Shown: positions 1 to 64,000 of the stretch, in pieces
Layout: every line of letters begins with the position of its first letter
How positions within the stretch are numbered: the stretch's first letter is position 1
NCBI RefSeq assembly: GCF_003315135.1
Contig: NZ_QNRK01000020.1
Location: 62,001 to 126,000 of the forward strand
Direction: 5' to 3'
DNA from: Roseiarcus fermentans
GTDB lineage: Bacteria; Pseudomonadota; Alphaproteobacteria; Rhizobiales; Beijerinckiaceae
DNA: 64,000 bases
Program-made: the position numbers and the translations under genes
Notes under the pieces: generated by a model
What the model was told of the DNA's origin: nothing
What the model saw: only the letters and a program-made list of their open reading frames with translations
Database searches by the model: none

Positions 1-1
1 G

Positions 2-409
2 CTCGGGCTGTGCCTCTCGGGGATGACCAACCCGGCCAAGGTGCTGGCCTTCCTCGATCTCGCCGGCGCCTGGGACCCGTCGCTCGCTTTCGTCATGCTC
101 GGCGCGATCGCCGTCGCTTTCGTCGGCTTCCGCGTCGCGCGGGCGCGCGGCCGGACGGTTTCCGGCGCGCCGCTCGACTGGCCGACCGCGAAGGCGATCG
201 ACGGTTCCGTGATCGGCGGGTCGCTCCTATTCGGCGTCGGCTGGGGGCTCGTGGGCTTGTGCCCCGGCCCGGCGATCGCGGACGTCGGCTTTCTCGACGG
301 CCGGGCGGCGCTGTTCGTCGCGGCGATGGCGGCCGGGATGGCGATCGTCGCCGTCTGGCCCGCGATCCGCGCCGGAGCGCCCGCGACGGCGGCGCTCGAG
401 GACGGATGA
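2..409 (+). CDS. YeeE/YedE-family (DUF6691) membrane protein, 5' end outside window
   Basis: This is the C-terminal part of a small inner-membrane protein of the YeeE/YedE family, whose members carry thiosulfate or other sulfur species across the membrane. The frame is open from the first bases of the window, so the true start lies upstream. The family signatures SGMTNPAKV (near the left edge) and GWGLVGLCPGPA, with its conserved cysteine, are both visible, as are three to four hydrophobic segments. Homologues usually occur as two adjacent half-size genes, so a partner is expected just outside the window. A serine acetyltransferase on the opposite strand nearby fits a sulfur-assimilation neighbourhood. 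The exact substrate is unknown. Confidence 0.85.
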   Translation, partial: LGLCLSGMTNPAKVLAFLDLAGAWDPSLAFVMLGAIAVAFVGFRVARARGRTVSGAPLDWPTAKAIDGSVIGGSLLFGVGWGLVGLCPGPAIADVGFLDGRAALFVAAMAAGMAIVAVWPAIRAGAPATAALEDG

Positions 410-487
410 AGCCGGGCGCGTTGGAAGAAAACACTCCGCCGCGCGGTCGCGGCGCGCCCGGCGTCGGAGAGGCCGAGGGCTGACGCT

Positions 488-700
488 TCACATCGGGGGC
501 CGGACTCCGGGCTCGCGAAGCCGGGCGCTCCGCGCCTCGGCGATGCGGCGCTCGGCGTCGTCGCGGCCCTCCGAAGCGCCCGGCCGCGCGACGAAGACCG
601 CGTCGTCGTCCAGGGGGTTTTCGGCGAGACGCGCGTTGAGGCGCGCGAGGCCGGCGCGCAGGTCGCGCCAGAAGGTTCGGACCGCGGAACCCGAGTCCAT
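488..700 (-). CDS. small hypothetical protein downstream of serine acetyltransferase
   Basis: This 70-residue, charged, Arg-rich ORF starts only 3 bp after the stop codon of the serine acetyltransferase gene, which suggests translational coupling. It begins MDSGSAVRTFWRDLRAGL and has no membrane segment or recognisable domain. In such GC-rich DNA a chance ORF of this length is possible. The tight spacing is the main support; the function is unknown. Confidence 0.4.
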   Translation of the reverse strand: MDSGSAVRTFWRDLRAGLARLNARLAENPLDDDAVFVARPGASEGRDDAERRIAEARSARLREPGVRPPM

Positions 701-703
701 GGG

Positions 704-1648
704 TCAGATCCCCGCGCCGTCGTCGAAGGTTTCGTTGCGCGCCTTGGCCTGGGTGATGCTGCTGCCGGGCGGGACGTCGCGGGTCAGCCAGACGTTGCCG
801 CCGATCGACGAACCTCTGCCGATCGTCACGCGCCCGAGCACGGTCGCGCCGGCGTAGATCACGACGTCGTCTTCGACGATCGGGTGGCGGGGATAGTTCT
901 TGGCGAGGGCGCCCGACGCGTCCGCCTCGAACCGCTTCGCCCCGAGCGTCACCGCCTGGTAGAGGCGCACGTTGCGGCCGATAATGGCCGTCTCGCCGAT
1001 CACGACGCCGGTGCCGTGGTCGATGAAGAACCGTTCGCCGATGGTCGCGCCCGGATGGATGTCGATGCCGGTCGCCGAATGCGCCTCCTCGGCGACGATG
1101 CGGGCGATCATCGTCACGCCGAGCGTGTAGAGTTCGTGCGCCAGCCGGTGGCGGGCGATCGCGGCGAAACCCGGAAAGCAGAACACGATCTCGTCGATGC
1201 TCTTGGCCGACGGGTCGCCCTCGAAGGCGGCCTTGAGGTCGCTGTCGAGGAGCCTGCGAACCTTCGGCAGCGCTTCGGCGAAAGCCTCGACGATGTCGCC
1301 GGCCCTCAGCGGCGAGTCGATCCGGCTCTCGCCCTTCCATTCCCGGGCGAGCGCGAGTTCGAGTTCGATCTGGCGGCGGAGCGCCGACAGCACGGCCTCG
1401 AGCGTCCGGATCACGAAGGCGTCGATCCGTTCCGGCGCCAGGGCGGGCGGGCCGAAATGGCGGGGATAGAGCGCGGCGACCAGGTTTTCGACGATCTCGA
1501 CGATGGTGTCCCGCGACGGCAGCGCCGGCGGCGCGCCGCGGTACCGCCGCGTCTGCGACGCCATTCGTAAAGCGTGAAGCCGGGCGGCCACGCGAGCGAG
1601 GTCCAGATCGGCCTCGCCGCCGGGGCGGTCGTCGCGCAGCGCGGTCAC
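704..1648 (-). CDS. cysE: serine O-acetyltransferase (EpsC/CysE type)
   Basis: This enzyme transfers an acetyl group from acetyl-CoA to L-serine, giving the O-acetylserine used by cysteine synthase. The protein is 314 residues with a GTG start. An N-terminal helical domain (about residues 1-180) is followed by a left-handed beta-helix of hexapeptide repeats. The active-site region AHSATGIDIHPGATIG and the run FFIDHGTGVVIGETA are typical of the family, and the length fits the longer EpsC subgroup. The GTG overlaps the stop of a 54-residue ORF upstream (GTGA), so the two are probably cotranslated. The call is secure; control is probably by sulfur status through the AT-rich region near 1823-1858. 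Confidence 0.93.
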   Translation of the reverse strand: MTALRDDRPGGEADLDLARVAARLHALRMASQTRRYRGAPPALPSRDTIVEIVENLVAALYPRHFGPPALAPERIDAFVIRTLEAVLSALRRQIELELALAREWKGESRIDSPLRAGDIVEAFAEALPKVRRLLDSDLKAAFEGDPSAKSIDEIVFCFPGFAAIARHRLAHELYTLGVTMIARIVAEEAHSATGIDIHPGATIGERFFIDHGTGVVIGETAIIGRNVRLYQAVTLGAKRFEADASGALAKNYPRHPIVEDDVVIYAGATVLGRVTIGRGSSIGGNVWLTRDVPPGSSITQAKARNETFDDGAGI

Positions 1649-1809
1649 GGCGCGCGCCCCTTCTCGTCGAGCAGGACGACGTCGAGGGCTCGCGCGCCGG
1701 AGCCGGGCCGGATCGCGACGATCGTCGAGCCGGCGGTCTCGGGGCGGTTCCGGCGGACGAGCGGCGGAGCGGCGAGCGAAGGGTCGGTGTCGGCGAACCG
1801 GCGCGGCAT
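1645..1809 (-). CDS. 54-residue conserved-looking small protein, first gene of the cysE operon
   Basis: A short ORF starts at ATG 1809 (MPRRFADTDPSLAAPP) and ends in a TGA that overlaps the GTG start of the serine acetyltransferase gene. An AGGAG ribosome-binding site lies about 8 nt upstream of the ATG, and an AT-rich promoter-like stretch lies just beyond it. The ATG, RBS and stop/start overlap together make translation likely. The sequence is basic at the N-terminus, ends in a hydrophobic/charged strand-like stretch (ALDVVLLDEKGRAP), and has no domain I recognise. A role in sulfur metabolism is inferred only from position. Confidence 0.6.
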   Translation of the reverse strand: MPRRFADTDPSLAAPPLVRRNRPETAGSTIVAIRPGSGARALDVVLLDEKGRAP

Positions 1810-1822
1810 GAGAAGTTGCTCC

Positions 1823-1858
1823 TAAGTTAGTCTATAAATTTACTGGAATAATTGGCCA
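1823..1858 (-). promoter_or_regulatory. AT-rich promoter/operator island upstream of the cysE operon
   Basis: A roughly 36-bp stretch of very low GC (core TCTATAAATTTACTGGAAT on the + strand) stands out against the GC-rich surroundings. It sits directly upstream of the RBS of the 54-residue ORF, where the cysE-operon promoter should be. It could hold a promoter and a regulator site, for example for an Rrf2- or LysR-type sulfur regulator. I cannot assign the regulator and see no perfect inverted repeat. Confidence 0.45.
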
Positions 1859-2063
1859 AGTCAAGATGCGCGACGCAGCCGCGCCGAGGCGGCCGCCGGC
1901 GCCGTCATCCCGGCGGCGATGATATGCGACGCCAGAGAAAATCGCTCGCCGCCACGGCCGCTCTCGTGGTCGGGCCGTCGCCGGCGTTCCGGGGAGATGT
2001 CCTGCTCGCGAGGAATCGAGCGAAACAGCGCGGGCGCCGGAGGATTTCGGACCCGCGGCCCGA

Positions 2064-2216
2064 TCAGCGGCGCATCACCATGTCCACCAGCGCGAACAGC
2101 ACGACCACGAGCGCGACGCCGGCGATCAGCACGATGCGCACATTGTGGCCGGTCACGCCGGCTCTGACTCTGTCCTTGTTGGTTTCGGTGACGACGGGTT
2201 GCTCCTTCGGGTCCAT
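2064..2216 (-). CDS. 50-residue single-pass membrane protein
   Basis: Starting at ATG 2216, this 50-residue protein has a short polar N-terminus (MDPKEQPVVTETNKDRVRAG) followed by one strong transmembrane helix (about residues 27-46, VRIVLIAGVALVVVLFALV) and a short basic tail. The abrupt polarity change and one clear helix are typical of real small membrane proteins. The longer in-frame reading upstream is Ala/Arg-rich and looks like non-coding read-through, so the short start is preferred. Function unknown. Confidence 0.6.
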   Translation of the reverse strand: MDPKEQPVVTETNKDRVRAGVTGHNVRIVLIAGVALVVVLFALVDMVMRR

Positions 2217-2514
2217 GGCGGCCTCCAGTCCGACGAGTGCAGGGGCGGGCCGGTCGCGCCGGCCCAGGGACGTCATCATCGACACCAGGAGCGCAAAGCG
2301 GCGGTCGCGCTCGGACACCGCGGCGCCGGCGGCCCGCGCCGCCGGCCGAGTCCCGCCGAGGGCCGCGGCTGGGACGGCCGAATGGGTCATCGCCGGACGC
2401 ATGGCGAACCCTTCGCGCCGCGAGCGCGCTCTCGCGCGAGGTCGCGCTGATGCGGCCGCCGGACGCTTCGCGACGCCGGCGCACATCGTCCGGCGCAGCC
2501 CGACCCCGTCCCGT

Positions 2515-2955
2515 TCACGGCCGCCCCCCGCCCGATGTGATGACCTCGACGATCTGGCGCGTCGACGGCTTCACGATCGCCACCTCCCCGCCGGCAACCG
2601 CGTAAACGAATCCGCGGTATTCCGGCACGAGGTCGGTCACGCTCGCAGGCAAGGGCTGGACGTCCACGTTTCCGGGAAGCGGCGACCCGACCTCGACAGC
2701 GACGGCGCCCGCGCCGGGCGGCGCCGTGGCGAGCAGCGACTTTGCGATCTGCGCCGCGCGGTCAGGCGCGATCTGGCTGGCGCCGACGGCGCGCGCGTCG
2801 CCGGGATCGACCGGCCGGCCGGAGCGCGTGCCGGCGTCGGCGCTCCCGGGCCCCCCAGGGGCGTCGGCAGCGCCCTGAAGCGGGTTCGCGAGGGCGAGGC
2901 TCGGCAAAGCGACGCCGAGACCGAAAGCCGAGACCGCCGCGCGTGCGCACTTCAT
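2515..2955 (-). CDS. secreted DUF1236-type protein
   Basis: The protein is 146 residues from ATG 2955. It has a signal peptide (about residues 1-23, MKCARAAVSAFGLGVALPSL then ALA) followed by a Pro/Gly/Ala-rich linker. The C-terminal domain (about residues 90-140) contains YRGFVYAVAGGEVAIVKPSTRQIVEVI, which matches the DUF1236 pattern of an aromatic-Gly pair and a closing I-V-x-V-I strand. Such proteins are common exported stress proteins in Hyphomicrobiales. A perfect GGAAC-N16-CGTT promoter lies 31 bp upstream, so expression by sigma-EcfG is likely. The biochemical role is unknown. Confidence 0.75.
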   Translation of the reverse strand: MKCARAAVSAFGLGVALPSLALANPLQGAADAPGGPGSADAGTRSGRPVDPGDARAVGASQIAPDRAAQIAKSLLATAPPGAGAVAVEVGSPLPGNVDVQPLPASVTDLVPEYRGFVYAVAGGEVAIVKPSTRQIVEVITSGGGRP

Positions 2956-2985
2956 TCTTCGCTCCCTCGCGATCCTCGCGGAGAG

Positions 2986-3010
2986 AACGAGCCGCATCGG
3001 GGAAAGTTCC
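2986..3010 (-). promoter_or_regulatory. sigma-EcfG-type promoter for the DUF1236 gene
   Basis: Read on the minus strand, GGAAC (3010-3006) is separated by exactly 16 nt from CGTT (2989-2986). This is the established alphaproteobacterial general-stress promoter consensus. It lies 31 bp upstream of the ATG at 2955, in the correct orientation. Confidence 0.75.
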
Positions 3011-3065
3011 GCGAGCCGGGCCCAGCGGCGAAGGCGGGCTCGCGTTGCGCTGGCGGCCGGCGCGG

Positions 3066-4148
3066 CTACGAGGTCAGACGGGCCTGGGGGACGGTGAGGC
3101 GGATGGCGAGACCCTCGGGCTTCCATGACCGCTCGATATCGCCGCCGAGCTGCTTGTTCACGGCGATCCGCGACAGCACGCCGCCGAATCCTTCCAGCCC
3201 GGTCGGCGGCTCGACTCTCGGTCCGCCGCGCTCGGTCCAAAGCAACGCGACCTGCTCGCCGTCCTCCGAACACGTGACGTCGATGGTCCCGGAGTCGGCC
3301 GACAAGGCGCCGTATTTGGCGGCGTTGGTCGCGAACTCGTGCACGAGCAGCGCGAGGCTCGCGACCGCCGGCCCGGCGACCGGAAGGTCCACGCCGGAAA
3401 TCGAGATCCGCGCGCCGCCGTCCGCGCGGGGGCTGTCGAACGGCGCCACGATCGTTCGCAGGAGCGACTGGAGCGTCGCCGGCTGTCCCGAGGATTCGAC
3501 CATGCCGTGCGCAAAGGTCAGCGAATGCGCGCGCGCGAGCGCGGCCAGGCGCTCGCGCACGGAGTCCGCCAATTCCGCGACCGAATGCGCGGAGCGCGCG
3601 CTCAGCCCCACGATGCTGCTGGACAGCGCGAACAGATTCTTCACCCGATGGCTCATCTCGCGCAGGAGCAACTGCTGACGGTCCCGCGCCTTCGTGAGCT
3701 CGCTGATGTCGCGGGCGATTTTCGAAGCGCCGATGATCCGGCCCCTCCCGTCCCGGATCGGCGAAATGGTCAGGGAAATGTCGATCAGGCTTCCATTCTT
3801 GTGCTGCCGGATCGTTTCGTAATGGCGAATCGGCTCGCCGCGCCGGATCTTGTCGAGGATCGCCGGCTCCTCGTCCTGCCGCTCCTCGGGAATGATGAGC
3901 GAGACCTGGCGTCCGACCGCCTCCGCGGCCGTGAATCCGAACAGACGTTCCGCGCCCCGGTTCCAGCTCAGGATCACGCCGTCCAGGTCCTTGGACAGGA
4001 TCGCGTCGTCGGAGGACTCGACGATCGCCGCGTAATGCAGGGCCTTTCGGATGCCGCGTTCCCGCTTCTTCTTATGCTGGCGGTGAAGTTCATCTCGTCT
4101 GTCCGTCGGACCGGACGCAGGGAGCGTTTCGCGCTCGATGTTGCTCAT
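3066..4148 (-). CDS. PAS-domain HWE/HisKA_2-family sensor histidine kinase
   Basis: The protein is a 360-residue cytoplasmic kinase with no membrane segment. A PAS domain (about residues 36-155) precedes the kinase core. The phosphoacceptor region EMSHRVKNLFALSSS places the histidine near residue 167. The N-box HEFATNAAKYGALS and the motif LWTERGG (a W-x-E signature) mark the HWE/HisKA_2 class. Kinases of this class commonly phosphorylate PhyR, whose gene lies 1 kb away, so this is a good candidate PhyR kinase responding to a cytoplasmic signal. The start at 4148 (MSNIERETL) is preferred over an upstream ATG because a GGAAAG-like RBS precedes it. Confidence 0.88.
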   Translation of the reverse strand: MSNIERETLPASGPTDRRDELHRQHKKKRERGIRKALHYAAIVESSDDAILSKDLDGVILSWNRGAERLFGFTAAEAVGRQVSLIIPEERQDEEPAILDKIRRGEPIRHYETIRQHKNGSLIDISLTISPIRDGRGRIIGASKIARDISELTKARDRQQLLLREMSHRVKNLFALSSSIVGLSARSAHSVAELADSVRERLAALARAHSLTFAHGMVESSGQPATLQSLLRTIVAPFDSPRADGGARISISGVDLPVAGPAVASLALLVHEFATNAAKYGALSADSGTIDVTCSEDGEQVALLWTERGGPRVEPPTGLEGFGGVLSRIAVNKQLGGDIERSWKPEGLAIRLTVPQARLTS

Positions 4149-4685
4149 ACAACAGCTTTCCGGGTGATGATACGAAGGCCGGCGCATCGTATTTGCTGGA
4201 ATCATCGTCGGCCGCACAGTCGTCGCCAAGCCAGGACGTCATGCTCCGGAACGACACAAACAAGCCGGCGCTGGACTGGCCCGACGGCGAGGACCGCCAG
4301 CGTGTCCAAGCGCAGGCAAGCTTGGAGAGAGTCTCGAATCTTGTAAATAGCCTGTCCTGCCGCTCTGTGCGCGGGATCTCGTCGTCCGACCGACAGCCGT
4401 CATCGATTGCGTTGGGAAAATGTCGATTCGATGACCGACGCCACAGACTTGTTCAGTGTTGTGGAGCCGCTTCAGCGTGAAGAATCAGCTTTGCGCCGCG
4501 TCGTGGCGAAAGCGGGACGCGGACGCGAGCCCGTTTGCGCATCGGAAGGCGACCCGGCCTCTTCAAGCAAAAGTGATCGATCTGTTGCAGGCGCCTTGAT
4601 CGACAGGCGGCGCCAGAACGGATCGCCGCGACAGGCTACGGAGACGCGGGCCCGAATTCTCCCCCGATCATGAAAATGGCCGGCC
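4149..4685. other. 537-bp stretch with no supported gene
   Basis: This lies between the kinase start and the end of nepR. I see only short, low-complexity ORFs on both strands, none with a domain or convincing start. The position downstream of nepR, where many relatives carry ecfG, holds nothing resembling a sigma factor. Confidence 0.6.
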
Positions 4686-4895
4686 TCAGGCCTTCGGCCG
4701 TGCCCGATCCCTCGATTCCGCGGGGATTTCCCCCGCCTCGAGCCGCGACAGAAGCGCTTCGAACTGGGCCGGAAGCGGCTCGCGCAGGAGGTCGTCGTAA
4801 TGCGCCCGAAGCGCGCGACCGATGGCGTCGAGGGGCGTCGCATTCGTCGGCGCCTCGACCGACGACGGATGTTTCGAGGCGGTGAGCTTCGTCAT
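4686..4895 (-). CDS. nepR: NepR-type anti-sigma factor
   Basis: This 69-residue protein has the NepR core DAIGRALRAHYDDLLREPLP followed by QFEALLSRLEAGE (about residues 24-57). In the general stress response NepR binds and holds the ECF sigma factor EcfG, and phosphorylated PhyR removes it. ATG 4895 (MTKLTASKHPSS) is preferred over a longer reading because the extension is not family-like. It is divergent from phyR across a 240-bp intergenic region. The usual partner gene ecfG does not follow it here. Confidence 0.9.
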   Translation of the reverse strand: MTKLTASKHPSSVEAPTNATPLDAIGRALRAHYDDLLREPLPAQFEALLSRLEAGEIPAESRDRARPKA

Positions 4896-5135
4896 TCTTT
4901 CGCTCTCGTGTCCGGATAATGGCGGCGGACCGGCGCGTCGGATATAACCGCATTGCCCGTGCGGATCCGACGGTCTGGAACGCATTTAACGGGTCGATCC
5001 GCCCGAATTCAAGTCGCGCTGCTTAAGTATTTTCCACAATTGCGGCCATGGAGTCGAAGGACGACGTGAGGGAAAAACGGAACTCCGACGCGCTCGACCG
5101 CTTCGGGTTCGGCCAACCGGGAATGGAAGGCTCAG

Positions 5136-5924
5136 ATGTCAATCTCGACGGAAATTCGACCCCTGATTCCCTATCTTCGGCGGTTTTCATGCGCGCTCGC
5201 CGGCAATCGTGAGGGCGGAGACGCGCTCGTGGCCGCGACGCTCGGACGCCTGGCCGCAGACCCGCAATCGTTTCGGCGCGATATTCACCCCAGAATGGCG
5301 CTCTTCCGCGCCCTCCTCGACGCCTGGTCCGGCGCCCGGCCGTCGGAGACGGAGGCCGGAAACCAGTCTGCCGTCGATCGCAAGCTCGCCGCGCTTTCCC
5401 CGCAGACGCGGCAGGCGTTCCTGTTGTATGCGGTCGAGGGGTTTTCGGTTGCGGAGGTCGCAGCCATCATGGGATTCGATCGCTCCCGCGTCTCGCGCTT
5501 GCTGGCGCGCGGCGGGGCGGACATCGGCCGAGAGCTGGCCGCGACCGTCATGATCATCGAGGACGAGCCGATCATCGCCATGGATCTTGAAACCATCGTC
5601 GAGGACCTCGGGCACGAAGTGGTCGGAATCGTCAGAACCCGTCGTCAGGCGGTGGCGCTTGCGGCCGAGCGCGAGCCGGAATTGATCGTCGCCGACATCC
5701 AGCTGGCCGACGGCAGCTCCGGCATCGAGGCGGTCAACGAGATCGTCGGCAAGAAGAGCAAACCGGTCGTGTTCGTCACCGCTCATCCGGGCATCTATCT
5801 GAGCGCGATCAAGAACAGACCCGAGCCGGTTTTCCTGCTGTCGAAGCCTTTCAGCGCCGATTCGGTTCGCGCCGCCGTCTGTCAGGCCCTGTTTTTCGAC
5901 CGGAGAGCCCACGCCGCAGCGTGA
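5136..5924 (+). CDS. phyR: general stress response regulator PhyR
   Basis: The 262-residue protein has a sigma-factor-like N-terminal domain (about residues 1-130; LSPQTRQAFLLYAVEGFSV is a sigma-4-like helix-turn-helix) fused to a C-terminal receiver domain (about 137-255). The receiver shows the acidic pair in MIIEDEPI, a phospho-acceptor Asp near residue 187 in IVADIQL, and the conserved FVTAH threonine and SKPF lysine. When phosphorylated, PhyR binds NepR by sigma mimicry and frees EcfG. It is divergent from nepR and close to an HWE kinase. The identification is secure. Confidence 0.96.
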   Translation: MSISTEIRPLIPYLRRFSCALAGNREGGDALVAATLGRLAADPQSFRRDIHPRMALFRALLDAWSGARPSETEAGNQSAVDRKLAALSPQTRQAFLLYAVEGFSVAEVAAIMGFDRSRVSRLLARGGADIGRELAATVMIIEDEPIIAMDLETIVEDLGHEVVGIVRTRRQAVALAAEREPELIVADIQLADGSSGIEAVNEIVGKKSKPVVFVTAHPGIYLSAIKNRPEPVFLLSKPFSADSVRAAVCQALFFDRRAHAAA

Positions 5925-5953
5925 CGAGCCGGTCTCGACCGGCGCCGACGTCG

Positions 5954-6151
5954 TCAGCCTGGCTGCTGCGGCGCCTCCGGAGGCGCCGGTTGCGGGGACT
6001 CGATCGGCTCGGGCGGCGTCACGATATCCGGACCCGGCGTCGGAATCTCGGGCCGACGGTCTGGTTCGGGATTTTCCGCAGGCGTCGGCGGGCGGATGAT
6101 GTCGGGGGCCGGGGCCGGGCTATTCGGCTCTTGCGGGTCGTGAGCAGGCAT
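5954..6151 (-). CDS. small proline-rich protein
   Basis: This 65-residue protein consists almost entirely of Pro, Glu, Asp and Ala in repeats of the type P-D-I-x-x-P-x-P-x-E. A good RBS (GAGGAG) lies 6 nt before ATG 6151. Similar short proline-rich, acidic proteins are frequent near stress genes in Hyphomicrobiales. It has no signal peptide or membrane helix and is likely disordered. It is convergent with phyR. Function unknown. Confidence 0.6.
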   Translation of the reverse strand: MPAHDPQEPNSPAPAPDIIRPPTPAENPEPDRRPEIPTPGPDIVTPPEPIESPQPAPPEAPQQPG

Positions 6152-6298
6152 TTCATCTCCTCGAATGCGAAAACCGTCGATCGCCCTCGGCCTCGCCGGC
6201 GGCGGCCTCGGGCTACGTGACGCAGCGCACGCCGGGGCGCCCGCCGCGCGTGACCAGCCGTCGGTCGCCGTCGCGCGCGCGACAGCCGTTCCGCCGTC

Positions 6299-7303
6299 TC
6301 AAGGCTGGCCTGTCCCACCCGACGAGCCGTATACCTGACCGGTCGCATAGCTCGCGTCGGCGGCGGCGAGCTGGACATAGATCGAAGCCAGCTCCGCAGG
6401 CTGCCCGGGCCTGCCGAACGACGTCTGGGCGCCGAACGCCTCGAGCTTTTCCATGGTCGCGCCGCCGCTCACCTGCAGCGGCGTCCAGATCGGACCCGGC
6501 GCGACCGCGTTGACCCGAATCCCCTTGCTGGCGAGCTGTTTCGCCAGTGACTTCACGTAATTCATCGTCGCCGCCTTGGTCTGGGCGTAGTCGTACAGGT
6601 CGGGCGACGGATCGTAGGCTTGCTCGGACGTCGTGGCGACGATGGTCGACCCCGGCGGGAGATGCGGGAGCGCAGCGCGGATGATCCAGAACGGCGCATA
6701 GATGTTGGTTTTCATCGTCGCGTCGAAGTCCTCGCTCGAGATGTCGAGGACCGATTTCCGCGCTTGTTGGCGACCGGCGTTCATCACCAGAATATCGAGA
6801 CCGCCGAGGCCCCGCACAGCCTCGTCGACCAGCCGCTTGCAAAATGCTTCATCGCGCAGGTCGCCCGGGATCGACAGCCCGGTCCGGCCCTCCTGTCGCA
6901 CGAGTTCGATCACGTCGCGCGCGTCCGGCTGCTCTTCCGGCAAATGATTGATCGCCACGTCCGCGCCTTCCCGGGCGAATGCGATCGCCGCGGCGCGGCC
7001 CATGCCGGAGTCGCCGCCCGTGATCAACGCCTTCCGTCCCGAAAGACGCCCCGATCCGCGGTAGCTCTTTTCTCCGTGGTCCGGCTTCGGGTCCATTCGG
7101 CTCGCGAGACCGGGCCAAGGCTGGGACTGACGTTGGAACGGCGGCTTCGGGTATCTGGTCTCGGGATTGACGAGGGCGGGCGCCGGACTTTGCGACGGCC
7201 CGGATTGGGCAAGCGCCGGACCCGCCGCCGCAACGGCGAGGCTTGCCCCGCCGGCGCCCACGATCTCCCGACGAGAAAACGGTCCGCGTTCGAATGTGCT
7301 CAT
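6299..7303 (-). CDS. Tat-exported SDR-family oxidoreductase
   Basis: The protein is 334 residues from ATG 7303. A twin-arginine signal (FSRREIVGAGGASLAVAAAG, about residues 8-27) precedes a linker and a complete short-chain dehydrogenase domain. The nucleotide motif is TGGDSGMGRA and the active site is YAQTK (Tyr-x-x-x-Lys). The sequence before the fold (DPKPDHGEKSYRGSGRLSGR) matches stress-associated SDRs of the YdaD/YhdG type. Tat export suggests it folds with its cofactor before leaving the cytoplasm. Its position beside phyR and a near-consensus stress promoter suggests membership of the general stress regulon. Substrate unknown. Confidence 0.85.
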   Translation of the reverse strand: MSTFERGPFSRREIVGAGGASLAVAAAGPALAQSGPSQSPAPALVNPETRYPKPPFQRQSQPWPGLASRMDPKPDHGEKSYRGSGRLSGRKALITGGDSGMGRAAAIAFAREGADVAINHLPEEQPDARDVIELVRQEGRTGLSIPGDLRDEAFCKRLVDEAVRGLGGLDILVMNAGRQQARKSVLDISSEDFDATMKTNIYAPFWIIRAALPHLPPGSTIVATTSEQAYDPSPDLYDYAQTKAATMNYVKSLAKQLASKGIRVNAVAPGPIWTPLQVSGGATMEKLEAFGAQTSFGRPGQPAELASIYVQLAAADASYATGQVYGSSGGTGQP

Positions 7304-7419
7304 GACGAGGGCTCCGTCGCCAATTGCCGCCGTGCGCGCAGGCGGGGCGGCTTTCGGGCTTTGGGTTGGCTTGCGCCGGACAGCGGAGACCTGCGCAGCC
7401 GGCGCGGGGCTCGCCTCTA

Positions 7420-7445
7420 GACGCGGGCTTGCCTCCGTCTGTTCC
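7420..7445 (-). promoter_or_regulatory. near-consensus sigma-EcfG promoter for the Tat SDR
   Basis: On the minus strand GGAAC (7445-7441) and CGTC (7423-7420) are 17 nt apart, one mismatch from GGAAC-N17-CGTT. It points toward the SDR gene, 117 bp away. It is weaker than the exact matches elsewhere. Confidence 0.35.
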
Positions 7446-7527
7446 CGAAGGCGACTTCGAAAACCGCACGGAGGCCTGTTTCCGCCAGCGCCCGAACGCC
7501 CGCCCGCTCCAGACGGCGACGCCATGC

Positions 7528-7553
7528 GGAACTTCTTTCCTCGGCGTCTCGTT
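7528..7553 (+). promoter_or_regulatory. sigma-EcfG promoter for the DUF6496 gene
   Basis: GGAAC (7528-7532), a 17-nt spacer and CGTT (7550-7553) give an exact match to the general-stress promoter, 60 bp upstream of ATG 7614 and correctly oriented. Confidence 0.8.
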
Positions 7554-7613
7554 AGAGGAGCGAGCGCCGTCGCCAGGACATTGGCGGGGCGTGCATCCGG
7601 AAGGACGAGGCTG

Positions 7614-7883
7614 ATGGCGCAAACAGAATCCCGGTCCCAGAAGGAAACGGTCGAGCGGGTTATGCATGAGTTCAAGCACGGCGAACTGCGCAGCGGCGGC
7701 GGGTCCACGAAAGTGACGAATCCGAAGCAGGCCGTCGCAATCGCCCTCAGCGAGGCCGGCGCTTCGGACCAACAGTCACCGGAGCGGAACGCGCGCCGCC
7801 TTCGTCGCACGAAGGCGAAGGAGCGGCGGGGCGAGACCGCGCAAGCCGAAACCGAAGGACGGCGTGGCGGCGAGGCCGACTGA
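7614..7883 (+). CDS. DUF6496 domain protein, likely general-stress protein
   Basis: The protein is 89 residues. The N-terminal half (MAQTESRSQKETVERVMHEF then KHGELRSG and TNPKQAVAIALSEAG) matches DUF6496, a family of small cytoplasmic proteins common in Proteobacteria. The C-terminal half is highly basic (RRLRRTKAKERRG) and could bind nucleic acid; that is inference. A longer upstream reading exists but passes through promoter sequence, so ATG 7614 is chosen. An exact EcfG promoter precedes it. Confidence 0.8.
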   Translation: MAQTESRSQKETVERVMHEFKHGELRSGGGSTKVTNPKQAVAIALSEAGASDQQSPERNARRLRRTKAKERRGETAQAETEGRRGGEAD

Positions 7884-7898
7884 AGTTTGTCCCGCTGC

Positions 7899-7923
7899 GG
7901 AACCAACCTGCTTCACAGGCGTT
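7899..7923 (+). promoter_or_regulatory. sigma-EcfG promoter for the secreted protein at 8012
   Basis: GGAAC (7899-7903), a 16-nt spacer and CGTT (7920-7923) match the general-stress consensus exactly. It starts 16 bp after the DUF6496 stop and points to the ORF at 8012, so that ORF probably has its own stress promoter. Confidence 0.75.
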
Positions 7924-8011
7924 GATGGCGGTCGCATTTCGGCCACGATGAAGCCGGGGTCGAGGCGGCGCAGAGCGAGGAGCTCTGCCGGCTCGAACCT
8001 GGGGATGAGGA

Positions 8012-8392
8012 ATGGACCGGTCGGATCGGAGGCGCTGGCGGGCGATCGGAACGGCGCTCGCGCTTTGCATCGTTCTCTGTCCGCAGACCGGCGTCGCAGT
8101 CCTGGCGCAAGAGGGCGCCGGAAAGTCAGCGGGGCGCACGGGCGCGCCGGGGCAGGGCGAAACGCGCGACGGCTGGTTCTCCGCCGTCGCCGGGCGAGGT
8201 TGCGATGCGACGGGCCTGTGCGTCTGCATCGAGCGGCGCGGCGCGGGCGCCGGCGACTTCGTCTACACCTACGCGCCCGGCGAAGCGACGGAGCTGGAAC
8301 GGGATCGCTCGCCGACGACGGTTCGCGCGACCGGGCTCGCCGACGACGCCTCCAGGCTGGACGACGAGCCGCGCTTCTCGCCCAACAGCTAG
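8012..8392 (+). CDS. small secreted protein of unknown function
   Basis: This 126-residue protein has a signal peptide (about residues 1-33: basic RRRWR start, hydrophobic AIGTALALCIVLC core, cleavage after VLAQ). The mature part contains RGCDATGLCVCIERRG with three cysteines close together, which could form disulfides or bind metal, and is otherwise polar. A GATGAGG-like RBS precedes the ATG and an exact EcfG promoter lies about 90 bp upstream. I recognise no family. The promoter and signal peptide argue that it is real. Confidence 0.6.
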   Translation: MDRSDRRRWRAIGTALALCIVLCPQTGVAVLAQEGAGKSAGRTGAPGQGETRDGWFSAVAGRGCDATGLCVCIERRGAGAGDFVYTYAPGEATELERDRSPTTVRATGLADDASRLDDEPRFSPNS

Positions 8393-8591
8393 CGCATCCG
8401 GCGAAGTCCAATGGCGCTCATAACCGGGCGCTCGCGTCGCTCGCGCATTTCCTTGTTTTCTTCTTGTGGAATGGTGGTGGATGCAATCCCTGCTGGCAGG
8501 GAAAGGAGAGGGATTTTCTTCGATTCCAGGGCTGTCTGGCCGAAAAATGCCTGCCTAACCAACGGATTGACCGACGATTATCGCCGAAATG

Positions 8592-8796
8592 GTAACTCCC
8601 AAGCCGGCAGCGAATAGCGCCGTCATCGCGAGCGAAGCGAAGCGATCCAGGGCCGCTGGGCCGCTGTTGCGCCCTCTGATCGTCCCGCCGCCCTTCGTTG
8701 CGAGCAGAAGACGGAGCGATTTTTTCCGCAGGAGGCAAGCGGCGGCATGGGTTGCTTCGTCGCTTCGCTCCTCGCAATGACGGGGTTGGGAGTAAC
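8592..8796. mobile_element. 205-bp MITE-like element, copy A
   Basis: A 205-bp element is flanked by the 8-bp direct repeat CCGAAATG (8584-8591 and 8797-8804). Its ends are inverted: GTAACTCCC on the left and GGGAGTAAC on the right. Inside the ends are longer imperfect inverted repeats built on GCGAGCGAAGCGA-like sequence. A nearly identical 205-bp copy sits at 61889-62093, inside an ABC-transporter gene. It encodes no transposase. GTAA-starting ends with 8-bp duplications resemble the IS66 family, so mobilisation by such a transposase is possible (inference). Confidence 0.88.
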
Positions 8797-8803
8797 CCGA
8801 AAT

Positions 8804-9008
8804 GTAACTCCCAAGCCGCCGTCAGGGGGGCGCGGCCAAGATCTGCCGTATGCCCCGCGTCGCCGCGCTTCGACGTCGGCGCAGGCGGCCCCTGGATCGC
8901 CGCGTCGCCCTTCGGGCTCCTCGCGAGGACGGCCGGGAAGCGTCATCGCCCGCCTCGGCGTCGACGACCGCCCGTCATTCCCAAGGCGCCCCTAGGCTTG
9001 GCGGTTAC
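8804..9008. mobile_element. diverged 205-bp element sharing the same termini
   Basis: Directly next to copy A, a second 205-bp segment starts GTAACTCCCAAGCC and ends GGCTTGGCGGTTAC, so its termini are inverted repeats related to those of copy A. The interior differs, though a related palindromic core (GGATCGCCGCGTCG region, about 8893) is present. Its flanks, GCCGAAAT before copy A (8583-8590) and GCCGAAAG after it (9009-9016), match at 7 of 8 positions, as expected for an old target duplication. Copy A apparently inserted at its left edge. Confidence 0.6.
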
Positions 9009-9061
9009 GCCGAAAGTCCCTAAGCGGCCGAGCAGGAATTCGGCGCACGAATTGATTGCGA

Positions 9062-9088
9062 GCGGAGACGTCATTCTGACGTCTCCGC
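9062..9088 (-). terminator. 27-nt perfect hairpin over the aminotransferase stop codon
   Basis: Two 12-nt arms, GCGGAGACGTCA and TGACGTCTCCGC, are perfectly complementary around a 3-nt loop. On the minus strand the stop codon of the aminotransferase gene begins at the 3' edge of the loop, so the hairpin holds the last codons and the stop. No run of T follows, so it may be a weak or factor-dependent terminator, or may protect the 3' end of the mRNA. Confidence 0.5.
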
Positions 9089-10408
9089 CAACGACTCTAA
9101 TGCCTCGGCCATGGCGGTCAGAAAAATGTCGGCGTGCCCGCGAGCGAATGGCAGTGGAGGCCGTATCTTAAGCACGTGGCCGTCAAAGCCAGAGGCGCTG
9201 ATCAGGATGTTTTTACGCCTGAGTTCATTGACTAACTGTGTCGCTATTCCTGGGGCGGGCGCCTTGGTGTCGGTATCACTGACGAATTCTACGCCAATAA
9301 ATAGGCCCGCGCCGCGCACATCTCCGATGCAAGCGTGCCGCCGCGCAAGGCGCTCCAGACCGCCAACGATATAGCGGCCGACTTCCAGCGCGTTGGCTTG
9401 CAGGTTCTCGTCCCTGATGACGTCCAGCACCGCCAACCCGGCCGCACAGGACACTGGGTTGCCGCCGAAGGTGCTGAAGTAGCGCGCCGTCGCCGCGAAG
9501 TCGGTCAGGACTTCTGGCCGCGCCACCAAGCCTGCAAGGGGTACGCCATTCCCCATGGGTTTGCCTATGATGACGATATCCGGGACGACGCCGTGGCGTT
9601 GAAAGCCCCACATCGTGTCGCCCAAGCGGGCGAACCCCGGCTGAACCTCGTCGGCGATGAAGACTCCACCGGCGCGTCGAATGGCTTCGACGGCAGGGGT
9701 AAGAAATCCAGGTGGATTGGGTAGGACGCCGTCGCTCGAAAAAATGGTGTCGACCACCAGCGCCGCCGGCTTGACGCCATGTCGTTTGAGATCGGCGATG
9801 GCGCATTCCACGTGGCCGGCGAAAATCTCACCGACGTTGGGGCCCAGCCGATACGAATTGGGAGCAGGCGCCGTTCTGACGTGTTGACCGAGCGGCACAC
9901 CTTCTCCCAGCGAGGGCGAAAACTCGGACACGGCAGCCGTGACGCCGTGATAGGCGTTTTCTGTTACGATGACGCCGGCGGCGCCGGTAAAACGCTTCGC
10001 AACCCTTATCGCCAGATCGGCCGACTCGCTACCGGTGCAGGTGAACATGACCTTCCCGAGTTCCTCCGGGAACATCGCGATCAGGCGTTCGGCATAAGTG
10101 ACAACGATATCGTAGAGGTAGCGGGTGTGAGTATTCAGGGTAGCCGCCTGATGCGAGATCGCCTCCACGACGCGCGGGTGGCAATGCCCCACCGACGGCA
10201 CATTGTTGTAGACGTCGAGATATCGCTCTCCATTCGCGCCGTATAGCCAGACTCCCTCGGCACCGATCACGTGGATGGGCTCTTCGTAAAACAACTGATA
10301 GGAGGGACCGAGCACCCGATTGCGGCGCTTCAAAAGGTCGCTGACATCCGCGGTGAGTCGCCCACTCTGGCGCGGATCGAATGCGTTGACCATCAATGGA
10401 CGCGACAT
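9071..10408 (-). CDS. class-III PLP enzyme, likely phospho-lyase (PHYKPL/ETNPPL-like)
   Basis: The protein is 445 residues with a class-III aminotransferase fold. The N-terminal signature [19 protein letters not shown] and [10 protein letters not shown] is characteristic of the subgroup containing human 5-phosphohydroxylysine and ethanolamine-phosphate phospho-lyases, rather than ordinary omega-transaminases. The PLP-binding motif is [10 protein letters not shown], and the Schiff-base lysine is in [12 protein letters not shown] phosphotransferase lies 11 bp upstream in the same operon, which fits a kinase then phospho-lyase pathway: an amino-alcohol is phosphorylated, then loses phosphate and ammonia. 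Ordinary transamination is the alternative. Confidence 0.82.
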
Positions 10409-10419
10409 GCTTCACCTTG

Positions 10420-11463
10420 TCAGTTGGCGCAAAACCTTTGTCGCGCGGTCTCGGAGGACATGTGGCTCAACCGGTCAAGGCCGTCCCAGGCGAGGGCGTT
10501 GTTTTTGAGGATGTAGTCACGATTTTCAGGATAACGTTCCGCGCGCCAGCCGGTGACGAGAACCGTGACCAGGAAGCGCGTGGCGATAAGATCCGGCAGA
10601 AGCTCAAACTCGTCCGGGGAGAGCGGGATAACGCTCTGATAGGCGTCAATGAAATCGCGAGGCCCTTCAAGCGCGTCGGCTGATGCCGATAGATGGTGGG
10701 CGGCTCCGATGGCCACGTCGTTGACGAGCTGGGTTCGAACAAGGTCCCCGAAATCGATGACGCCTGCGACTCGGTCAGGGTCCGTAGGATCGACCAGGAC
10801 ATTATGCGTGCTGAAGTCGTTGTGAACAACCTGGGTGCGCAGCCCCGGCAAGCGCGGTCTGACCGCGGCCTCGAAACGATGCAATGCTGTCTGTGCAAGG
10901 GCGAACTTCTCGCGTCCGCGCACGGACGCAAGCAGCGGCTCCAGCCGATGGGCGTGCTTGATATCCCAGGCGAGTTCGTAGTCAGCTGAGGGATGGCGAA
11001 AATTGGCGAGCGCCAGGCCGAGTCGCGCAAGTGTCGAGCCAAGCTCACGACGCTGGTCGCGGGTTCTTGGCGTCTCGTGCAGCGATCGACCCTGCAAGAA
11101 GCTGAGCAACCGCACAGTCCGGGGGGCGCTCTCGCCGATCGCCACGCGGACCGCAGTCGCGCCGCCGAGGGTTTTGCAGACGCGCGGAACCGGAAGATGC
11201 GGATCAGCGCCCGCAATCCACAGCAGCGCCGCTGTCTGCAAGTTTGTTATGTCGGGCGATTCGGCCGGATTGGTGATCTTGAGCACGGAGTCGACGCCGG
11301 TCGCGTCACGTAAACGGAACATCTCGTCCCGCTCGCTCGCGAGCCTCTTTGCCGAAGTCTCCAGACCGAAATGTTCACGCGCAATGTCGACGGCCTCGCT
11401 TTCGGAGACTCGGGGCGATGGCGTCGAAAGAATCGTCGCAAGGATCGCATCAGTACGGGACAT
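10420..11463 (-). CDS. APH-family phosphotransferase, hydroxylysine-kinase-like
   Basis: The protein is 347 residues from ATG 11463 with a protein-kinase-like fold. The catalytic loop VVHNDFSTHNVLVD has the H-x-D-x(4)-N pattern, and VAGVIDFGDL supplies the metal-binding aspartate. These are hallmarks of the aminoglycoside/choline/homoserine kinase group. Being upstream of a PHYKPL-like enzyme in the same operon, it most likely phosphorylates an amino-alcohol such as 5-hydroxylysine or a related compound. An antibiotic-resistance role is unlikely in this context. The substrate is inferred. Confidence 0.8.
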   Translation of the reverse strand: MSRTDAILATILSTPSPRVSESEAVDIAREHFGLETSAKRLASERDEMFRLRDATGVDSVLKITNPAESPDITNLQTAALLWIAGADPHLPVPRVCKTLGGATAVRVAIGESAPRTVRLLSFLQGRSLHETPRTRDQRRELGSTLARLGLALANFRHPSADYELAWDIKHAHRLEPLLASVRGREKFALAQTALHRFEAAVRPRLPGLRTQVVHNDFSTHNVLVDPTDPDRVAGVIDFGDLVRTQLVNDVAIGAAHHLSASADALEGPRDFIDAYQSVIPLSPDEFELLPDLIATRFLVTVLVTGWRAERYPENRDYILKNNALAWDGLDRLSHMSSETARQRFCAN

Positions 11464-11616
11464 GGGAGCCCGATCCAACTGTGTGCTGCTGTTTGACTGG
11501 ACAGCGACAATTCGGCGCGGAATGGCAGTCCGGGCTTCCGACAAGGCGGCCCGCAAGGTCCGACCGCTCGTGCGAGGAACTCCTCGCCGTTCCATGATTG
11601 CGGGTCGAAGCCATGC

Positions 11617-12831
11617 TCAAATCACCTTCTCGGATTTCATCAGCGCCAAATCGATGTCCGAGACGCCGAGCAGATCGCGCAACACCTCCTCCGTGTGCTC
11701 CCCAAGCATAGGCGCCGCGCGATAGTCTACGGGCGAATCCGACAGGTTCAGCGGACTCTTGAGCGTCGGTACGTTCACGTTTGTTTTGTGTCGGGCCTCT
11801 TTCTGTATGCCACGATGGCGCACCTGCGGGTCCGCGAACACTTGAGCAAGCGTATTGATGGGCCCACAAGGCACGCCCGCGGCGCTCAGCCTGCGCACCA
11901 GGTGCGCCGTATCATGAATGGAGAGGGCCTTCGCAAGAAGCGCGAACAGCGCGGCGCGGTTTTGGACGCGATGGGTGTTGGTGTCGAAGCGGGGGTCTCG
12001 CTTCAACTCCGGTTGGTCGATGGCGTCTGCTAGAGCCTGGAATTGTCCGTTATTGCCTGCCGCAACGATGATTTCGCCATCTGCCGTCGCAAACACTTCA
12101 GACGGAGCCGCGACCGGGTTGGCGTTGCCTATGCGGGCTGGCGTCTTGCCGGTCATGAGATAGCCGAGCGCCAAGTGTCCGCTGACGGAGACGGAAGCGT
12201 CGAGCATGACGGAATCGATAAATTGGCCACGCCCTGTCTGATCGCGCTGCATCAGCGCGCCTAGAATGGAGATGGTCGCGTAGAGCCCCGTGAAAACATC
12301 CGTGATCGGCACTGACGTTCGCATCGGACCTGCGCCCGGAACGCCATCCGGGCGCCCGCATGTGCTCATCAAGCCGGACATTCCCTGTAGGACAAAATCA
12401 TAGGCAGGTCGCGTCGCGTACGGGCCCTCCTGTCCGAAGCCAGTCATGGAGCAATAGATGAGGCGAGGATTTTCTCGTCTCAGCGACTCGTAATCGAGGC
12501 CATATCGCTTCAGCGATTGCGCTTTATAGTTCTCGACCAGCACGTCCGATTGTGCCGCAAGCCGTCGCACCAAATCCTGACCTCGCTCTGTCGTGATGTC
12601 GACAGCAACGGATTTCTTGCTCCGGTTGAATGCCAGGAAGAAGGCGGAATCGTTTGTCTCGGCGCCGGATTGGTCCTTGAGAAACGGCCCCATTCGCCGG
12701 GTGTCGTCGCCATCGCCCGGCTTTTCGATCTTGATGACCTCTGCGCCGAGATCGGCGAGCGTTTGGGTCGCTAAAGGTCCCCCAACAACGCGGGTAAGAT
12801 CGAGGACGCGCACATCGCCCAGAACAGTCAT
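11617..12831 (-). CDS. class-III (CaiB/BaiF) CoA-transferase, itaconate-CoA-transferase-like
   Basis: The protein is 404 residues from ATG 12831 and moves CoA from a donor acyl-CoA to a carboxylic acid through an enzyme-bound aspartyl anhydride. It has the family N-terminus LGDVRVLDLTRVVGGPLATQ, the block SKKSVAVDI, and the expected catalytic Asp near residue 178 in ITDVFTGLY. Upstream on the same strand are an HTD2-type hydratase, an acyl-CoA dehydrogenase and a CitE remnant. That set matches the itaconate locus of Pseudomonas (Ict, Ich, Ccl). Succinyl-CoA:itaconate or mesaconate transferase is the best guess. Confidence 0.85.
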   Translation of the reverse strand: MTVLGDVRVLDLTRVVGGPLATQTLADLGAEVIKIEKPGDGDDTRRMGPFLKDQSGAETNDSAFFLAFNRSKKSVAVDITTERGQDLVRRLAAQSDVLVENYKAQSLKRYGLDYESLRRENPRLIYCSMTGFGQEGPYATRPAYDFVLQGMSGLMSTCGRPDGVPGAGPMRTSVPITDVFTGLYATISILGALMQRDQTGRGQFIDSVMLDASVSVSGHLALGYLMTGKTPARIGNANPVAAPSEVFATADGEIIVAAGNNGQFQALADAIDQPELKRDPRFDTNTHRVQNRAALFALLAKALSIHDTAHLVRRLSAAGVPCGPINTLAQVFADPQVRHRGIQKEARHKTNVNVPTLKSPLNLSDSPVDYRAAPMLGEHTEEVLRDLLGVSDIDLALMKSEKVI

Positions 12832-13008
12832 GCCGGCCTCGCAAACTTTGGGAAACATGCAATCAGACATTGGCGTTGCGCCGGCCGCGAGCGCCCAAAG
12901 TGGTCCGTTTCGTCTTGCATCGGGCGCATGTCGATCACCATTCGATCTCCCCGGGATCCCGTGGGACGCAATCTTAACAGGGATTCCCACCGCATTCAAT
13001 ATATGAAA

Positions 13009-13032
13009 TGTCATTCCGGTTTCTGAATGACA
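13009..13032. promoter_or_regulatory. inverted repeat, possible operator for the IclR regulator
   Basis: TGTCATTC (13009-13016) and GAATGACA (13025-13032) form a perfect inverted repeat with an 8-nt spacer, about 180 bp upstream of the CoA-transferase start in an AT-richer patch. The half-site TGAATGAC recurs upstream of the liv operon (29771) and, as TGAATGTC, at the iclR promoter (30911). Binding by the IclR-type protein encoded at 30037 is an inference. Confidence 0.4.
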
Positions 13033-13039
13033 AAGCCCC

Positions 13040-13205
13040 TGAGCGCCCGGGAGTCTGCGCTGCGGCGGCGATCTTGCGGACGAACGGCCGCGTCACCTCC
13101 TGCTCCTCAGCGGCCACGGAATGCTGGAGGTCGACAATCACCGCATCTTCGTCGGCAGGGCCGCAACCCTCGCAGGGTTCCGGGCGCGAAGAGTATCCCC
13201 AGGAG
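13040..13205 (-). pseudogene. remnant of a CitE/HpcH-HpaI-type lyase (citramalyl-CoA-lyase-like)
   Basis: Between the hydratase and CoA-transferase genes the minus strand encodes a short N-terminal start (LLGILFAPGTLRGL), then in another frame DEDAVIVDLQHSVAAEEQEV. This resembles the CitE start of the type LFVPG followed by ADAVILDLEDSVAPAEK. Nothing of the rest of the protein remains, so it is a frameshifted, truncated remnant. In itaconate catabolism the CitE-like enzyme Ccl splits citramalyl-CoA to pyruvate and acetyl-CoA, so its loss here is informative. The similarity is short and judged by eye. Confidence 0.5.
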
Positions 13206-13219
13206 GTTCAGAGCTGGGC

Positions 13220-14077
13220 TTACGTCCACGAAGCTTCGGCCGCCAAGCAGGCTGGCCCATTCTCCTTGGCCGTCCAGAGCTTCAGCATGTCGCCTTGATC
13301 GGTCGCATGGAGCGCAAACCCGTCATCGTCGAAGAGCGGAAAGAGGCCACGAAAGATGAACCGGCTCGGCGGCGCGCCGCGCAGCTCGGTGGCGTAGTTG
13401 CAGAGGAGCGCCGCCTGCATCGGCGCATGGACGACGAGCCCGGGATAGCCCTCGACCTGGGTCGCGTAGCGGCGGTCGTAATGGATGCGGTGACTGTTGA
13501 AGGTCAACGCCGAATAGCGGAACAGCAGCGGCGGCTCAACCTTCATCGGGCGCTGATGATCGCCTTGCTCAGCCTGCGGGACGTTCGTCACGCGGGCCGG
13601 CGCGTCGAGGCCGCGATAGACAATATCCTGCCTTTCCTCGAGCACGAGCCGACCGTTCGCCTCGAGGCGATGCCGCGCCGTGACAAAGCAGAGCGCGCCG
13701 GTTCGGCCTTCCTTCAGTACGACATCCTCTATTCGCGAAAAGCGCTTCACCGCGTCGTTGACCTTCAGATCGCCGTGGAAGGCAAGGGCGCCGCCGGCCC
13801 ACATGCGGCGTGGCAGCGGTACGGGGGGCAAAAAGCCGCCGCGCGCCAGATGACCGTCCGCCCCGAGTTGTTCTGTCGGGACAGCCGGCTGAGCGAGGCA
13901 GAAATGGATAAGCGGCGGGACGGCCTCGCCGGGTTTGGGCGGCTCGCCCGGGAAATTGAAGGTCGCATGATATTTACGGACCAGATCCTCGCTGACAATG
14001 TCGACACCGATGGCCTCGCGACCGATCCAACCGCGCAATTGCGCGATGTCGACGACTGGAGACGTCTTGCTCAACAC
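13220..14077 (-). CDS. HTD2-type acyl-CoA hydratase (mesaconyl-/itaconyl-CoA-hydratase-like)
   Basis: The protein is 285 residues with a GTG start that overlaps the dehydrogenase stop by one base. It is a double-hotdog protein: an FAS1-like dehydratase N-terminal half and a C-terminal half carrying LTFNSHRIHYDRRYA, the conserved HYD hydratase motif. Enzymes of this shape hydrate mesaconyl-C4-CoA, 3-methylfumaryl-CoA or itaconyl-CoA. The adjacent CoA-transferase and CitE remnant favour itaconyl- or mesaconyl-CoA as substrate. Which isomer cannot be decided from sequence. Confidence 0.82.
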   Translation of the reverse strand: MLSKTSPVVDIAQLRGWIGREAIGVDIVSEDLVRKYHATFNFPGEPPKPGEAVPPLIHFCLAQPAVPTEQLGADGHLARGGFLPPVPLPRRMWAGGALAFHGDLKVNDAVKRFSRIEDVVLKEGRTGALCFVTARHRLEANGRLVLEERQDIVYRGLDAPARVTNVPQAEQGDHQRPMKVEPPLLFRYSALTFNSHRIHYDRRYATQVEGYPGLVVHAPMQAALLCNYATELRGAPPSRFIFRGLFPLFDDDGFALHATDQGDMLKLWTAKENGPACLAAEASWT

Positions 14078-15234
14078 TAGTAGGACCTCGGCATATCGAG
14101 CACATGCTCAGCGATGTAGGACAAGATCAGATTTGTCGAGATCGGTGCGACCTGGTAGAGGCGCGTTTCGCGGAATTTCCGCTCGATGTCGTATTCCTCG
14201 GCGAAACCGAAGCCGCCGTGGGTCTGGATACAGGCGTTGGCCGCCTCGAAGGAAGCGTCGGCTGCGAGCATCTTGGCCATGTTGGCCTCCGCGCCGGAGT
14301 TTTCTTCGGCCTCGTAGCGGCGGATCGCCTCGCGCACCATGAGCTCGGCCGCGCGCATATTCGCGTAGGCTTTCGCGATTGGGAACTGGACGCCCTGGTT
14401 CTGCCCGATCGGGCGGCCGAACACATGCCGCTCCTTCGCGTAGGACGACGCCTTCTCGATGAACCATTTCGCATCGCCGATACATTCCGAAGCGATCAGG
14501 ATGCGCTCGGCATTCATGCCCGAGAGGATGTAGCGGAAGCCCTCGCCTTCCTCGCCGACGAGGTTCTCCGCCGGCACGCGGACATTGTCGAAGAACACCT
14601 CGGTCGTGGCGTGGTTCATCATGGTCCGGATCGGCCGGATGGTGAGCCCGGCCTTGAGCGCTTCGCGCATGTCGAGGATGAACACAGAGAGCCCGGCCGT
14701 GCGCTTGGCGGTTTCCTCGCGCGGGGTGGTCCGGGCGAGCAACAACATCAGGTCCGACTGGGCGGCGCGGCTCGTCCAGATTTTTTGGCCGTTGACGACG
14801 TAGTGGTCGTCTTGTCGTCGCGCGCTCGTTCGCAGCGCCGTCGTGTCCGTGCCGCTACCGGGTTCCGTCACGCCGAAGGCTTGGAGCCGCAGTTCGCCGG
14901 CTGCAATCCTGGGCAGATATCGCCGCTTCTGTTGCAGCGAACCATGCCGCAGCACCGTTCCCATCACATACATCTGCGCATGGCAGGCGGCGCCGTTGCA
15001 GCCTTGCCGCTGGATCTCCTCCATGATGACCGCCGCGGCCGACAGCGGTAGGCCAGCGCCGCCATACTCCTCAGGGATGAGCGCCGACAGGAAGCCGCTC
15101 GCCGTCAGGGCCGCGACGAAGTCCGCCGGGTAGGCCATCTCGCGGTCGAGTTTTCGCCAGTACTCGCCCGGAAAGCCGTGGCAAACCTTCGCGACTGCGT
15201 CGCGGATCTCCGAATGGTTGGACGCATGATACAT
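14077..15234 (-). CDS. acyl-CoA dehydrogenase (isovaleryl-type catalytic base)
   Basis: The 385-residue flavoprotein starts at ATG 15234, preceded by GAGG. It has the ACAD block FGVTEPGSGTDT, the middle beta domain, and QTHGGFGFAEEYDIER near the C-terminus. The usual C-terminal catalytic Glu (Y-E-G) is replaced by YQVAP. A Glu near residue 243 in MNAERILIA occupies the alternative catalytic position used by isovaleryl-CoA dehydrogenase, so activity is expected. It is first in the minus-strand operon with the hydratase and CoA-transferase. Pseudomonas itaconate loci also carry an ACAD. Substrate unknown, probably branched or short-chain. Confidence 0.9.
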   Translation of the reverse strand: MYHASNHSEIRDAVAKVCHGFPGEYWRKLDREMAYPADFVAALTASGFLSALIPEEYGGAGLPLSAAAVIMEEIQRQGCNGAACHAQMYVMGTVLRHGSLQQKRRYLPRIAAGELRLQAFGVTEPGSGTDTTALRTSARRQDDHYVVNGQKIWTSRAAQSDLMLLLARTTPREETAKRTAGLSVFILDMREALKAGLTIRPIRTMMNHATTEVFFDNVRVPAENLVGEEGEGFRYILSGMNAERILIASECIGDAKWFIEKASSYAKERHVFGRPIGQNQGVQFPIAKAYANMRAAELMVREAIRRYEAEENSGAEANMAKMLAADASFEAANACIQTHGGFGFAEEYDIERKFRETRLYQVAPISTNLILSYIAEHVLDMPRSY

Positions 15235-16055
15235 AGGAACCTCTGAAATATCAGGAGCGTCGGCGACCGCACGTCCGGTTTGACTCGCCACGAGCAGGGT
15301 TCGACTCAGCGGTGATGTGCGCATCTTTGGTTGAGAGCCTGGCGCCTTCCCGACCTGCTGCGCCAGACCCTGAGATCCTTGTCGGAGCGGACACGAGCGA
15401 GTCCCGTTTGCCGCGGCTTTTCGCGACGACCGCAGAGCAACGGGCGCGTCGTTCGCCTCCGGAGCAAAAGCACCGCGGTCGCAGCCGCAGCGCCGATGCT
15501 CGCCACGCGACCGGTCTGATCGTCACGGCTCCGCCGCAACGTCGCCGGCTGCAGCGTTCCCTCTTTGTTTGCGCTTCTCTGATCAAGATCCCCGCCTCTT
15601 GCGATTGACGCTTCCCATCGCCGCCCCCGTCGTGTATCGCATTCACAACAGAGAGTGCCTTTCACAATTCAGTGGACGCTATTCATATATGAGCCGCGCC
15701 GCCAATCAAGGCCCATCGCCAAAATCGCCTGCCACGCCCGCGACGCAACGGCGATCCGCAGGTCGCTGGCGCAATGGGGAGCGTGCGCCGCTTCGTGGCC
15801 GTCGCGCACACAGAGGCGGGCGGCGGCGCGGGGATCGAATGGCGCGCACGCTCGCGAGCGAGCCGCCCGTGGGTTCTCCAAAGCGCGGCCAGGCGTCCAC
15901 TGTGTCGGCGTCGGGCGGTCGCCAAGGCGGGACATCGAACCGCGGGCTGTGGATCTCGCTATCGCGCTAACTGGACAGGCGTCGTGAGCAGTGTCCGCTG
16001 GGCGAGCGCCGCATCGCGGCGGGATGCGTGGCGCCGATGAGCAAGGAACGCTTCC
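15235..16055. other. 821-bp divergent intergenic region, regulatory and possibly relic sequence
   Basis: This separates two divergent acyl-CoA operons. Around 15640-15690 there is an AT-richer patch with GCATTCAC and ATTCATATATGA, similar to the TGAATG-type motif seen at 13009, 29771 and 30911. It is a plausible promoter/operator region for both operons. ORFs of 60-160 residues occur but have no domain, and I see no convincing gene. Confidence 0.5.
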
Positions 16056-16463
16056 ATGAGGGCAATGTCGTCGTCCGCTGTCTGGACTTTCGACGACTTT
16101 CAGCCGGGGTTGGTGCTGGGACGCCCCGCGATCGCTTTGGATGCGCTGCGGCTCGCTCATTGGACAGCGATCTACGGCTCATCCTCGGCGACGCCCGACC
16201 GCTTGCCATCGGGGCTGCTCGTTGCAGCCATGATGGAATCCTATCTTCGCGCCGTTCAGCCCCGGCCGCCCGGAAACATTCACGCCAGGCAGGGGCTGAA
16301 ATTCAGCGGCACAGCAAAACCTGGCGAAGAACTTCGGGCTGAAGTCGCATGCATCGGCAAGGAACTGAGCAGAGAGCGTCGTTGGGTCACCTTCGGCGTA
16401 ACGCTCCGCTGCGGAATCCAAAATGTGCTGAGCGGCGAAATTCAAACGATCTGGGCCAGGTGA
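16056..16463 (+). CDS. MaoC-like hotdog protein lacking the catalytic dyad
   Basis: The 135-residue hotdog-fold protein is the first gene of a plus-strand beta-oxidation operon. The opening WTFDDFQPGLVLGRPAIALD is MaoC-like, but where R-specific hydratases carry the D-x(4)-H active site this one reads HWTAIYGSS. The next gene, 10 bp downstream, encodes a second small MaoC protein with an intact dyad. This arrangement resembles heteromeric hydratases of sterol side-chain degradation (ChsH1/ChsH2), in which one subunit is structural. I infer such a pair here. Confidence 0.78.
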   Translation: MRAMSSSAVWTFDDFQPGLVLGRPAIALDALRLAHWTAIYGSSSATPDRLPSGLLVAAMMESYLRAVQPRPPGNIHARQGLKFSGTAKPGEELRAEVACIGKELSRERRWVTFGVTLRCGIQNVLSGEIQTIWAR

Positions 16464-16473
16464 GGAGCCGCCG

Positions 16474-16872
16474 ATGACGCTCGGTCCAAAAATCGCCCCG
16501 CCGCCCGAACTGGTGTGGACGCAGCTGCAGACCGACGCCGAGACCGTGCGTCGCTATGCGGAACTGACCGCGGACTTCAATCCCATTCATCTCGACCCGG
16601 AGTTCGCCAAGGGAACTCCGTTCGGCGTTCCGATTGTCCACGGCACCCTGGGGCTCAATCTGGTGATCGAGTCCATCGAGAGAACGTTCGGGACACTCCC
16701 GGCCGGCGTGTCGATCGAAGTGAGGTTCAGCAGGCCGGTGCCTGTGGGTTCAATCATCCGCGCCGGCGGAAGCCTCCGCGACCCCACAACCGGAACCTAC
16801 GAGATTTTTGTCGAGACCCATGACGGCCAGCGCGCTCTGGAGGGCGCCTGCGTGATCGGCGTTCCCGACTGA
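16474..16872 (+). CDS. MaoC-type enoyl-CoA hydratase, catalytic subunit
   Basis: The 132-residue single-hotdog protein has the R-hydratase motif DFNPIHLDPEFAK, with Asp near residue 34 and His near 39. This matches (R)-specific enoyl-CoA hydratases that add water to a trans-2-enoyl-CoA. The downstream SDR resembles (3R)-hydroxyacyl-CoA dehydrogenases, so the pathway probably runs through R-3-hydroxyacyl-CoA instead of the S isomers of classical beta-oxidation. It probably works with the dyad-less hotdog protein just upstream. Confidence 0.88.
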   Translation: MTLGPKIAPPPELVWTQLQTDAETVRRYAELTADFNPIHLDPEFAKGTPFGVPIVHGTLGLNLVIESIERTFGTLPAGVSIEVRFSRPVPVGSIIRAGGSLRDPTTGTYEIFVETHDGQRALEGACVIGVPD

Positions 16873-16900
16873 CACGAAACAAGACCGGAGCCAATCGAGA

Positions 16901-18055
16901 ATGACGGACGCAGTCGACGACGCCACATTCAGCCAGCTGGAGAACGCCGTTCAACGTTTCGTCGCCGAACGCCTCGTTCCCAATGAGATGCGTCTCGAGA
17001 TCGAGGACGAAGTCCCAGAAGACATCGTCGCAGAGATGAGGGACCTTGGCCTGTTCGGCCTGACGATCCCGCCGGAGTACGGCGGCCTCGGCCTCAATGC
17101 GCGCCAGGAAACCCGGCTCGCACAGATCTTCGGTCACACGGCGCTGGCCTTCAGGTCGGTGTTCGGGACCAATATCGGCATCGGCGCTCGCGGCCTGATC
17201 CTCGAAGGCACCGACGAGCAGAAGCAGAACCACCTGCCGAAGCTCGCCAGTGGCGAGCTGATTTCCGCCTTTGCGCTGACCGAGCCCGATACCGGCTCCG
17301 ACCCCGCGAGTCTGACCACGCGCGCCGTCCGCGACGGCGACGACTACGTGATCAGCGGCGTCAAGCGATACATCACCAATGCGCAGCGCGCCGGGCTGTT
17401 CACCGTGATGGCGCGCACAGAGTTCGACAAGCTCGGCGCCGACGCGATCTCGGCGTTTCTCGTGCCGCGCGAAACGCCGGGCGTCACCGTCGGCAAGAAG
17501 GACCGCAAGATGGGGCAGCGCGGCACGACGACCTCGGACGTGATGTTCGACAATGTTCGGGCGCCGGCCAGCGCGATCATCGGCGAAATTCCCGGCCGCG
17601 GCTTCCGGCTCGCCATGCGCGTCCTCGATCGCGGACGCATCCATATCGCTGCGCTGGCCACCGGAATGTGCGATCGGCTGATCGCCGAGATGGTGGGCTT
17701 CGCCAAGGAGCGGCGCCAGTTCGGCAAACCGATCGCCGAGTATCAACTCGTCCAGGCGATGATCGCGGACAGCCACACCGAATATTTGGCCGCCAGGTCA
17801 TTGGTCGAGCACACGGCTGCGCTCTACGACCGCGACGGCGCCGCACGGACGGAAGCGTCCGCCGCCAAATACTTTGCGACCGAGGCGGTCGGCCGCGTCG
17901 CCGATCGCGCGGTCCAGGTTCACGGCGGCGCTGGCTACATGAGCGAATACGCGGTCGAACGCTTCTATCGAGACGTGCGCCTGCTCCGCATTTACGAAGG
18001 CACGAGCCAGATCCAACAATTGCTGATCGCCCGTCAGGTTATCAAGGGGACTTGA
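16901..18055 (+). CDS. acyl-CoA dehydrogenase (C-terminal catalytic Glu type)
   Basis: The 384-residue protein has all ACAD domains: FALTEPDTGSDPASL near residue 130, a middle beta barrel, and the C-terminal motif RIYEGTSQIQQ with the catalytic Glu near residue 366. It differs in active-site type from the divergent ACAD at 14077, which uses the other position. It introduces the 2,3 double bond in the acyl-CoA, passing electrons to ETF. Gene order (hydratases, ACAD, SDR, thiolase, CoA-transferase) supports one beta-oxidation operon. Chain specificity is not clear. Confidence 0.92.
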   Translation: MTDAVDDATFSQLENAVQRFVAERLVPNEMRLEIEDEVPEDIVAEMRDLGLFGLTIPPEYGGLGLNARQETRLAQIFGHTALAFRSVFGTNIGIGARGLILEGTDEQKQNHLPKLASGELISAFALTEPDTGSDPASLTTRAVRDGDDYVISGVKRYITNAQRAGLFTVMARTEFDKLGADAISAFLVPRETPGVTVGKKDRKMGQRGTTTSDVMFDNVRAPASAIIGEIPGRGFRLAMRVLDRGRIHIAALATGMCDRLIAEMVGFAKERRQFGKPIAEYQLVQAMIADSHTEYLAARSLVEHTAALYDRDGAARTEASAAKYFATEAVGRVADRAVQVHGGAGYMSEYAVERFYRDVRLLRIYEGTSQIQQLLIARQVIKGT

Positions 18056-18057
18056 TT

Positions 18058-18978
18058 ATGGACGCCGCCAAAATGCTCGACGGCAAGGTCGTTCTGGTCA
18101 CTGGATCGGGCGGCGGGATCGGGCGCGATATCGCGCTGATGGCCGGCGCGCACGGCGCCAGGGTCGTGGTCAACGATGTCGGAGCCACGCTTGACGGTCG
18201 CGGCCAGGACCGTGGACCCGCGGACAGCGTCGCTGAAGAGATTCGATCCGCGGGCGGAATCGCCGTCGCCAACTTTGACAGCGTCGCTGAGTCGGAGGGA
18301 GCGGAACGGATCGTGCGCAGCGCAATCGATGCGTTCGGACATCTCGATGGCGTCGTCAACAACGCCGGCATTCTGCGCGACGTCATTTTCCATAAGATGT
18401 CGCCCGAGCAATGGGACCAGGTCCTGAAGGTTCACCTCTATGGCAGCTTCAACGTCAGCAGGATCGCCGCCACCTGCTTCAAGGAGCAGCAGTCCGGCGC
18501 GCTGGTCCACATGACCTCGACCTCGGGGTTGATCGGCAACTTGGCCCAGGCGAACTATTCGGCGGCAAAGCTCGGCATCGTCGGACTGTCCAAGTCGATC
18601 GCGCTCGACATGCGCCGCTTCGGTGTCCGCTCGAATTGCGTCGCCCCCTTCGCTTGGAGCCGCATGGTCAGCGCCATCAAGATCGACTCGCTCGAGCAGC
18701 AGGAGCGTGTCACGCGCCTGCAACAGATGACGCCGGCCAAGGTCGCGCCGCTGGTGGTCTATCTCCTTTCCAGCCGCGCGACGAGCGTGACCGGACAGAT
18801 ATTCTGCGTCCGCAACAACGAGATCTTCTTATTCAGTCAACCGCGGCCGGTCCGCTCCGTGCAACGCGAGCAGGGATGGACGCCGGAGCAGGTCGCGGAC
18901 CATGCGATGCCGGCGCTATCGGCGAGCTTTCATCAGCTCGACGTCTCGGCCGACGTGTTTTCCTGGGACCCGGTCTGA
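18058..18978 (+). CDS. SDR, (3R)-hydroxyacyl-CoA dehydrogenase-like
   Basis: The 306-residue protein starts two bases after the ACAD stop. The cofactor motif is TGSGGGIGRDIA and the active site YSAAK. The insert NDVGATLDGRGQDRGPAD followed by VAEEI is characteristic of the dehydrogenase unit of peroxisomal multifunctional enzyme type 2 (17-beta-HSD4) and its bacterial relatives, which oxidise (3R)-hydroxyacyl-CoA. With the upstream MaoC hydratases this defines an R-specific beta-oxidation module. Confidence 0.88.
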   Translation: MDAAKMLDGKVVLVTGSGGGIGRDIALMAGAHGARVVVNDVGATLDGRGQDRGPADSVAEEIRSAGGIAVANFDSVAESEGAERIVRSAIDAFGHLDGVVNNAGILRDVIFHKMSPEQWDQVLKVHLYGSFNVSRIAATCFKEQQSGALVHMTSTSGLIGNLAQANYSAAKLGIVGLSKSIALDMRRFGVRSNCVAPFAWSRMVSAIKIDSLEQQERVTRLQQMTPAKVAPLVVYLLSSRATSVTGQIFCVRNNEIFLFSQPRPVRSVQREQGWTPEQVADHAMPALSASFHQLDVSADVFSWDPV

Positions 18979-19009
18979 ATCCGCTGCTCGCGAAGAAGGA
19001 TATCGAGAC

Positions 19010-20206
19010 ATGCGCCGCGCTGCGATCGTCAGCCCACTGCGCACACCCGTCGGCCGGTTCGGAGGAGCGCTGAAGGACCTTTCCGTCGAGGGTCTCGGGG
19101 CGATCCTGGTCAACGCTTTGCTTGAGCGGACGAGGCTGGATCCGGCCCTCGTCGAGGACGTGGTGTTCGCACAGTCCTACGCCAATTCCGAAACGCCGTG
19201 CGTCGGACGCTGGATCGCGCTCGAGGCGGGGCTGCCGATCGGCGTGCCGGGCATGCAGATCGATCGGCGTTGCGGCGGGGGCCTCCAATCGGTCGTGACG
19301 GCGGCGATGATGGTGCAGACCGGCGCCTGCGACGTCGTCATCGCCGGCGGCGTGGAGAGCATGAGCAACATCGAGCACTACACGACCGGCGTCCGATGGG
19401 GGACGCGCTCCGGTTCGCCCATCCTGTACGACAGGCTCGATCGCGGACGCGAGCGCTCGCAGCCGGTCCATCGCTTCGGCCATATCTCCGGCATGATCGA
19501 GACGGCCGAGAACCTGTCGCGGAAATACGCGATCTCGCGCGAAGCAGCCGACAGCTACGCCGCGGGCAGTCACAAGCGCGCGGCTGATGCGTGGGCGGAT
19601 GGTCGCATGGCGGCGGAGGTCGTCCCGGTCAGCGTACCGGTGACGCGCGGTGAAGCTGTCGTCGTCGGGCAAGACGAAGGCGTCCGCGCCGACACGACCG
19701 CCGAGTCGCTTGCTCGTCTGCGCCCCATCCGGTCGGGCGGGACGGTGACGGCCGGCAACGCCGCGCAGCAGAATGATGCGGCCGCCGTCTGCCTGGTCGT
19801 CGCAGAGGATCGGCTGGACACGCTCGGCGTCACGCCGGACGCCTTTCTGGTCGGCTGGGCCGCAGCCGGATGCGAACCTGCAGAGATGGGGATCGGGCCG
19901 GTCCCCGCGACCGAGAAGCTCATGCGCCGGATCGGCTTGTCGGTCGCTGACATGGACCTGATCGAGATCAACGAGGCTTTCGCCTGTCAGGTTCTCGCCG
20001 TGCTCCAGTCCTGGCGCGGGGTCGACGAACAGCGAGTCAATGTCAACGGCTCGGGCATTTCGCTGGGACATCCGATCGGCGCGACCGGAGTCCGCATCCT
20101 GACGACGCTCGTGCACGAAATGAAACGCCGAGGCGCTCGCTATGGGCTCGAGACGATGTGCGTCGGCGGCGGCCAGGGCGTCGCAGCCGTCTTCGAGCGT
20201 GCATGA
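19010..20206 (+). CDS. acetyl-CoA C-acyltransferase (thiolase)
   Basis: The 398-residue thiolase has the nucleophilic Cys near residue 88 in DRRCGGGLQS (the usual motif is N-x-x-C-G-S-G), the His near 354 in GHPIGATG, and the second Cys near 384 in CVGGGQG. It cleaves 3-ketoacyl-CoA with CoA to release acetyl-CoA as the last step of the operon's beta-oxidation. The start at 19010 (MRRAAIVSP) follows a 31-bp gap from the SDR stop. Biosynthetic acetoacetyl-CoA synthesis is a less likely alternative in this context. Confidence 0.93.
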   Translation: MRRAAIVSPLRTPVGRFGGALKDLSVEGLGAILVNALLERTRLDPALVEDVVFAQSYANSETPCVGRWIALEAGLPIGVPGMQIDRRCGGGLQSVVTAAMMVQTGACDVVIAGGVESMSNIEHYTTGVRWGTRSGSPILYDRLDRGRERSQPVHRFGHISGMIETAENLSRKYAISREAADSYAAGSHKRAADAWADGRMAAEVVPVSVPVTRGEAVVVGQDEGVRADTTAESLARLRPIRSGGTVTAGNAAQQNDAAAVCLVVAEDRLDTLGVTPDAFLVGWAAAGCEPAEMGIGPVPATEKLMRRIGLSVADMDLIEINEAFACQVLAVLQSWRGVDEQRVNVNGSGISLGHPIGATGVRILTTLVHEMKRRGARYGLETMCVGGGQGVAAVFERA

Positions 20207-20217
20207 GGCATACGGAT

Positions 20218-21468
20218 ATGCCGACCGTCGTCGAACTCGACTGTCTCGACTTCGCGGCGCTGGTCCGGCCCGGGGAGATGATCTGCTGGGGCCAGGCCTC
20301 GGCCGAGCCGCTGGCGCTGACGAGCCGCCTCATGGCGCAACGGCAAAGGGTCGGCGGTTTTAGAGCTTTCATCGGCATCAGTCTGTCCGAGACGCCAGAC
20401 CCCGCTTATGCAGACAGCGTGCGGTTCAGCTCGTTCTGCGGAACGGGGACCAACAGGAGATTGGCGTCGGCCGGCGTGCTCGACATATTTCCGGCGCACT
20501 ATTCCGACCTGCCGGGCGTGCTGGGCGAGAAGGTCGATGTGCTCATGCTGCAACTCGCCGAGCACCCGCAAGGCGGCCGCTTCAGCCTGTCTTGCGCGAG
20601 CGACTATGTCGAGGATCTGGCGAAATCCGCCAGGATCGTGATCGCCGAGGTCAATCGGCAAGCGCCCTATACTTCGGCCGAGATCGCCATCGACGATATC
20701 GACGTGATCGTCCGAACGGATCGACGCTTGCTCGAAATGGGGCGGCGCGAACCGAGCGAACTCGACCTCAGGATCGCTGCGAATGTGGCGGCGCTGATCG
20801 AGGATGGGGCGACGCTGCAATTCGGTCTCGGAGCCCTGTCCGATCGCGTTGCGGATTTGCTGAGCGATCGCCGGGAGCTCGGACTCCACACCGGCGTCCT
20901 CACGGACGGCGCAATGCGCCTGATCGAGGGCGGCGCGATAACAAATTCTCGCAAGCCGATCGATACGGGGTATTCGGTCGCGGGCACGCTGCTCGGAAGC
21001 GGCAGGCTGCTCGCCTTCGCGCACATGAACGCATCGATCCGATTGCGCCCTGTCGGCGTCACGCATGCATTCGGGACGCTGGCGGCGCTTCCCGCTCTCA
21101 CCGCGATCAATTCGGCGCTGGAGGTGGACCTTTTCGGTCAGATCAACACCGAGGCGGTTGGCAAGGACTATGTCGGGGCCATCGGAGGCGCCGTCGACTT
21201 TCTGCGAGGGGCGCGCGCGTCGAAAGGGGGGCTGCCCATAATCGCCTTGCCGTCGGTGGCGCATGTTAACGGCGAAACGAAAAGCAGGATCGTCCCCCGT
21301 CTCTCAGGCGCCGCAACGATCGCCCGCGCCGACGCGGCGATTATCGTAACCGAACATGGCGCCGTCGACCTGCGGGGGCTGTCGCTGCTCGAGCGCGTTG
21401 GAAGTCTCATTTCAATTGCGGCGCCGCAGTTCCGTGACGAGCTGATGGCCTCGACGCGAACGCGATAG
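20218..21468 (+). CDS. acetyl-CoA hydrolase/CoA-transferase family protein
   Basis: The protein is 416 residues of the class-I CoA-transferase type found in 4-hydroxybutyrate or succinyl-CoA:acetate transferases. The catalytic Glu is expected near residue 312 in GQINTEAVG, followed by GAIGGAVDFLRGA. I start at ATG 20218 because GAGG lies 9 nt upstream; an ATG at 20203, overlapping the thiolase stop, is also in frame. It may activate the pathway's acid substrate using acetyl-CoA, closing the cycle with the upstream thiolase. Confidence 0.85.
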   Translation: MPTVVELDCLDFAALVRPGEMICWGQASAEPLALTSRLMAQRQRVGGFRAFIGISLSETPDPAYADSVRFSSFCGTGTNRRLASAGVLDIFPAHYSDLPGVLGEKVDVLMLQLAEHPQGGRFSLSCASDYVEDLAKSARIVIAEVNRQAPYTSAEIAIDDIDVIVRTDRRLLEMGRREPSELDLRIAANVAALIEDGATLQFGLGALSDRVADLLSDRRELGLHTGVLTDGAMRLIEGGAITNSRKPIDTGYSVAGTLLGSGRLLAFAHMNASIRLRPVGVTHAFGTLAALPALTAINSALEVDLFGQINTEAVGKDYVGAIGGAVDFLRGARASKGGLPIIALPSVAHVNGETKSRIVPRLSGAATIARADAAIIVTEHGAVDLRGLSLLERVGSLISIAAPQFRDELMASTRTR

Positions 21469-21523
21469 GACGCTTCGATCTCTCCTGGTCCCAGAGGGCC
21501 GTCCGCGCGGGCGCATAACTGAA

Positions 21524-21558
21524 GGCCCTTCCCGCCGCGAGGAAGGCCGTCGCATTTT
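21524..21558. terminator. bidirectional terminator-like hairpin between convergent operons
   Basis: GGCCCTTCC and GGAAGGCC form a stem with a one-base bulge and an 8-nt loop, followed by ATTTTT on the plus strand. It lies exactly between the convergent CoA-transferase and amidase genes, where a terminator is expected. Confidence 0.5.
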
Positions 21559-22983
21559 TCAGGCGCGGACCGGTGGCAGCCGGTTCTTCCACGGCCGCGC
21601 AGTTTCGAGCTGCGCGGCGAGCCGAAACAGCATCGCCTCGTCGCCGAAATGTGCGGTGAACATCATGCCGAGAGGGAGCCCGGCGGCGTTCCAGGCGAGC
21701 GGCGCTGACATTGATGGCTGACCGCTCATATTGAACATGCTCGTGCCCGGCACGTAGCGACGCAGCAATGGCCGGATCTCGCCAAGTCGATCGGACATGG
21801 TGTCGATTTCGCCGATCCGCACCGGCGGCTGGCACAAGGTCGGCGAGAGGAAGATGTCGCAGCGCTCGAAGAAGCTGGTGAGGCTCCTCTTGATGAGAAA
21901 CGCGCGTTGCAGCGCGACGACGTAATCAATTGCGCTGACGCTCCGCGCGGCGTCCGCGTAGGCGAGCGTCAGCTTTTCGAAGTCGTCAGACGTCATAGGG
22001 CGACCAAACGCCTCCTCGGCGGATCGCAGCGCGGCGCCGGTGTTGGCGGAGATGACGGCGGGGGCGACCGTCGAAGGATCGGCGGCGAGTACGGGCGCGC
22101 GTTCCTCGACATGATGGCCAAGGCCTTCGAGCATCCGTGCGACGTCCCGCACGGCGGCGGCGACCTCGGAGTCGATGGCGTCGCCATGAGGCGTCCTGTC
22201 GGTGAACGAGATGCGCAGACGGCCGGGATCGCGGCCGACCTCCTCGAGGAACGAGCGCTCGGGCTCGGGCGCATAATAGAGGCTCGTCGCCTCGGGGCCG
22301 TGTGTGGCGTCGAGCATCGCCGCGCTGTCGCGCACGCTGATGCTGACGACGTGGCTGCACGAGAAGCCGCCCCAGCCCTCGCCCTTGTCCGGTCCGACCG
22401 GGGTGCGGGCGCGTGTCGGCTTCAGGCCGAAGACGCCGCAGGCCGACGCCGGAATCCGAATCGAGCCGCCACCGTCGGTCGCGTGGGCCATTGGGAGGAT
22501 CCGCGCCGCAACGGCCGCCGCGGCGCCGCCAGATGAGCCGCCGGACGAGTGATCGAGATTCCAGGGATTGCGTGTGGGGCCGTGCAAGCGACATTCCGTG
22601 GTCGGCATGCAGCCGAGTTCCGGGCTGGCGCTTTTGCCGAAGATGGTGAGCCCGGCGGCGAGATGGCGTTCGGCGATCGTGCCGGTGTGATCGGCGACAT
22701 GATCCTTGTAGAGGTTTGCGCCGAATGTGGTTCGGGTTCCCTTGATGAGGTCGAGGTCCTTGAGAAGGAACGGCACTCCGGTGAACGGCCCTTCCGGGAG
22801 GCCTGCCTCGATCTGGCGCCGAGCGAAGTCCTCATGGCGGACCACGACAGCGTTGATGGCGGGATCGACGCGCTCGGTGCGCGCCACGGCTTCATCAAGG
22901 AGTTCGCGCGCGCTGACCTCTTTTCGGCGAACCAGTTCGGCCAACCCCAAGGCGTCGTAGTCGCCAAATTCCTCAAAAGCCAT
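21559..22983 (-). CDS. amidase-signature-family hydrolase, 6-aminohexanoate-cyclic-dimer-hydrolase-like
   Basis: The 474-residue protein has the amidase-signature Ser-cisSer-Lys triad: Lys near residue 75 in PFLLKDLDL, cis-Ser near 150 in the SSGGSSGG run, and the nucleophile Ser near 174 in [10 protein letters not shown]. It hydrolyses a carboxamide. The architecture is that of NylA-like amidases, and a NylB-like hydrolase is encoded 8 kb away in the same island, so an amide oligomer, lactam or N-acyl amino acid is a reasonable substrate. It is probably the last gene of a long minus-strand operon led by the liv genes. Confidence 0.88.
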
Positions 22984-23088
22984 GCGTGTCTCTCAAAGTC
23001 CTCGAATGCGCTCGACGGATTTCGTGGTCACGAGGTGCGGCCACGCCGTCGGGAGAGTGCGCTTCCCAAGCCAGAGGCGGGTTGTCGT

Positions 23089-23502
23089 TCAGGCCGCCGG
23101 CTGCGGAAACGCTCCCAGTACTTTCTCGACGAGGGCCGAATCGTTATATTCCCTGATCTGTTTGATCCGCCCGTTCTCGATCCGGAACACCATGCAATAG
23201 TCGTTGTCGTAGCGGACGCCGGCCTTCGTGACGTTATCGCCCCTGGCTTCGACAACGACGGTGTCGCCTTCGGCAATGAAGTTATAAGCGACGGTGCGCA
23301 TTCGGTCCGCCAGCAACGAGCGGACGTGCGCTCCGAGCCCGAGAACGGCGTCGCGACCCTGGAACGTCCGCGACCACGACCATTGGCCCGTGATGACCCA
23401 GCTTACATCGTCGGCAAGATGGTCGACGAGGGTGCTGCCACTGCGATTGGCGGAATCAGCAAAGATCTGTTGCACGAGCTTCTTGTTTTCAAGGGCGTCC
23501 AT
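23089..23502 (-). CDS. SnoaL/NTF2-like small protein
   Basis: The 137-residue protein starts at ATG 23502 (MDALENKKLVQQIFADSANR). The layout matches SnoaL-like NTF2 folds: an N-terminal helix, LADDVSWVITGQW, FQGRDAV, then VVVEARGDNVTKAGVRY and DNDYCMVFRIENGRIKQIREY. Members act as small isomerases, hydrolases or dehydratases, or as binding subunits; the reaction here is unknown. It lies in the operon between the nitronate-monooxygenase-like gene and the amidase. Confidence 0.8.
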   Translation of the reverse strand: MDALENKKLVQQIFADSANRSGSTLVDHLADDVSWVITGQWSWSRTFQGRDAVLGLGAHVRSLLADRMRTVAYNFIAEGDTVVVEARGDNVTKAGVRYDNDYCMVFRIENGRIKQIREYNDSALVEKVLGAFPQPAA

Positions 23503-23694
23503 GGCGCGCTCCGTTGGGAAGGATGAATGTTGGCTCTCTTCTGGGCTGACCGGGAACGCGGACGCTCGCGCCAGTTCCTGGTCGCGCATCGAAGGTTGGC
23601 GCCGCGCCGTCGACGTCGGATCGGCGAGCGTCCGACGGCGAGGGCCGCCGGGCATAGACTCGAATTCGGTTGTGCGTTCGCTCTGGCTCCAACG

Positions 23695-24663
23695 TCACGC
23701 GGCCTCCCAGCGCCGGAGGCGACGCAAAGCCGCCTCGTACTCTTGCGCGAGACGCTCTACGATCTCAGCGGTGGGCAGGACCTCTTTGATATTGCCGGCC
23801 CCTTGCCCCGCGCTCCAGATGTCCTTCCATGCCGCGGGCTTTGCGCCGCCCGTGGCAAAGTTCATTTTACGCGTCTCGGCGCTGCGCACCTCTTCGAGAT
23901 CGAGTCCAGCTCGCACAATGCTGTTGACCAGATAGTTTCCGTGAGCCCCCGAGAACAGAGGCGTGTAGAGGATGTCGGCAGACGTCGCCTCGACGAGCAT
24001 TTGCTTGTGAAGCGGATTGGCCATCGATTCTTGCGACGCGATGAACCGTGTTCCCAAATAGGCGAGGTCCGCCCCGATCGCCCTCGCAGCGAGAATGGAG
24101 CCGCCTTCGGACATGGCGCCTGCGAGAACCACGATCCCGTCATAGAACGATTTCACTTCGTTCACGAAGGCGAATGGATTCAACGTCCCGCCGTGACCGC
24201 CCGCGCCCGCACACACCAGGATGAGCCCGTCCACGCCCGCTTCAGCCGCCCTCTTTGCGTGTCGAAGAGCGACGACATCGTGCAGCACGATGCCGCCGTA
24301 TCCATGAACGGCCTCAACCACCTTGTCGGGGGCGGACAGGGATGTGATCACGATCGGGACCTCGTAGCTGACACAGGTCGCGAGGTCCTGCTCCAGACGT
24401 TTGTTACTCGGATGAACGATCAGGTTCACCGCGTAAGGCGCCGCCTTTTGCTTGGTCTTCGCCTCGAATTCGGAAATCCGGAACTCGATTTGAGAGAGCC
24501 ACGCGTCAAGTTCTTCCTGAGGTCGGGCGTTGAGGGCGGGAAAGGCTCCAACGACCCCCGCGCAACATTGCGCCGCCACCAGATCTACGCCCGAGACAAG
24601 AAACATAGGCGCAGCGATCACCGGAAGCCTCAATCGGCCAGCCAAGACTGCGGGGACCACCAT
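23695..24663 (-). CDS. nitronate-monooxygenase-family flavoprotein
   Basis: The 322-residue TIM-barrel FMN protein starts LAGRLRLPVIAAPMFLVSG, and the middle carries LILVCAGAGGHGG and DLAYLGTRFIASQE, the FMN-phosphate and active-site blocks of nitronate monooxygenases and 2-nitropropane dioxygenase-like enzymes. Many family members have other roles, including enoyl-reductase-like ones, and the context does not settle it. It sits downstream of the substrate-binding protein in the liv operon after a 265-bp gap that holds no recognisable gene. Confidence 0.85.
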   Translation of the reverse strand: MVVPAVLAGRLRLPVIAAPMFLVSGVDLVAAQCCAGVVGAFPALNARPQEELDAWLSQIEFRISEFEAKTKQKAAPYAVNLIVHPSNKRLEQDLATCVSYEVPIVITSLSAPDKVVEAVHGYGGIVLHDVVALRHAKRAAEAGVDGLILVCAGAGGHGGTLNPFAFVNEVKSFYDGIVVLAGAMSEGGSILAARAIGADLAYLGTRFIASQESMANPLHKQMLVEATSADILYTPLFSGAHGNYLVNSIVRAGLDLEEVRSAETRKMNFATGGAKPAAWKDIWSAGQGAGNIKEVLPTAEIVERLAQEYEAALRRLRRWEAA

Positions 24664-24927
24664 TATGAAGACTCGCTGGTTTGGCAGCGCATGTTAACGC
24701 GCCGCCCGTATGTGGCGTTCGGATTGAACAAGGCGACACAACACGCCGCCCTGCCTATCTCTGCGCTTTCTGGTTGAGTCGATTTCTACGATGAGAGGTA
24801 TTTTGTCGCCGAAAGCGAAGAGCCTCTTGGGACCCCGCGAGTTCAAGGCTGCGTTCGCGGCGATTGATTCCTCGTCGATCCTCAAATGATGATCACGTCG
24901 TTCGAGATGGTTCCGAAATCCGCCGGG

Positions 24928-26115
24928 TCAGGTCGATCCGACGTTGATGATGTCGCCGAACATTGTCCAACTTTGACCGTTGAAGCGCATGAGCCGCATG
25001 GACTCGATCGGACCGAAGTTCGTGTCGGACGTGCTCAGCGTGATGCCCGGCAACAGCATCGGGATGCGGACGTGGTCCATGTGCGTGGCGGCGTGCATGA
25101 TCGCCTCGCGGCCAGCGTTCGGTCCTGCCGCTTCGAGCACGTGCGCCATGGTCTGGGCCACGGCCCAGGCGTAGGACGTCATGGAGTCGTTCTGGTCGCC
25201 GTCGGGATACCACTTGCTCATGAACGAGCGCCAAGCCAGCATGTCGGGATTCGTCGCCCACTGCGGGTCGCTCGGGTCCATCAAATAGGTGGCCGAAATG
25301 ATGCCCTTGGAGGCGTCGAGCCCAGCGGGGGTCAACACGCCGCCGACCGAGACCGCGACGATGCTGAGGAAGCGCTGCGCGTCCCAACCGATCTCGTGGC
25401 TCTTCTTGATCGCCTGGGCGGCGAATTTCGACGTGGCCACGATTAGAAACACATTGGCGCCCGAGGCCTGCAAATTGATCACTTGCGAGTCCACGGTCGG
25501 ATCGGCGATCTCATAGAGCGCCGTCGCCGCGACCTGGTCACTCTTGTCGCCCAGGCCCTGCTTGAGACCGTTGAGGTAATCCTTGCCGAAGTCATCGTTC
25601 TGGTAGAGCACAGCGATCTTTGCGTGGTCGATGTTATCCCTTATGTACTTGCCATAGACCTTCCCCTCTGCAAAGTAACTGGGTTGCCAGGCGGTCGTCC
25701 AAGGAAAATTATGCGGGTCGTTAAATTTGCTGCTTGCCGACAGCACGAAAAGTTGCGGGATCTTGTTCGTGTTACAATATTTTCGGATAGCGAGGTTATT
25801 CGCTGTGCCGAATGTTTGGAACAGGATATCGACCTCGTCTTGCTCGACCAGGCGGCGGATCTGCTCAACGGTCTTGGGTGGCGAGTAGGCGTCGTCGTAG
25901 GAGATGAAGTCGATCTGCCGGCCGTGAATCCCGCCTTCAGCGTTGACCTTCTTGAAATAGGCCGCGAGGGTCTTGCCGCCCGTGCCGTAGGACGACGCGG
26001 GGCCCGAGTAGGCAAAGGTGTTGCCAATCTTGATGACCTCCGCGCCGAAAGCCGGAACCGTCGCCGCCGCGGTGAGCGCCGCCGCGTTGGCGAGAACTGA
26101 GCGTCGAGTGAACAT
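24928..26115 (-). CDS. branched-chain-amino-acid-type ABC substrate-binding protein
   Basis: The 395-residue periplasmic protein of the Leu/Ile/Val-binding (type I) family has a signal with a twin-arginine-like start (MFTRRSVLANAAALTAAATV). Two lobes follow, with typical blocks IKIGNTFAYSGPASSYG and IAVLYQNDDFGKDYLNGL. ATG 26115 is chosen because GGAGG lies 8 nt upstream. It feeds the adjacent LivHMGF-type transporter. Such systems carry aromatic acids, amides, urea or amino acids as well as branched-chain amino acids, so the ligand is open. Confidence 0.92.
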   Translation of the reverse strand: MFTRRSVLANAAALTAAATVPAFGAEVIKIGNTFAYSGPASSYGTGGKTLAAYFKKVNAEGGIHGRQIDFISYDDAYSPPKTVEQIRRLVEQDEVDILFQTFGTANNLAIRKYCNTNKIPQLFVLSASSKFNDPHNFPWTTAWQPSYFAEGKVYGKYIRDNIDHAKIAVLYQNDDFGKDYLNGLKQGLGDKSDQVAATALYEIADPTVDSQVINLQASGANVFLIVATSKFAAQAIKKSHEIGWDAQRFLSIVAVSVGGVLTPAGLDASKGIISATYLMDPSDPQWATNPDMLAWRSFMSKWYPDGDQNDSMTSYAWAVAQTMAHVLEAAGPNAGREAIMHAATHMDHVRIPMLLPGITLSTSDTNFGPIESMRLMRFNGQSWTMFGDIINVGST

Positions 26116-26154
26116 TGATATGACCTCCACGGGATGTATCTAACAGGCGCGCCT

Positions 26155-27180
26155 TCACAAGAGTCGTTTGAACCGGTCGACCGCGGCGCGGATCACGCCG
26201 TCCGCGCCCTGTGGGGCGAGATAGATGACGAGGATGAGCAACACGCCGTAGCAGGCGCCCGCGAGCCCCTTCGAGATCTCCTCCGCCACGTTGGGGATGA
26301 AGACCACGAAAACCGCGCCGATCAGCGCGCCGGGCAGCCACCCCACGCCCCCGATGACGAGCCCGACCAGCAACTGCACGGAAAGCGCGAACGTAAAGCT
26401 GTCGGGGGCGACAAACTGAATGACGATGGCGCCCAGGGAACCGGCCACGCCGGTGATCATCGCAGAGACGCCGAAGGCAGTGGCCTTATAGAGAGAAGTA
26501 TTGACCCCCATTGAGCTCGCCGCGATGGGGTTGTCGCGGATCGCCATGAATGCGCGCCCCGTGCGGCTGTGCACGATGTTGTGAACCAACCAGTATAGGA
26601 GCAGGCCGATAGCCAAAGTGAGAAAGTAGAGCCACTGATCAGAGTTCAATGGCAGTCCGAAGGGCGCGCCGGGCTTGGTGATGACGATGCCCTGCACGCC
26701 GCCGGTAAAGCCTTCGAAGGGCGAGAGCTTCAGCAGTTGCGGCGTTGTCACGGCGAGCGCGAAGGTCGCCAGCGCCAGATACACGCCTTCCAGTCTGAGC
26801 GCAGGAAGCCCGAACAGAAAGCCCGCCACGAAGCAGAGAGCCGCCGCGATTGGGAGGGTCCAAGCATAGTGCAGCCCGAACGTCTCCATCAGGATTGCGG
26901 CAGTGTAGGCTCCGAGCGCATAGAAGGCGCCGTGGCCGAGCGAGAACTGGCCGTTGACGCCAATCAGTAGGTTCAGTCCGAGGATGGCGATCGCGTAGAC
27001 CATCACCACCGTCGTCTGGAAGATGAAAAAGTTCTTTGAGATGAATGGCAAAGTCACCGCGACAAGCAGGAGTAGCCCGAAGAAGATCGTACGCGCCCCC
27101 ACCTTTGGTCTGGCCGCTGCGCCGGCCGGCCAGGGGGCGGAGGAACCCAAGTCGCTCATTTTTCCTTCCGAAGTCGACAT
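26155..27180 (-). CDS. livM: branched-chain-amino-acid-type ABC permease LivM
   Basis: The 341-residue inner-membrane permease has about nine to ten hydrophobic helices. The NGQFSLGHGAFYALGAY block and the long conserved cytoplasmic loop near IVHSRTGRAFMAIRDNPIAA are characteristic of LivM. It pairs with LivH, whose stop is one base before this start. The C-terminus is somewhat extended (VIRAAVDRFKRLL). The call is secure for family, not for substrate. Confidence 0.93.
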   Translation of the reverse strand: MSTSEGKMSDLGSSAPWPAGAAARPKVGARTIFFGLLLLVAVTLPFISKNFFIFQTTVVMVYAIAILGLNLLIGVNGQFSLGHGAFYALGAYTAAILMETFGLHYAWTLPIAAALCFVAGFLFGLPALRLEGVYLALATFALAVTTPQLLKLSPFEGFTGGVQGIVITKPGAPFGLPLNSDQWLYFLTLAIGLLLYWLVHNIVHSRTGRAFMAIRDNPIAASSMGVNTSLYKATAFGVSAMITGVAGSLGAIVIQFVAPDSFTFALSVQLLVGLVIGGVGWLPGALIGAVFVVFIPNVAEEISKGLAGACYGVLLILVIYLAPQGADGVIRAAVDRFKRLL

Positions 27181-27181
27181 G

Positions 27182-28060
27182 TCAGACCCTCTGCACCGTG
27201 CGCCGGCCGAGCAAACCGGCGGGCTTGACCAAGAGCACTGCGACGATCAGAAAGAGCGCTATGGACAGCTTCAGCTCGCCGCCGATGACGGGGATGTATG
27301 TGCCGGCGAGGTTCTCCACGATGCCGACGATGAAGCCTCCGAGCACCGCGCCCAGGGGGCTGGACAACCCGCCAAGCACCGCTCCGGCGAAGCCATACAG
27401 CAGGATCGACAGCATCATGTTTGGCTCCAGGAACACCACCGGCGCGATCAGCAGGCCCGCGAGCGCGCCGATGGCCGAGGCCATGCCCCAGCCGAGCCCG
27501 TTCATGAGACTGACACGCACGCCGACCAACCGAGCGCTTTCCGGGTTTACCGACGCCGCCCGCATGGAGAGGCCCACTCGGGTGAAGCGAAAGAACGCCC
27601 AGAGCAAGCTCAGCACGATCATGGTGACGACCAACATGCCCGCCTGGTGCTTGCCGATCGGCGCGCCCGGGTATAGCGCCCCTTCGCCGAAGGGCGAGGG
27701 GACCGGCTTGATCGTGAAGCCCCAGATGAAGCCGGCGGCCGAGTTGAAGATGGCGAAGAGCGCGATGAAGATCACGACGTGCGATAGGACAGGCGCGTTC
27801 TCGATCGGCCTCACCACGATCCGCTCGATCGCCAAGCCGCCGGCGAAGCTGATCGCCATGACGAGCGGGAAGACAGCCCAGTAGGGGGCGCCCCAGGCGA
27901 GGAGCTGCCAACCAAGGTAGGTGGAGAACATCGCCATCTCGCCCTGGGCGAAGTTCAGGTGGTGGATGGCTTGGTAAATCATCACGACGGCGAGCGCCAT
28001 GCAGGCGTATATGCCCCCAGTGGCGAAGCCGGCGATGACCTGGTGAATGAAAAGATCCAA
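27182..28060 (-). CDS. livH: branched-chain-amino-acid-type ABC permease LivH
   Basis: The 292-residue permease has about eight membrane helices and the LivH hallmarks ATGGIYACMALAVVMIY near the N-terminus and GFAGAVLGGLSSPLGAVLGG in the cytoplasmic coupling loop. It forms the membrane channel with LivM and is energised by the LivF/LivG ATPases encoded immediately upstream. Confidence 0.93.
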   Translation of the reverse strand: MDLFIHQVIAGFATGGIYACMALAVVMIYQAIHHLNFAQGEMAMFSTYLGWQLLAWGAPYWAVFPLVMAISFAGGLAIERIVVRPIENAPVLSHVVIFIALFAIFNSAAGFIWGFTIKPVPSPFGEGALYPGAPIGKHQAGMLVVTMIVLSLLWAFFRFTRVGLSMRAASVNPESARLVGVRVSLMNGLGWGMASAIGALAGLLIAPVVFLEPNMMLSILLYGFAGAVLGGLSSPLGAVLGGFIVGIVENLAGTYIPVIGGELKLSIALFLIVAVLLVKPAGLLGRRTVQRV

Positions 28061-28070
28061 GCGCGGCTCC

Positions 28071-28784
28071 TCAATACCCGAGATAAGAGGCGCGGACGCC
28101 TTCGTCTTCGCGGATGATCTTCGCCTCTCCGGACATGACGATTGAGCCCGTTTCGATCAGATAGGCTTGGTCGGCGAATCGAAGAGCAAGCGAAGCGTTC
28201 TGCTCCACGATCAGCATCGACACTCCGCTCTCGCGCTTCACCTCGGCGAGGATCTCGAAGATGTGCTTGGTGATCATGGGCGCGAGGCCGAACGACGGCT
28301 CGTCAAGCAGCATCAGCTTGGGGCGCAGCATTAGGGCCCGGGCGATGGCGAGCATCTGCTGCTCGCCACCCGAAAGCGTGCCCGCTTGCTGGCTCCGCCG
28401 CTCCTTGAGACGCGGAAAAATGCTGTAGCAACGTTCGATGTCGAGCGAGATATCCCTGCCGTTGGGCCGGGTCATCGCGCCAAGGTGGAGGTTCTCCTCC
28501 GTGGTGAGCGTGGCGAAGGTGCCGCGCCCTTCGGGCACCTGAGCGATGCCAAGGCGCACAATCGATTCCGTAGGCATGCGCTCGATACGCTTTCCGGCGA
28601 ACCTGATCTCGCCGCGGCGGCGCACAGTCCCGCAGATGGCGCGCAGCGTAGTGGTCTTGCCCGCGCCATTGGCGCCGAGCAGGGCGGTCACGCCGCCCTC
28701 GGCCACTTCGAAATCGAGCCCTCGCAGGACCGTCCGGTCGCCGTAAGAGGCCTCGAGTCCTCTGACCTCTAGAATTGCGCTCAT
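28071..28784 (-). CDS. livF: ABC transporter ATPase LivF
   Basis: The 237-residue ATPase has Walker A GANGAGKTTTLRAI, signature LSGGEQQMLAIARALM and Walker B LMLLDEPSFGLAP, with the SFGLAP form typical of LivF. It starts within the last codons of livG (4-bp ATGA overlap), so the two subunits are made together. Confidence 0.94.
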   Translation of the reverse strand: MSAILEVRGLEASYGDRTVLRGLDFEVAEGGVTALLGANGAGKTTTLRAICGTVRRRGEIRFAGKRIERMPTESIVRLGIAQVPEGRGTFATLTTEENLHLGAMTRPNGRDISLDIERCYSIFPRLKERRSQQAGTLSGGEQQMLAIARALMLRPKLMLLDEPSFGLAPMITKHIFEILAEVKRESGVSMLIVEQNASLALRFADQAYLIETGSIVMSGEAKIIREDEGVRASYLGY

Positions 28785-29587
28785 TCGTCCCCTCCGCCAA
28801 GATACGCAGAGATGACTTCGGGGTGCTTCTGCATCTCCTCGGGAGTGCCCTCGGCGATCTTGCGGCCGAAGTTGAGCACCACGACGCGATCCGAGACGGA
28901 CATGACCAGGCCCATGTGATGCTCCACCAGCAGTACGGTGACGTCGCCCTCGTCGCGCACTTTGAGGATCAAACCGCCGAGCTCCTGCACTTCATCGTGG
29001 TTGAGGCCGCCGGCCGGCTCGTCCAGCAGCAGCAGCTTGGGCTTGGCGGCCATGGCGCGAGCCAATTCGACGCGCTTCTGCCAACCGAAGGGCAGTCCGG
29101 CGACAAGACGGTCGGCGACCTCGCCAAGCTCCAGCCAGTCGATCAACTCCTGCGCGGCCCGGTCGATCTCGCGTTCGCTCCGACGCGCGGAAGGTAGGCG
29201 CAGGGCGTCGGAGGCGACGTTGGAGCGCGAGGCGGAATGCGCGCCGACACGAACATTGTCGCGCACCGTGAGATTATGGAACGAGGCGACGTTCTGGAAC
29301 GTCCGCCCGATGCCCATTCCGGCCATTTTGTGAGCGGGCTGGCGAAGGATCGTCCGGCCCAGCAAACGGATGTCGCCGGAGGACGGCGTATAGAGGCGCG
29401 ACAGGCAATTGAAGAGCGTCGTCTTGCCCGCGCCGTTGGGTCCAATCAGACCGAGAATTGCGCCCGCACGGATGTCGAAGCTCACGCCGTCGAGCGCCAG
29501 TACGCCCCCGAAGCGGACGGTAACGTCGCGAACTTCAATGACAGGCTGTCCGGCGTCGGCGCGTATGTCGTCCGCAGCGGCGCTCAT
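28781..29587 (-). CDS. livG: ABC transporter ATPase LivG
   Basis: The 268-residue ATPase has Walker A GPNGAGKTTLFNCL, a Q-loop region containing GIGRTFQNVASFHNLTV, signature-like LPFGWQKRVELARAMA and Walker B LLLLDEPAGGLN. The LPFG variant of the signature and the AGGLN ending are LivG traits. ATG 29587 is taken as the start; an in-frame ATG 12 bp upstream is possible. It is the first gene of the operon livGFHM-SBP-NMO-NTF2-amidase. Confidence 0.92.
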   Translation of the reverse strand: MSAAADDIRADAGQPVIEVRDVTVRFGGVLALDGVSFDIRAGAILGLIGPNGAGKTTLFNCLSRLYTPSSGDIRLLGRTILRQPAHKMAGMGIGRTFQNVASFHNLTVRDNVRVGAHSASRSNVASDALRLPSARRSEREIDRAAQELIDWLELGEVADRLVAGLPFGWQKRVELARAMAAKPKLLLLDEPAGGLNHDEVQELGGLILKVRDEGDVTVLLVEHHMGLVMSVSDRVVVLNFGRKIAEGTPEEMQKHPEVISAYLGGGDE

Positions 29588-30036
29588 GCGCGAGCGCATT
29601 CCCTTAGGGTCTGCCCAGCCCATCGCGCCGTCTCGGCGGCGCGCATGCATTTCAAGACCACGATGTCCTCCTTGCGGTCGCGCCGAGGCCTGGCATCGTG
29701 CGCCAGGCCGGGCGCCAGTGGGCGATTGGTCATCCAAAACGCTACCCTCTCGCGCACATTTTTTCGATACTGAATGACATTTATATTTCTTTGCATACCA
29801 AGCAGGATTTGAAAAGGCCCGTGGACGAGAATCGCGGCGCGGCCCCGTGCGGTCACGCGCGTGCCGCCGATTGCGTCTGTGGGATGAGATGGGCCAAGGT
29901 CGGGTCTCAGTCGCGTCGATGAGAAACGCGCCTGGCGGAACCATAGCTTGGGCGCGATCATTCCGCCTTCAGGCAAAGCTCAGGCGCGCTCGACAGCCGT
30001 TCTTTGGTTCACGGGGGCGGACTGAGGACGCCCGCG
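29588..30036. other. 449-bp intergenic region with a likely liv-operon promoter
   Basis: Between livG and the end of iclR. An AT-rich patch at about 29755-29815 carries TGAATGACA (29771-29779), matching the half-site at 13025, and lies about 180 bp upstream of livG. It is the likely promoter/operator region. No credible gene is present; ORFs here are short and lack domains. Confidence 0.5.
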
Positions 30037-30888
30037 TCATTGGGCGGGTCTCCGCCCTCTCGGGACCGCGCGTCCTGCCGCGATGCGGCGTTCGGACTGC
30101 CGGACGCCGCGAGACACTCCGAACAGCGACTCGCTGATCCAATCAGCCGAATCGCGGAGATCCGCGGCGAGCCGTTCGATATCGCGTTTTGGCAGCTGCC
30201 CGGCGATATTGATTCCGCTGACGCCCAGTCGCGGCTTGCCTGAAGGATCGGTGATGACTGCGGCGGCGATCTCGAGCCCAACGAAAAGGTGACCGAAATC
30301 ATAGGCGAAGCCGTCCTGCTTCGCGCGCTCGACATCTTCGGCATAGGCCTCGAAGGCAGGTGGAGACTGCCAATTCAGCGCGTCGAATCGCTGTTTTAAC
30401 TCGCTCCGCGGCAGGTTCCGCAGCGCTGCATAACAGCGACCGATAGCGCCGACATAGGTCGGGAGGCGCGATCCGTGCGAGATGTCCACGCGCACTGTCC
30501 GTGCCGACGAGACGCGATCGATCAGCAGGATTCGCTCGCTGTCCGTAATCTGCCAAAGACAGATAAGACTCTTGTGCTCGCCGGAGAGGCGCTGCAACTC
30601 GGGCCGAATGAGGTTTGCCTGATCCGCGCCGAGCAGCGGCAGCGAGAACTCCAGCACCCCCAATCCGATCCGGTAGGTCTTGGCCTCGGGGTCGAAATCG
30701 ACCAACCGCTCGCTCGCAAGCGTTCGCAAGATGTTGAAGCATGTGCTCACGCTCACGCCGGTTTCACGAGCGATGGTGGTGACGCCTGCCGATTCCCCTC
30801 GCTGAGTGAGCGACCTGAGGATTGCGATCGCGTTGGCGACGGCTCCGACGATCTTTAGGGAGGGGTCTTGATCAGCGGCCGCGCTCAT
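30037..30888 (-). CDS. IclR-family transcriptional regulator
   Basis: The 283-residue regulator has an N-terminal winged helix (about residues 12-75, ITALRSL-type AIAILRSLTQRGESAGVTTI, with GVSVSTCFNILRTL as recognition helix) and a C-terminal effector domain of the IclR/GAF type (HGSRLPTYVGAIGRCYAAL). ATG 30888 is chosen by family alignment. It lies between the liv operon and a NylB-like hydrolase gene, so it is the best candidate regulator of the catabolic island. Whether it activates or represses is unknown. Confidence 0.93.
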   Translation of the reverse strand: MSAAADQDPSLKIVGAVANAIAILRSLTQRGESAGVTTIARETGVSVSTCFNILRTLASERLVDFDPEAKTYRIGLGVLEFSLPLLGADQANLIRPELQRLSGEHKSLICLWQITDSERILLIDRVSSARTVRVDISHGSRLPTYVGAIGRCYAALRNLPRSELKQRFDALNWQSPPAFEAYAEDVERAKQDGFAYDFGHLFVGLEIAAAVITDPSGKPRLGVSGINIAGQLPKRDIERLAADLRDSADWISESLFGVSRGVRQSERRIAAGRAVPRGRRPAQ

Positions 30889-31080
30889 GTATGAATGGCT
30901 TTCAGGATTGTGAATGTCGCTCCCTATAGAGAATGCCATACACGACCGGGGTCGCGATCGGAAGGGGCTACGTCGCGGGCGAGGCGGTTCGCGCGGGCGC
31001 AGCGGCAAGCCTCCCGGCGATCGTGACCTCGCACCGAACATAAGACCATTGGCGGCGCAAACGAAGTGAGATCGTCGAGA

Positions 31081-32244
31081 ATGTCGAAGGCCTCGTCTGT
31101 GACACATATGGGAACGCTTGGGCTGTTCACAGGCATCCCGCAGTACGAAAATTTCTGCCGCCTGAAGGACATGATGAACTCCCGAGAAATGGCGGCGGCG
31201 AAGCGGCCCCATCAGTTTCGAGAGGGCGTCCGGATGGTGCTTCCTGCGGAGTATGAATTCGAGGGGCGGAGGCGAAGGCTCGCGAATTTGATTGAAGATA
31301 CGCACACATCCGCGCTTTTCGTGCTCCAGGATGGCGAGGTTCGTTTCGAACGGTACTGGCTTACTGGCGGCCGAGACGTCCATTGGATTTCGTTCTCTGT
31401 CGCCAAGAGTTTCGTCTCCGCTTTGGTCGGGATCGCGATCTCCGAAGGCTTCATTTCCAGCATCGAAGAGCCGATCACGGCATATCTCCCGATCCTGGTC
31501 GGATCCGGCTATGAAGACGTTCGCATCAAGGATGTGATGCAGATGTCGTCTGGCGCGCGATGGAACGAGGACTACAGCGACCCGACATCTGAGATCTTCA
31601 AGATGAGGGCGGCGCTGCTTCCCGGAGGATCTCTGGATGAGTTCTTGAAGAGCGTGGTCGGTGACACGAAGCCCGGTACAATGTGCCGATATGCGTCCGC
31701 TGACACTCAAGCTCTCGGACTTCTTATTACAGAGACGACGGGATGCTCGCTTTCCGAATATATGCAAAAGAAGTTGTGTGAACCGCTCGGTATGGAATCG
31801 CCTGGATATTGGTTGCTGGATGGACGCGGCCGCGAAATGGCTTATGCGGGCCTCAACTTAACGGCTCGCGATTTTGCAAAGATTGGAGAGCTTTATCGCA
31901 ACAAGGGCGTTTGGGAGGAGCGGCAGGTTGTTCCAGCGGAGTGGGTCGCTGCGTCGACCAAGGCGGACGCGCCTCACCTCGCGCCCGGTCGACCGGTGGT
32001 TGGCGATCACACAATGCCGATGGGCTATGGATATCAATGGTGGCTTCCCGACGGAGACGAAGGAGAATTCAGCGGCATAGGCATCTACAATCAGTTCGTC
32101 TACGTCGATCCATCGCGTCGCGTCGTCATCGTGAAACTCTCGGCCAATCCCCTCTTCGGCACGTCGGGCGGCGAGAAAACTCAAAGGGATGTCGAAAATA
32201 TAGAGGCGTTGCGGGCCATCGCCAGGAGCTTAGACCGTCAATAG
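31081..32244 (+). CDS. class-C beta-lactamase-fold serine hydrolase, NylB-like
   Basis: The 387-residue protein has the Ser-x-x-Lys motif SVAK near residues 106-109 and the catalytic Tyr near 204 in YASADTQ. The spacing matches 6-aminohexanoate-dimer hydrolase (Ser112, Lys115, Tyr215). Other shared blocks are WNEDYSDPTSEI, LTARDFAKIGELY and SGIGIYNQFVYVDPSRRVVIVKLS. It hydrolyses an amide or ester bond and has no signal peptide. An in-frame GTG at 31066 is an alternative start. It is divergent from iclR. Esterase activity is equally possible. Confidence 0.88.
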   Translation: MSKASSVTHMGTLGLFTGIPQYENFCRLKDMMNSREMAAAKRPHQFREGVRMVLPAEYEFEGRRRRLANLIEDTHTSALFVLQDGEVRFERYWLTGGRDVHWISFSVAKSFVSALVGIAISEGFISSIEEPITAYLPILVGSGYEDVRIKDVMQMSSGARWNEDYSDPTSEIFKMRAALLPGGSLDEFLKSVVGDTKPGTMCRYASADTQALGLLITETTGCSLSEYMQKKLCEPLGMESPGYWLLDGRGREMAYAGLNLTARDFAKIGELYRNKGVWEERQVVPAEWVAASTKADAPHLAPGRPVVGDHTMPMGYGYQWWLPDGDEGEFSGIGIYNQFVYVDPSRRVVIVKLSANPLFGTSGGEKTQRDVENIEALRAIARSLDRQ

Positions 32245-32356
32245 AAGCGCCAATGGCGAGATCTACGACGACTCGTCTCCGCTGTCGTAGGACGGCAGGA
32301 AGAGTTCTGAACTGTCACTTGAGGCGATTTATCGCGCATCTTGAAGGAAGACTGAG

Positions 32357-34636
32357 ATGGACGAAATCTCGCCGAACAAGCGGCGATGGCGCCGTTTCGA
32401 GGAGTGGGACCTACGTCCCCTCAGGCTGGACAGTTTCGCGGAGGAGAATCCCGAAGACGGATTTTCTGTGTTCAGCAGCCCCTACGATCCGAAACCGAGC
32501 TTACGGCTGGCCGCGGATGGCGCCGTGCTGGAGATGGACGGCCGCGCCGCGACCGATTTCGACGTTCTCGACGCCTTCATTGCCCGCCATCATATCGACC
32601 CCGAGGTCGCGGGTGAGGCGATGGAGATGGACAGCGCACGGATCGCGCGGATGCTCGTGGATGTGAACGTGCCTCGGCCCCGACTGGAACGCCTCGCTCG
32701 GGGGATGACGCCGGCGAAGCTGACGGAAGTGCTCGGACTTCTGAATGCCCTGGAGACGACGTTCGCCTATTCCAAGATGCGCCAGCGCAACAGCCCCGGC
32801 AATCAGGCGCACGTCACCAACGCGAAGGACGATCCGCTGCAACTCGCCGCCGACGCGGCGGTCGCGGTCGGGCTCGGGTTTGACGAAATTGAAACGACAA
32901 TGCGGGTGGCGGGCAATTCCTGGTCCAACGCGCTCGCATGTACGGTCGGAGCCGCTGTCGGCCGAGGAAGCACGCTGTTCCAGTGCTCCATCGAGGAGGC
33001 GGAAGAACTGAAGATCGGCCTTGCGGGTTTGGCGACCTATGCCGAGACAGTCTCCGTTTATGGCACGGAAGAATCCTTTGTCGACGGCGATGACACGCCG
33101 TGGTCGAAAACCTTTCTGACCGCCGCCTACGCCTCACGGGGAATCAAGGCCCGCTGCACGTCGGGCGCATCAGCCGAGCTCCTCATGGGGTATCACGAGA
33201 GACGTTCGGTGCTGTATCTCGAGGCGCGTTGCCTCTGCCTGCAGCGGGCGATGGGCGTTCAGGGAACGCAAAATGGCGGGATCGACGGCGCGCCGCTGAC
33301 CGCGTCCATGCCCGCGGGCGTCCATGAACTTCTGGCCGAGAACCTATTGGCCGTATGGCTAGGTTTGGAGTGCGCCTCAGGCAATGACACCCGGATTTCG
33401 GAATCCGAAATCCGGGTCGGAGCGAAGATCACGCCCTATCTGCTGGCCGGCTCCGATCTGATCACGTCGGGTTTCGGTTCGGTGAAGGCGTATGACAATT
33501 CGTTCAATCCGTCCTTGTTCAACGGCGAGGAGCTCGAGGACTACCTAGTCCTGCAGCGCGACTTCCAGGTCGACGGCGGCCTGACGCCGCTCGCGGAAGA
33601 GGAAGCGCTCCGGCTGCGGCGTCAGGCCGTGGAGGCGCTGGCCGACGTTCTGGATGAGTTGGGGCTTGCCCGCGCCGACGCCGATATGAAGGAGAGTGTG
33701 ATCTACGCCTCCGGCTCGAAAGAAACCCTGACGTTTTCGCCCGTCAAGACCTCGGAAATCAGCCGAAACATCGCGTCGCGCGGGCTGACCGCTCTCGACG
33801 TCATTCGAGCCCTTGCGACCAGGGGCCATGAGCACGTGGCGAAGAATGTGCTGCTGATGCTGAAACAGCGCGTCAGCGGCGACTACCTGCAAACCTCGGC
33901 TGTGATCCGGGGGGGCAAAGTCATCAGCGCCGTGAATGATCCAAACAGCTATTCCGGGCCCGGAACGGGCTATCGTATGAGTTCCGACAAATGGAACCGC
34001 GTCAAATCGGTGCGCGGGACGATCAACCGAGAACAGGTCTTGGCGGCGGAAGGCGGCCGAAATCAGTCCTCGGACGCCCCCAGGCTCCATGGAATCGGGC
34101 GCGCGGAGCAAGGTCGCGATCCGCATGAGGTCGTCATCGGCATCAGCCCCGCCTTCGGAGAGCGCCTGCATCGAACAACCGCGGGCCACGCGGTTACGGA
34201 TGTCCTGGATGCGCTTCATGCCGGAATTCTTTCCGGCGGCGGTCTGCCGAGGATCGTGCGCATTCTGCACACGGCCGATACCTCGTTTCTTGGCCTGACG
34301 GCGGCCCGTCTTTCCGGATCAGGTTACGGCATCGGGATTCAGGCGAAGGGCACGGCGGTCATCCATCAACGCGACAAGCTGCCTCATATGAATCTCGAGC
34401 TCTTCTCCAATGCTCCCCTCGTCACGCTCAAGCAGTACAGACAGATGGGAGCGAACGCGGCCCGCATGACCTGGGGCGAGCTCCCGGACCCGGTGATTGT
34501 GGTCAATGATGGTCAGGCCCTGGGAGCTCGGTTCCACACGCGGGTGGCGCTGCTCCACGCCATCGAGACGAAGATGACGGCGCCCGGCGCAGAGCCGGTC
34601 GATCAGTACTTCGCGACTCGGGAGCACAACGCGTGA
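32357..34636 (+). CDS. B12-dependent diol/glycerol dehydratase, fused large and medium subunits
   Basis: The 759-residue protein fuses two subunits normally made separately. Residues about 1-575 match the large subunit (DhaB1/PduC), with KDDPLQLAADAA, TISVYGTE-like TVSVYGTEESF, FVDGDDTPWSK and ASRGIKARCTSGASAE. Residues about 580-759 match the medium subunit (SPAFGERLHRTTAGHAVTDV). The enzyme converts a 1,2-diol or glycerol to an aldehyde with adenosylcobalamin. The small subunit follows with a GTGA overlap. No reactivating factor and no microcompartment genes are present nearby. Confidence 0.93.
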   Translation: MDEISPNKRRWRRFEEWDLRPLRLDSFAEENPEDGFSVFSSPYDPKPSLRLAADGAVLEMDGRAATDFDVLDAFIARHHIDPEVAGEAMEMDSARIARMLVDVNVPRPRLERLARGMTPAKLTEVLGLLNALETTFAYSKMRQRNSPGNQAHVTNAKDDPLQLAADAAVAVGLGFDEIETTMRVAGNSWSNALACTVGAAVGRGSTLFQCSIEEAEELKIGLAGLATYAETVSVYGTEESFVDGDDTPWSKTFLTAAYASRGIKARCTSGASAELLMGYHERRSVLYLEARCLCLQRAMGVQGTQNGGIDGAPLTASMPAGVHELLAENLLAVWLGLECASGNDTRISESEIRVGAKITPYLLAGSDLITSGFGSVKAYDNSFNPSLFNGEELEDYLVLQRDFQVDGGLTPLAEEEALRLRRQAVEALADVLDELGLARADADMKESVIYASGSKETLTFSPVKTSEISRNIASRGLTALDVIRALATRGHEHVAKNVLLMLKQRVSGDYLQTSAVIRGGKVISAVNDPNSYSGPGTGYRMSSDKWNRVKSVRGTINREQVLAAEGGRNQSSDAPRLHGIGRAEQGRDPHEVVIGISPAFGERLHRTTAGHAVTDVLDALHAGILSGGGLPRIVRILHTADTSFLGLTAARLSGSGYGIGIQAKGTAVIHQRDKLPHMNLELFSNAPLVTLKQYRQMGANAARMTWGELPDPVIVVNDGQALGARFHTRVALLHAIETKMTAPGAEPVDQYFATREHNA

Positions 34637-35061
34637 GCCGTCCTGTCGACCCGCGAGACCTCTATCCATTGTCTGAAAAAGCGCCTGAACTCGTGCAAAC
34701 GATGACGGGTCTCGGTCTGGCTGACTTTTCGCTGCAAGCGGTGCTGGACGGACGCGTTGCAGCGGCTGATCTCGCCATCACGCCTGGCGTCCTGAAGCTT
34801 CAAGCGAGCGTCGCCCGCGCGGCCGGGCGGGACAGACTGGCGGACAATTTCGACCGGGCGGCCGAACTCGTGGCCGTCCCGCAGGAACTGCTTCTGAGCA
34901 CATACGAACTTCTGCGCCCCGGACGCGCCGGCACTGCGACGAGGCTTCGGAGCCGAGCGAGCGAATTGCGTGAAAAATACGGCGCCGAGCGCATCGCCGC
35001 ACTGATCGAGGAAGCTGCCGACGTGTACGAGAAACGGCGCCTGTTCTCCAGCAGATTCTAG
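34633..35061 (+). CDS. diol/glycerol dehydratase small subunit
   Basis: The 142-residue protein starts at a GTG that overlaps the stop of the fused large/medium subunit. The opening DPRDLYPLSEKAPELVQTMT and middle blocks (DLAITPGVLKLQASVARAAG, DNFDRAAELVAVPQELLLSTYE) match PduE/DhaB3. It completes the enzyme as an alpha-beta fusion plus gamma. Translational coupling suggests fixed stoichiometry. Confidence 0.92.
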   Translation: MSRPVDPRDLYPLSEKAPELVQTMTGLGLADFSLQAVLDGRVAAADLAITPGVLKLQASVARAAGRDRLADNFDRAAELVAVPQELLLSTYELLRPGRAGTATRLRSRASELREKYGAERIAALIEEAADVYEKRRLFSSRF

Positions 35062-35324
35062 AAACCAGGAGCGTGTTTGCCCGGGTGTAAGCGGTTAATG
35101 CGTGCATGAACTCGCACCCGCCACGACGGAGGACGGCGTCCTCACGAGACGGCGCACCCCCTCGACACAGAGTTTTCGCGCATGATCTCGGACTCCAGTC
35201 TTTGTCCCCGGATGCCTCTGCGCGATGCATCACAGCTGTCGGCGCCGAGCCTGGCGCGAGACCCGCGCGGTCGGCGCCGATACGGCGGCGGCGCACCCAC
35301 TTTTCCCAACCTCGGAGACGACCG

Positions 35325-36116
35325 ATGCGCGCATCTCTTCTGCACGGCAAGGTGGCCGTTGTGACCGCCGCTGGATCCGGTATCGGAAGGGCTTCGGCCA
35401 CAATTCTGGCTGAGAACGGCGCACACGTTGTGGCGACCGATCGCGATGCCGCGGCGGCCGAAGCGACCCGCGCCGCCATCGTCGCCAAAGGCTTCATCGC
35501 CACGGCGCAGGCGTTGGACGTCACTGACGAAGGCGCCGTCGTTTCCCTCTTCGAGCGGACCGCAAGAGAAAAGGGCGGTCTGCATATCCTGCACAATCAC
35601 GCGGGCATACAGATCGCCGGCGCTCTCGAACAGATTGATAGCAGCGACATGCGCAAGTCCTACGAGGTGAACGTCGTGGCGCAATTTTCTGCGTGCCGCG
35701 CCGCGCTGCCCCATATGCGCGCGCAGGGAGGCGGCGTCATCCTGAACACAGCCTCCAACGCGGGCGTGTTTCTCGACAGGGGGATGTTGGCCTACATCAC
35801 GACGAAATCGGCCGTCATCGCCATGACCAAGCAGATCGCGCTCGAGTACGCAAGGGACGGTATTCGGGTGAACGCCATCTGCCCGGGTTGGGTCGACACG
35901 CCTTTTAACGGCCCCTATGAGAAGCAACTGGGTGGCCGTCTCGCCCTCGAGAAAGTCGTGCGAGACGTGGTCCCCATGGGACGTTTCGGTCTTCCGGAAG
36001 AGATCGCCGAGGCAATCCTGTTTCTCTGTTCAGAGCGTTCCGCCTTCGTTACGGGCCATGCGCTGGTGGTGGATGGGGGAGAATGCCTCGCCGGCGGAAG
36101 CAATTCGTCGGTGTAG
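35325..36116 (+). CDS. SDR-family oxidoreductase
   Basis: The 263-residue classical SDR has cofactor motif TAAGSGIGRA, the structural NNAG position altered to HNHAG, and active site YITTK; the Pro-Gly after it (CPGWVDTPF) is usual. GGAG precedes ATG 35325. The Asp after the second strand (ATDRDA) suggests NAD preference. It lies 264 bp after the dehydratase genes on the same strand and could reduce or oxidise a product of that reaction, but the link is only positional. Confidence 0.88.
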   Translation: MRASLLHGKVAVVTAAGSGIGRASATILAENGAHVVATDRDAAAAEATRAAIVAKGFIATAQALDVTDEGAVVSLFERTAREKGGLHILHNHAGIQIAGALEQIDSSDMRKSYEVNVVAQFSACRAALPHMRAQGGGVILNTASNAGVFLDRGMLAYITTKSAVIAMTKQIALEYARDGIRVNAICPGWVDTPFNGPYEKQLGGRLALEKVVRDVVPMGRFGLPEEIAEAILFLCSERSAFVTGHALVVDGGECLAGGSNSSV

Positions 36117-36147
36117 TTTCTGGCGCTGCTCGAAAAGAGCAAGTACC

Positions 36148-36170
36148 GGGACGGAAGGCCGCACCGTCCC
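36148..36170 (+). terminator. weak hairpin after the SDR
   Basis: GGGACGG and CCGTCCC form a 7-bp perfect stem with a 9-nt loop, 30 bp after the SDR stop codon. No T-run follows, so it is only a possible terminator. Confidence 0.3.
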
Positions 36171-36234
36171 CGCCGGGAGGAAATCGTCCCCGCACTCTCA
36201 GAAGCTAGGAACACCTGGACCAAACAAGACGAGA

Positions 36235-36645
36235 TTAGGCCGTTCTACGGAAAATATATGCGTTCAAGCTCTTTAAGGGGTCGCTAAACGCTCGCAATGT
36301 CGAGAGTACGTGACGGACGCCGGAATAGTAAATTGCGAGGCCAGGTATAGAGGGACACCAATCCTCAAGAGCCAGAACGAGTCGTCCGGATTCTAATTCT
36401 CTTTGTGCAAAGGATTGCGGTACATAGGCGACGCCCAATCCATCCACCGCGGCTTGAACCATGAGGTCATTGTCGTTGAGGGTAAGTCCGGCCGGCACAT
36501 CGACAATCATCTCCTCGCCATGCCTGCTGAACTCCCAGCGGTAAAGTTTCCCGCTTGGCAGACGATGGCGAAGGCAATCATGAGGGCGAAGATCCTCTGG
36601 GCAAGCAGGAGCGGTTCTGTGCGCCAGATAGGCTGGAGACGTCAC
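36235..36645 (-). pseudogene. C-terminal fragment of a LysR-family regulator
   Basis: The 136 residues match the second half of a LysR effector domain: SPAYLAHRTAPACPEDLRPH, LTLNDNDLMVQAAVDGLGVA, YVPQSFAQRELESGRLVLAL. The DNA-binding helix-turn-helix and the first half of the effector domain are missing, and I see no trace upstream on the same strand. It looks like a truncated gene, cut at its 5' side. Confidence 0.8.
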
Positions 36646-36836
36646 GGTGACAGCCTGGTGGACGCCGGCCAGGGTCGTCCGTCGAACTCCGGGGGAACCA
36701 ATGTCCGGCGCCGCCTATTTTTCGCGTGGATCCAACGCCCCGCTTTCTGCGCTTCAGGGCCGTGCAGCGCGTCGGGGGATGGCGCTTCGCCGCCGGCGTA
36801 GCTCTTCGCGATGGAAAATCTGATTGGAGCCGTAAC

Positions 36837-37814
36837 ATGAAGGCAGCCGCCGACCTGCGTCCGGGACGTCTATTACACGAGGCTGGTCGACCCGACGCCG
36901 TGAAGGGTTTTCGCGGCGTTCAGATCGACGATGAGCGGCTGGCGGCGGTGCTGTCCTCCGATGCGCCGCTCCTGACGCTCTACCAGGGAACAGTCCATGG
37001 GGAGGGGCCCGCGTGGCAGACGACGCACGATCGGCTGGTTTGGTCGGACGTGCCAAATCGGCGCTTGCTGGGCTGGTATCCCGATGGCCATGTCGAGGTC
37101 CTGATCGACGGGACCTGGTTCATGAACGGCAACGCTGTCGAAGCGGACGGGACGCTCGTTCACTGCGAGCATGGCCGGCGCTGCATCAGCAGGGGCGGCG
37201 ATTATGATCGGGAGCCCGAACCGATCGTGACCCATTACCAGGGCAAGCGCATTAACTCCCCCAACGACATCGCGGTCGCTCCCGACGGGACGATCTGGTT
37301 CACCGATCCGACCTTCGGCATCATCATGCCCAATCAAGGCGCGCTCGCCGAGCCCGAACTCGATCATCGCAGCGTGTATCGCTTTGATCCACGGGCGGGC
37401 GATCTGAAACGGATGGCGGATTTCGAGGAGCCGAACGGTCTCGCCTTCACCGCCGATGGGGCGACTCTCTACGTGTCCGACACCTCGCTGTCGCTCGGCG
37501 AGGTTCCCGGACACAAAGCCGGCGCGAAGCATGAGATCATCGCTTTCGACGTGAGCGAGGGCGGCGAGCTCTCCAACCGGCGGTTCTTCTGCCAAACCGA
37601 CCATGGCTATCCCGACGGATTTGCGGTCGACGCGCGTGGCTGGGTGTGGACGAGCGCGGCGGACGGCGTGCATATCTGGTCGGCGGACCGGCGCAAGCTG
37701 GGCTTCGTGCCGACGCCCGCAGTCGTCTCGAACTGCGCTTTTGGGCGCGCGGACCGACGGCGGCTGTTCATCGCGGCGACGCAATCTCTACTCGCGATCG
37801 ATCTTATCGGCTGA
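36837..37814 (+). CDS. SMP-30/gluconolactonase-family protein
   Basis: The 325-residue six-bladed beta-propeller has HGEGPAWQTTHDRLVWSDVPN at the N-terminus, INSPNDIAVAPDGTIWFTDP in the middle (metal-binding Asn/Asp) and YPDGFAVDARGWVWTSAADG near the end. Relatives hydrolyse sugar lactones with a divalent metal. Its stop region overlaps the convergent VOC gene by 11 bp. The first 25 residues are not family-like, so a later start is possible. Confidence 0.9.
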   Translation: MKAAADLRPGRLLHEAGRPDAVKGFRGVQIDDERLAAVLSSDAPLLTLYQGTVHGEGPAWQTTHDRLVWSDVPNRRLLGWYPDGHVEVLIDGTWFMNGNAVEADGTLVHCEHGRRCISRGGDYDREPEPIVTHYQGKRINSPNDIAVAPDGTIWFTDPTFGIIMPNQGALAEPELDHRSVYRFDPRAGDLKRMADFEEPNGLAFTADGATLYVSDTSLSLGEVPGHKAGAKHEIIAFDVSEGGELSNRRFFCQTDHGYPDGFAVDARGWVWTSAADGVHIWSADRRKLGFVPTPAVVSNCAFGRADRRRLFIAATQSLLAIDLIG

Positions 37815-38610
37815 GCTGATGAAGATGCCCGTCGGGATCGCGGATCAACCCGTTGCCGCTCGACCGCCAGACGATGCGGGTGGCGGCGACGTCGTTGGGA
37901 GCCAGTGGGCGCATCGTACGGCCGACGGGATGGCGATAGCCGAGCATCTCGACATGGGGCGGCTCGTGGGCAGGGTTCATCGGGACGACGTCGACCCGGA
38001 CGCCATCGAGGCCGTCGAGCGCGTCCTGCGTCGGGCCGTGATTGACCGTCGCGTCCGCCTCGCTCAGCCCGCAACGCGCATAGAAGCGTCGGCTGGCCGC
38101 GACATCGCTGACCGAGATTGCGCTGTGGTCGATCCCCATTACGCCGGTCCCCGTCAAGTCGGGGCGAGCCCCCTTGGGGAACTGGATGAATTCGAGCGGA
38201 TGACCCTCCGGATCGCGGAACTTGACCGCAGTCGCCCCACCTGCGGACTTGGAAAGCGTCACCGGGCGCGCTCGACTGATAGGTATGGCGCCCGCGTCGC
38301 GTGCGCGACGCCATGCGGCCTCCGCATCATCCGTGACGAGCGCGAGATGCTGGAACATGAGATCGCAAGCGGTCGCATCGGCTGGATATGGGCGACCCGG
38401 ATTGTCGAACCTTTCGAGATCCACGCCGCTTCGGCCGAGCGACATCGCTACGCGCGAACCGCCGCCAGAGAGGCTGAGCAATTTCATGTCGGCAGCGGGA
38501 ATAGGCGCCGCCGCCTCGCCCACGTCGAACCCGATCGCTTGATAAAACGCGACCAATCGCTCGGGATCATTGGTCACAAGCCGAAAACCTGCAATCGCCT
38601 GAAAAATCAT
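37804..38610 (-). CDS. VOC-superfamily (glyoxalase/dioxygenase-like) protein, two domains
   Basis: The 268-residue protein contains two VOC modules (about residues 1-130 and 140-268), with FRLVTNDPERLVAFYQAIGF and VKFRDPEGHPLEFIQFPKG in the first and IDHSAISVSDVAASRRFYAR in the second. Metal-binding His/Glu positions are partly conserved. Such proteins are lyases, dioxygenases or binding proteins. It starts at ATG 38610, overlapping the cupin gene stop (ATGA), and is last in the GMC-DoxX-cupin-VOC operon. Confidence 0.85.
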   Translation of the reverse strand: MIFQAIAGFRLVTNDPERLVAFYQAIGFDVGEAAAPIPAADMKLLSLSGGGSRVAMSLGRSGVDLERFDNPGRPYPADATACDLMFQHLALVTDDAEAAWRRARDAGAIPISRARPVTLSKSAGGATAVKFRDPEGHPLEFIQFPKGARPDLTGTGVMGIDHSAISVSDVAASRRFYARCGLSEADATVNHGPTQDALDGLDGVRVDVVPMNPAHEPPHVEMLGYRHPVGRTMRPLAPNDVAATRIVWRSSGNGLIRDPDGHLHQLSR

Positions 38611-39065
38611 GTCAGATGACATGGGCGACGTTTCGGATCGACATGGAGCTGAACGGTCATCAGGCAGCAGGGTTCGTCGCCGATCGTGCCGGATCTGTGG
38701 CCTTTCTTGCCATCGGTTTCGGTGCAGCCCTGATCCTCTCCGAACGAGAAGTCGCCCGGCCCCTGCTCGATGCGCGCGCCGTCCATGCTTTCGATCCACC
38801 AGCGGCCGGACAGCACGATGATCCATTGCGGCGCCGGGTTCTCATGCCAGTCGCCCACCCAACCGACTGGCTGAACGGTGAAGACGACGGTCGCCTCGCT
38901 GCGGTCCATCTTGTCGCTCCACTGCGGATCGGCGGCGCCTACGGCCTTGAGCTCGTAATCGGTGAGCGCGCATCGCCATTGATGGCTGACGCCGTTGGCG
39001 TCGACATAGAGATGCCAATAGGGAACGGAGGGCTTGGGCCCCGCCTTATCCGATTGATCGATCAT
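38607..39065 (-). CDS. cupin-fold protein
   Basis: The 152-residue protein starts at ATG 39065. The cupin core is in the second half: GDWHENPAPQWIIVLSGRWWIE and GPGDFSFGEDQG, which hold the His and Glu positions of motif 1 and the Gly-Asp turn of motif 2. It may bind a metal and act as a small isomerase or oxygenase. It overlaps the 3' end of the DoxX gene by 20 bp and the VOC start by 4 bp, so it is tightly coupled within the operon. Confidence 0.82.
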   Translation of the reverse strand: MIDQSDKAGPKPSVPYWHLYVDANGVSHQWRCALTDYELKAVGAADPQWSDKMDRSEATVVFTVQPVGWVGDWHENPAPQWIIVLSGRWWIESMDGARIEQGPGDFSFGEDQGCTETDGKKGHRSGTIGDEPCCLMTVQLHVDPKRRPCHLT

Positions 39066-39525
39066 GAGGGACTCCGTACGGGCGGCTGGAGGCGAAGGGG
39101 GCATGCAGAAACGCGGCGAGCCCCGTCCCGTCCGTGCCGACGACGATCAGCAGGAGGCCCGCGCCGAGCGATAGATTTTTTAGGAAGTCCCACAGAAGCG
39201 TGCGGCCCTTCCCGTCGGGGTCGGAGCAGAAATCGCCCTGCGCCCAGAATTGCTTGTAAAGAATCGCCGTCGCCGCGCAGTAGCCGGCGATGACGAAGGC
39301 GCACGCCCGATCCGCGACGCCGGTGACGACGCCGAGCGTGCAGACCACCTCGACGAACAGGCCGATCAGGATCATCGCGACCGCGATCGGACGCGGCTTG
39401 AACATGCTCTGCGCCTGCTTGACCGCATGATCGAAACCAAAAATCTTGTCGAGCGCGCTGAACGGCAGGAACAACAGCACCAAGCCGTAGCGAACGACGA
39501 GCGCGACGATTGCCGCCGTCGTCAT
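39046..39525 (-). CDS. DoxX-family membrane protein
   Basis: The 159-residue protein has four predicted membrane helices (VVRYGLVLLFLPFSALDKIF; AMILIGLFVEVVCTLGVVT; ACAFVIAGYCAATAILY; LSLGAGLLLIVVG). DoxX proteins are found in quinone-linked or sulfur-oxidising complexes and near redox enzymes. It starts within the GMC gene stop (ATGA). Its position suggests that the GMC oxidoreductase may hand electrons to a membrane partner. Confidence 0.87.
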   Translation of the reverse strand: MTTAAIVALVVRYGLVLLFLPFSALDKIFGFDHAVKQAQSMFKPRPIAVAMILIGLFVEVVCTLGVVTGVADRACAFVIAGYCAATAILYKQFWAQGDFCSDPDGKGRTLLWDFLKNLSLGAGLLLIVVGTDGTGLAAFLHAPFASSRPYGVPHDRSIG

Positions 39526-41084
39526 AGCCGATCCTTGATAATGTCGGCCACGCGCAGCGCGTTGGCGATGATCGTGAGCGTTGGGTTCACCGCGCCGATC
39601 GAAGGGAAGAAGCTTGCGTCGGTGACATAGAGGTTATCGACTTCGTGCGCGCGGCAATCGAGGTCCAGCACCGATCTCGCCGGATCCACACCGAAGCGAC
39701 ACGTGCCGGCCTGATGCGCGGTGCCGGAGAGCGGAATATTTTTGCCGAGATAGAGCGAGCGTTCGAGTAACACGGCCGGCCAGCCGATCTCGGACAACAC
39801 ATCCTTCAACTTGCGCTTCAGGCGCCTGAGGGCCTCCGGATTGGTTTCGGTGAGATCGAGATGAACCTTGCCGTCCTTGTAGTAGATCCGGTTGTCCGGG
39901 CGAGGCAGGTCTTCGGCCTGCAGCCAAAAATCCATCGAGTGGCGGGCGATCTCGCTGAACGGCATGTCGGGCAAGCCTTCGAGCCAGCCGGGCAACGCCT
40001 CGCCCTTGACCTGGTCGGCGTGGCTGGTCGCGCACATCTGGATCAGGCCGAGGGGGAAGTCCCAGTCGTCGCTTCCGAAATAGAAATCGCTGAACGCCAG
40101 CGTCTTCTGAAACACCGTCTCGTTGACGTGACGCATCACCGCCATGACGATGCTCATCTCGTGGCGCATATAGTTGCGTCCGACCTGGTCGGAGCCGTTG
40201 GCAAGGCCATTGGGATGCCGGTCGTTGGCCGAGCGCAACAGGAGCAGCGCGGAGGAAAGCGATCCACATGCAACGACCACCGTGGCGGCTGAATAGATCT
40301 CGTGCTCTCCCCTCCGCTCCACATGAACGGCGTCGACTCGCCGCCCGCTCGGATCTGTCCCGAGCTTCGACACATAGGCGTTCGTCATCAGCGTCACGTT
40401 GTCGTGCTTCGCCAGCATCGGATCGATGCAAATCACCTGCGCGTCCGCCTTGCCGTTCAGAAGACAGGGGAAGCCGTCGAACGCGGTGCACCGGATGCAG
40501 GTGCTGGTCGGTGTCGCAAAACCGTCCTCCTTCTGGTCGAGCAGGATGCCCAGCGGGAGATGGAAGGGCTTCAGACCGATCGCGGTCAGCTTGTCGGACA
40601 GCTCGGCGACCTTGGGTTCATGCTTCACCGCGGGATAGGGATAAGGCGCGTCCGCAGGAGGCTCGGTGGGATCCTCGCCGCGCGCGCCATGGACTCGAAA
40701 CAACGCCTCTGCGGCGTCATAATAGCGGGCGAAGTCACGGTACTTGAGCGGCCAGGCGGGCGAGACGCCCCCGGCATGGACGATCTCGTCGAAATCACGC
40801 TCGCGCAGGCGGAAGAGCGCTGCGCCATACACCTTGGAATTGCCGCCGACGAAGTAATGGAGTTGAGGGCTGAAGGCGCCCCCTTCAGCGTTGGTCCAGG
40901 TCTCGGCGGCTTGATACCTGCCGTCGACAAAGACGGCCTGCGCGCTCCAATTCGCTTCCTCGCGCGGCAGATAGTCCCCGCGTTCGAGGATCAGAATGCG
41001 CTTTCCGGTCGGAGCGAGCGCCTGGGCGAGCGAAGCCCCGCCGGGGCCGCTTCCGATAACGATCACGTCGTAATGCTCGCCCAA
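39522..41084 (-). CDS. GMC-family FAD oxidoreductase
   Basis: The protein of about 520 residues has the N-terminal FAD motif VIVIGSGPGGASLAQALA, HYFVGGNSKVYGAALFRLRE, a Cys-rich patch CIRCTAFDGFPCLLNG, and the C-terminal GTAHQAGTCRFG with NLYVTDASFFPSIGAVNPTL. It oxidises an alcohol, often a sugar or polyol. I place the start at a TTG (41084) because GGAGG lies 5 nt before it and the protein then begins with GEHYDVIVIG; a GTG at 41096 and an ATG at 41222 are in frame. It leads the operon with DoxX, cupin and VOC genes. Confidence 0.9.
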   Translation of the reverse strand: MGEHYDVIVIGSGPGGASLAQALAPTGKRILILERGDYLPREEANWSAQAVFVDGRYQAAETWTNAEGGAFSPQLHYFVGGNSKVYGAALFRLRERDFDEIVHAGGVSPAWPLKYRDFARYYDAAEALFRVHGARGEDPTEPPADAPYPYPAVKHEPKVAELSDKLTAIGLKPFHLPLGILLDQKEDGFATPTSTCIRCTAFDGFPCLLNGKADAQVICIDPMLAKHDNVTLMTNAYVSKLGTDPSGRRVDAVHVERRGEHEIYSAATVVVACGSLSSALLLLRSANDRHPNGLANGSDQVGRNYMRHEMSIVMAVMRHVNETVFQKTLAFSDFYFGSDDWDFPLGLIQMCATSHADQVKGEALPGWLEGLPDMPFSEIARHSMDFWLQAEDLPRPDNRIYYKDGKVHLDLTETNPEALRRLKRKLKDVLSEIGWPAVLLERSLYLGKNIPLSGTAHQAGTCRFGVDPARSVLDLDCRAHEVDNLYVTDASFFPSIGAVNPTLTIIANALRVADIIKDRL

Positions 41085-41185
41085 CTCAACCTCCACACGG
41101 ATCGGTCGACGCTGCTGCTCGATCCTGGTTGAACGGCGCAAGGCCCCGCCTTGTTTCCGCCCGTGGCCGATTTCGCAATCGTCAC

Positions 41186-41210
41186 GGAACCAGGCTCCAA
41201 GCCATTCGTT
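41186..41210 (+). promoter_or_regulatory. sigma-EcfG promoter for the SDR at 41237
   Basis: GGAAC (41186-41190), a 16-nt spacer and CGTT (41207-41210) match the general-stress consensus exactly, 26 bp before ATG 41237. A near-match in the opposite orientation (CGTT at 41134-41131 with a GAAAC-like -35) could serve the divergent GMC operon but has one mismatch. Confidence 0.75.
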
Positions 41211-41236
41211 CAAAGTTTGCATTCAGGAGAAGACCG

Positions 41237-42259
41237 ATGCGGAGAGTGGCGGTGATCACCGGCGCGGGCGCAGGGGTTGGTCGCGCCACCGCTGAAGAAT
41301 TCGCACGGCAGGGCTTTGACGTCGCGCTGCTGTCGCGCGACCTCGCCCGGCTTGACCGAGCGGCCGACGAACTGCGCCGCCACGGGGTGCGAGCGCTGCC
41401 GATCCCCACCGATGTCGCCGAGGCCGCCGCGGTGGAAACCGCGGCCGATCGCACCGAGGCGGAGCTCGGGCCGATCGACGTGTGGGTGAACGTTGCGATG
41501 GCCACGGTCTTCGCCCCCGTGGCCATGTTGACAGCGGAAGAAGTCGAGCGCGGCACCAGGGTGACCTATCTCGGACAGGTGCACGGCATGATGTCTGCGC
41601 TGAAGCGGATGCGCGCGCGCAATCGCGGCACGATCGTCAACGTCGGCTCCGCGCTCGCTTATCGTTCGGTGCCGCTGCAATCGATCTATTGCGGCGCCAA
41701 GGCGGCGATCAGGGGCTTCACCGACAGCCTTCGCAGCGAGATCATCCATGACAAGCTCAACGTGCAGCTGACGATGGTCGATCTGCCGGCGGTCAATACA
41801 CCGCAGTTCGATTGGGCGCTCAACAAGATGGGGCGCAAGGCGAAGCCCGTCGCGCCGATTTTCGAGCCCGAAGTCCCCGCCCGCGCCATCTTTTTCGCCG
41901 CCACGCACAAGCGACGCGACATCTGGGTCGGATGGCCGACGGTCAAGGCGATCCTCGCCAACCGCATCGCCCCCGGCCTGATCGACCGCTATCTCGCCAC
42001 CGCCGGCTATTCCGGCCAGCTCGCCGACGAGCCGACCGCGCCCAATGCTCCCGCGAACCTGTTCGAGCCCGTCCCCGGCGATTATTCGGCCCACGGGCGC
42101 TTCGACGCCCAGTCGCGCGAGCGAAGCTGGGAGATGTTCACGGATCGCCACAAGACGGCGGTGGTCACGGCCGTGGTCGTGCTGGCGGTCGCACTGGCGA
42201 TGCGTCAGGTCGCGAAACGCTTTGAGATCAAAGCGCCTCGCCCCGCGATGCCTGGGTGA
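41237..42259 (+). CDS. SDR-family oxidoreductase with C-terminal membrane segment
   Basis: The 340-residue SDR has cofactor motif TGAGAGVGRATA and active site YCGAK. The C-terminal 100 residues carry an extension ending in a hydrophobic segment (AVVTAVVVLAVALAMRQVA) that could anchor it to the membrane. AGGAG precedes ATG 41237. An exact EcfG promoter sits just upstream, so it is likely stress-induced. The domain layout resembles SDRs found beside GMC oxidoreductases. Substrate unknown. Confidence 0.88.
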   Translation: MRRVAVITGAGAGVGRATAEEFARQGFDVALLSRDLARLDRAADELRRHGVRALPIPTDVAEAAAVETAADRTEAELGPIDVWVNVAMATVFAPVAMLTAEEVERGTRVTYLGQVHGMMSALKRMRARNRGTIVNVGSALAYRSVPLQSIYCGAKAAIRGFTDSLRSEIIHDKLNVQLTMVDLPAVNTPQFDWALNKMGRKAKPVAPIFEPEVPARAIFFAATHKRRDIWVGWPTVKAILANRIAPGLIDRYLATAGYSGQLADEPTAPNAPANLFEPVPGDYSAHGRFDAQSRERSWEMFTDRHKTAVVTAVVVLAVALAMRQVAKRFEIKAPRPAMPG

Positions 42260-42282
42260 CGTTTCGGCTCCAGGAAGATTCC

Positions 42283-42487
42283 CATGTCGCAGAATTTGTC
42301 TGGAAGCGCCTCAATGAATGGGGCTTCTCCCGGGTGTACGGATATCCCGGCGATGGAGTCGGCGGATTGCACGTCGCGCTCGAAAAGGCGAAGGACTTCA
42401 TGGATTATATTATGTCCAAGTTCGCCACGCAGAGATGGCTGCGTTCATCGCCTCGGCGCATGCGAAGTTCACCGGACAGGTTGGGCT
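42283..42487 (+). pseudogene. frameshifted N-terminal fragment of a thiamine-pyrophosphate enzyme (PoxB-like)
   Basis: The reading VAEFVWKRLNEWGFSRVYGY followed by PGDGVGGLHVALEKAKDFMDY matches the N-terminus of pyruvate-oxidase-type TPP enzymes. After about 42412 the match shifts frame (VQVRHAEMAAFIASAHAKF) and then ends. Only about 70 of the usual 550-600 residues remain. Confidence 0.82.
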
Positions 42488-42489
42488 CA

Positions 42490-42658
42490 GCAAATACTGG
42501 CGGCGCTGGTCCGACCCGCGCTTCATCCTCATTTGTGGGTGTGTGACGGATCGGTCTTCCCGACCGTCGGGGGCGTCAATCCGTCGCTGACGATCCAGGC
42601 GATCGCGATCCGCACCGCCGAACGGATCGGCAAGCTCGCGGCCGCTGGCGAGCTTTGA
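42490..42658 (+). pseudogene. C-terminal fragment of a second GMC oxidoreductase
   Basis: The reading VCDGSVFPTVGGVNPSLTIQ followed by AIAIRTAERIGKLA is the conserved C-terminal end of GMC oxidoreductases (the N-P-S/T-L block). It is joined directly to the TPP-enzyme fragment. It is not a copy of the intact GMC gene at 39522, whose equivalent region reads DASFFPSIGAVNPTL. Confidence 0.82.
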
Positions 42659-42662
42659 GCCG

Positions 42663-43100
42663 CTACATCATCCTCTCTCGCAGGTTGAACAGGACGACCA
42701 GCGTTCCGGAGACCATCAGGATCACGATCAGCGTCGAGAACAGAATGAGCTGAAGATCAGCGCGCGCCGATTTGCGAAGGCTGATGTGCAGGAAGAAACG
42801 GAAGTGCACCCCCATCTGGACGAGCGCTAGCCCGAGCACGATGGCGAGCGAAGTCTCCGCATCGAAGCTGGGCCACCGCACCGTGGCGAAGGCGGCGCCG
42901 GTGAGCGCGAGGGCTAGGCCGTATCCGATCGCATACGAACGAATCTCGTCACGCTTGCTCTCGGTCGGCTTGGCAATCGGATCGATCGCTGGTGACGGCC
43001 GCCATAGGATCGCGAGAACCACCGCCGCGAGCAGAGCAAGCCAATAGAGGACCGGAGACGAGCCGGGCCTGTCAGGTTTAGCGTCGTTCGAACCGCTCAC
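42663..43100 (-). CDS. cyoD: cytochrome bo3 ubiquinol oxidase subunit IV
   Basis: The 145-residue protein has three membrane helices and the subunit-IV core EIRSYAIGYGLALALTGAAFA followed by LALVQMGVHFRFFLH. An N-terminal extension with one extra hydrophobic segment (VLYWLALLAAVVLAILW) makes it longer than typical CyoD (about 110). GTG 43100 overlaps the cyoC stop. The role is assembly and stability of the oxidase. Confidence 0.87.
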   Translation of the reverse strand: MSGSNDAKPDRPGSSPVLYWLALLAAVVLAILWRPSPAIDPIAKPTESKRDEIRSYAIGYGLALALTGAAFATVRWPSFDAETSLAIVLGLALVQMGVHFRFFLHISLRKSARADLQLILFSTLIVILMVSGTLVVLFNLRERMM

Positions 43101-43723
43101 CGGATCAGTCCCTGGAGATAGACGACCGAAAAGATCGCGATCCAAACAATATCGAGAAAATGCCAGAACAGGCCAAGCCGCAAGATGTTGATCTTGACGC
43201 GCGCGTCGAGCCCGAACGTTATCGCCTGGATCATCATCAGGACGATCCAGATGCATCCAAAGAAGACATGAAGCCCGTGCAGCGGCGCCAGGGCGAAGAA
43301 AGACGAAAGATACCCGCTGCGGGTCGGATAGGCGCCGTCGCCGAACATCGTCGCGAAGTCGTGCAGCTCCATGCCGACAAAGGCGAGCCCGAGCACCAGC
43401 GTCACGCCCATCCAGCCGAGCAATTGCTGCCGGGGCGCTCCGTGCTTCATGGCGACCGAGGCCATGCCGAAGGTGAAGCTGCTGGTCAGCAGCGTCAGGG
43501 TTTCGAGGAAGACGGGAAGGATCCTGTACTCGCTCGCCGGAGTCGGACCGCCGACAGTCGCCGGCAACATGACGCCATAGGTCGCAAAGAGCAGCGCGAA
43601 GATCACGGCGTCGCTCATCAGGAACAGCCAGAAGCCGAACACCGCGCTCAGCGCCTCCTCGTGCGTCAACGCATCGGTCCGGCCGAGATTGAGGCCGACG
43701 TGCCTGAGTTCGTTCACGCTCAT
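43097..43723 (-). CDS. cyoC: cytochrome bo3 ubiquinol oxidase subunit III
   Basis: The 208-residue protein has five membrane helices of the heme-copper oxidase subunit III family: FGFWLFLMSDAVIFALLFA, LLTSSFTFGMASVAMKHG, FVGMELHDFATMFG and LHGLHVFFGCIWIVLMM. It overlaps cyoB and cyoD by 4 bp each. Confidence 0.93.
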   Translation of the reverse strand: MSVNELRHVGLNLGRTDALTHEEALSAVFGFWLFLMSDAVIFALLFATYGVMLPATVGGPTPASEYRILPVFLETLTLLTSSFTFGMASVAMKHGAPRQQLLGWMGVTLVLGLAFVGMELHDFATMFGDGAYPTRSGYLSSFFALAPLHGLHVFFGCIWIVLMMIQAITFGLDARVKINILRLGLFWHFLDIVWIAIFSVVYLQGLIR

Positions 43724-45804
43724 CCGGAAACCTCGGCCAGGCCTCGGTTGGCGGGCGTCGTCTCGACAGCCCGCGGGATCGGCGTGATCTCGGCCTCGGC
43801 GCGCAGCCAGCGCCGTTCCGTGCGTTCGATCTCGGCGGCGGGGATGATCCTGCGGACGTCGCGGGCAAAACTGCGAGCGATGACCGTGGCGCCGATCGCC
43901 AGCACGCCGATGACTGCGAGCCACCACATGTGCCAAACGAGGCCGAACGCCGTCGCCGCGCCAACCACGCCGATCACCGGACCGGTCTTGCTGTTTTTGG
44001 GAAGCTCGATATCGTCATAAGACGCGGGCGGCGGATAGGGATTCCCCTTGCGCTTGGCTTCGTAGAACGGGTCACGGCCGTGGACGCGCGGAAGCGCCGC
44101 GTAATTGTATTCCGGCGGCGGCGCGGAGATCGACCACTCGAGCCCGCGCCCGTCCCAGGGATCTCCCGCAAACACGCGGTTGGCGTCGCGGTCGCGAATG
44201 CTGACCCACAGCTGGACGAAGAGGAAGGCGAGCGCGCAGAACAGCACCAGGGCGCCTGCGCCCGCGACATAGAGCCAGGGTCGGAAGGCGGGCTCGAACA
44301 CTTCCTGCGTGCGCCGCGCCATCCCGGCCGCTCCAAGCACGTAGAGCGGCATGAAGGCGAGGTAGAAGCCGGCCACCCAGCAGCCGAAGGAGATGCGGCC
44401 CCATTTCTCGTCGAGCCGGAAGCCGAACGCCTTGGGGAACCAGTAATGATAGCCTGCGAGCATGGCGTAAAGCAGCCCCGGAATTAGCATGTTGTGGAAA
44501 TGCGCAACCAGAAACAGGGTGTTGTGAACCAAGTAGTCGAGCGGCGGAATGGCGAGGATTATCCCGGTCAGGCCACCCAGCACGAAGGTCATCATGAAGG
44601 CCAGCGAATAAAGCATGGGGACGGAAAACCGCACTTCGCCACGAAACATGGTCCAGATCCAATCATAGATCTTGACGCCCGTGGGCACGCCGATGGCCAT
44701 CGTGGCGATGCCAAACGCAGCGTTGATGTTGGCGTTTTGACCCATTGTGAAGAAATGGTGGACCCACACCGTGAACGACAGCAGGGCGATCGCCGCCGTT
44801 GCAAGAACGAGCGAGGTGTAGCCGTAGAGCTCCTTGGACGAGAAGGTTGCGACAACTTCCGAATAGACGCCGAAGGCGGGCAGGATCAGGATATAGACCT
44901 CCGGGTGACCGAACAGCCAAAACAGATTGGCGTAGTTCATCATGTTGCCGCCGAGGTCATTGGTGAAGAAGTGGAAGCCCAGATAGCGGTCGAGCGCCAA
45001 CAGCGCAGTCGCGACCGTCAGCGGCGGCATGGCGAAGATCATCAGGATGCTGGTGCACAGCGCCGTCCATACGAACAGCGGCATCCGCATCAGGTGCATG
45101 CCGTCACAGCGCATTTTGTAGATGGTGACGGCGAAATTGATCCCCGTCAGCGTCGATCCTACTGAGCCCAGCGTCACCGCCCAGATCCAGTAGTCGGGTC
45201 CCACGCCGGGGCTGAAGGCGAGCTCGGTATAAGGCGGGTAGCCGCTCCAGCCTCCGGTCGAGAACTCGCCGATGACGAGAGACACCATCATCAACCCGGC
45301 GGCCCCGCCGGTCAGCCAGAGGCTGATCGAATTGAGCAGCGGGAAGGCGACGTCGCGGCTGCCGATCTGAAGGGGCATGACATAGTTGATGAGGCCGACG
45401 AGGAACGGCATCGCCATGAAGAAGATCATGATGCTGCCGTGCGTGCTGAACAATTGCGCGAAGTGGTTGGGCGCAAGGAAGCCGGGACTCCCGACTGCCG
45501 CCGCCTGCTGCATCCGCATCAGCACGGCCTCGATCAGCGCCCGCGTGAGCATCACGAAGGCGAGGACAATGTACATGATGCCGATTTTCTTGTGGTCGAG
45601 GCTCGTGAGCCACTCGGACCAAAGAGAGCGCCACTTGCCAAGCCTCGTGATCAGCGCGACGACCAAGACAGCGCCGAAGATGACGATCGAGGCCGCCCCG
45701 GCGCCGATGATCTCGCTGGCGGTGGGGTTTTCCCAGGCGCGAACGAACGGCAGCGAATGCCAGACGAAGCGGCCCAGGACTGCCGGCCAGACGCCCTCAG
45801 TCAT
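43720..45804 (-). CDS. cyoB: cytochrome bo3 ubiquinol oxidase subunit I
   Basis: The 694-residue protein has about fifteen membrane helices. The heme and CuB centre is marked by FGHPEVYILILPAFG, with its cross-linked His-Tyr, plus VWVHHFFTMG with the His pair and VAHFHNMLIPG near heme o3/b ligands. It reduces oxygen to water with quinol electrons and pumps protons. The family match to bo3-type (quinol) oxidase is clear; an aa3-type quinol oxidase would look similar. It is second in the cyoABCD cluster. Confidence 0.95.
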   Translation of the reverse strand: MTEGVWPAVLGRFVWHSLPFVRAWENPTASEIIGAGAASIVIFGAVLVVALITRLGKWRSLWSEWLTSLDHKKIGIMYIVLAFVMLTRALIEAVLMRMQQAAAVGSPGFLAPNHFAQLFSTHGSIMIFFMAMPFLVGLINYVMPLQIGSRDVAFPLLNSISLWLTGGAAGLMMVSLVIGEFSTGGWSGYPPYTELAFSPGVGPDYWIWAVTLGSVGSTLTGINFAVTIYKMRCDGMHLMRMPLFVWTALCTSILMIFAMPPLTVATALLALDRYLGFHFFTNDLGGNMMNYANLFWLFGHPEVYILILPAFGVYSEVVATFSSKELYGYTSLVLATAAIALLSFTVWVHHFFTMGQNANINAAFGIATMAIGVPTGVKIYDWIWTMFRGEVRFSVPMLYSLAFMMTFVLGGLTGIILAIPPLDYLVHNTLFLVAHFHNMLIPGLLYAMLAGYHYWFPKAFGFRLDEKWGRISFGCWVAGFYLAFMPLYVLGAAGMARRTQEVFEPAFRPWLYVAGAGALVLFCALAFLFVQLWVSIRDRDANRVFAGDPWDGRGLEWSISAPPPEYNYAALPRVHGRDPFYEAKRKGNPYPPPASYDDIELPKNSKTGPVIGVVGAATAFGLVWHMWWLAVIGVLAIGATVIARSFARDVRRIIPAAEIERTERRWLRAEAEITPIPRAVETTPANRGLAEVSG

Positions 45805-46655
45805 GATCGAGGCTCCGTGGACTGGACGAGGATACGCTGGAAGAGATCCTGGGGAATTGACGAGAAGACGATCGGCTGGGGCGGCGACGATTGTCTGAAA
45901 AGCGCAGGATAGGCGGCGGCGTCGAGCGGATGGCCTGACGCGCGCGCCTGCTCCACCCAGCGATCATAGTCGGCGGGCGGAAGCGCGACGACGTTGAATT
46001 TCTCGTTCTGGAAGCCAGCTCCATTGAACTGGGTGTTTTCGCCGCGATAGACGCCCGGCCGCGAAGCCGCGAGGTTGAGGTGTGTCGTCATCCCCGCCAT
46101 CGCGTAGATCTGGCCTGAGAGTTGAGGGATCAGCAATGATTGCATAACCGTGCCGCTGGTCAGGCTGATATGGACGGGCCGATTGACCGGGATGACCAGC
46201 AGGTTGACGGCCGCGAAGCGCTGATCCGGCTCGATGAACAGCCATTTCCAGTCGAGCCCCACCGCCTGAACCTCGAGCGGGGCCTGAGCGGATACGAGCG
46301 GGCGATAGGGATCGAGCGCGTGGGTATAAGACCAAACCAAAAAGGCGAGGCCGATCACGATCGCGGTCGGCGGGATCCAGATGAAGCCCTCGAGCGTCCA
46401 CGAAAAGCCCCAGTTCGGCCTGAACGCGTTATGCTTGTTTGATAGCCGATAATGCCAGGCGATGAGGGGGGTCAACAGCAGCACCGGCCCGGCGACGAAG
46501 ATCAGCACGACGGCTACGATCGAGTAGAGGCGCCACTGACTCGCGGCGATCGGACCGGCGTGGTTCATCACGCCGAGCTTCACCGCATTGCATCCGCTGA
46601 GCAGGAAGGCGGACAGCAACGCAAAACAAGCAGACTTGCCGCGCGACGCATTCAT
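45801..46655 (-). CDS. cyoA: cytochrome bo3 ubiquinol oxidase subunit II (lipoprotein)
   Basis: The 284-residue protein has a lipoprotein signal ending in LLSGC, two N-terminal membrane helices (YSIVAVVLIFVAGPVLLL; FIWIPPTAIVIGLAFLVW) and a periplasmic cupredoxin domain. The CuA ligands of cytochrome c oxidases are absent, as in quinol oxidases. It starts within the stop of the GH15 gene (ATGA) and overlaps cyoB by 4 bp. Confidence 0.94.
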   Translation of the reverse strand: MNASRGKSACFALLSAFLLSGCNAVKLGVMNHAGPIAASQWRLYSIVAVVLIFVAGPVLLLTPLIAWHYRLSNKHNAFRPNWGFSWTLEGFIWIPPTAIVIGLAFLVWSYTHALDPYRPLVSAQAPLEVQAVGLDWKWLFIEPDQRFAAVNLLVIPVNRPVHISLTSGTVMQSLLIPQLSGQIYAMAGMTTHLNLAASRPGVYRGENTQFNGAGFQNEKFNVVALPPADYDRWVEQARASGHPLDAAAYPALFRQSSPPQPIVFSSIPQDLFQRILVQSTEPRS

Positions 46656-48427
46656 CCGCCGGCTCGCTGGATCACGGGGCCAGACAGGAACAAAGCGGTG
46701 TTGATCACGCCGAGATGGGTCAACGTCTGCGGAATATTGCCGATCAGGCTGCGGCTGCCGACGTCATACTCTTCGCTGAGAAGGCCCACATCGTTGGAGA
46801 CCCCGATCACGCGTTCCAGCAGCGTCGCCGCGTCGTTGTCGCGGCGCTGCATCTTGTAACAGTCCGCCAGCCAGCAGGTGCAGGCGAGAAAGGCGCCCTC
46901 GTTGGGGCCATGCGGTTTTGGCGGTTTGCGTCGTACCAGTCCCCCTTCCATCAGCTCCCGCTCGATCGCCGCGATCGTCCTGGCTATGCGCGGATCGTCA
47001 ACGGGAAGGAAGCCGACGAGCGGCAACAGCAACAGCGACGCGTCCAGGGTGTCGCCGCCATAGCCCTGGACGAAGTGGCCGAGAACGCTGTTGTAGCCGC
47101 GCTCGCACACGGTCCGATGGATCACTTCGCTCAGCGCCTTCAGTCTGGCGATCAACGCGCGATCGGCCCGATCGTTGTCGGCATGCGCTTCAAGGTAGCG
47201 GGTGACGCCCACCCAGGCCATCGCCTGCGAATAGGTGTAGCATTGAAGATCGCCACGGCTTTCCCAGATGTCGGCGCTGGGCTTGTCCCACACCTTCTCG
47301 AGATGCTGGACGATCGCGGTCTCGACTTCGACGACGCGCGGGGTGCGCTCGATCCCGGCCTTGGCCAGGACGGCGAAACTGTCCATCAACTCGCCAAAGA
47401 CGTCGAGTTGCGTCTGGCCTGACGCGGCGTTGCCGACGCGGACCGGCTCGGCGCCTTGATAGCCGGGCAGCCCATCCAGCTCGCGCTCGGGTGGGAGGCG
47501 GCCGCCGTCGATCCGGTAGACGATCTGCATCTCTGCGGGCTGGCCTCCGAGCGCCCGCAGGATCCAGTCGCGCCAGCGCGTCGCCTCCTCGTGGAAGCCG
47601 GCGTCGAGGAGCGCGGTAAGCGTGAAAGTGGAATCGCGCAGCCAGCAATAGCGATAATCCCAGTTCGCCGATCCGCCAGGAATTTCCGGCAATCCGAGCG
47701 TCGCGGCGGCGACGATCCCGCCGCCTTCCCGATCGATCAGCGTGCGCAGCGTGATCAGCGAGCGGCGGATAGCCCCATCCCACCGGCTTTTCGCCTCGTA
47801 CCGGCCGATCCAGCCCGTCCACGCCTTCTCTGTTGCGTCGACCAGGGAATCGATCCTCAACGGCGGGGGCATCGCCGCCGTTGAGGGCGAATGACTGAGG
47901 ACGAAGGCGATCTTCGAGCCTCTGGCCATCACGAAGCGGGCGCCGGCGCCGTCGCCGTCCATCGCGAGCTCGACCGGACAGTCGAGGACGACGCGATCCG
48001 GGCCGGCCTCGAAAATAAGCCCGCGTTCGTGGCGTTCGCTCCAGGGCGCCATCTGACCGTAGCCAAAGCGCAGCCTCAGCGACATCGCCATCTGCACCTC
48101 GCCTTCCAGCCCCTCCACGATGCGGATGATCGCCGACGCGCCCTCGCGCCAGGGCATAAGGTCGGTCACCCGCACGCGGCCGGTATCGGTGAAGTGCTCG
48201 GTCTCAAGGATGGCTGTGTCGTCGCGGTAGCGGCGGACGGTCTGCGAAACGTAGCCCGCCGGCGAAATGACCCAAGAGCCGTGACGTTCGTCCCCCAGCA
48301 GCGCGGCGAGACAAGCGTCGCTGTCGAAGCGGGGCCAGCATAAAAAATCTATCGATCCGGACCTGGCGACAAGCGCACAACTGCGCCCGTCCCCGATGAT
48401 GGCATGGTCCTGGATCGTGGATGTCAT
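46652..48427 (-). CDS. glycoside hydrolase family 15 protein, first gene of the cyo operon
   Basis: The 591-residue GH15 enzyme of the glucoamylase/trehalase type has an N-terminal beta domain (IIGDGRSCALVARSGSIDFL) and an (alpha/alpha)6 catalytic domain with GSANWDYRYCWLRDSTFTLT, IWESRGDLQCYTYSQAMAW and LLSEEYDVGSRSLIGNIPQ. The acid/base pair is expected in WESRG and SEEYD. There is no signal peptide, so it acts on cytoplasmic glucans or trehalose. Its stop overlaps the cyoA start, so it is cotranslated with the terminal oxidase. An EcfG promoter lies 198 bp upstream. Confidence 0.92.
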   Translation of the reverse strand: MTSTIQDHAIIGDGRSCALVARSGSIDFLCWPRFDSDACLAALLGDERHGSWVISPAGYVSQTVRRYRDDTAILETEHFTDTGRVRVTDLMPWREGASAIIRIVEGLEGEVQMAMSLRLRFGYGQMAPWSERHERGLIFEAGPDRVVLDCPVELAMDGDGAGARFVMARGSKIAFVLSHSPSTAAMPPPLRIDSLVDATEKAWTGWIGRYEAKSRWDGAIRRSLITLRTLIDREGGGIVAAATLGLPEIPGGSANWDYRYCWLRDSTFTLTALLDAGFHEEATRWRDWILRALGGQPAEMQIVYRIDGGRLPPERELDGLPGYQGAEPVRVGNAASGQTQLDVFGELMDSFAVLAKAGIERTPRVVEVETAIVQHLEKVWDKPSADIWESRGDLQCYTYSQAMAWVGVTRYLEAHADNDRADRALIARLKALSEVIHRTVCERGYNSVLGHFVQGYGGDTLDASLLLLPLVGFLPVDDPRIARTIAAIERELMEGGLVRRKPPKPHGPNEGAFLACTCWLADCYKMQRRDNDAATLLERVIGVSNDVGLLSEEYDVGSRSLIGNIPQTLTHLGVINTALFLSGPVIQRAGG

Positions 48428-48743
48428 CGGAACTGCTCCTTACAGCTCGAGGCGACCCGCTTCCATAATCCTGACATTCCGCGCCGGGGCGGCGATCGAG
48501 CCTCGGCAGTTCCGACGAAACCTCCGTGAAAGCAGACGCCATCCCAACGAGCGCCAGCTTTGACAAAATACGATGAGCGTAACGCCGCCCGAACCTGGCC
48601 GTGGCTGTTATCGGGGCAATCACAAACGCGGGCGGCCTATCGGAGTTCCTTCGGACGGGTGGAATTCGATCGCGCCGACCGAGCGCCCTGTGGCGAAGGG
48701 GAACGCGCCCGGGATCACGGGGTTTTGCCTGACGGAGGCTGCG
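48428..48743. other. 316-bp divergent intergenic region
   Basis: This contains the EcfG-type promoter at 48625-48649 for the leftward GH15-cyo operon, and a near-match (GGAAC 48700, 16 nt, GGTT) 20 bp before the rightward SMP-30 gene. A TTGACA at about 48559 has no good -10 box. I see no gene. Confidence 0.6.
48625..48649 (-). promoter_or_regulatory. sigma-EcfG promoter upstream of GH15-cyoABCD
   Basis: On the minus strand GGAAC (48649-48645) and CGTT (48628-48625) are exactly 16 nt apart, a full match to the general-stress promoter, pointing to the GH15 gene with a leader of about 190 nt. The long leader is unusual and could hold other control elements. Confidence 0.7.
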
Positions 48744-49625
48744 ATGGCGATCGAGACGGTGCTCAACTTCCGTGCGGCGATTGGCGAATCCCCAACCTGG
48801 GTCGAAGACGAGCGCGCGCTTTATTGGATCGACGTCAAAGCGCCGGCGCTTCACCGCTATTGTCCGGACGACGAATCGACCCGCAGTTGGTCGATGACGA
48901 GCGATATCGGAGGCTTCGCGCTGACCGGCGACGGCGGCGCTGTGGTGGCCCTCCGGCACGGGCTATTTCGCCTCGACCTCGATAGCGGCGCGCTGCGGCT
49001 GCTTACGCCCCCGCCATTCGACCCCTCGCTTTTTCGCTTCAATGAAGGCGCCTGCGATACCAACGGCCGCTTTTGGATCGGCGTGATGTTCGATCCGCTG
49101 AAGGGATCGGCGTCCGAACAGCCGGGACGGCTCCACAGTTTCACTTTTGCGGAAGGCCTTCGTGAGGAACCGGACGCGGCCGAGTTACACAATGGCATGG
49201 CCTGGAGCGGCGACGGCAAGACGTTCTTCCTGTCGCACAGCCATTCCGGCGAGATCTTCACTTTCGATTACAAGGAGAACGGCGCGCTCTCGAACCGCCG
49301 GGTTTTCGCGGCTGTGCCCGCCGGACTCGGCATCCCCGACGGCGCCGCGATCGACATGGACGGCGGCTATTGGTCGGCGCTCCATGGCGGCGGCAAGCTT
49401 CGCCGCTTTCACCCCGACGGCTCCCCCGACCGCGACGTCGACCTACCCGTCAGCCAGCCAACAATGCCCGCCTTCGCGGGCGAGGACCTCGCCACGCTCT
49501 ACGTCACCAGCGCGTCGGATCGCATGAGCGAGGAGGCGAAGACAAGGGAGCCGCACGCAGGAGCGCTGTTGCGCCTCGACTCGGGGGGGAGCCGCGGAGT
49601 CGCGCGGTCCTTTCTGGTTCGCTGA
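48744..49625 (+). CDS. SMP-30/gluconolactonase-family protein
   Basis: The 293-residue beta-propeller has GESPTWVEDERALYWIDVKA, FNEGACDTNGRFWIGVMFD, LHNGMAWSGDGKTFFLSHSH and IPDGAAIDMDGGYWSALHGG, the family's metal-binding and active-site loops. GGAGG precedes ATG 48744. It is divergent from the GH15-cyo operon. Lactonase activity on aldonolactones is likely but not proven. It differs from the 325-residue relative at 36837. Confidence 0.92.
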   Translation: MAIETVLNFRAAIGESPTWVEDERALYWIDVKAPALHRYCPDDESTRSWSMTSDIGGFALTGDGGAVVALRHGLFRLDLDSGALRLLTPPPFDPSLFRFNEGACDTNGRFWIGVMFDPLKGSASEQPGRLHSFTFAEGLREEPDAAELHNGMAWSGDGKTFFLSHSHSGEIFTFDYKENGALSNRRVFAAVPAGLGIPDGAAIDMDGGYWSALHGGGKLRRFHPDGSPDRDVDLPVSQPTMPAFAGEDLATLYVTSASDRMSEEAKTREPHAGALLRLDSGGSRGVARSFLVR

Positions 49626-49647
49626 TCGATCGGACATCAAGCGACGA

Positions 49648-51828
49648 TCAGGAAGCCGAGACCACGAGATCCTGACGATCCGCTGTAATCGCAATGCTTC
49701 TCAGCTCGACCGCATCGTGTTCGCCCTTCAGCACCTTGTAAAGCGTGTCGTTCCCGTCTCGCCAGAAGCGGATGTCAAAGCGCTTCCGCCCGAGCCGCAG
49801 ATCGATCAACGTCACATCGGGCAACCAGTCCGGAAGAGCGGGGTCGATGTACAGCTTGCCACGCGGAGCATCCTGCTGCAGTCCCAGCATCGCCTGCAAC
49901 AGCATGAACGGCGCTCCGGCAGCCCAGGCCTGCGGCACATTGGCGCCGATATACTGCACAGGAAAGCTCGTGGGATCGCGCTGTAGTCCCGCATAAAGTT
50001 CAGGGAGCTGACTCAAAACGAAATGGCTCGCCGCGTCGCAGACGTCGCGCGCCACCGCCGCCGCTTCGGCAGCGAAACCATAGCGTCGCATGCCGAGCGC
50101 GATGAGGGAATTGTCGTGAGGCCAAACCGCCCCGGTCTGGTAATTGTAGGGGTTGAATGAGGAATGGTCGGCTGACAGCGTGCGGATGCCCCAGCCGCTC
50201 CACATATCCTTGCTCATCAAGCGTTTCACCACGGCGCCGGCGCGCTCCGGCGCAACAATGCCGGACCATAGGCATTGCCCGACGTTGGACGTCACCGAGA
50301 GCACTTTTTTCTTATCGCCGTCCAACGCGTAGGCATAGAAGCCTGACTTGTCGTCCCAGAAGACGTCGTTGAACTTTTTGAACAGCGCGCCGGCCTTGTT
50401 GCGCAAAGCGGTTGCGCGCCGCTTGTCGCCCAGGTGGTCGTAGATTTCGGCCATGCGCCGCCAGGCGTCATACACATAGCCCTGCACCTCGCACAGCGCC
50501 TTTGGCCCATGCACCAGAGCGCCGTCACGATGCATCACCGCATCCCCTGAATCTTTCCAAGCCATGTTCTCCAACCCGGCCGACGAGCGCGTTTGGTATT
50601 CCTGAAACCCGTCGCCGTCGCGGTCGCCATATGTGTCGATCCAGGTCAGGCAGGCTTCGGCAGTGGACAAATGCTGTTCGATGAGGGCGTTGTCGCCGGT
50701 GGCGCGCCACGCCGCGTGCAGCGTCACCAGATAGAGCGGCGTCGCGTCGGCCGAGCCGTAGTAGGGGGTGTGAGGGATCAGCTTGAAATGCGCCAGCTCC
50801 CCATAGCGCAGCTCGTGCAGGATCTTGCCGGGTTCGGCGTCGCGGTAGTCGTCGCGCTCCGTCGCTTGAAGTCGCCCCAGGACCGCCAACGTGCCGGCGG
50901 CAAATTCCGGATAGACGATCATCGTCTGCATCGAGACAACCAGCGTATCGCGGCCGAACAGCGCCACGAACCACGGCAGCCCGGCGGCGGGCACGAAAAC
51001 CATGTGGTCCGAACCCTCGAGGGGCAATCGCAGGGAAGCCATGTCCTGCACCCCTTGATCATAGCAGCGATCGAACTCCTCATTGCTGCTTCGCATCTTC
51101 AGCACTTCGCGCCGCCACGCGGCCATCTTGCTGGCGCCGCCCGACGTCGCACTGGAATCGGTGCATTCCCGCGGCGCGAGGACGCGCTGCGCGCCATCCA
51201 CCAAATCGTAGATCAGGCAGCGATGCCAGCTCTGCCCAGGCTTCAGCGCGATGTCGAAACTTAGCCTCCCGTTCGCGCTTACCGCTGGCTCGCCGTCGCG
51301 AGTCGCGATGTGGACGATCACCCCGCGGCAGAAGTCTTTGTTATGATAGGTCAGGCGCAGCGTCTGCCGTCCCGCGGACCACAATGTGGTGATGCGGCCG
51401 CGCCGCACGACGCGATTGCTCTTCACTTCGAAGATGTCGGCAAAGTCGGCGCGCATTGCGATTTCCAGGTTGAAACGCACCGTTTTCAAGCTGTAGTTGG
51501 TGACGTCGATGTCCTCGTGCATTCCACCTTCAATATGGCGGCCGACAACTAGACCGATCGTGCGCGGGGCGATCGGGCCGTCTTCAGTGACGATAGCGCG
51601 GTTGGTGAGGAATATTCGCGCGGCTTGATAGGCGATGGCGCCGCCGTTCAGGAGATCCCACGGTTCGCCATTGGCGTAGATCGACCAAGCACTCATCACC
51701 CGGGTGTCGCGGAAGTACAGCCCGCGGACGCTGGGCGAGTTCACCTGCCCGTCTGGCTCCGTCACAAGCACCGTCTGGCCCTGGTGGATCGCGATCTGCG
51801 CTGGGCCGACATGAACCTTGAACGTCAT
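49648..51828 (-). CDS. amylo-alpha-1,6-glucosidase/glycogen-debranching-type protein
   Basis: The 726-residue protein has an N-terminal GDE-like beta domain (about residues 1-230, VNSPSVRGLYFRDTRVMSAW) and a C-terminal (alpha/alpha)6 glucosidase domain with FVALFGRDTLVVSMQTMI, GLENMAWKDSGDAVMHRDG and NYQTGAVWPHDNSLIALGM. It probably trims branched or limit-dextrin alpha-glucans, though some relatives act on other glycosides. GGAG lies 8 nt before ATG 51828. A near-consensus stress promoter (one mismatch) at 51923-51947 lies upstream. Confidence 0.9.
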   Translation of the reverse strand: MTFKVHVGPAQIAIHQGQTVLVTEPDGQVNSPSVRGLYFRDTRVMSAWSIYANGEPWDLLNGGAIAYQAARIFLTNRAIVTEDGPIAPRTIGLVVGRHIEGGMHEDIDVTNYSLKTVRFNLEIAMRADFADIFEVKSNRVVRRGRITTLWSAGRQTLRLTYHNKDFCRGVIVHIATRDGEPAVSANGRLSFDIALKPGQSWHRCLIYDLVDGAQRVLAPRECTDSSATSGGASKMAAWRREVLKMRSSNEEFDRCYDQGVQDMASLRLPLEGSDHMVFVPAAGLPWFVALFGRDTLVVSMQTMIVYPEFAAGTLAVLGRLQATERDDYRDAEPGKILHELRYGELAHFKLIPHTPYYGSADATPLYLVTLHAAWRATGDNALIEQHLSTAEACLTWIDTYGDRDGDGFQEYQTRSSAGLENMAWKDSGDAVMHRDGALVHGPKALCEVQGYVYDAWRRMAEIYDHLGDKRRATALRNKAGALFKKFNDVFWDDKSGFYAYALDGDKKKVLSVTSNVGQCLWSGIVAPERAGAVVKRLMSKDMWSGWGIRTLSADHSSFNPYNYQTGAVWPHDNSLIALGMRRYGFAAEAAAVARDVCDAASHFVLSQLPELYAGLQRDPTSFPVQYIGANVPQAWAAGAPFMLLQAMLGLQQDAPRGKLYIDPALPDWLPDVTLIDLRLGRKRFDIRFWRDGNDTLYKVLKGEHDAVELRSIAITADRQDLVVSAS

Positions 51829-51922
51829 ACCTGCAGCTCCTGTCGACGTCGTTGGTGTTGACCGTCTTTTCGACGCCTGCGATCGAAAAGGGTTCGAGGT
51901 CGCATAGGCCGCTCGCGTAACC

Positions 51923-51947
51923 AACGCAGACCCGTGCAAATCGTTGC
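51923..51947 (-). promoter_or_regulatory. near-consensus sigma-EcfG promoter for the debranching enzyme
   Basis: On the minus strand GCAAC (51947-51943) and CGTT (51926-51923) are 16 nt apart, one mismatch in the -35 box. It points to the debranching-type gene at 51828. Confidence 0.35.
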
Positions 51948-52099
51948 AGGCGATCGGTTTCGCTCCCCCGCTTTCCGCACAGTGCTCGACGGGGACGCAT
52001 TCAGCGTTTGTCGAGCTTGCAAGCCCCATCGAATGCTGGTCTCGGCGGCTGTAGCTACCGCACCGACGACGGCGCCCGGTGCACACGCAGACGTCGCGC

Positions 52100-52440
52100 T
52101 CAATGCGACGGCGTCACCGGCCTCGACCTTCCAAGGTCGGCGCGCTGCAGCAGGAAGGCCGTGGGGACGAGCAGCAGGGCGAACCACGACAAGCCGGCGA
52201 AGACGTCGATGCAAGAAACAACGCGACCAGGACGAAGCCCACCCGGTCGATGCGCAGTTCGCGGCGCCACATCACAAGACGCTGGCGGATCATGGCGCGA
52301 GGTTCGTCGACGAAGGCTGCGACCAGCGCCAGCGAAGCCGCGCCCCTAGGCAAGAGCGGCGCTCGGCGGAGAAGATCGCCCGCGGCGGCGGCCAATGCGA
52401 CGAGGACAACAAGCGCCGCCGCAAGCTTGTGGCAATCCAC
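52100..52440 (-). pseudogene. frameshifted small membrane protein
   Basis: The reading MDCHKLAAALVVLVALAAAA then VDEPRAMIRQRLVMWRRELR and IDRVGFVLVALFLA is a small membrane protein with two or more helices. At about 52210 the frame changes: the original frame becomes Cys/Ser/Pro-rich, while the adjacent frame continues IDVFAGLSWFALLLVPTAFL and then LQRADLGRS, a strong membrane helix. The whole would be about 113 residues. I do not recognise the family. Confidence 0.6.
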
Positions 52441-52649
52441 GAGCGCTTTTTCCGGGCCGGTTTTGTCGACACGTTCGTCCGGCGTCGCTCGACTTCCGGT
52501 TCAGGTTTGCGCTCGCGGACCCCGGAATCGGAATCCGAAAGCACCAGGAGCCGGCCGCAACGGTTTTCGTCGTCAGCCTGGAAAACATGGGAACCCTCCG
52601 TGGCCGACTTGTGTTCCTTGCCGGAGGAAAATGAGGGAAGGACGGCGCC

Positions 52650-53759
52650 ATGAAGCTGCGACGGCGTGCGCGAATGGGGCATTTGGCCGTTCTCGAACGA
52701 CAGGTCCGATGGCCGCGCAAGGAGCGGAACCTCAAACAGGCTCGCGCTGTGGCGAGACAGCGGTTGACTGCCGTCGTTCTCGTCGTCGCGGCCTCTTTCC
52801 TCTCGGTCAGCCCCGCTCTTGCGCTCGACAAGGTCACGTTCGGCTTGAACTGGCTGGCCGACGCGGAGGCCGGGGGGTGCTACCAAGCCGTCGTCGACGG
52901 GACTTACGCCAAATACGGGCTCGACGTCACAATTCTGCCGGGCCGGCCGGAGGGCAACGGCGGCATGCTCCTGCTTGCGGGCAAAATCGACTTCTTCCAG
53001 GCCGGCGACCTGCTTGGCGATTTCCTGGCCGAGCAGCGCAACCTCCCCATTGTCGCGGTCGCCGCCGACTTTCAGAAAGACCCGCAGATCTTTATGTCGC
53101 ATCCAGGCGTCGGGCTGGACAAGTGGACCGACCTGCCCAAGGCCTCGCCGGCTTACGTCAGCGCCGGCGGACTGTATTCGTTTTACGCATGGATGGTGAA
53201 AGCCTGGGGATTCCGCGATGAGGTCGTGAAGCCCTACGACTTCAACTCAGCCCCATTCATTGTGGACACGCATTCGATACAGGAGGGCTATCTGACCTCG
53301 GAGCCTTACGCGATCGAGCAGCAGGGCCATTTCAAGCCCAATATCTTCCTGCTTGCTGACCATGGCTACTCCACATACTCATCAATGATCGAGGCGCGTC
53401 GCGACACGGTCGCGCGGAATCCGGATCTCGTCCAAAGGTTCGTCGACGCTTCGGCGATTGGCTGGCGCCACTATCTCTATGGCGACAACGCCAAAGCCAA
53501 CGCGGCGATCAAGCAAGCCAATCCCGGAATGACGGATGGGCAGATCGCCTACTCGATCGCCAATCTCAAACAATACGGTATCGTCGACTCGGGTGATGCG
53601 TCGAAGCTCGGAATTGGCGCAATGACGGACGCGCGGGTCAAAGCGTTCTTCGACGAAATGGTGAAAGCCGGAATCGTGAAGCCCGACACCGATTACAGGA
53701 AGGTCTACACGCTGCAGTTCGTGAACAAGGGCATCGGCATGGATTTGAGCCGCAAATGA
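52650..53759 (+). CDS. NMT1/THI5-like ABC substrate-binding protein, orphan
   Basis: The 369-residue periplasmic protein has a signal (about residues 38-59, LTAVVLVVAASFLSVSPALA) preceded by a long basic N-terminus. The domain begins DKVTFGLNWLADAEAGGCYQ and shows the NMT1/SsuA-like folds (YAKYGLDVTILPG, GKIDFFQAGDLL). It probably binds a pyrimidine-, sulfonate- or nitrate-type ligand. No permease or ATPase gene is adjacent, so it must use a transporter encoded elsewhere or is a leftover. A near-consensus stress promoter (GGAAC at 52590, 17 nt, TGTT) lies upstream. Confidence 0.87.
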   Translation: MKLRRRARMGHLAVLERQVRWPRKERNLKQARAVARQRLTAVVLVVAASFLSVSPALALDKVTFGLNWLADAEAGGCYQAVVDGTYAKYGLDVTILPGRPEGNGGMLLLAGKIDFFQAGDLLGDFLAEQRNLPIVAVAADFQKDPQIFMSHPGVGLDKWTDLPKASPAYVSAGGLYSFYAWMVKAWGFRDEVVKPYDFNSAPFIVDTHSIQEGYLTSEPYAIEQQGHFKPNIFLLADHGYSTYSSMIEARRDTVARNPDLVQRFVDASAIGWRHYLYGDNAKANAAIKQANPGMTDGQIAYSIANLKQYGIVDSGDASKLGIGAMTDARVKAFFDEMVKAGIVKPDTDYRKVYTLQFVNKGIGMDLSRK

Positions 53760-53866
53760 AGGACGCCGGCGGCGTCCCCACAGCGGTTGCGACATCCCCG
53801 GAGGAACCGCAGCGGCGCTCGCCGCATTGAGTTCGCCAGCGCGGCCGTTTGAAGCCGAGGCTCGAC

Positions 53867-55015
53867 ATGCGTTTTCGACCCGGATTGACGCTTCTCGTTG
53901 TGGTCGCGGCGGTGGGCGTGCTTGGAGCGGCCGACTATTCCCGGCGCAGGTCCGAAGCCGCCGCGCCGCGACCCGAGTCTGTTCAGCCGACGGTCCCTGT
54001 GACAGCAGCGTCTGTCGCCAGCCAGGACGTGCCCATCGTCTTTCGGGCGCTCGGGACGGTGCAGTCGATCCAGGCCGTCAATGTGCAGAGTCGGGTGAAT
54101 GGCCAGATCATGCAGGCCTTTTTCAAGCAGGGTCAGGCTGTCAAAGCGGGCGATCCGCTGTTTCTCATCGATCCCCGCCCATACCAGGCTGCGCTCGATC
54201 AGGCTCAGGCCCAACTCCAGCATGACCAGGCGCTTCTTGCCGAAGCCCAGACGGACCTCGCGCGCTATCAGCGTCTGGTGACCGAGAATTCAATCGCCCT
54301 GCAGCAGGCCGCGGACCAAGCGTTCGTGGTCCAGCAGGACGAGGGCACGGTCAAGCTCGATCAAGCCAATGTCGAAACAGCCAAGCTCAACGTAGAGTAT
54401 GCCCACATCAATTCCCCAGTGGCGGGCATAGCCGGCGCCATGGCGGTCGATCCGGGAAATTACGTCCAGGCCGGCGCGGGCACGACACTGGTCACCATCA
54501 CCCAGATCGCGCCGATCTATGTGACCTTTCCCCTTCCGCAGAGCGAACTGGACGAGGTCCGCGCCGCCCAGAGCGAAGCGCCGCTCGATGTGCGCGCCCT
54601 GTCGCAGGAAGGACGGACTTTAGGCGAGGGCAAGCTCACATTCATCAACAATCAGGTCGTGGCGACGACCGGCACCGTCGCGCTCTACGCGACGTTCCCA
54701 AACGACAACGAGGCGCTCTGGCCGGGAGCGTTCGTCACGATCGACCTTATGCTTGGGGTGCGCAAGAACGCCCTCACCGCGCCGGTCGCGGCCGTCGCAT
54801 CGGGTCCGAACGGCGACTACGTCTATGCGATCTCGTCGGACGATGTGGTCCGCCGCGTCCCCGTGCAGGTCGTCGCCCGCCAGAATGGGCTCGCCGTCTT
54901 TACCAAGGGCGTCTCGCCGGGCGAGCAGGTCGTCGTCAACGGGCAGTACAATCTCGATGACGGCGTGAAGGTCGCAGTCGAAGCGCCCAAGGCGACGGCG
55001 AGCGCGGCGCCATGA
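53867..55015 (+). CDS. RND efflux periplasmic adaptor (HlyD/AcrA type)
   Basis: The 382-residue protein has an N-terminal membrane anchor (LTLLVVVAAVGVLGAADY), a biotinyl-lipoyl-like domain (VNVQSRVNGQIMQAFFKQGQ), a coiled-coil hairpin of about 80 residues and a beta-barrel domain (APIYVTFPLPQSELDEV). It links the RND pump to an outer-membrane channel. GAGG lies 6 nt before ATG 53867; its stop overlaps the pump start (ATGA). No outer-membrane factor gene is adjacent. Confidence 0.94.
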   Translation: MRFRPGLTLLVVVAAVGVLGAADYSRRRSEAAAPRPESVQPTVPVTAASVASQDVPIVFRALGTVQSIQAVNVQSRVNGQIMQAFFKQGQAVKAGDPLFLIDPRPYQAALDQAQAQLQHDQALLAEAQTDLARYQRLVTENSIALQQAADQAFVVQQDEGTVKLDQANVETAKLNVEYAHINSPVAGIAGAMAVDPGNYVQAGAGTTLVTITQIAPIYVTFPLPQSELDEVRAAQSEAPLDVRALSQEGRTLGEGKLTFINNQVVATTGTVALYATFPNDNEALWPGAFVTIDLMLGVRKNALTAPVAAVASGPNGDYVYAISSDDVVRRVPVQVVARQNGLAVFTKGVSPGEQVVVNGQYNLDDGVKVAVEAPKATASAAP

Positions 55016-58000
55016 GCATCTCGGAAATCTTCATTCGCCGGCCGATCGCGACGGCGCTGATGACGGCCGGCCTCTTCGCCTTCGGCGCGGTCTCCTTCAC
55101 GCTCCTGCCGGTCGCCGCGCTGCCCAATGTCGAGTTTCCGACGATCACGGTGTCGGCGAGTTTCCCGGGTGCGAGCCCGGATGTGATGGCCTCGACCGTA
55201 GCGACGCCGCTGGAAGACCAGTTCACGGCTATACCGGGCGTCTCCTCGATGACCTCGACCAGCGGCCTTGGCACGACGTCGATCACGCTGCAGTTCGACC
55301 TCAGCACAAGCATCACGCGCGACGCCGGCTACGTAGAGCAGGCGATCCAGGCCGCGAGCGCTCTACTTCCCAAAAATCTCCCGGCCCCTCCGACCTACCG
55401 GGAAACCAATCCGGCCGACTCGCCGGTTCTCATCTACGCGGTGCATTCCGACGCTTATCCGATCCAGGAGCTCGATCAATACGCGAACATTCTTCTCGGC
55501 CAGTCGCTGTCGCGCGTGAGCGGCGTCGGGCAGGTGTCCATTGCCGGGCAGGCCGAGCCGGCCGTTCAGGTGCGGCTCAACCCGGACGCGCTCGCCGCAA
55601 AAGGGCTGGGCCTTGCGCAGGTCAGCGCGGCGCTCACCTCCGAGAGCGCGCTTCGACCGACGGGCAATCTCGAAGGCCGTCACGAGGAGTTTCCGCTCGA
55701 CGTCAACCAGCAGCTGGAAAACGCCGCCCAGTTCCGCAAGATGATCGTGTCCTACAGCAACGGCGCGCCGGTGGAGCTGGGAGACATCGCGACCGTGGTC
55801 GACGGGCCGCAGAATCCGCGCACGGGCGCCTGGTACGGGACCAAGCTGTCCGAGGTTCTGTTGGTCTTCAAGGCGCCCGGAGCCAACACGCTCGACGTCG
55901 TCGACAGGATCAAGGCGATGATGCCGCAGCTCGAGAAGTCGATCCCGCGCTCCGTGCGCGTGGACCTTGTCTCGGATCGCTCGCTGTCGATTCGCGCCTC
56001 CGTCTCGGACGTCGAGTTCACGCTCGTGCTGGCGATGGCGCTCGTCGTGCTGGTGATCTTCCTGTTCCTGCGCAAGTTCTGGGCGACCGTAATCCCAGGC
56101 ATTGTCCTGCCGGTCGTGATCGTCGCGACCTTCGGGGCGATGTACCTGCTCGGCTACAGCATCGACAACCTCTCGCTGATGGCGCTGACGATCGCCATCG
56201 GGTTCCTTGTCGACGACGCGATCGTGATGATCGAGAACATCGTCCGCCATATCGAGGAGGGGAAACCGCCCCTTGAAGCCGCGCTCGACGGCGCGGGGGA
56301 AATCGGCTTCACCATTCTCTCGATCACGCTTTCGCTGGCGGCGGTCTTTATTCCGGTCCTCTTCATGGCGGGCGTGGTCGGACTGCTTTTCCGCGAGTTC
56401 GCGATGACGACGATCCTCGCGATCTTCATTTCCGGCTACGTGTCGCTGACGCTGACGCCGATGATGTGCGCGAAGTTCCTGATGCGCGAGACCGGGGCGC
56501 CGCAGAACCGCTTCAGCCGCTGGCTCGAGCGAGGCTTTGACGCCATGCGCGACACGTACGACCGGGGGTTGGTCTGGGCCCTTCGGCACGAGTTTTGGAT
56601 GCTGCTCGTCACCATCGGGCTGATCGGCCTGACCGTATATCTCTATCTCGTGATCCCGAAAGGATTCTTGCCCGAACAGGACACCGGCATCTTCATGGGC
56701 GTGGCGCAGGCGCGCCAGGACATTGCCTTCGAGGCGATGGCGAAGATCGAGAACGAATACGCCGCCATCCTCCTCAGGGATCCTGCCGTCTCCGGCGTCG
56801 TCGGGTTCGCTGGCGCGACGGGAGGCAACCCCACCGAGAACACGGCGCGCATGTTCGTCCAGCTGAAGCCGTTCTCTGAACGCCCTTCCGTTCAAGCCGT
56901 GATGGCGCGGCTCAGGCCGCAGGTCGCCAAGGTGGTTGGCGGAAAGTTCTTCATGCAAGCCGTGCCGGACATCCGAATCGGCGCGCGGCTCGAGCAGGCC
57001 GAATACCAGTATACGCTGACCGACACGGATACCGATCAACTCAACCATTACGCCCCGATCCTGCTGGAAAAGATGAAGGGCATGAAAATCCTCAGCGACG
57101 TCGCCTCTGACCAGCAGATCAACTCGCCTCACGTCGTTATCGAGGTCGACCGGAACCTCGCCTCGAGCCTCAACGTGCCGATTTCCAGCATCGACGCCGC
57201 GCTCGACGACGCCTTCGGGCAGGCGCAGATCGCGACGATCTACAACGCGACCCAGCAGGCTTATGTGATCCTCGAGGTCGAGAAGAAATTTCAATCCGGT
57301 CCAGAGGCCCTATCGAGCCTCTACGTCACGAACGCGACCGGCGGCCAAGTCCCTCTCTCGGCGGTCGCGCGGGAGACGCGAAAGGTCGAACCGCTGACCG
57401 TCAACCACCAAGGCGTCTTTCCCTCAGTGACCCTGTCGTTCAACCTCGCCAAGGGCGCGTCGCTGAGCCGGGCGGTCGACGCCATCACCAAGGCGAAGGC
57501 GAGCCTCGGTGCGCGTCCGACGCTCGTCGGGCAGTTCGAGGGCACGGCCCAGGCGTTTCAGGACTCGCTCGTCACCATGCCGCTCCTGGTCACGGCGGCG
57601 ATTGTGACGATCTACATCCTCATGGGCATGCTCTACGAAAGCTTCATCCACCCGATCACCATTCTTTCCGCGCTCCCGGCGGCCGGCGTCGGCGCGCTCG
57701 TCATCCTGATCCTGACCGGCTACGATCTGACGTTGATCGCCCTGATCGGCGTCCTCCTCCTGATCGGCATCGTCAAGAAGAACGCGATTATGATGATCGA
57801 CTTCGCGCTTGTGGCCGAGCGGGAGGGAAACATGACTCCGGTCGACGCGGTCCACCACGCGTGCCTGCAGCGGTTTCGCCCGATTATGATGACGACGGTC
57901 TGCGCATTGATCGTCGCGCTGCCGCTCGCCCTCGAAAACGGCGCCGGAGCGGAATTGCGCAAGCCAATGGGGATCGCGATGGTGGGCGGTCTGCTGGTTT

Positions 58001-58134
58001 CCCAGTTGCTGACGCTCTACACGACCCCGGTGGTCTACATTTACCTCGACCGGCTCAACGGCTGGCTGACGCGCGCGCGCCCCCTCGCGTGGTTGGGAAT
58101 GAAATCCCGCCCCCTGAGCCAGACCCGCTCCTGA
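55012..58134 (+). CDS. RND-family multidrug efflux permease (AcrB/MdtB-like)
   Basis: The 1040-residue pump has twelve membrane helices and two large periplasmic loops. Conserved blocks include FIRRPIATALMTAGLFAFGA, FPGASPDVMASTVATPLEDQ and IGFLVDDAIVMIENIVRHIE, with the Asp pair of the proton relay, and GIVKKNAIMMIDFALVAERE in the second half. It uses the proton gradient to export drugs or other small molecules. The gene is intact, in contrast to the convergent cluster of pseudogenes just downstream. Confidence 0.95.
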   Translation: MSISEIFIRRPIATALMTAGLFAFGAVSFTLLPVAALPNVEFPTITVSASFPGASPDVMASTVATPLEDQFTAIPGVSSMTSTSGLGTTSITLQFDLSTSITRDAGYVEQAIQAASALLPKNLPAPPTYRETNPADSPVLIYAVHSDAYPIQELDQYANILLGQSLSRVSGVGQVSIAGQAEPAVQVRLNPDALAAKGLGLAQVSAALTSESALRPTGNLEGRHEEFPLDVNQQLENAAQFRKMIVSYSNGAPVELGDIATVVDGPQNPRTGAWYGTKLSEVLLVFKAPGANTLDVVDRIKAMMPQLEKSIPRSVRVDLVSDRSLSIRASVSDVEFTLVLAMALVVLVIFLFLRKFWATVIPGIVLPVVIVATFGAMYLLGYSIDNLSLMALTIAIGFLVDDAIVMIENIVRHIEEGKPPLEAALDGAGEIGFTILSITLSLAAVFIPVLFMAGVVGLLFREFAMTTILAIFISGYVSLTLTPMMCAKFLMRETGAPQNRFSRWLERGFDAMRDTYDRGLVWALRHEFWMLLVTIGLIGLTVYLYLVIPKGFLPEQDTGIFMGVAQARQDIAFEAMAKIENEYAAILLRDPAVSGVVGFAGATGGNPTENTARMFVQLKPFSERPSVQAVMARLRPQVAKVVGGKFFMQAVPDIRIGARLEQAEYQYTLTDTDTDQLNHYAPILLEKMKGMKILSDVASDQQINSPHVVIEVDRNLASSLNVPISSIDAALDDAFGQAQIATIYNATQQAYVILEVEKKFQSGPEALSSLYVTNATGGQVPLSAVARETRKVEPLTVNHQGVFPSVTLSFNLAKGASLSRAVDAITKAKASLGARPTLVGQFEGTAQAFQDSLVTMPLLVTAAIVTIYILMGMLYESFIHPITILSALPAAGVGALVILILTGYDLTLIALIGVLLLIGIVKKNAIMMIDFALVAEREGNMTPVDAVHHACLQRFRPIMMTTVCALIVALPLALENGAGAELRKPMGIAMVGGLLVSQLLTLYTTPVVYIYLDRLNGWLTRARPLAWLGMKSRPLSQTRS

Positions 58135-58147
58135 CCGGATCGCCCGC

Positions 58148-58938
58148 TCACAGCTCCAGGGGCCGGACTTCGCTGCGTGCCGAGCGATATTCTTTGACGA
58201 CCCTCTCCGTCAGCTCCTGGATCGACGTCTCGGAAGTCCGCTTGTCGAATGCGATTCTTCCGCCCTCGACCAGATTGATGCGGTCGCAGACGTCGAAGAT
58301 CTGCGCGTAATTGTGGGCGACGATGATGATGGCGACGTCGCCGCTCTCCTTGAGCCGCTGGATCAGGTCGAGGATCAGCGCGGATTCCTTGACGCCCATG
58401 GCGGCGGTCGGTTCGTCGAGCAGCAGCACCTTGGCCTTCTGATAGACCGAGCACGCGATGGCGACGGCCTGACGTTGGCCCCCTGAGAGCCTTGCGACGT
58501 CGACATCGACCGACGGAACCCTGACCTTCATGCGTTCGAGCGCCGCGATCGCTCGCTCGCGCATGTCGCGCTCGTTCAGGATTCCCAGTGGGCCGCCAAA
58601 GACAGGCTCGCGCTGAAGGAACATGTTGCGGTAGACGTTCAGCTGGTTGACGAGCGCGAGGTCCTGATAGACGGCCTCAATGCCGAGCGAACGGGCGTGG
58701 CTGACCGAACGAAATTGAACAGGCTGGCCGTCGAAGTACAGTTGCCCGGCGCTCGGCTGAAAAAGCCGGTGAAGATCTTCATCAGGGTCGACTTGCCCGC
58801 CCCGTTGTCTCCGAGCAGTCCCAAAACCTCGCCGCGATGGAGGCGCAGATTGACGTCTCTCAGTGCTGCAATGCGGCCGAACGATTTTTCGATGTGCTCC
58901 GCCCGAAGCGCCTCGTGTCGCGTAGGATCCTGGGTCAT
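58148..58938 (-). pseudogene. frameshifted sugar ABC transporter ATPase
   Basis: From ATG 58938 the protein reads [20 protein letters not shown], Walker [13 protein letters not shown], then loses frame at FTGFFS. The neighbouring frame continues [20 protein letters not shown] and [19 protein letters not shown], signature LSGGQRQAVAIA and Walker B VLLLDEPTAAMG, ending at 58148. The span is one base short of a multiple of three, so a single-base deletion near 58760 explains the break. It was a 263-residue ribose/xylose-type ATPase and starts within the permease stop. Confidence 0.9.
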
Positions 58939-59961
58939 GCTCCTCCCCGTTCCCGCCATCGCGACAGATGGACGTTGACCGCCATCGTGACCAGGATGGC
59001 GGCGCCGAGGATCATGTCGAACGTATAGGCGCTGACCCCCGAGAGGGTGAAGCCGTCCTTGAGGATGCCGAGCACCAGAGCGCCGATGAAGGCGCCGATC
59101 AGCGTCCCTGATCCGCCGGTGAGAAGCGTGCCGCCGATTACCGCCGCGGCAATGGCGGCGAAGGTCATCTCGGAGCCTCCCGCGAGCGGGTCGATCGACC
59201 CGATGCGGAATGCGTCGATCACGCCGGCGAAGCCGGCCAGCACACTGGCCAGGACGAAATTGCGAATCTTGATGCTGCGCACCCGGATTCCGACCTCCTC
59301 CGCGGCGATGAGATTGCCGCCAACCGCGATGGTGTGAAGACCGAACCGGGTGCGGCTCAACACGAACTGCAGCACGATCGCGATCGCCAGAGACCAGGCG
59401 AGCCGCGCCCATGCATCGGCGCCAAAGACAGCCGCGAATGTGGCTGCGGCGTTGGGCTCGACCGGGAATCCGCCCGATATGCTCAAGGTCAGGCCGTTGA
59501 CGAGAAACATTGTGCCGAGCGGTGACGAAGGCCGGCACGCCCAGGAATGTCGTGACCACGCCATTGAACAGGCCGACCAGCGCCCCGGCCGCAAGCGCCA
59601 GAAGAACCGCGACGCCAGCCGGCATTCCCGCGGAGATCGCGAAAAACATGATGAAAGGCGACAGGGCATAGACCATGCCGGGCGACAGATCGAGTTCGCC
59701 GCAGACGAGCACCATGACTTCGCCTGCGGCGATGATCGACGTGGTCGCCGTGTAGTCGATCAGGTTTTCGACGTTGGAAAGCGAAAGGAACGCGGAGTTG
59801 GTCGATTGGAAGTAGGCGGCGAGCAAGGCGCCAGCGATGAAAATGCTCGCCTCGGGCCATCGCAGAATGGACGAGGCCGCCCGGCGCAGAACGCCGGCGC
59901 CGCGCCCGCTTGCGTCAGGCGACCGCGCCTCCACGGCGGCGGGATTCCCCCTGTCTTGCAT
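58935..59961 (-). pseudogene. frameshifted sugar ABC transporter permease
   Basis: From ATG 59961 the protein reads [20 protein letters not shown] and [20 protein letters not shown], which is RbsC-like, down to [11 protein letters not shown]. There the frame breaks (about 59520) and the match continues in another frame as [20 protein letters not shown] to the end at 58935. The total length is one base over a multiple of three, consistent with loss of two bases. It would be about 342 residues. Confidence 0.9.
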
Positions 59962-59976
59962 CGCCGTCCGCCGTTG

Positions 59977-60672
59977 CTAGGTGCTGATCGGACCCGACCT
60001 CGGAATGACCGCCTGGGCCGAAGAGGCGCCTTCGTAACGGCTGTGGGTCGTCCGGTAAGGCGCCACATCGCTCTTGGCGACGAACTTGAGACCCGTGTTG
60101 ACCTCGGCGGGGCCGCTCAAGCCGCCCGACAGCTTGAACATCGCCATTTCCATGACGGTGTAGAAGCCTCGCAAATAGGCCTGCTGGTCGATGGTGAAGT
60201 CGAGATGGTCGTTGGCGATGGCGTCAAGAGTCTCAGGAAGCAGGTCGAAGCCGCCAGCGTGCACGCCTTTGGCGTGGAGGCCGTATTTTTCCATCGCCTT
60301 GCCGACCGCCATCGTGCTTCCGGCGTCGACCGCGAACATGCCCTTGATATCCTTGTGTCCGACATAATAGGCGTCGACCCGCGAGACCTCCTCGTTGACT
60401 GTCGGTCCGGTGGCGACCTCGTCCAGAACGATTTTCTTGCCCGACGCCTTGATCGCGTCCTTGGCGCCGTCGAGACGGGGCTGGATGTTGAGTTGCCCCG
60501 GCGTCGCGATGAAGCCGACCGCTTGGCCTTCCCCGACGAGTTCGACGATGCGCCGCCCGAGCGCCTGACCGGAGGCGAACAGGTCTTGCCCGATGTAGGC
60601 GAGGCGGTCGTTGCCTTTCGTGTCGGCGTTATAGGAGAAGACGGGAATTCCCGCTTCCAGCGCCCTCTGCCG
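59977..60672 (-). pseudogene. C-terminal part of a sugar-binding protein, fused to a racemase fragment
   Basis: In one frame the reading ALEAGIPVFSYNADTKGNDR, LAYIGQDLFASGQALG, DAGSTMAVGKAMEKYGLHAK and AGGFDLLPETLDAIANDHLD is the second lobe of an RbsB-type periplasmic sugar-binding protein. The signal peptide and first lobe are missing. The 5' part is replaced by a racemase fragment, with a change of frame, so a deletion joined two genes near 60670. It belongs to the sugar importer whose permease and ATPase follow. Confidence 0.85.
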
Positions 60673-61136
60673 TCCGCTTCGACGGCGCGCGCGCCGACCT
60701 CGACCAGCACCTTCTTCGTGCGATCGAGGTCCCGTTCCAGCTCCAGCACCGGAATGTCGAAGCTGCGCACCGAGGCCATCCGGCCCGTCAGACCGGCCAT
60801 CGCCGCAGCGTTCTCAAAAGCCGGGCCGCACGCGGCGCTGGACGGCCCAAGGACGGGGACGCTGACCGCTTCGCGGGCGGCTCGGAGTCCGGGGTCGGAC
60901 ATGCAGTCGATGATAACCGCATCGGCGCCATCCCGTTCGGCTTGCAGCGCCTCGGCGATGACGCCAGGCACGGACAGAGCGCCTTCGAATTCGCTCTCGA
61001 TCGAGCCTGGACCGGTCGAGATGTCGACGTGGCTGACCTTCACCCCCGGGTATTCAAGAGTCTTGAGATCGGCGAGCCGACGCAGGCCCGTCACGATTGG
61101 AGTGACCACGCGAATTTCGAGCGTCTCCTTGCTCAT
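60673..61136 (-). pseudogene. N-terminal fragment of an Asp/Glu-hydantoin-type racemase
   Basis: From ATG 61136 (MSKETLEIRVVTPIVTGLRR) about 155 residues match the Asp/Glu/hydantoin racemase family, including the first catalytic Cys in ADAVIIDCMSDPG and the block VLGPSSAACGPAFENAA. The C-terminal part with the second catalytic Cys is lost at the junction with the sugar-binding-protein fragment. It cannot be active. Confidence 0.85.
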
Positions 61137-61137
61137 C

Positions 61138-61464
61138 TCATGGTCCCGTGTCAGCGGGCCTGTCCGGCCAGTCGACCATCGGCGGTAGGGAAGCGGTCGC
61201 AGGCAGCCCGAGCCGGATTGCGGCCGTCTGGGCGAGATCGCGCCGCTGGACGACGGCGTTGGTGAAATGCGTCGTGCCGATCATCACGACCGCGATCGCC
61301 GAAGGGTCGAGCTTGGCTTCCGCCAGCACCGCTCGCAGCGCAGCGACGACTCCGGACATGACGTCGGCGGTGGTGGCCGCCTTGACGCCGGCGAGCACTT
61401 TCGCTCCGTCCATAACGACCGCGTCGGTGTTGGTGCCGCCGACATCAACGCCTATTCTGATCAT
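61138..61464 (-). pseudogene. N-terminal fragment of a hydantoinase/oxoprolinase A subunit
   Basis: From ATG 61464 the 108-residue ORF begins MIRIGVDVGGTNTDAVVMDG and continues VVMIGTTHFTNAVVQRRDLA, the ATP-binding start of HyuA-type hydantoinases and oxoprolinases, normally 500-700 residues. It stops early (WPDRPADTGP), directly before the racemase start, so a deletion removed the rest. The start overlaps the stop of the upstream ABC ATPase gene. Confidence 0.87.
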
Positions 61465-62696
61465 CCTCTGGACTCCTGTGGCATTTGTGCGAAGGGCGCC
61501 GCCTGTGCTTCCAACGGGCGCAACAGATGGCAATGAGCGACATGCTCTGGGCCAACCTGCTCCGGCCCGGGGATCTGCGAGCGACAGATCGCCATGACGT
61601 GCGGGCAGCGCGTGTGGAAGACGCAGCCGCCCGGCATATTGGCCGGATTGGGAACCTCCCCCTCCGCCACGGGCTCGCGCGGCTTCAGCGCCTCCTCCTC
61701 GTCGGAGACGACCGGAACAGCGGCCAACAGGGAGCGGGTGTAGGGGTGGGCGGGTCGCTCGAACAGCGCCCGGGTCGGCCCCGTCTCGATCAGCCTGCCG
61801 AGATAGAGAATGCCAACGTGGTTGGCGAAGGCGCGCATGAGCGACAGATCATGGGAGATGAAAATATAGGCGAGGCCGAGCCGCGATCGTAACTCCCAAG
61901 CCGGCAGCGAACAGCGCCGTCATCGCGAGCGAAGCGAAGCGATCCAGGGCCGCTGGGCTGCTGTTGCGCCCTCTGATCGTCCCGCCGCCCTTCGTTGCGA
62001 GCAGAAGACGGAGCGATTTTTTCCGCAGGAGGCAAGCGGCGGCATGGGTTGCTTCGTCGCTTCGCTCCTCGCAATGACGGGGTAGGCAGTTACCCGCGAT
62101 CTCAATTCGTCGAGCAACTCGATGATTTTGGCCTGCACGGAGACGTCCAGGGCAGAGGTCGGCTCGTCGAGCACCATCAGCTTCGGCTCCGCGGCAAGCG
62201 CGCGCGCGATCGCGACGCGCTGCTTCTGCCCGCCTGAGAGCTCGTACGGGTAGCGTTCGACGAAGCTCGACGGCAGTTGCACTTGGGCGATCAATTCCGC
62301 GATCCGCCGCTTCCTTTCGCGGAGGGAATGGCCGCGCGCCGCCAACGGCACGGCGATCGACTGCCCTACCGAACGGCGCGGATTGAGCGAAGAGCCTGGA
62401 TTCTGGAACACCATCTGCACGACCGAACTCCGCTTGCGCCAGTCGCGCTCGCCAGCGAAATCGCGCCCGTCGATGAGGATCGCGCCGGACGTCGGGGTTT
62501 CGAGGCCGAGAATCATGCGCGCTATCGTCGATTTGCCCGAGCCGCTTTCGCCGGCGAGGCCGAAGACTTCACCCCGAGCGAGCCGGAAGCTGACGTCGTT
62601 GACGGCGTGCACCACGCCGCGGACGCCGCCGAAAATCCCGCCCCTGATCGGAAACGCCTTCGAGACGCCGACGATTTCAACGAGGGGCTCGCTCAC
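61461..62696 (-). pseudogene. oligopeptide-type ABC ATPase interrupted by a MITE
   Basis: A GTG start (62696) overlaps the preceding ATPase stop. The N-terminal part carries Walker A GESGSGKST, signature LSGGQKQRVAIARA and Walker B LMVLDEPTSALD. At IELLDELRSR the sequence enters a 205-bp MITE (61889-62093) with a stop, and after it continues LGLAYIFISHDLSLMRAFAN to the C-terminal CVFHTRCPHVM block. Removing the element and one 8-bp repeat restores a 340-residue OppF/DppF-type protein in frame. The H-loop (SHD) lies beyond the insertion. Confidence 0.93.
61889..62093. mobile_element. 205-bp MITE-like element, copy B, inside an ABC ATPase gene
   Basis: This element differs from copy A (8592-8796) at only a handful of positions, mostly at its right end, and has the ends GTAACTCCC and GGCAGTTAC. 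It is flanked by the direct repeat CCGCGATC (61881-61888 and 62094-62101). Excision of the element plus one repeat rebuilds the ATPase reading frame exactly, which proves its boundaries. Confidence 0.94.
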
Positions 62697-63669
62697 GCGG
62701 TCGCCTCTAGAAGAAAGCAGGCCGCAGACTGGCCTGGCGCGACCTCGAAATGAGGCGGCGCGCGAAGGCGGGCCTGAACCGCGAGCGGGCAGCGCGGCGC
62801 GAAGCGGCAGCCCGGAGGCGGATCTGAATAGTCCGGCAGCGACCCGTCGATACCGCGCATCGATTCGCCTCCCGACAGCTTGGGCACGCAGGCCATCAGC
62901 GCGCGCGTGTAAGGATGTCTCGGCTTCGTGAATACCGCGCGTGTCGGCCCCTGCTCGACGATGCAACCGGCGTACATTACGAACACATGGTCCGCGGACT
63001 CGCGCACCACGCCGAGATTATGCGTGATCATGAGAAGCGCGAGGCCGCGCGCATCGACAAGCTCGCGCAAGAGCTTCAGGATCTGCGCCTGCGTCGTGAC
63101 ATCGAGCGCGGTGCCCGGTTCATCGGCGATCAGAAGCCTTGGCTCGGATAACAGCGCCATGGCGATCAGAACGCGCTGACGCATGCCGCCGGAGAGCATG
63201 ACCGGATAGGCTCTGCGTCCGCCAAGCGCACCTGGCCGAGCACCTCGGCGATGCGCGCCTTGCGCTCCGCTGGCCCCCGCGAGCGCCCAAGCCGCCGATC
63301 GGCGTATTTGAGGATCGAGCCCATCTGGTCGCCGATGGTGAAGACCGGGTTCAGCGAGGTCGTCGGGTCCTGGAACACCATCGACATCGCAGTCCCGCGC
63401 AACGCCGCGCGATCCCGGTCTCCCATTTTCAGGAGGTCCACGCCGTCGAATCGGATTTCGCCGCCGCGGTATTTTGCCGGCGGCGTGGCCAAGAGGCCCA
63501 TGACGGCGCGCATCGTGACGCTTTTGCCGCAGCCGCTCTCGCCGACCAGCGCGACGTGTCGGTGAACGGGCACCTCGAGCGAGACGTCGCGAAGGATATG
63601 CGCGACGCGCCTCTCGCTTTCGAAGTCGAGACTGAGCGATTGGACCGCGAGCAGCGCCTCTTCGCTCAT
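62693..63669 (-). pseudogene. frameshifted oligopeptide-type ABC ATPase (OppD/DppD-like)
   Basis: From ATG 63669 the protein has Walker [15 protein letters not shown] and Q-loop [12 protein letters not shown], then reads VRLADAE and loses frame near 63215. The adjacent frame resumes [20 protein letters not shown], Walker [13 protein letters not shown] (Gly where Thr is usual) and MITHNLGVV to the end. Several codons seem to be missing at the break, just before the signature motif. The intact gene would encode about 325 residues. It overlaps the upstream permease stop by 4 bp. Confidence 0.9.
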
Positions 63670-63830
63670 CGGACGCTCTCGACGTCGAACAGGTCGCGCA
63701 GGCCGTCGCCGAGCAGATTGAAGCCCAGCGCCGCAAACAGGATCGCCGCGCCGGGGATGAGCGACTCCCACCAGCGCTCGGGCAAAAAGTCGGCCCCGCT
63801 CGCCACCATGGTGCCGAGGTTTTCGCCGCG
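63666..63830 (-). pseudogene. C-terminal end of an oligopeptide-type ABC permease (DppC/OppC-like)
   Basis: The last about 54 residues ([51 protein letters not shown]) match the C-terminus of DppC-type permeases. The rest is absent because at about 63830 the sequence changes to an IS21-type transposase on the other strand. The stop overlaps the following ATPase start. Confidence 0.87.
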
Positions 63831-64000
63831 CGCCTGCAAACCCTATCGGGCGCGCACGAAGGGCAAGACGGAGAACGGCGTCGGCTATGTGAAGAAGAAC
63901 GCCGTCGCCGGGCGGGCGTTCGCCGACTGGGATGGGTTCGAGGCGCATCTGGCGCGCTGGGAGCGCGAGGTCGCCAACGTGCGGGTCCACGGGACGACGG
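63831..64000 (+). mobile_element. IS21-family IstA transposase fragment, right edge of window
   Basis: The frame reading [40 protein letters not shown] and [15 protein letters not shown] is the C-terminal half of the IstA catalytic region of IS21-type transposases. It runs off the window. The permease gene is joined to the middle of istA, not to an IS end, so the element is truncated on this side. Deletion or a misassembly could both produce this. Confidence 0.82.

Follow-up and report, generated by a model that had tools for sequence, protein, structure and literature searches.

A GH15-quinol oxidase operon behind an EcfG-type promoter motif in Roseiarcus fermentans, apparently one variant of a floating module of alphaproteobacteria

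In Roseiarcus fermentans we identified a gene for a glycoside hydrolase of family GH15 that leads directly into cyoABCD-like genes for a terminal oxidase, behind an exact match to the promoter consensus of the general stress response (GSR) sigma factor EcfG. This is a GSR-type operon of unusual content and part of a conserved module. The explanation that we consider best, and reasonably likely as a whole, is a five-gene GH15-cyoABCD operon that would be driven by EcfG and belong to a floating module. The features of the window, by which we mean the whole stretch of 64,000 nucleotides analysed (contig NZ_QNRK01000020.1, positions 62,001 to 126,000), are collected in Table 1.

Table 1. Features of the window around the GH15-cyoABCD operon and of its general stress response cluster
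Feature	Position	Strand	Remark
PAS-HWE kinase	3066-4148	-	
nepR	4686-4895	-	
phyR	5136-5924	+	
GMC flavo-dehydrogenase	39522..41096	-	closest PDB entries: glucose dehydrogenase (6a2u), fructose dehydrogenase
Strict EcfG-type motif	41186..41210	+	27 nt before SDR
SDR, module short-chain dehydrogenase	41237..42259	+	82% identical to GH15-adjacent SDR of locus L182
Scrambled remnant	42287..42658	+	PoxB-like N-terminal pieces and GMC C-terminus, next to cyoD
cyoD-like subunit IV	42663..43100	-	GTG start
cyoC-like subunit III	43097..43723	-	
cyoB-like subunit I	43720..45804	-	694 aa
cyoA-like subunit II	45801..46655	-	lipobox cysteine, without CuA cysteine ligands
GH15 glycoside hydrolase with TREH_N domain	46652..48427	-	591 aa; cyo-linked GH15 clade member
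GH15 leader	48428..48624	-	about 190 nt; RBS AAGGAG directly 5' of ATG
-10 element CGTT	48625..48628	-	exact match, spacer 16
-35 element GGAAC, EcfG-type (general stress) promoter	48645..48649	-	exact match
Motif GGAACTCCGATAGGCCGCCCGCGTT, GGAAC-N16-CGTT	48649..48625	-	exact match
SGL (SMP-30/gluconolactonase-like) gene	48744..49625	+	divergent from GH15; GGAGG before ATG

The five genes are co-directional, stand in an order that recurs in other genomes and are joined by four overlaps of 4 bp, as the earlier note had described for the stop codon of GH15 and for each junction after it. These lie at GH15/cyoA (46652-46655, GH15 ending at 46652 and cyoA starting at 46655), cyoA/cyoB (45801-45804), cyoB/cyoC (43720-43723), and cyoC/cyoD (43097-43100), and they leave no space for terminators between the genes. 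On this geometry, a single transcript running from GH15 through cyoD is very probable. The GH15 start could hardly be extended upstream, since the open frame comprises only 595 aa. Within the leader, one terminator-like stem (48590-48575) is weak and at chance level, and the Rfam scan found no match there; taken together, the tRNA and Rfam scans returned no matches.

The earlier note had an exact GGAAC-N16-CGTT aimed at GH15, and this is what we found: the motif lies on the minus strand, in the 316 bp that separate GH15 from the divergent SGL gene, with 198 nt between its 3' end and the ATG of GH15 (gene positions here are those of a simple codon-usage gene caller), and transcription is predicted to start near 48618. 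The same sequence is the published EcfG motif of Rhizobium etli (PMC3892343) and Sphingopyxis granuli (PMC7083833). The distance exceeds the 27-89 nt of the window's other motif sites and falls within the range listed for EcfG targets of Sphingomonas melonis, whose strong matches include sites at 154 and 270 nt (PMC6599016).

A short motif may also arise by chance, in which case the operon would use another promoter in the leader or upstream, perhaps redox-controlled like those of other cyo operons. The genome contains 150 strict matches compared to 92 for a reversed control pattern, nearly two thirds as many, so that one isolated strict match is weak evidence; judging by these counts, perhaps about four in ten strict matches in this genome would be genuine. 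The length of the leader also speaks for a chance match. Position and strand argue against it, as all five strict motifs in the window are intergenic and lie 27-198 nt 5' of a same-strand gene, while 5.7% of random sites fall directly upstream of a gene. The window holds seven GGAAC/CGTT matches with spacers of 15-18 against 2.31 expected, a count reached in 1 of 100 shuffles. Genome-wide, in a sample of 30 of the 150 strict matches, five (17%) were directly upstream of a gene. Moreover, no sigma-70-like site was found in 46500-48800, which again tells against a different promoter.

EcfG, NepR, and PhyR are all encoded in the genome. The nepR/phyR/HWE kinase cluster of the window (3066-5924) has no ecfG beside it; on contig 57 (locus L190), a second nepR is followed by ecfG behind two strict motifs, a textbook autoregulated arrangement that serves as this genome's positive control for the consensus. 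Known EcfG-dependent carbohydrate genes include those for glycosidases and the glycogen debranching enzyme GlgX, as well as trehalose genes (PMC8092242, PMC6599016). Elsewhere in the window, three small genes (2515-2955, 7614-7883, and 8012-8392) stand 31-89 nt behind strict motifs at 3010 (-), 7528 (+), and 7899 (+), and are likely further stress genes. A third GH15 of the genome, more distantly related, is on contig 21 (locus L003), where a strict motif at 1064 lies 419 nt 5' of it.

The pairing of GH15 with cyo recurs in several other alphaproteobacteria, so the earlier note's own ground for abandoning it, a linkage confined to this strain, is ruled out by the Methylobacterium, Jiella, Aureimonas, and Stakelama loci and by related genomes. 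Among the 80 CyoB loci nearest to that of the window in named genomes, GH15 precedes cyoA in those of Jiella sonneratiae, Aureimonas flava, and Stakelama pacifica; in Methylobacterium sp. J-077 it is found further 5' in a same-strand cyo cluster. A second route, in which a cyo-linked GH15 served as anchor across 346 genomes of the anchor's family, recovered the order SDR-GH15-cyoA in five genomes (Jiella included), and GH15-SDR-cyoA and cyo-GH15-SDR in one genome each. In the window's family, one genome carries GMC-SDR-GH15-X-cyoABCD (G303) and another cyoABCD-SDR-GH15 (G087), and GH15 adjoins cyoA in a sphingomonad (G1132). A genome of the same genus (G005) retains only a C-terminal GH15 remnant, with an internal TAG and the overlap preserved, before cyoA (80% identical); cyoA and cyoB continue from it and the contig ends within cyoB, the sequenced part of cyo being intact. 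A decayed GH15 beside a cyo that is intact as far as sequenced indicates that the two are separable. The GH15s of the nearest 60 genomes had seemed unlinked to cyo because they belong mostly to another GH15 clade, and anchoring on CyoB, CyoA, and a cyo-linked GH15 corrected this impression. Searching the whole class with CyoA gave, under a strict cut-off, two weak matches only, and a plasmid search with GH15 gave matches only below 60% identity.

In two quick maximum-likelihood trees, for which SH-aLRT was the only support measure, the cyo-linked GH15s, including that of the window, group together in a single clade (support 100 and 98), with one gene of one genome (G023) as the clade's sole exception to cyo linkage; the Stakelama GH15 sits on a long branch outside it. 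Mapped on the tree, the cyo-linkage label requires 3 changes compared to about 12 in shuffles, a contrast inflated by related rows. Since several loci were retrieved through cyo itself, the fairest count is that of the GH15-anchored search, in which six of six newly found clade members were cyo-linked and no GH15 from outside the clade lay in a cyo operon.

Strict motifs also recur at related operons. Around GH15s of the window's subfamily, seven were upstream on the same strand, one upstream on the opposite strand, one downstream, and one within the gene. The motif heads a ten-gene operon in Stakelama, two Methylobacterium-type GMC-cyo operons, the window's SDR, and the genome's second SDR-GH15 pair; the two Methylobacterium-type sites agree in how far both elements stand from the ATG and differ in their spacers. 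In the window's family, six of about nine module operon heads carry the motif, a binomial probability of about 1e-13 under the genome-wide rate, good for order of magnitude only, since the count of heads was manual and some heads depend on one another. Conservation of the site at related operons is mixed: the strict motif is present in Stakelama and the two Methylobacterium-type module operons and absent from Aurantimonadaceae-type loci of the same gene order (Jiella, Aureimonas, and four related loci with SDR-GH15-cyo), Jiella having GGAAC-N17-AGTT about 128 nt before SDR. These sister loci favor a chance match, and recurrence at module operon heads in other genera, together with the enrichment 5' of GH15, counts against one. 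Weighing both sides, we regard a chance origin as improbable and EcfG-driven transcription from the motif before GH15 as quite probable.

Ordinary cyo operons, by comparison, are unsupported as general EcfG targets: in the 800 bp upstream of ordinary cyoA genes, a same-strand motif was present in 3 of 131 regions, two of them betaproteobacterial. In three loci of one genus (L158, L159, and L167, from G195, G231, and G291), strict motifs lie about 600-630 nt 5' of an ordinary cyoA on the opposite strand and probably serve the divergent neighbor.

The genes that recur around GH15-cyo are SDR, a GMC dehydrogenase, a PoxB-like TPP enzyme, gluconate 2-dehydrogenase subunit 3 (Gad3), and c13, a module protein without a Pfam match. 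All of them are assembled in Stakelama as ten same-strand genes, PoxB-c13-Gad3-GMC-SDR-GH15-cyoABCD, with the strict motif 49 nt before PoxB. In R. fermentans itself, a second module on contig 49 (locus L188, 14000-33000; 5878-16673) comprises a strict motif and SDR-GH15, then GMC, Gad3, c13, and PoxB on the opposite strand, without cyo. The window's GMC shares 28% identity with that of the Stakelama module and belongs to a different subfamily, and the remnant next to cyoD, whose GMC part of 34 aa is 91% identical to module GMCs, reads as a pseudogene, a decayed piece of the module. SGL-like genes are also found in loci L038, L182, and L185. By gene content, GH15-cyoABCD appears as one variant of a module that floats among alphaproteobacteria and consists of SDR, GH15, GMC, PoxB, Gad3, and cyo.

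The earlier note's assignment of the oxidase to the quinol type agrees with its domains and residues. Pfam identifies COX2, COX1, COX3, and COX4_pro in the products of cyoA-D, and a Cyo model is the best NCBIfam match for each of the four subunits, all of them below the equivalog cut-off (bits against cut-off 238/266, 923/1020, 201/224, and 74/81 for CyoA, B, C, and D), for which reason we name them cyo-like, as a divergent sister clade. Apart from the lipobox cysteine and one near the N-terminus, CyoA has no cysteines, and the CuA cysteines are therefore absent. CyoB retains R71, H98, and Q101 of the residues that we take to form the quinol site of E. coli CyoB (R71, D75, H98, and Q101), with D75 replaced by E in a two-sequence alignment. 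Lacking CuA ligands and keeping three of four quinol-site residues, the enzyme is, as predicted from its sequence, a divergent quinol oxidase of the cyo type. Contig 37 carries a further cyo operon of the ordinary kind, with no EcfG-type motif 5' of its cyoA.

The substrate of the GH15 enzyme is less clear-cut. Glyco_hydro_15 scores 200.7 bits against a Pfam cut-off of 22, TREH_N is above its Pfam cut-off as well, and glutamates E389 and E552, presumably at the expected catalytic-motif positions, are invariant. Inspection by eye showed no obvious signal peptide. The AlphaFold model has a mean pLDDT of 61, with a weak catalytic region. Rather than a trehalase or reserve hydrolase, the enzyme may act on another glucoside, e.g. 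an isomaltose-type or glucosylated metabolite. Its closest relatives of known structure in profile comparison, an isomaltose glucohydrolase and (barely) a glucoamylase, are in keeping with that alternative, as is the score of the trehalase models in NCBIfam, 329 of 820 bits and thus far below a cut-off set by equivalog models that are archaeal only. Those same trehalase models are nevertheless its best NCBIfam matches and, with the TREH_N domain, point the other way; we consider the alternative rather unlikely. GSR bacteria also produce trehalose, a protectant, under stress (PMC8092242), and since it is made in the same response, a trehalase in the regulon would seem self-defeating unless it acts in recovery or on another glucan. 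Beyond the SGL gene, at 49648-51828 on the GH15 strand, lies a gene for a glycogen-debranching-like enzyme (GDE_N_bis, MGH1-like) without a strict motif.

Under the EcfG-driven reading, stress would cause PhyR to sequester NepR and thereby free EcfG, which would produce one GH15-cyoABCD message whose overlaps favor coupled translation. Its products would be a cytosolic alpha-glucosidase or trehalase-type hydrolase and a second, divergent cyo-type oxidase beside the ordinary one. Most likely, the GMC and PoxB-like dehydrogenases of the module would pass electrons to quinone, Cyo would re-oxidize the quinol so that a proton gradient is kept without complex I or bc1, and GH15 would supply cytosolic glucose. 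That the product of GH15 ends in quinol oxidation is a link we propose only tentatively. In its full form, which we think rather unlikely, this would be a dedicated EcfG-switched chain in which stored alpha-glucan or trehalose is broken down to glucose by GH15, the oxidation of sugar and pyruvate by GMC and PoxB-like enzymes yields quinol, and the second Cyo burns that quinol, maintaining the gradient in cells that no longer grow or whose main chain is damaged.

Alternatively, GH15, SDR, GMC, and cyo may be independent stress genes that travel together through their dependence on one sigma factor, the product of GH15 not feeding the oxidase. Module order and membership are highly variable, GH15s from outside the clade have their own motif and no cyo (L006, L013, and L233), cyo occurs without GH15 (L177, L178, L180, and L181), and GH15 has decayed to a remnant in G005. 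Because the parts separate so freely, shared regulation without metabolic coupling is about as likely as the full pathway; it would not explain as readily why one specific GH15 clade is linked to cyo, nor the recurrence in the same clusters of dehydrogenases for sugar and pyruvate, which could connect GH15 to cyo, and we place it somewhat short of an even chance.

The alphaproteobacterial general stress response is known mainly for protective and regulatory genes. If its promoter does control a conserved module with a second terminal oxidase and enzymes that release and oxidize sugars, this response would also rewire energy supply, and the recurrence of the pairing suggests that alphaproteobacteria maintain a respiratory kit for stress. 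This raises the question of which oxidase respires in stressed, non-growing cells of the Methylobacterium or Sphingomonas type, and whether losing the oxidase of the module costs survival. In the open-access literature we found no description of a GH15-cyo operon or of EcfG control of cyo with GH15, in line with the earlier note, to which the pairing was not known as an established system; a search of this scope is weak evidence of novelty.

Several known systems offer points of comparison. With the EcfG (ECF15) regulon, the locus shares the exact promoter consensus and the PhyR-NepR-EcfG core regulators, while the literature searched gave no description of an EcfG-dependent operon in which GH15 leads the genes of a terminal quinol oxidase. 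The hydrolase resembles GH15 trehalases and glucoamylases in its domains and invariant glutamates, and differs from them in belonging to a separate clade tied to cyo. The oxidase is like E. coli cytochrome bo3 CyoABCD (best PDB match 1fft) in its four subunits, their order, the lack of CuA ligands, and most quinol-site residues, and unlike it in its sub-cut-off scores, the exchange at D75, the leading GH15, and no cyoE noticed beside the operon. Quinone-linked pyruvate oxidases are stress-regulated in other bacteria, poxB of E. coli under RpoS and ydaP of B. subtilis under sigma-B. The module, with its PoxB-like gene, resembles these in combining a quinone-reducing peripheral enzyme with putative stress control; in contrast to them, the window retains only a remnant of PoxB, and a quinol oxidase lies within the same cluster.
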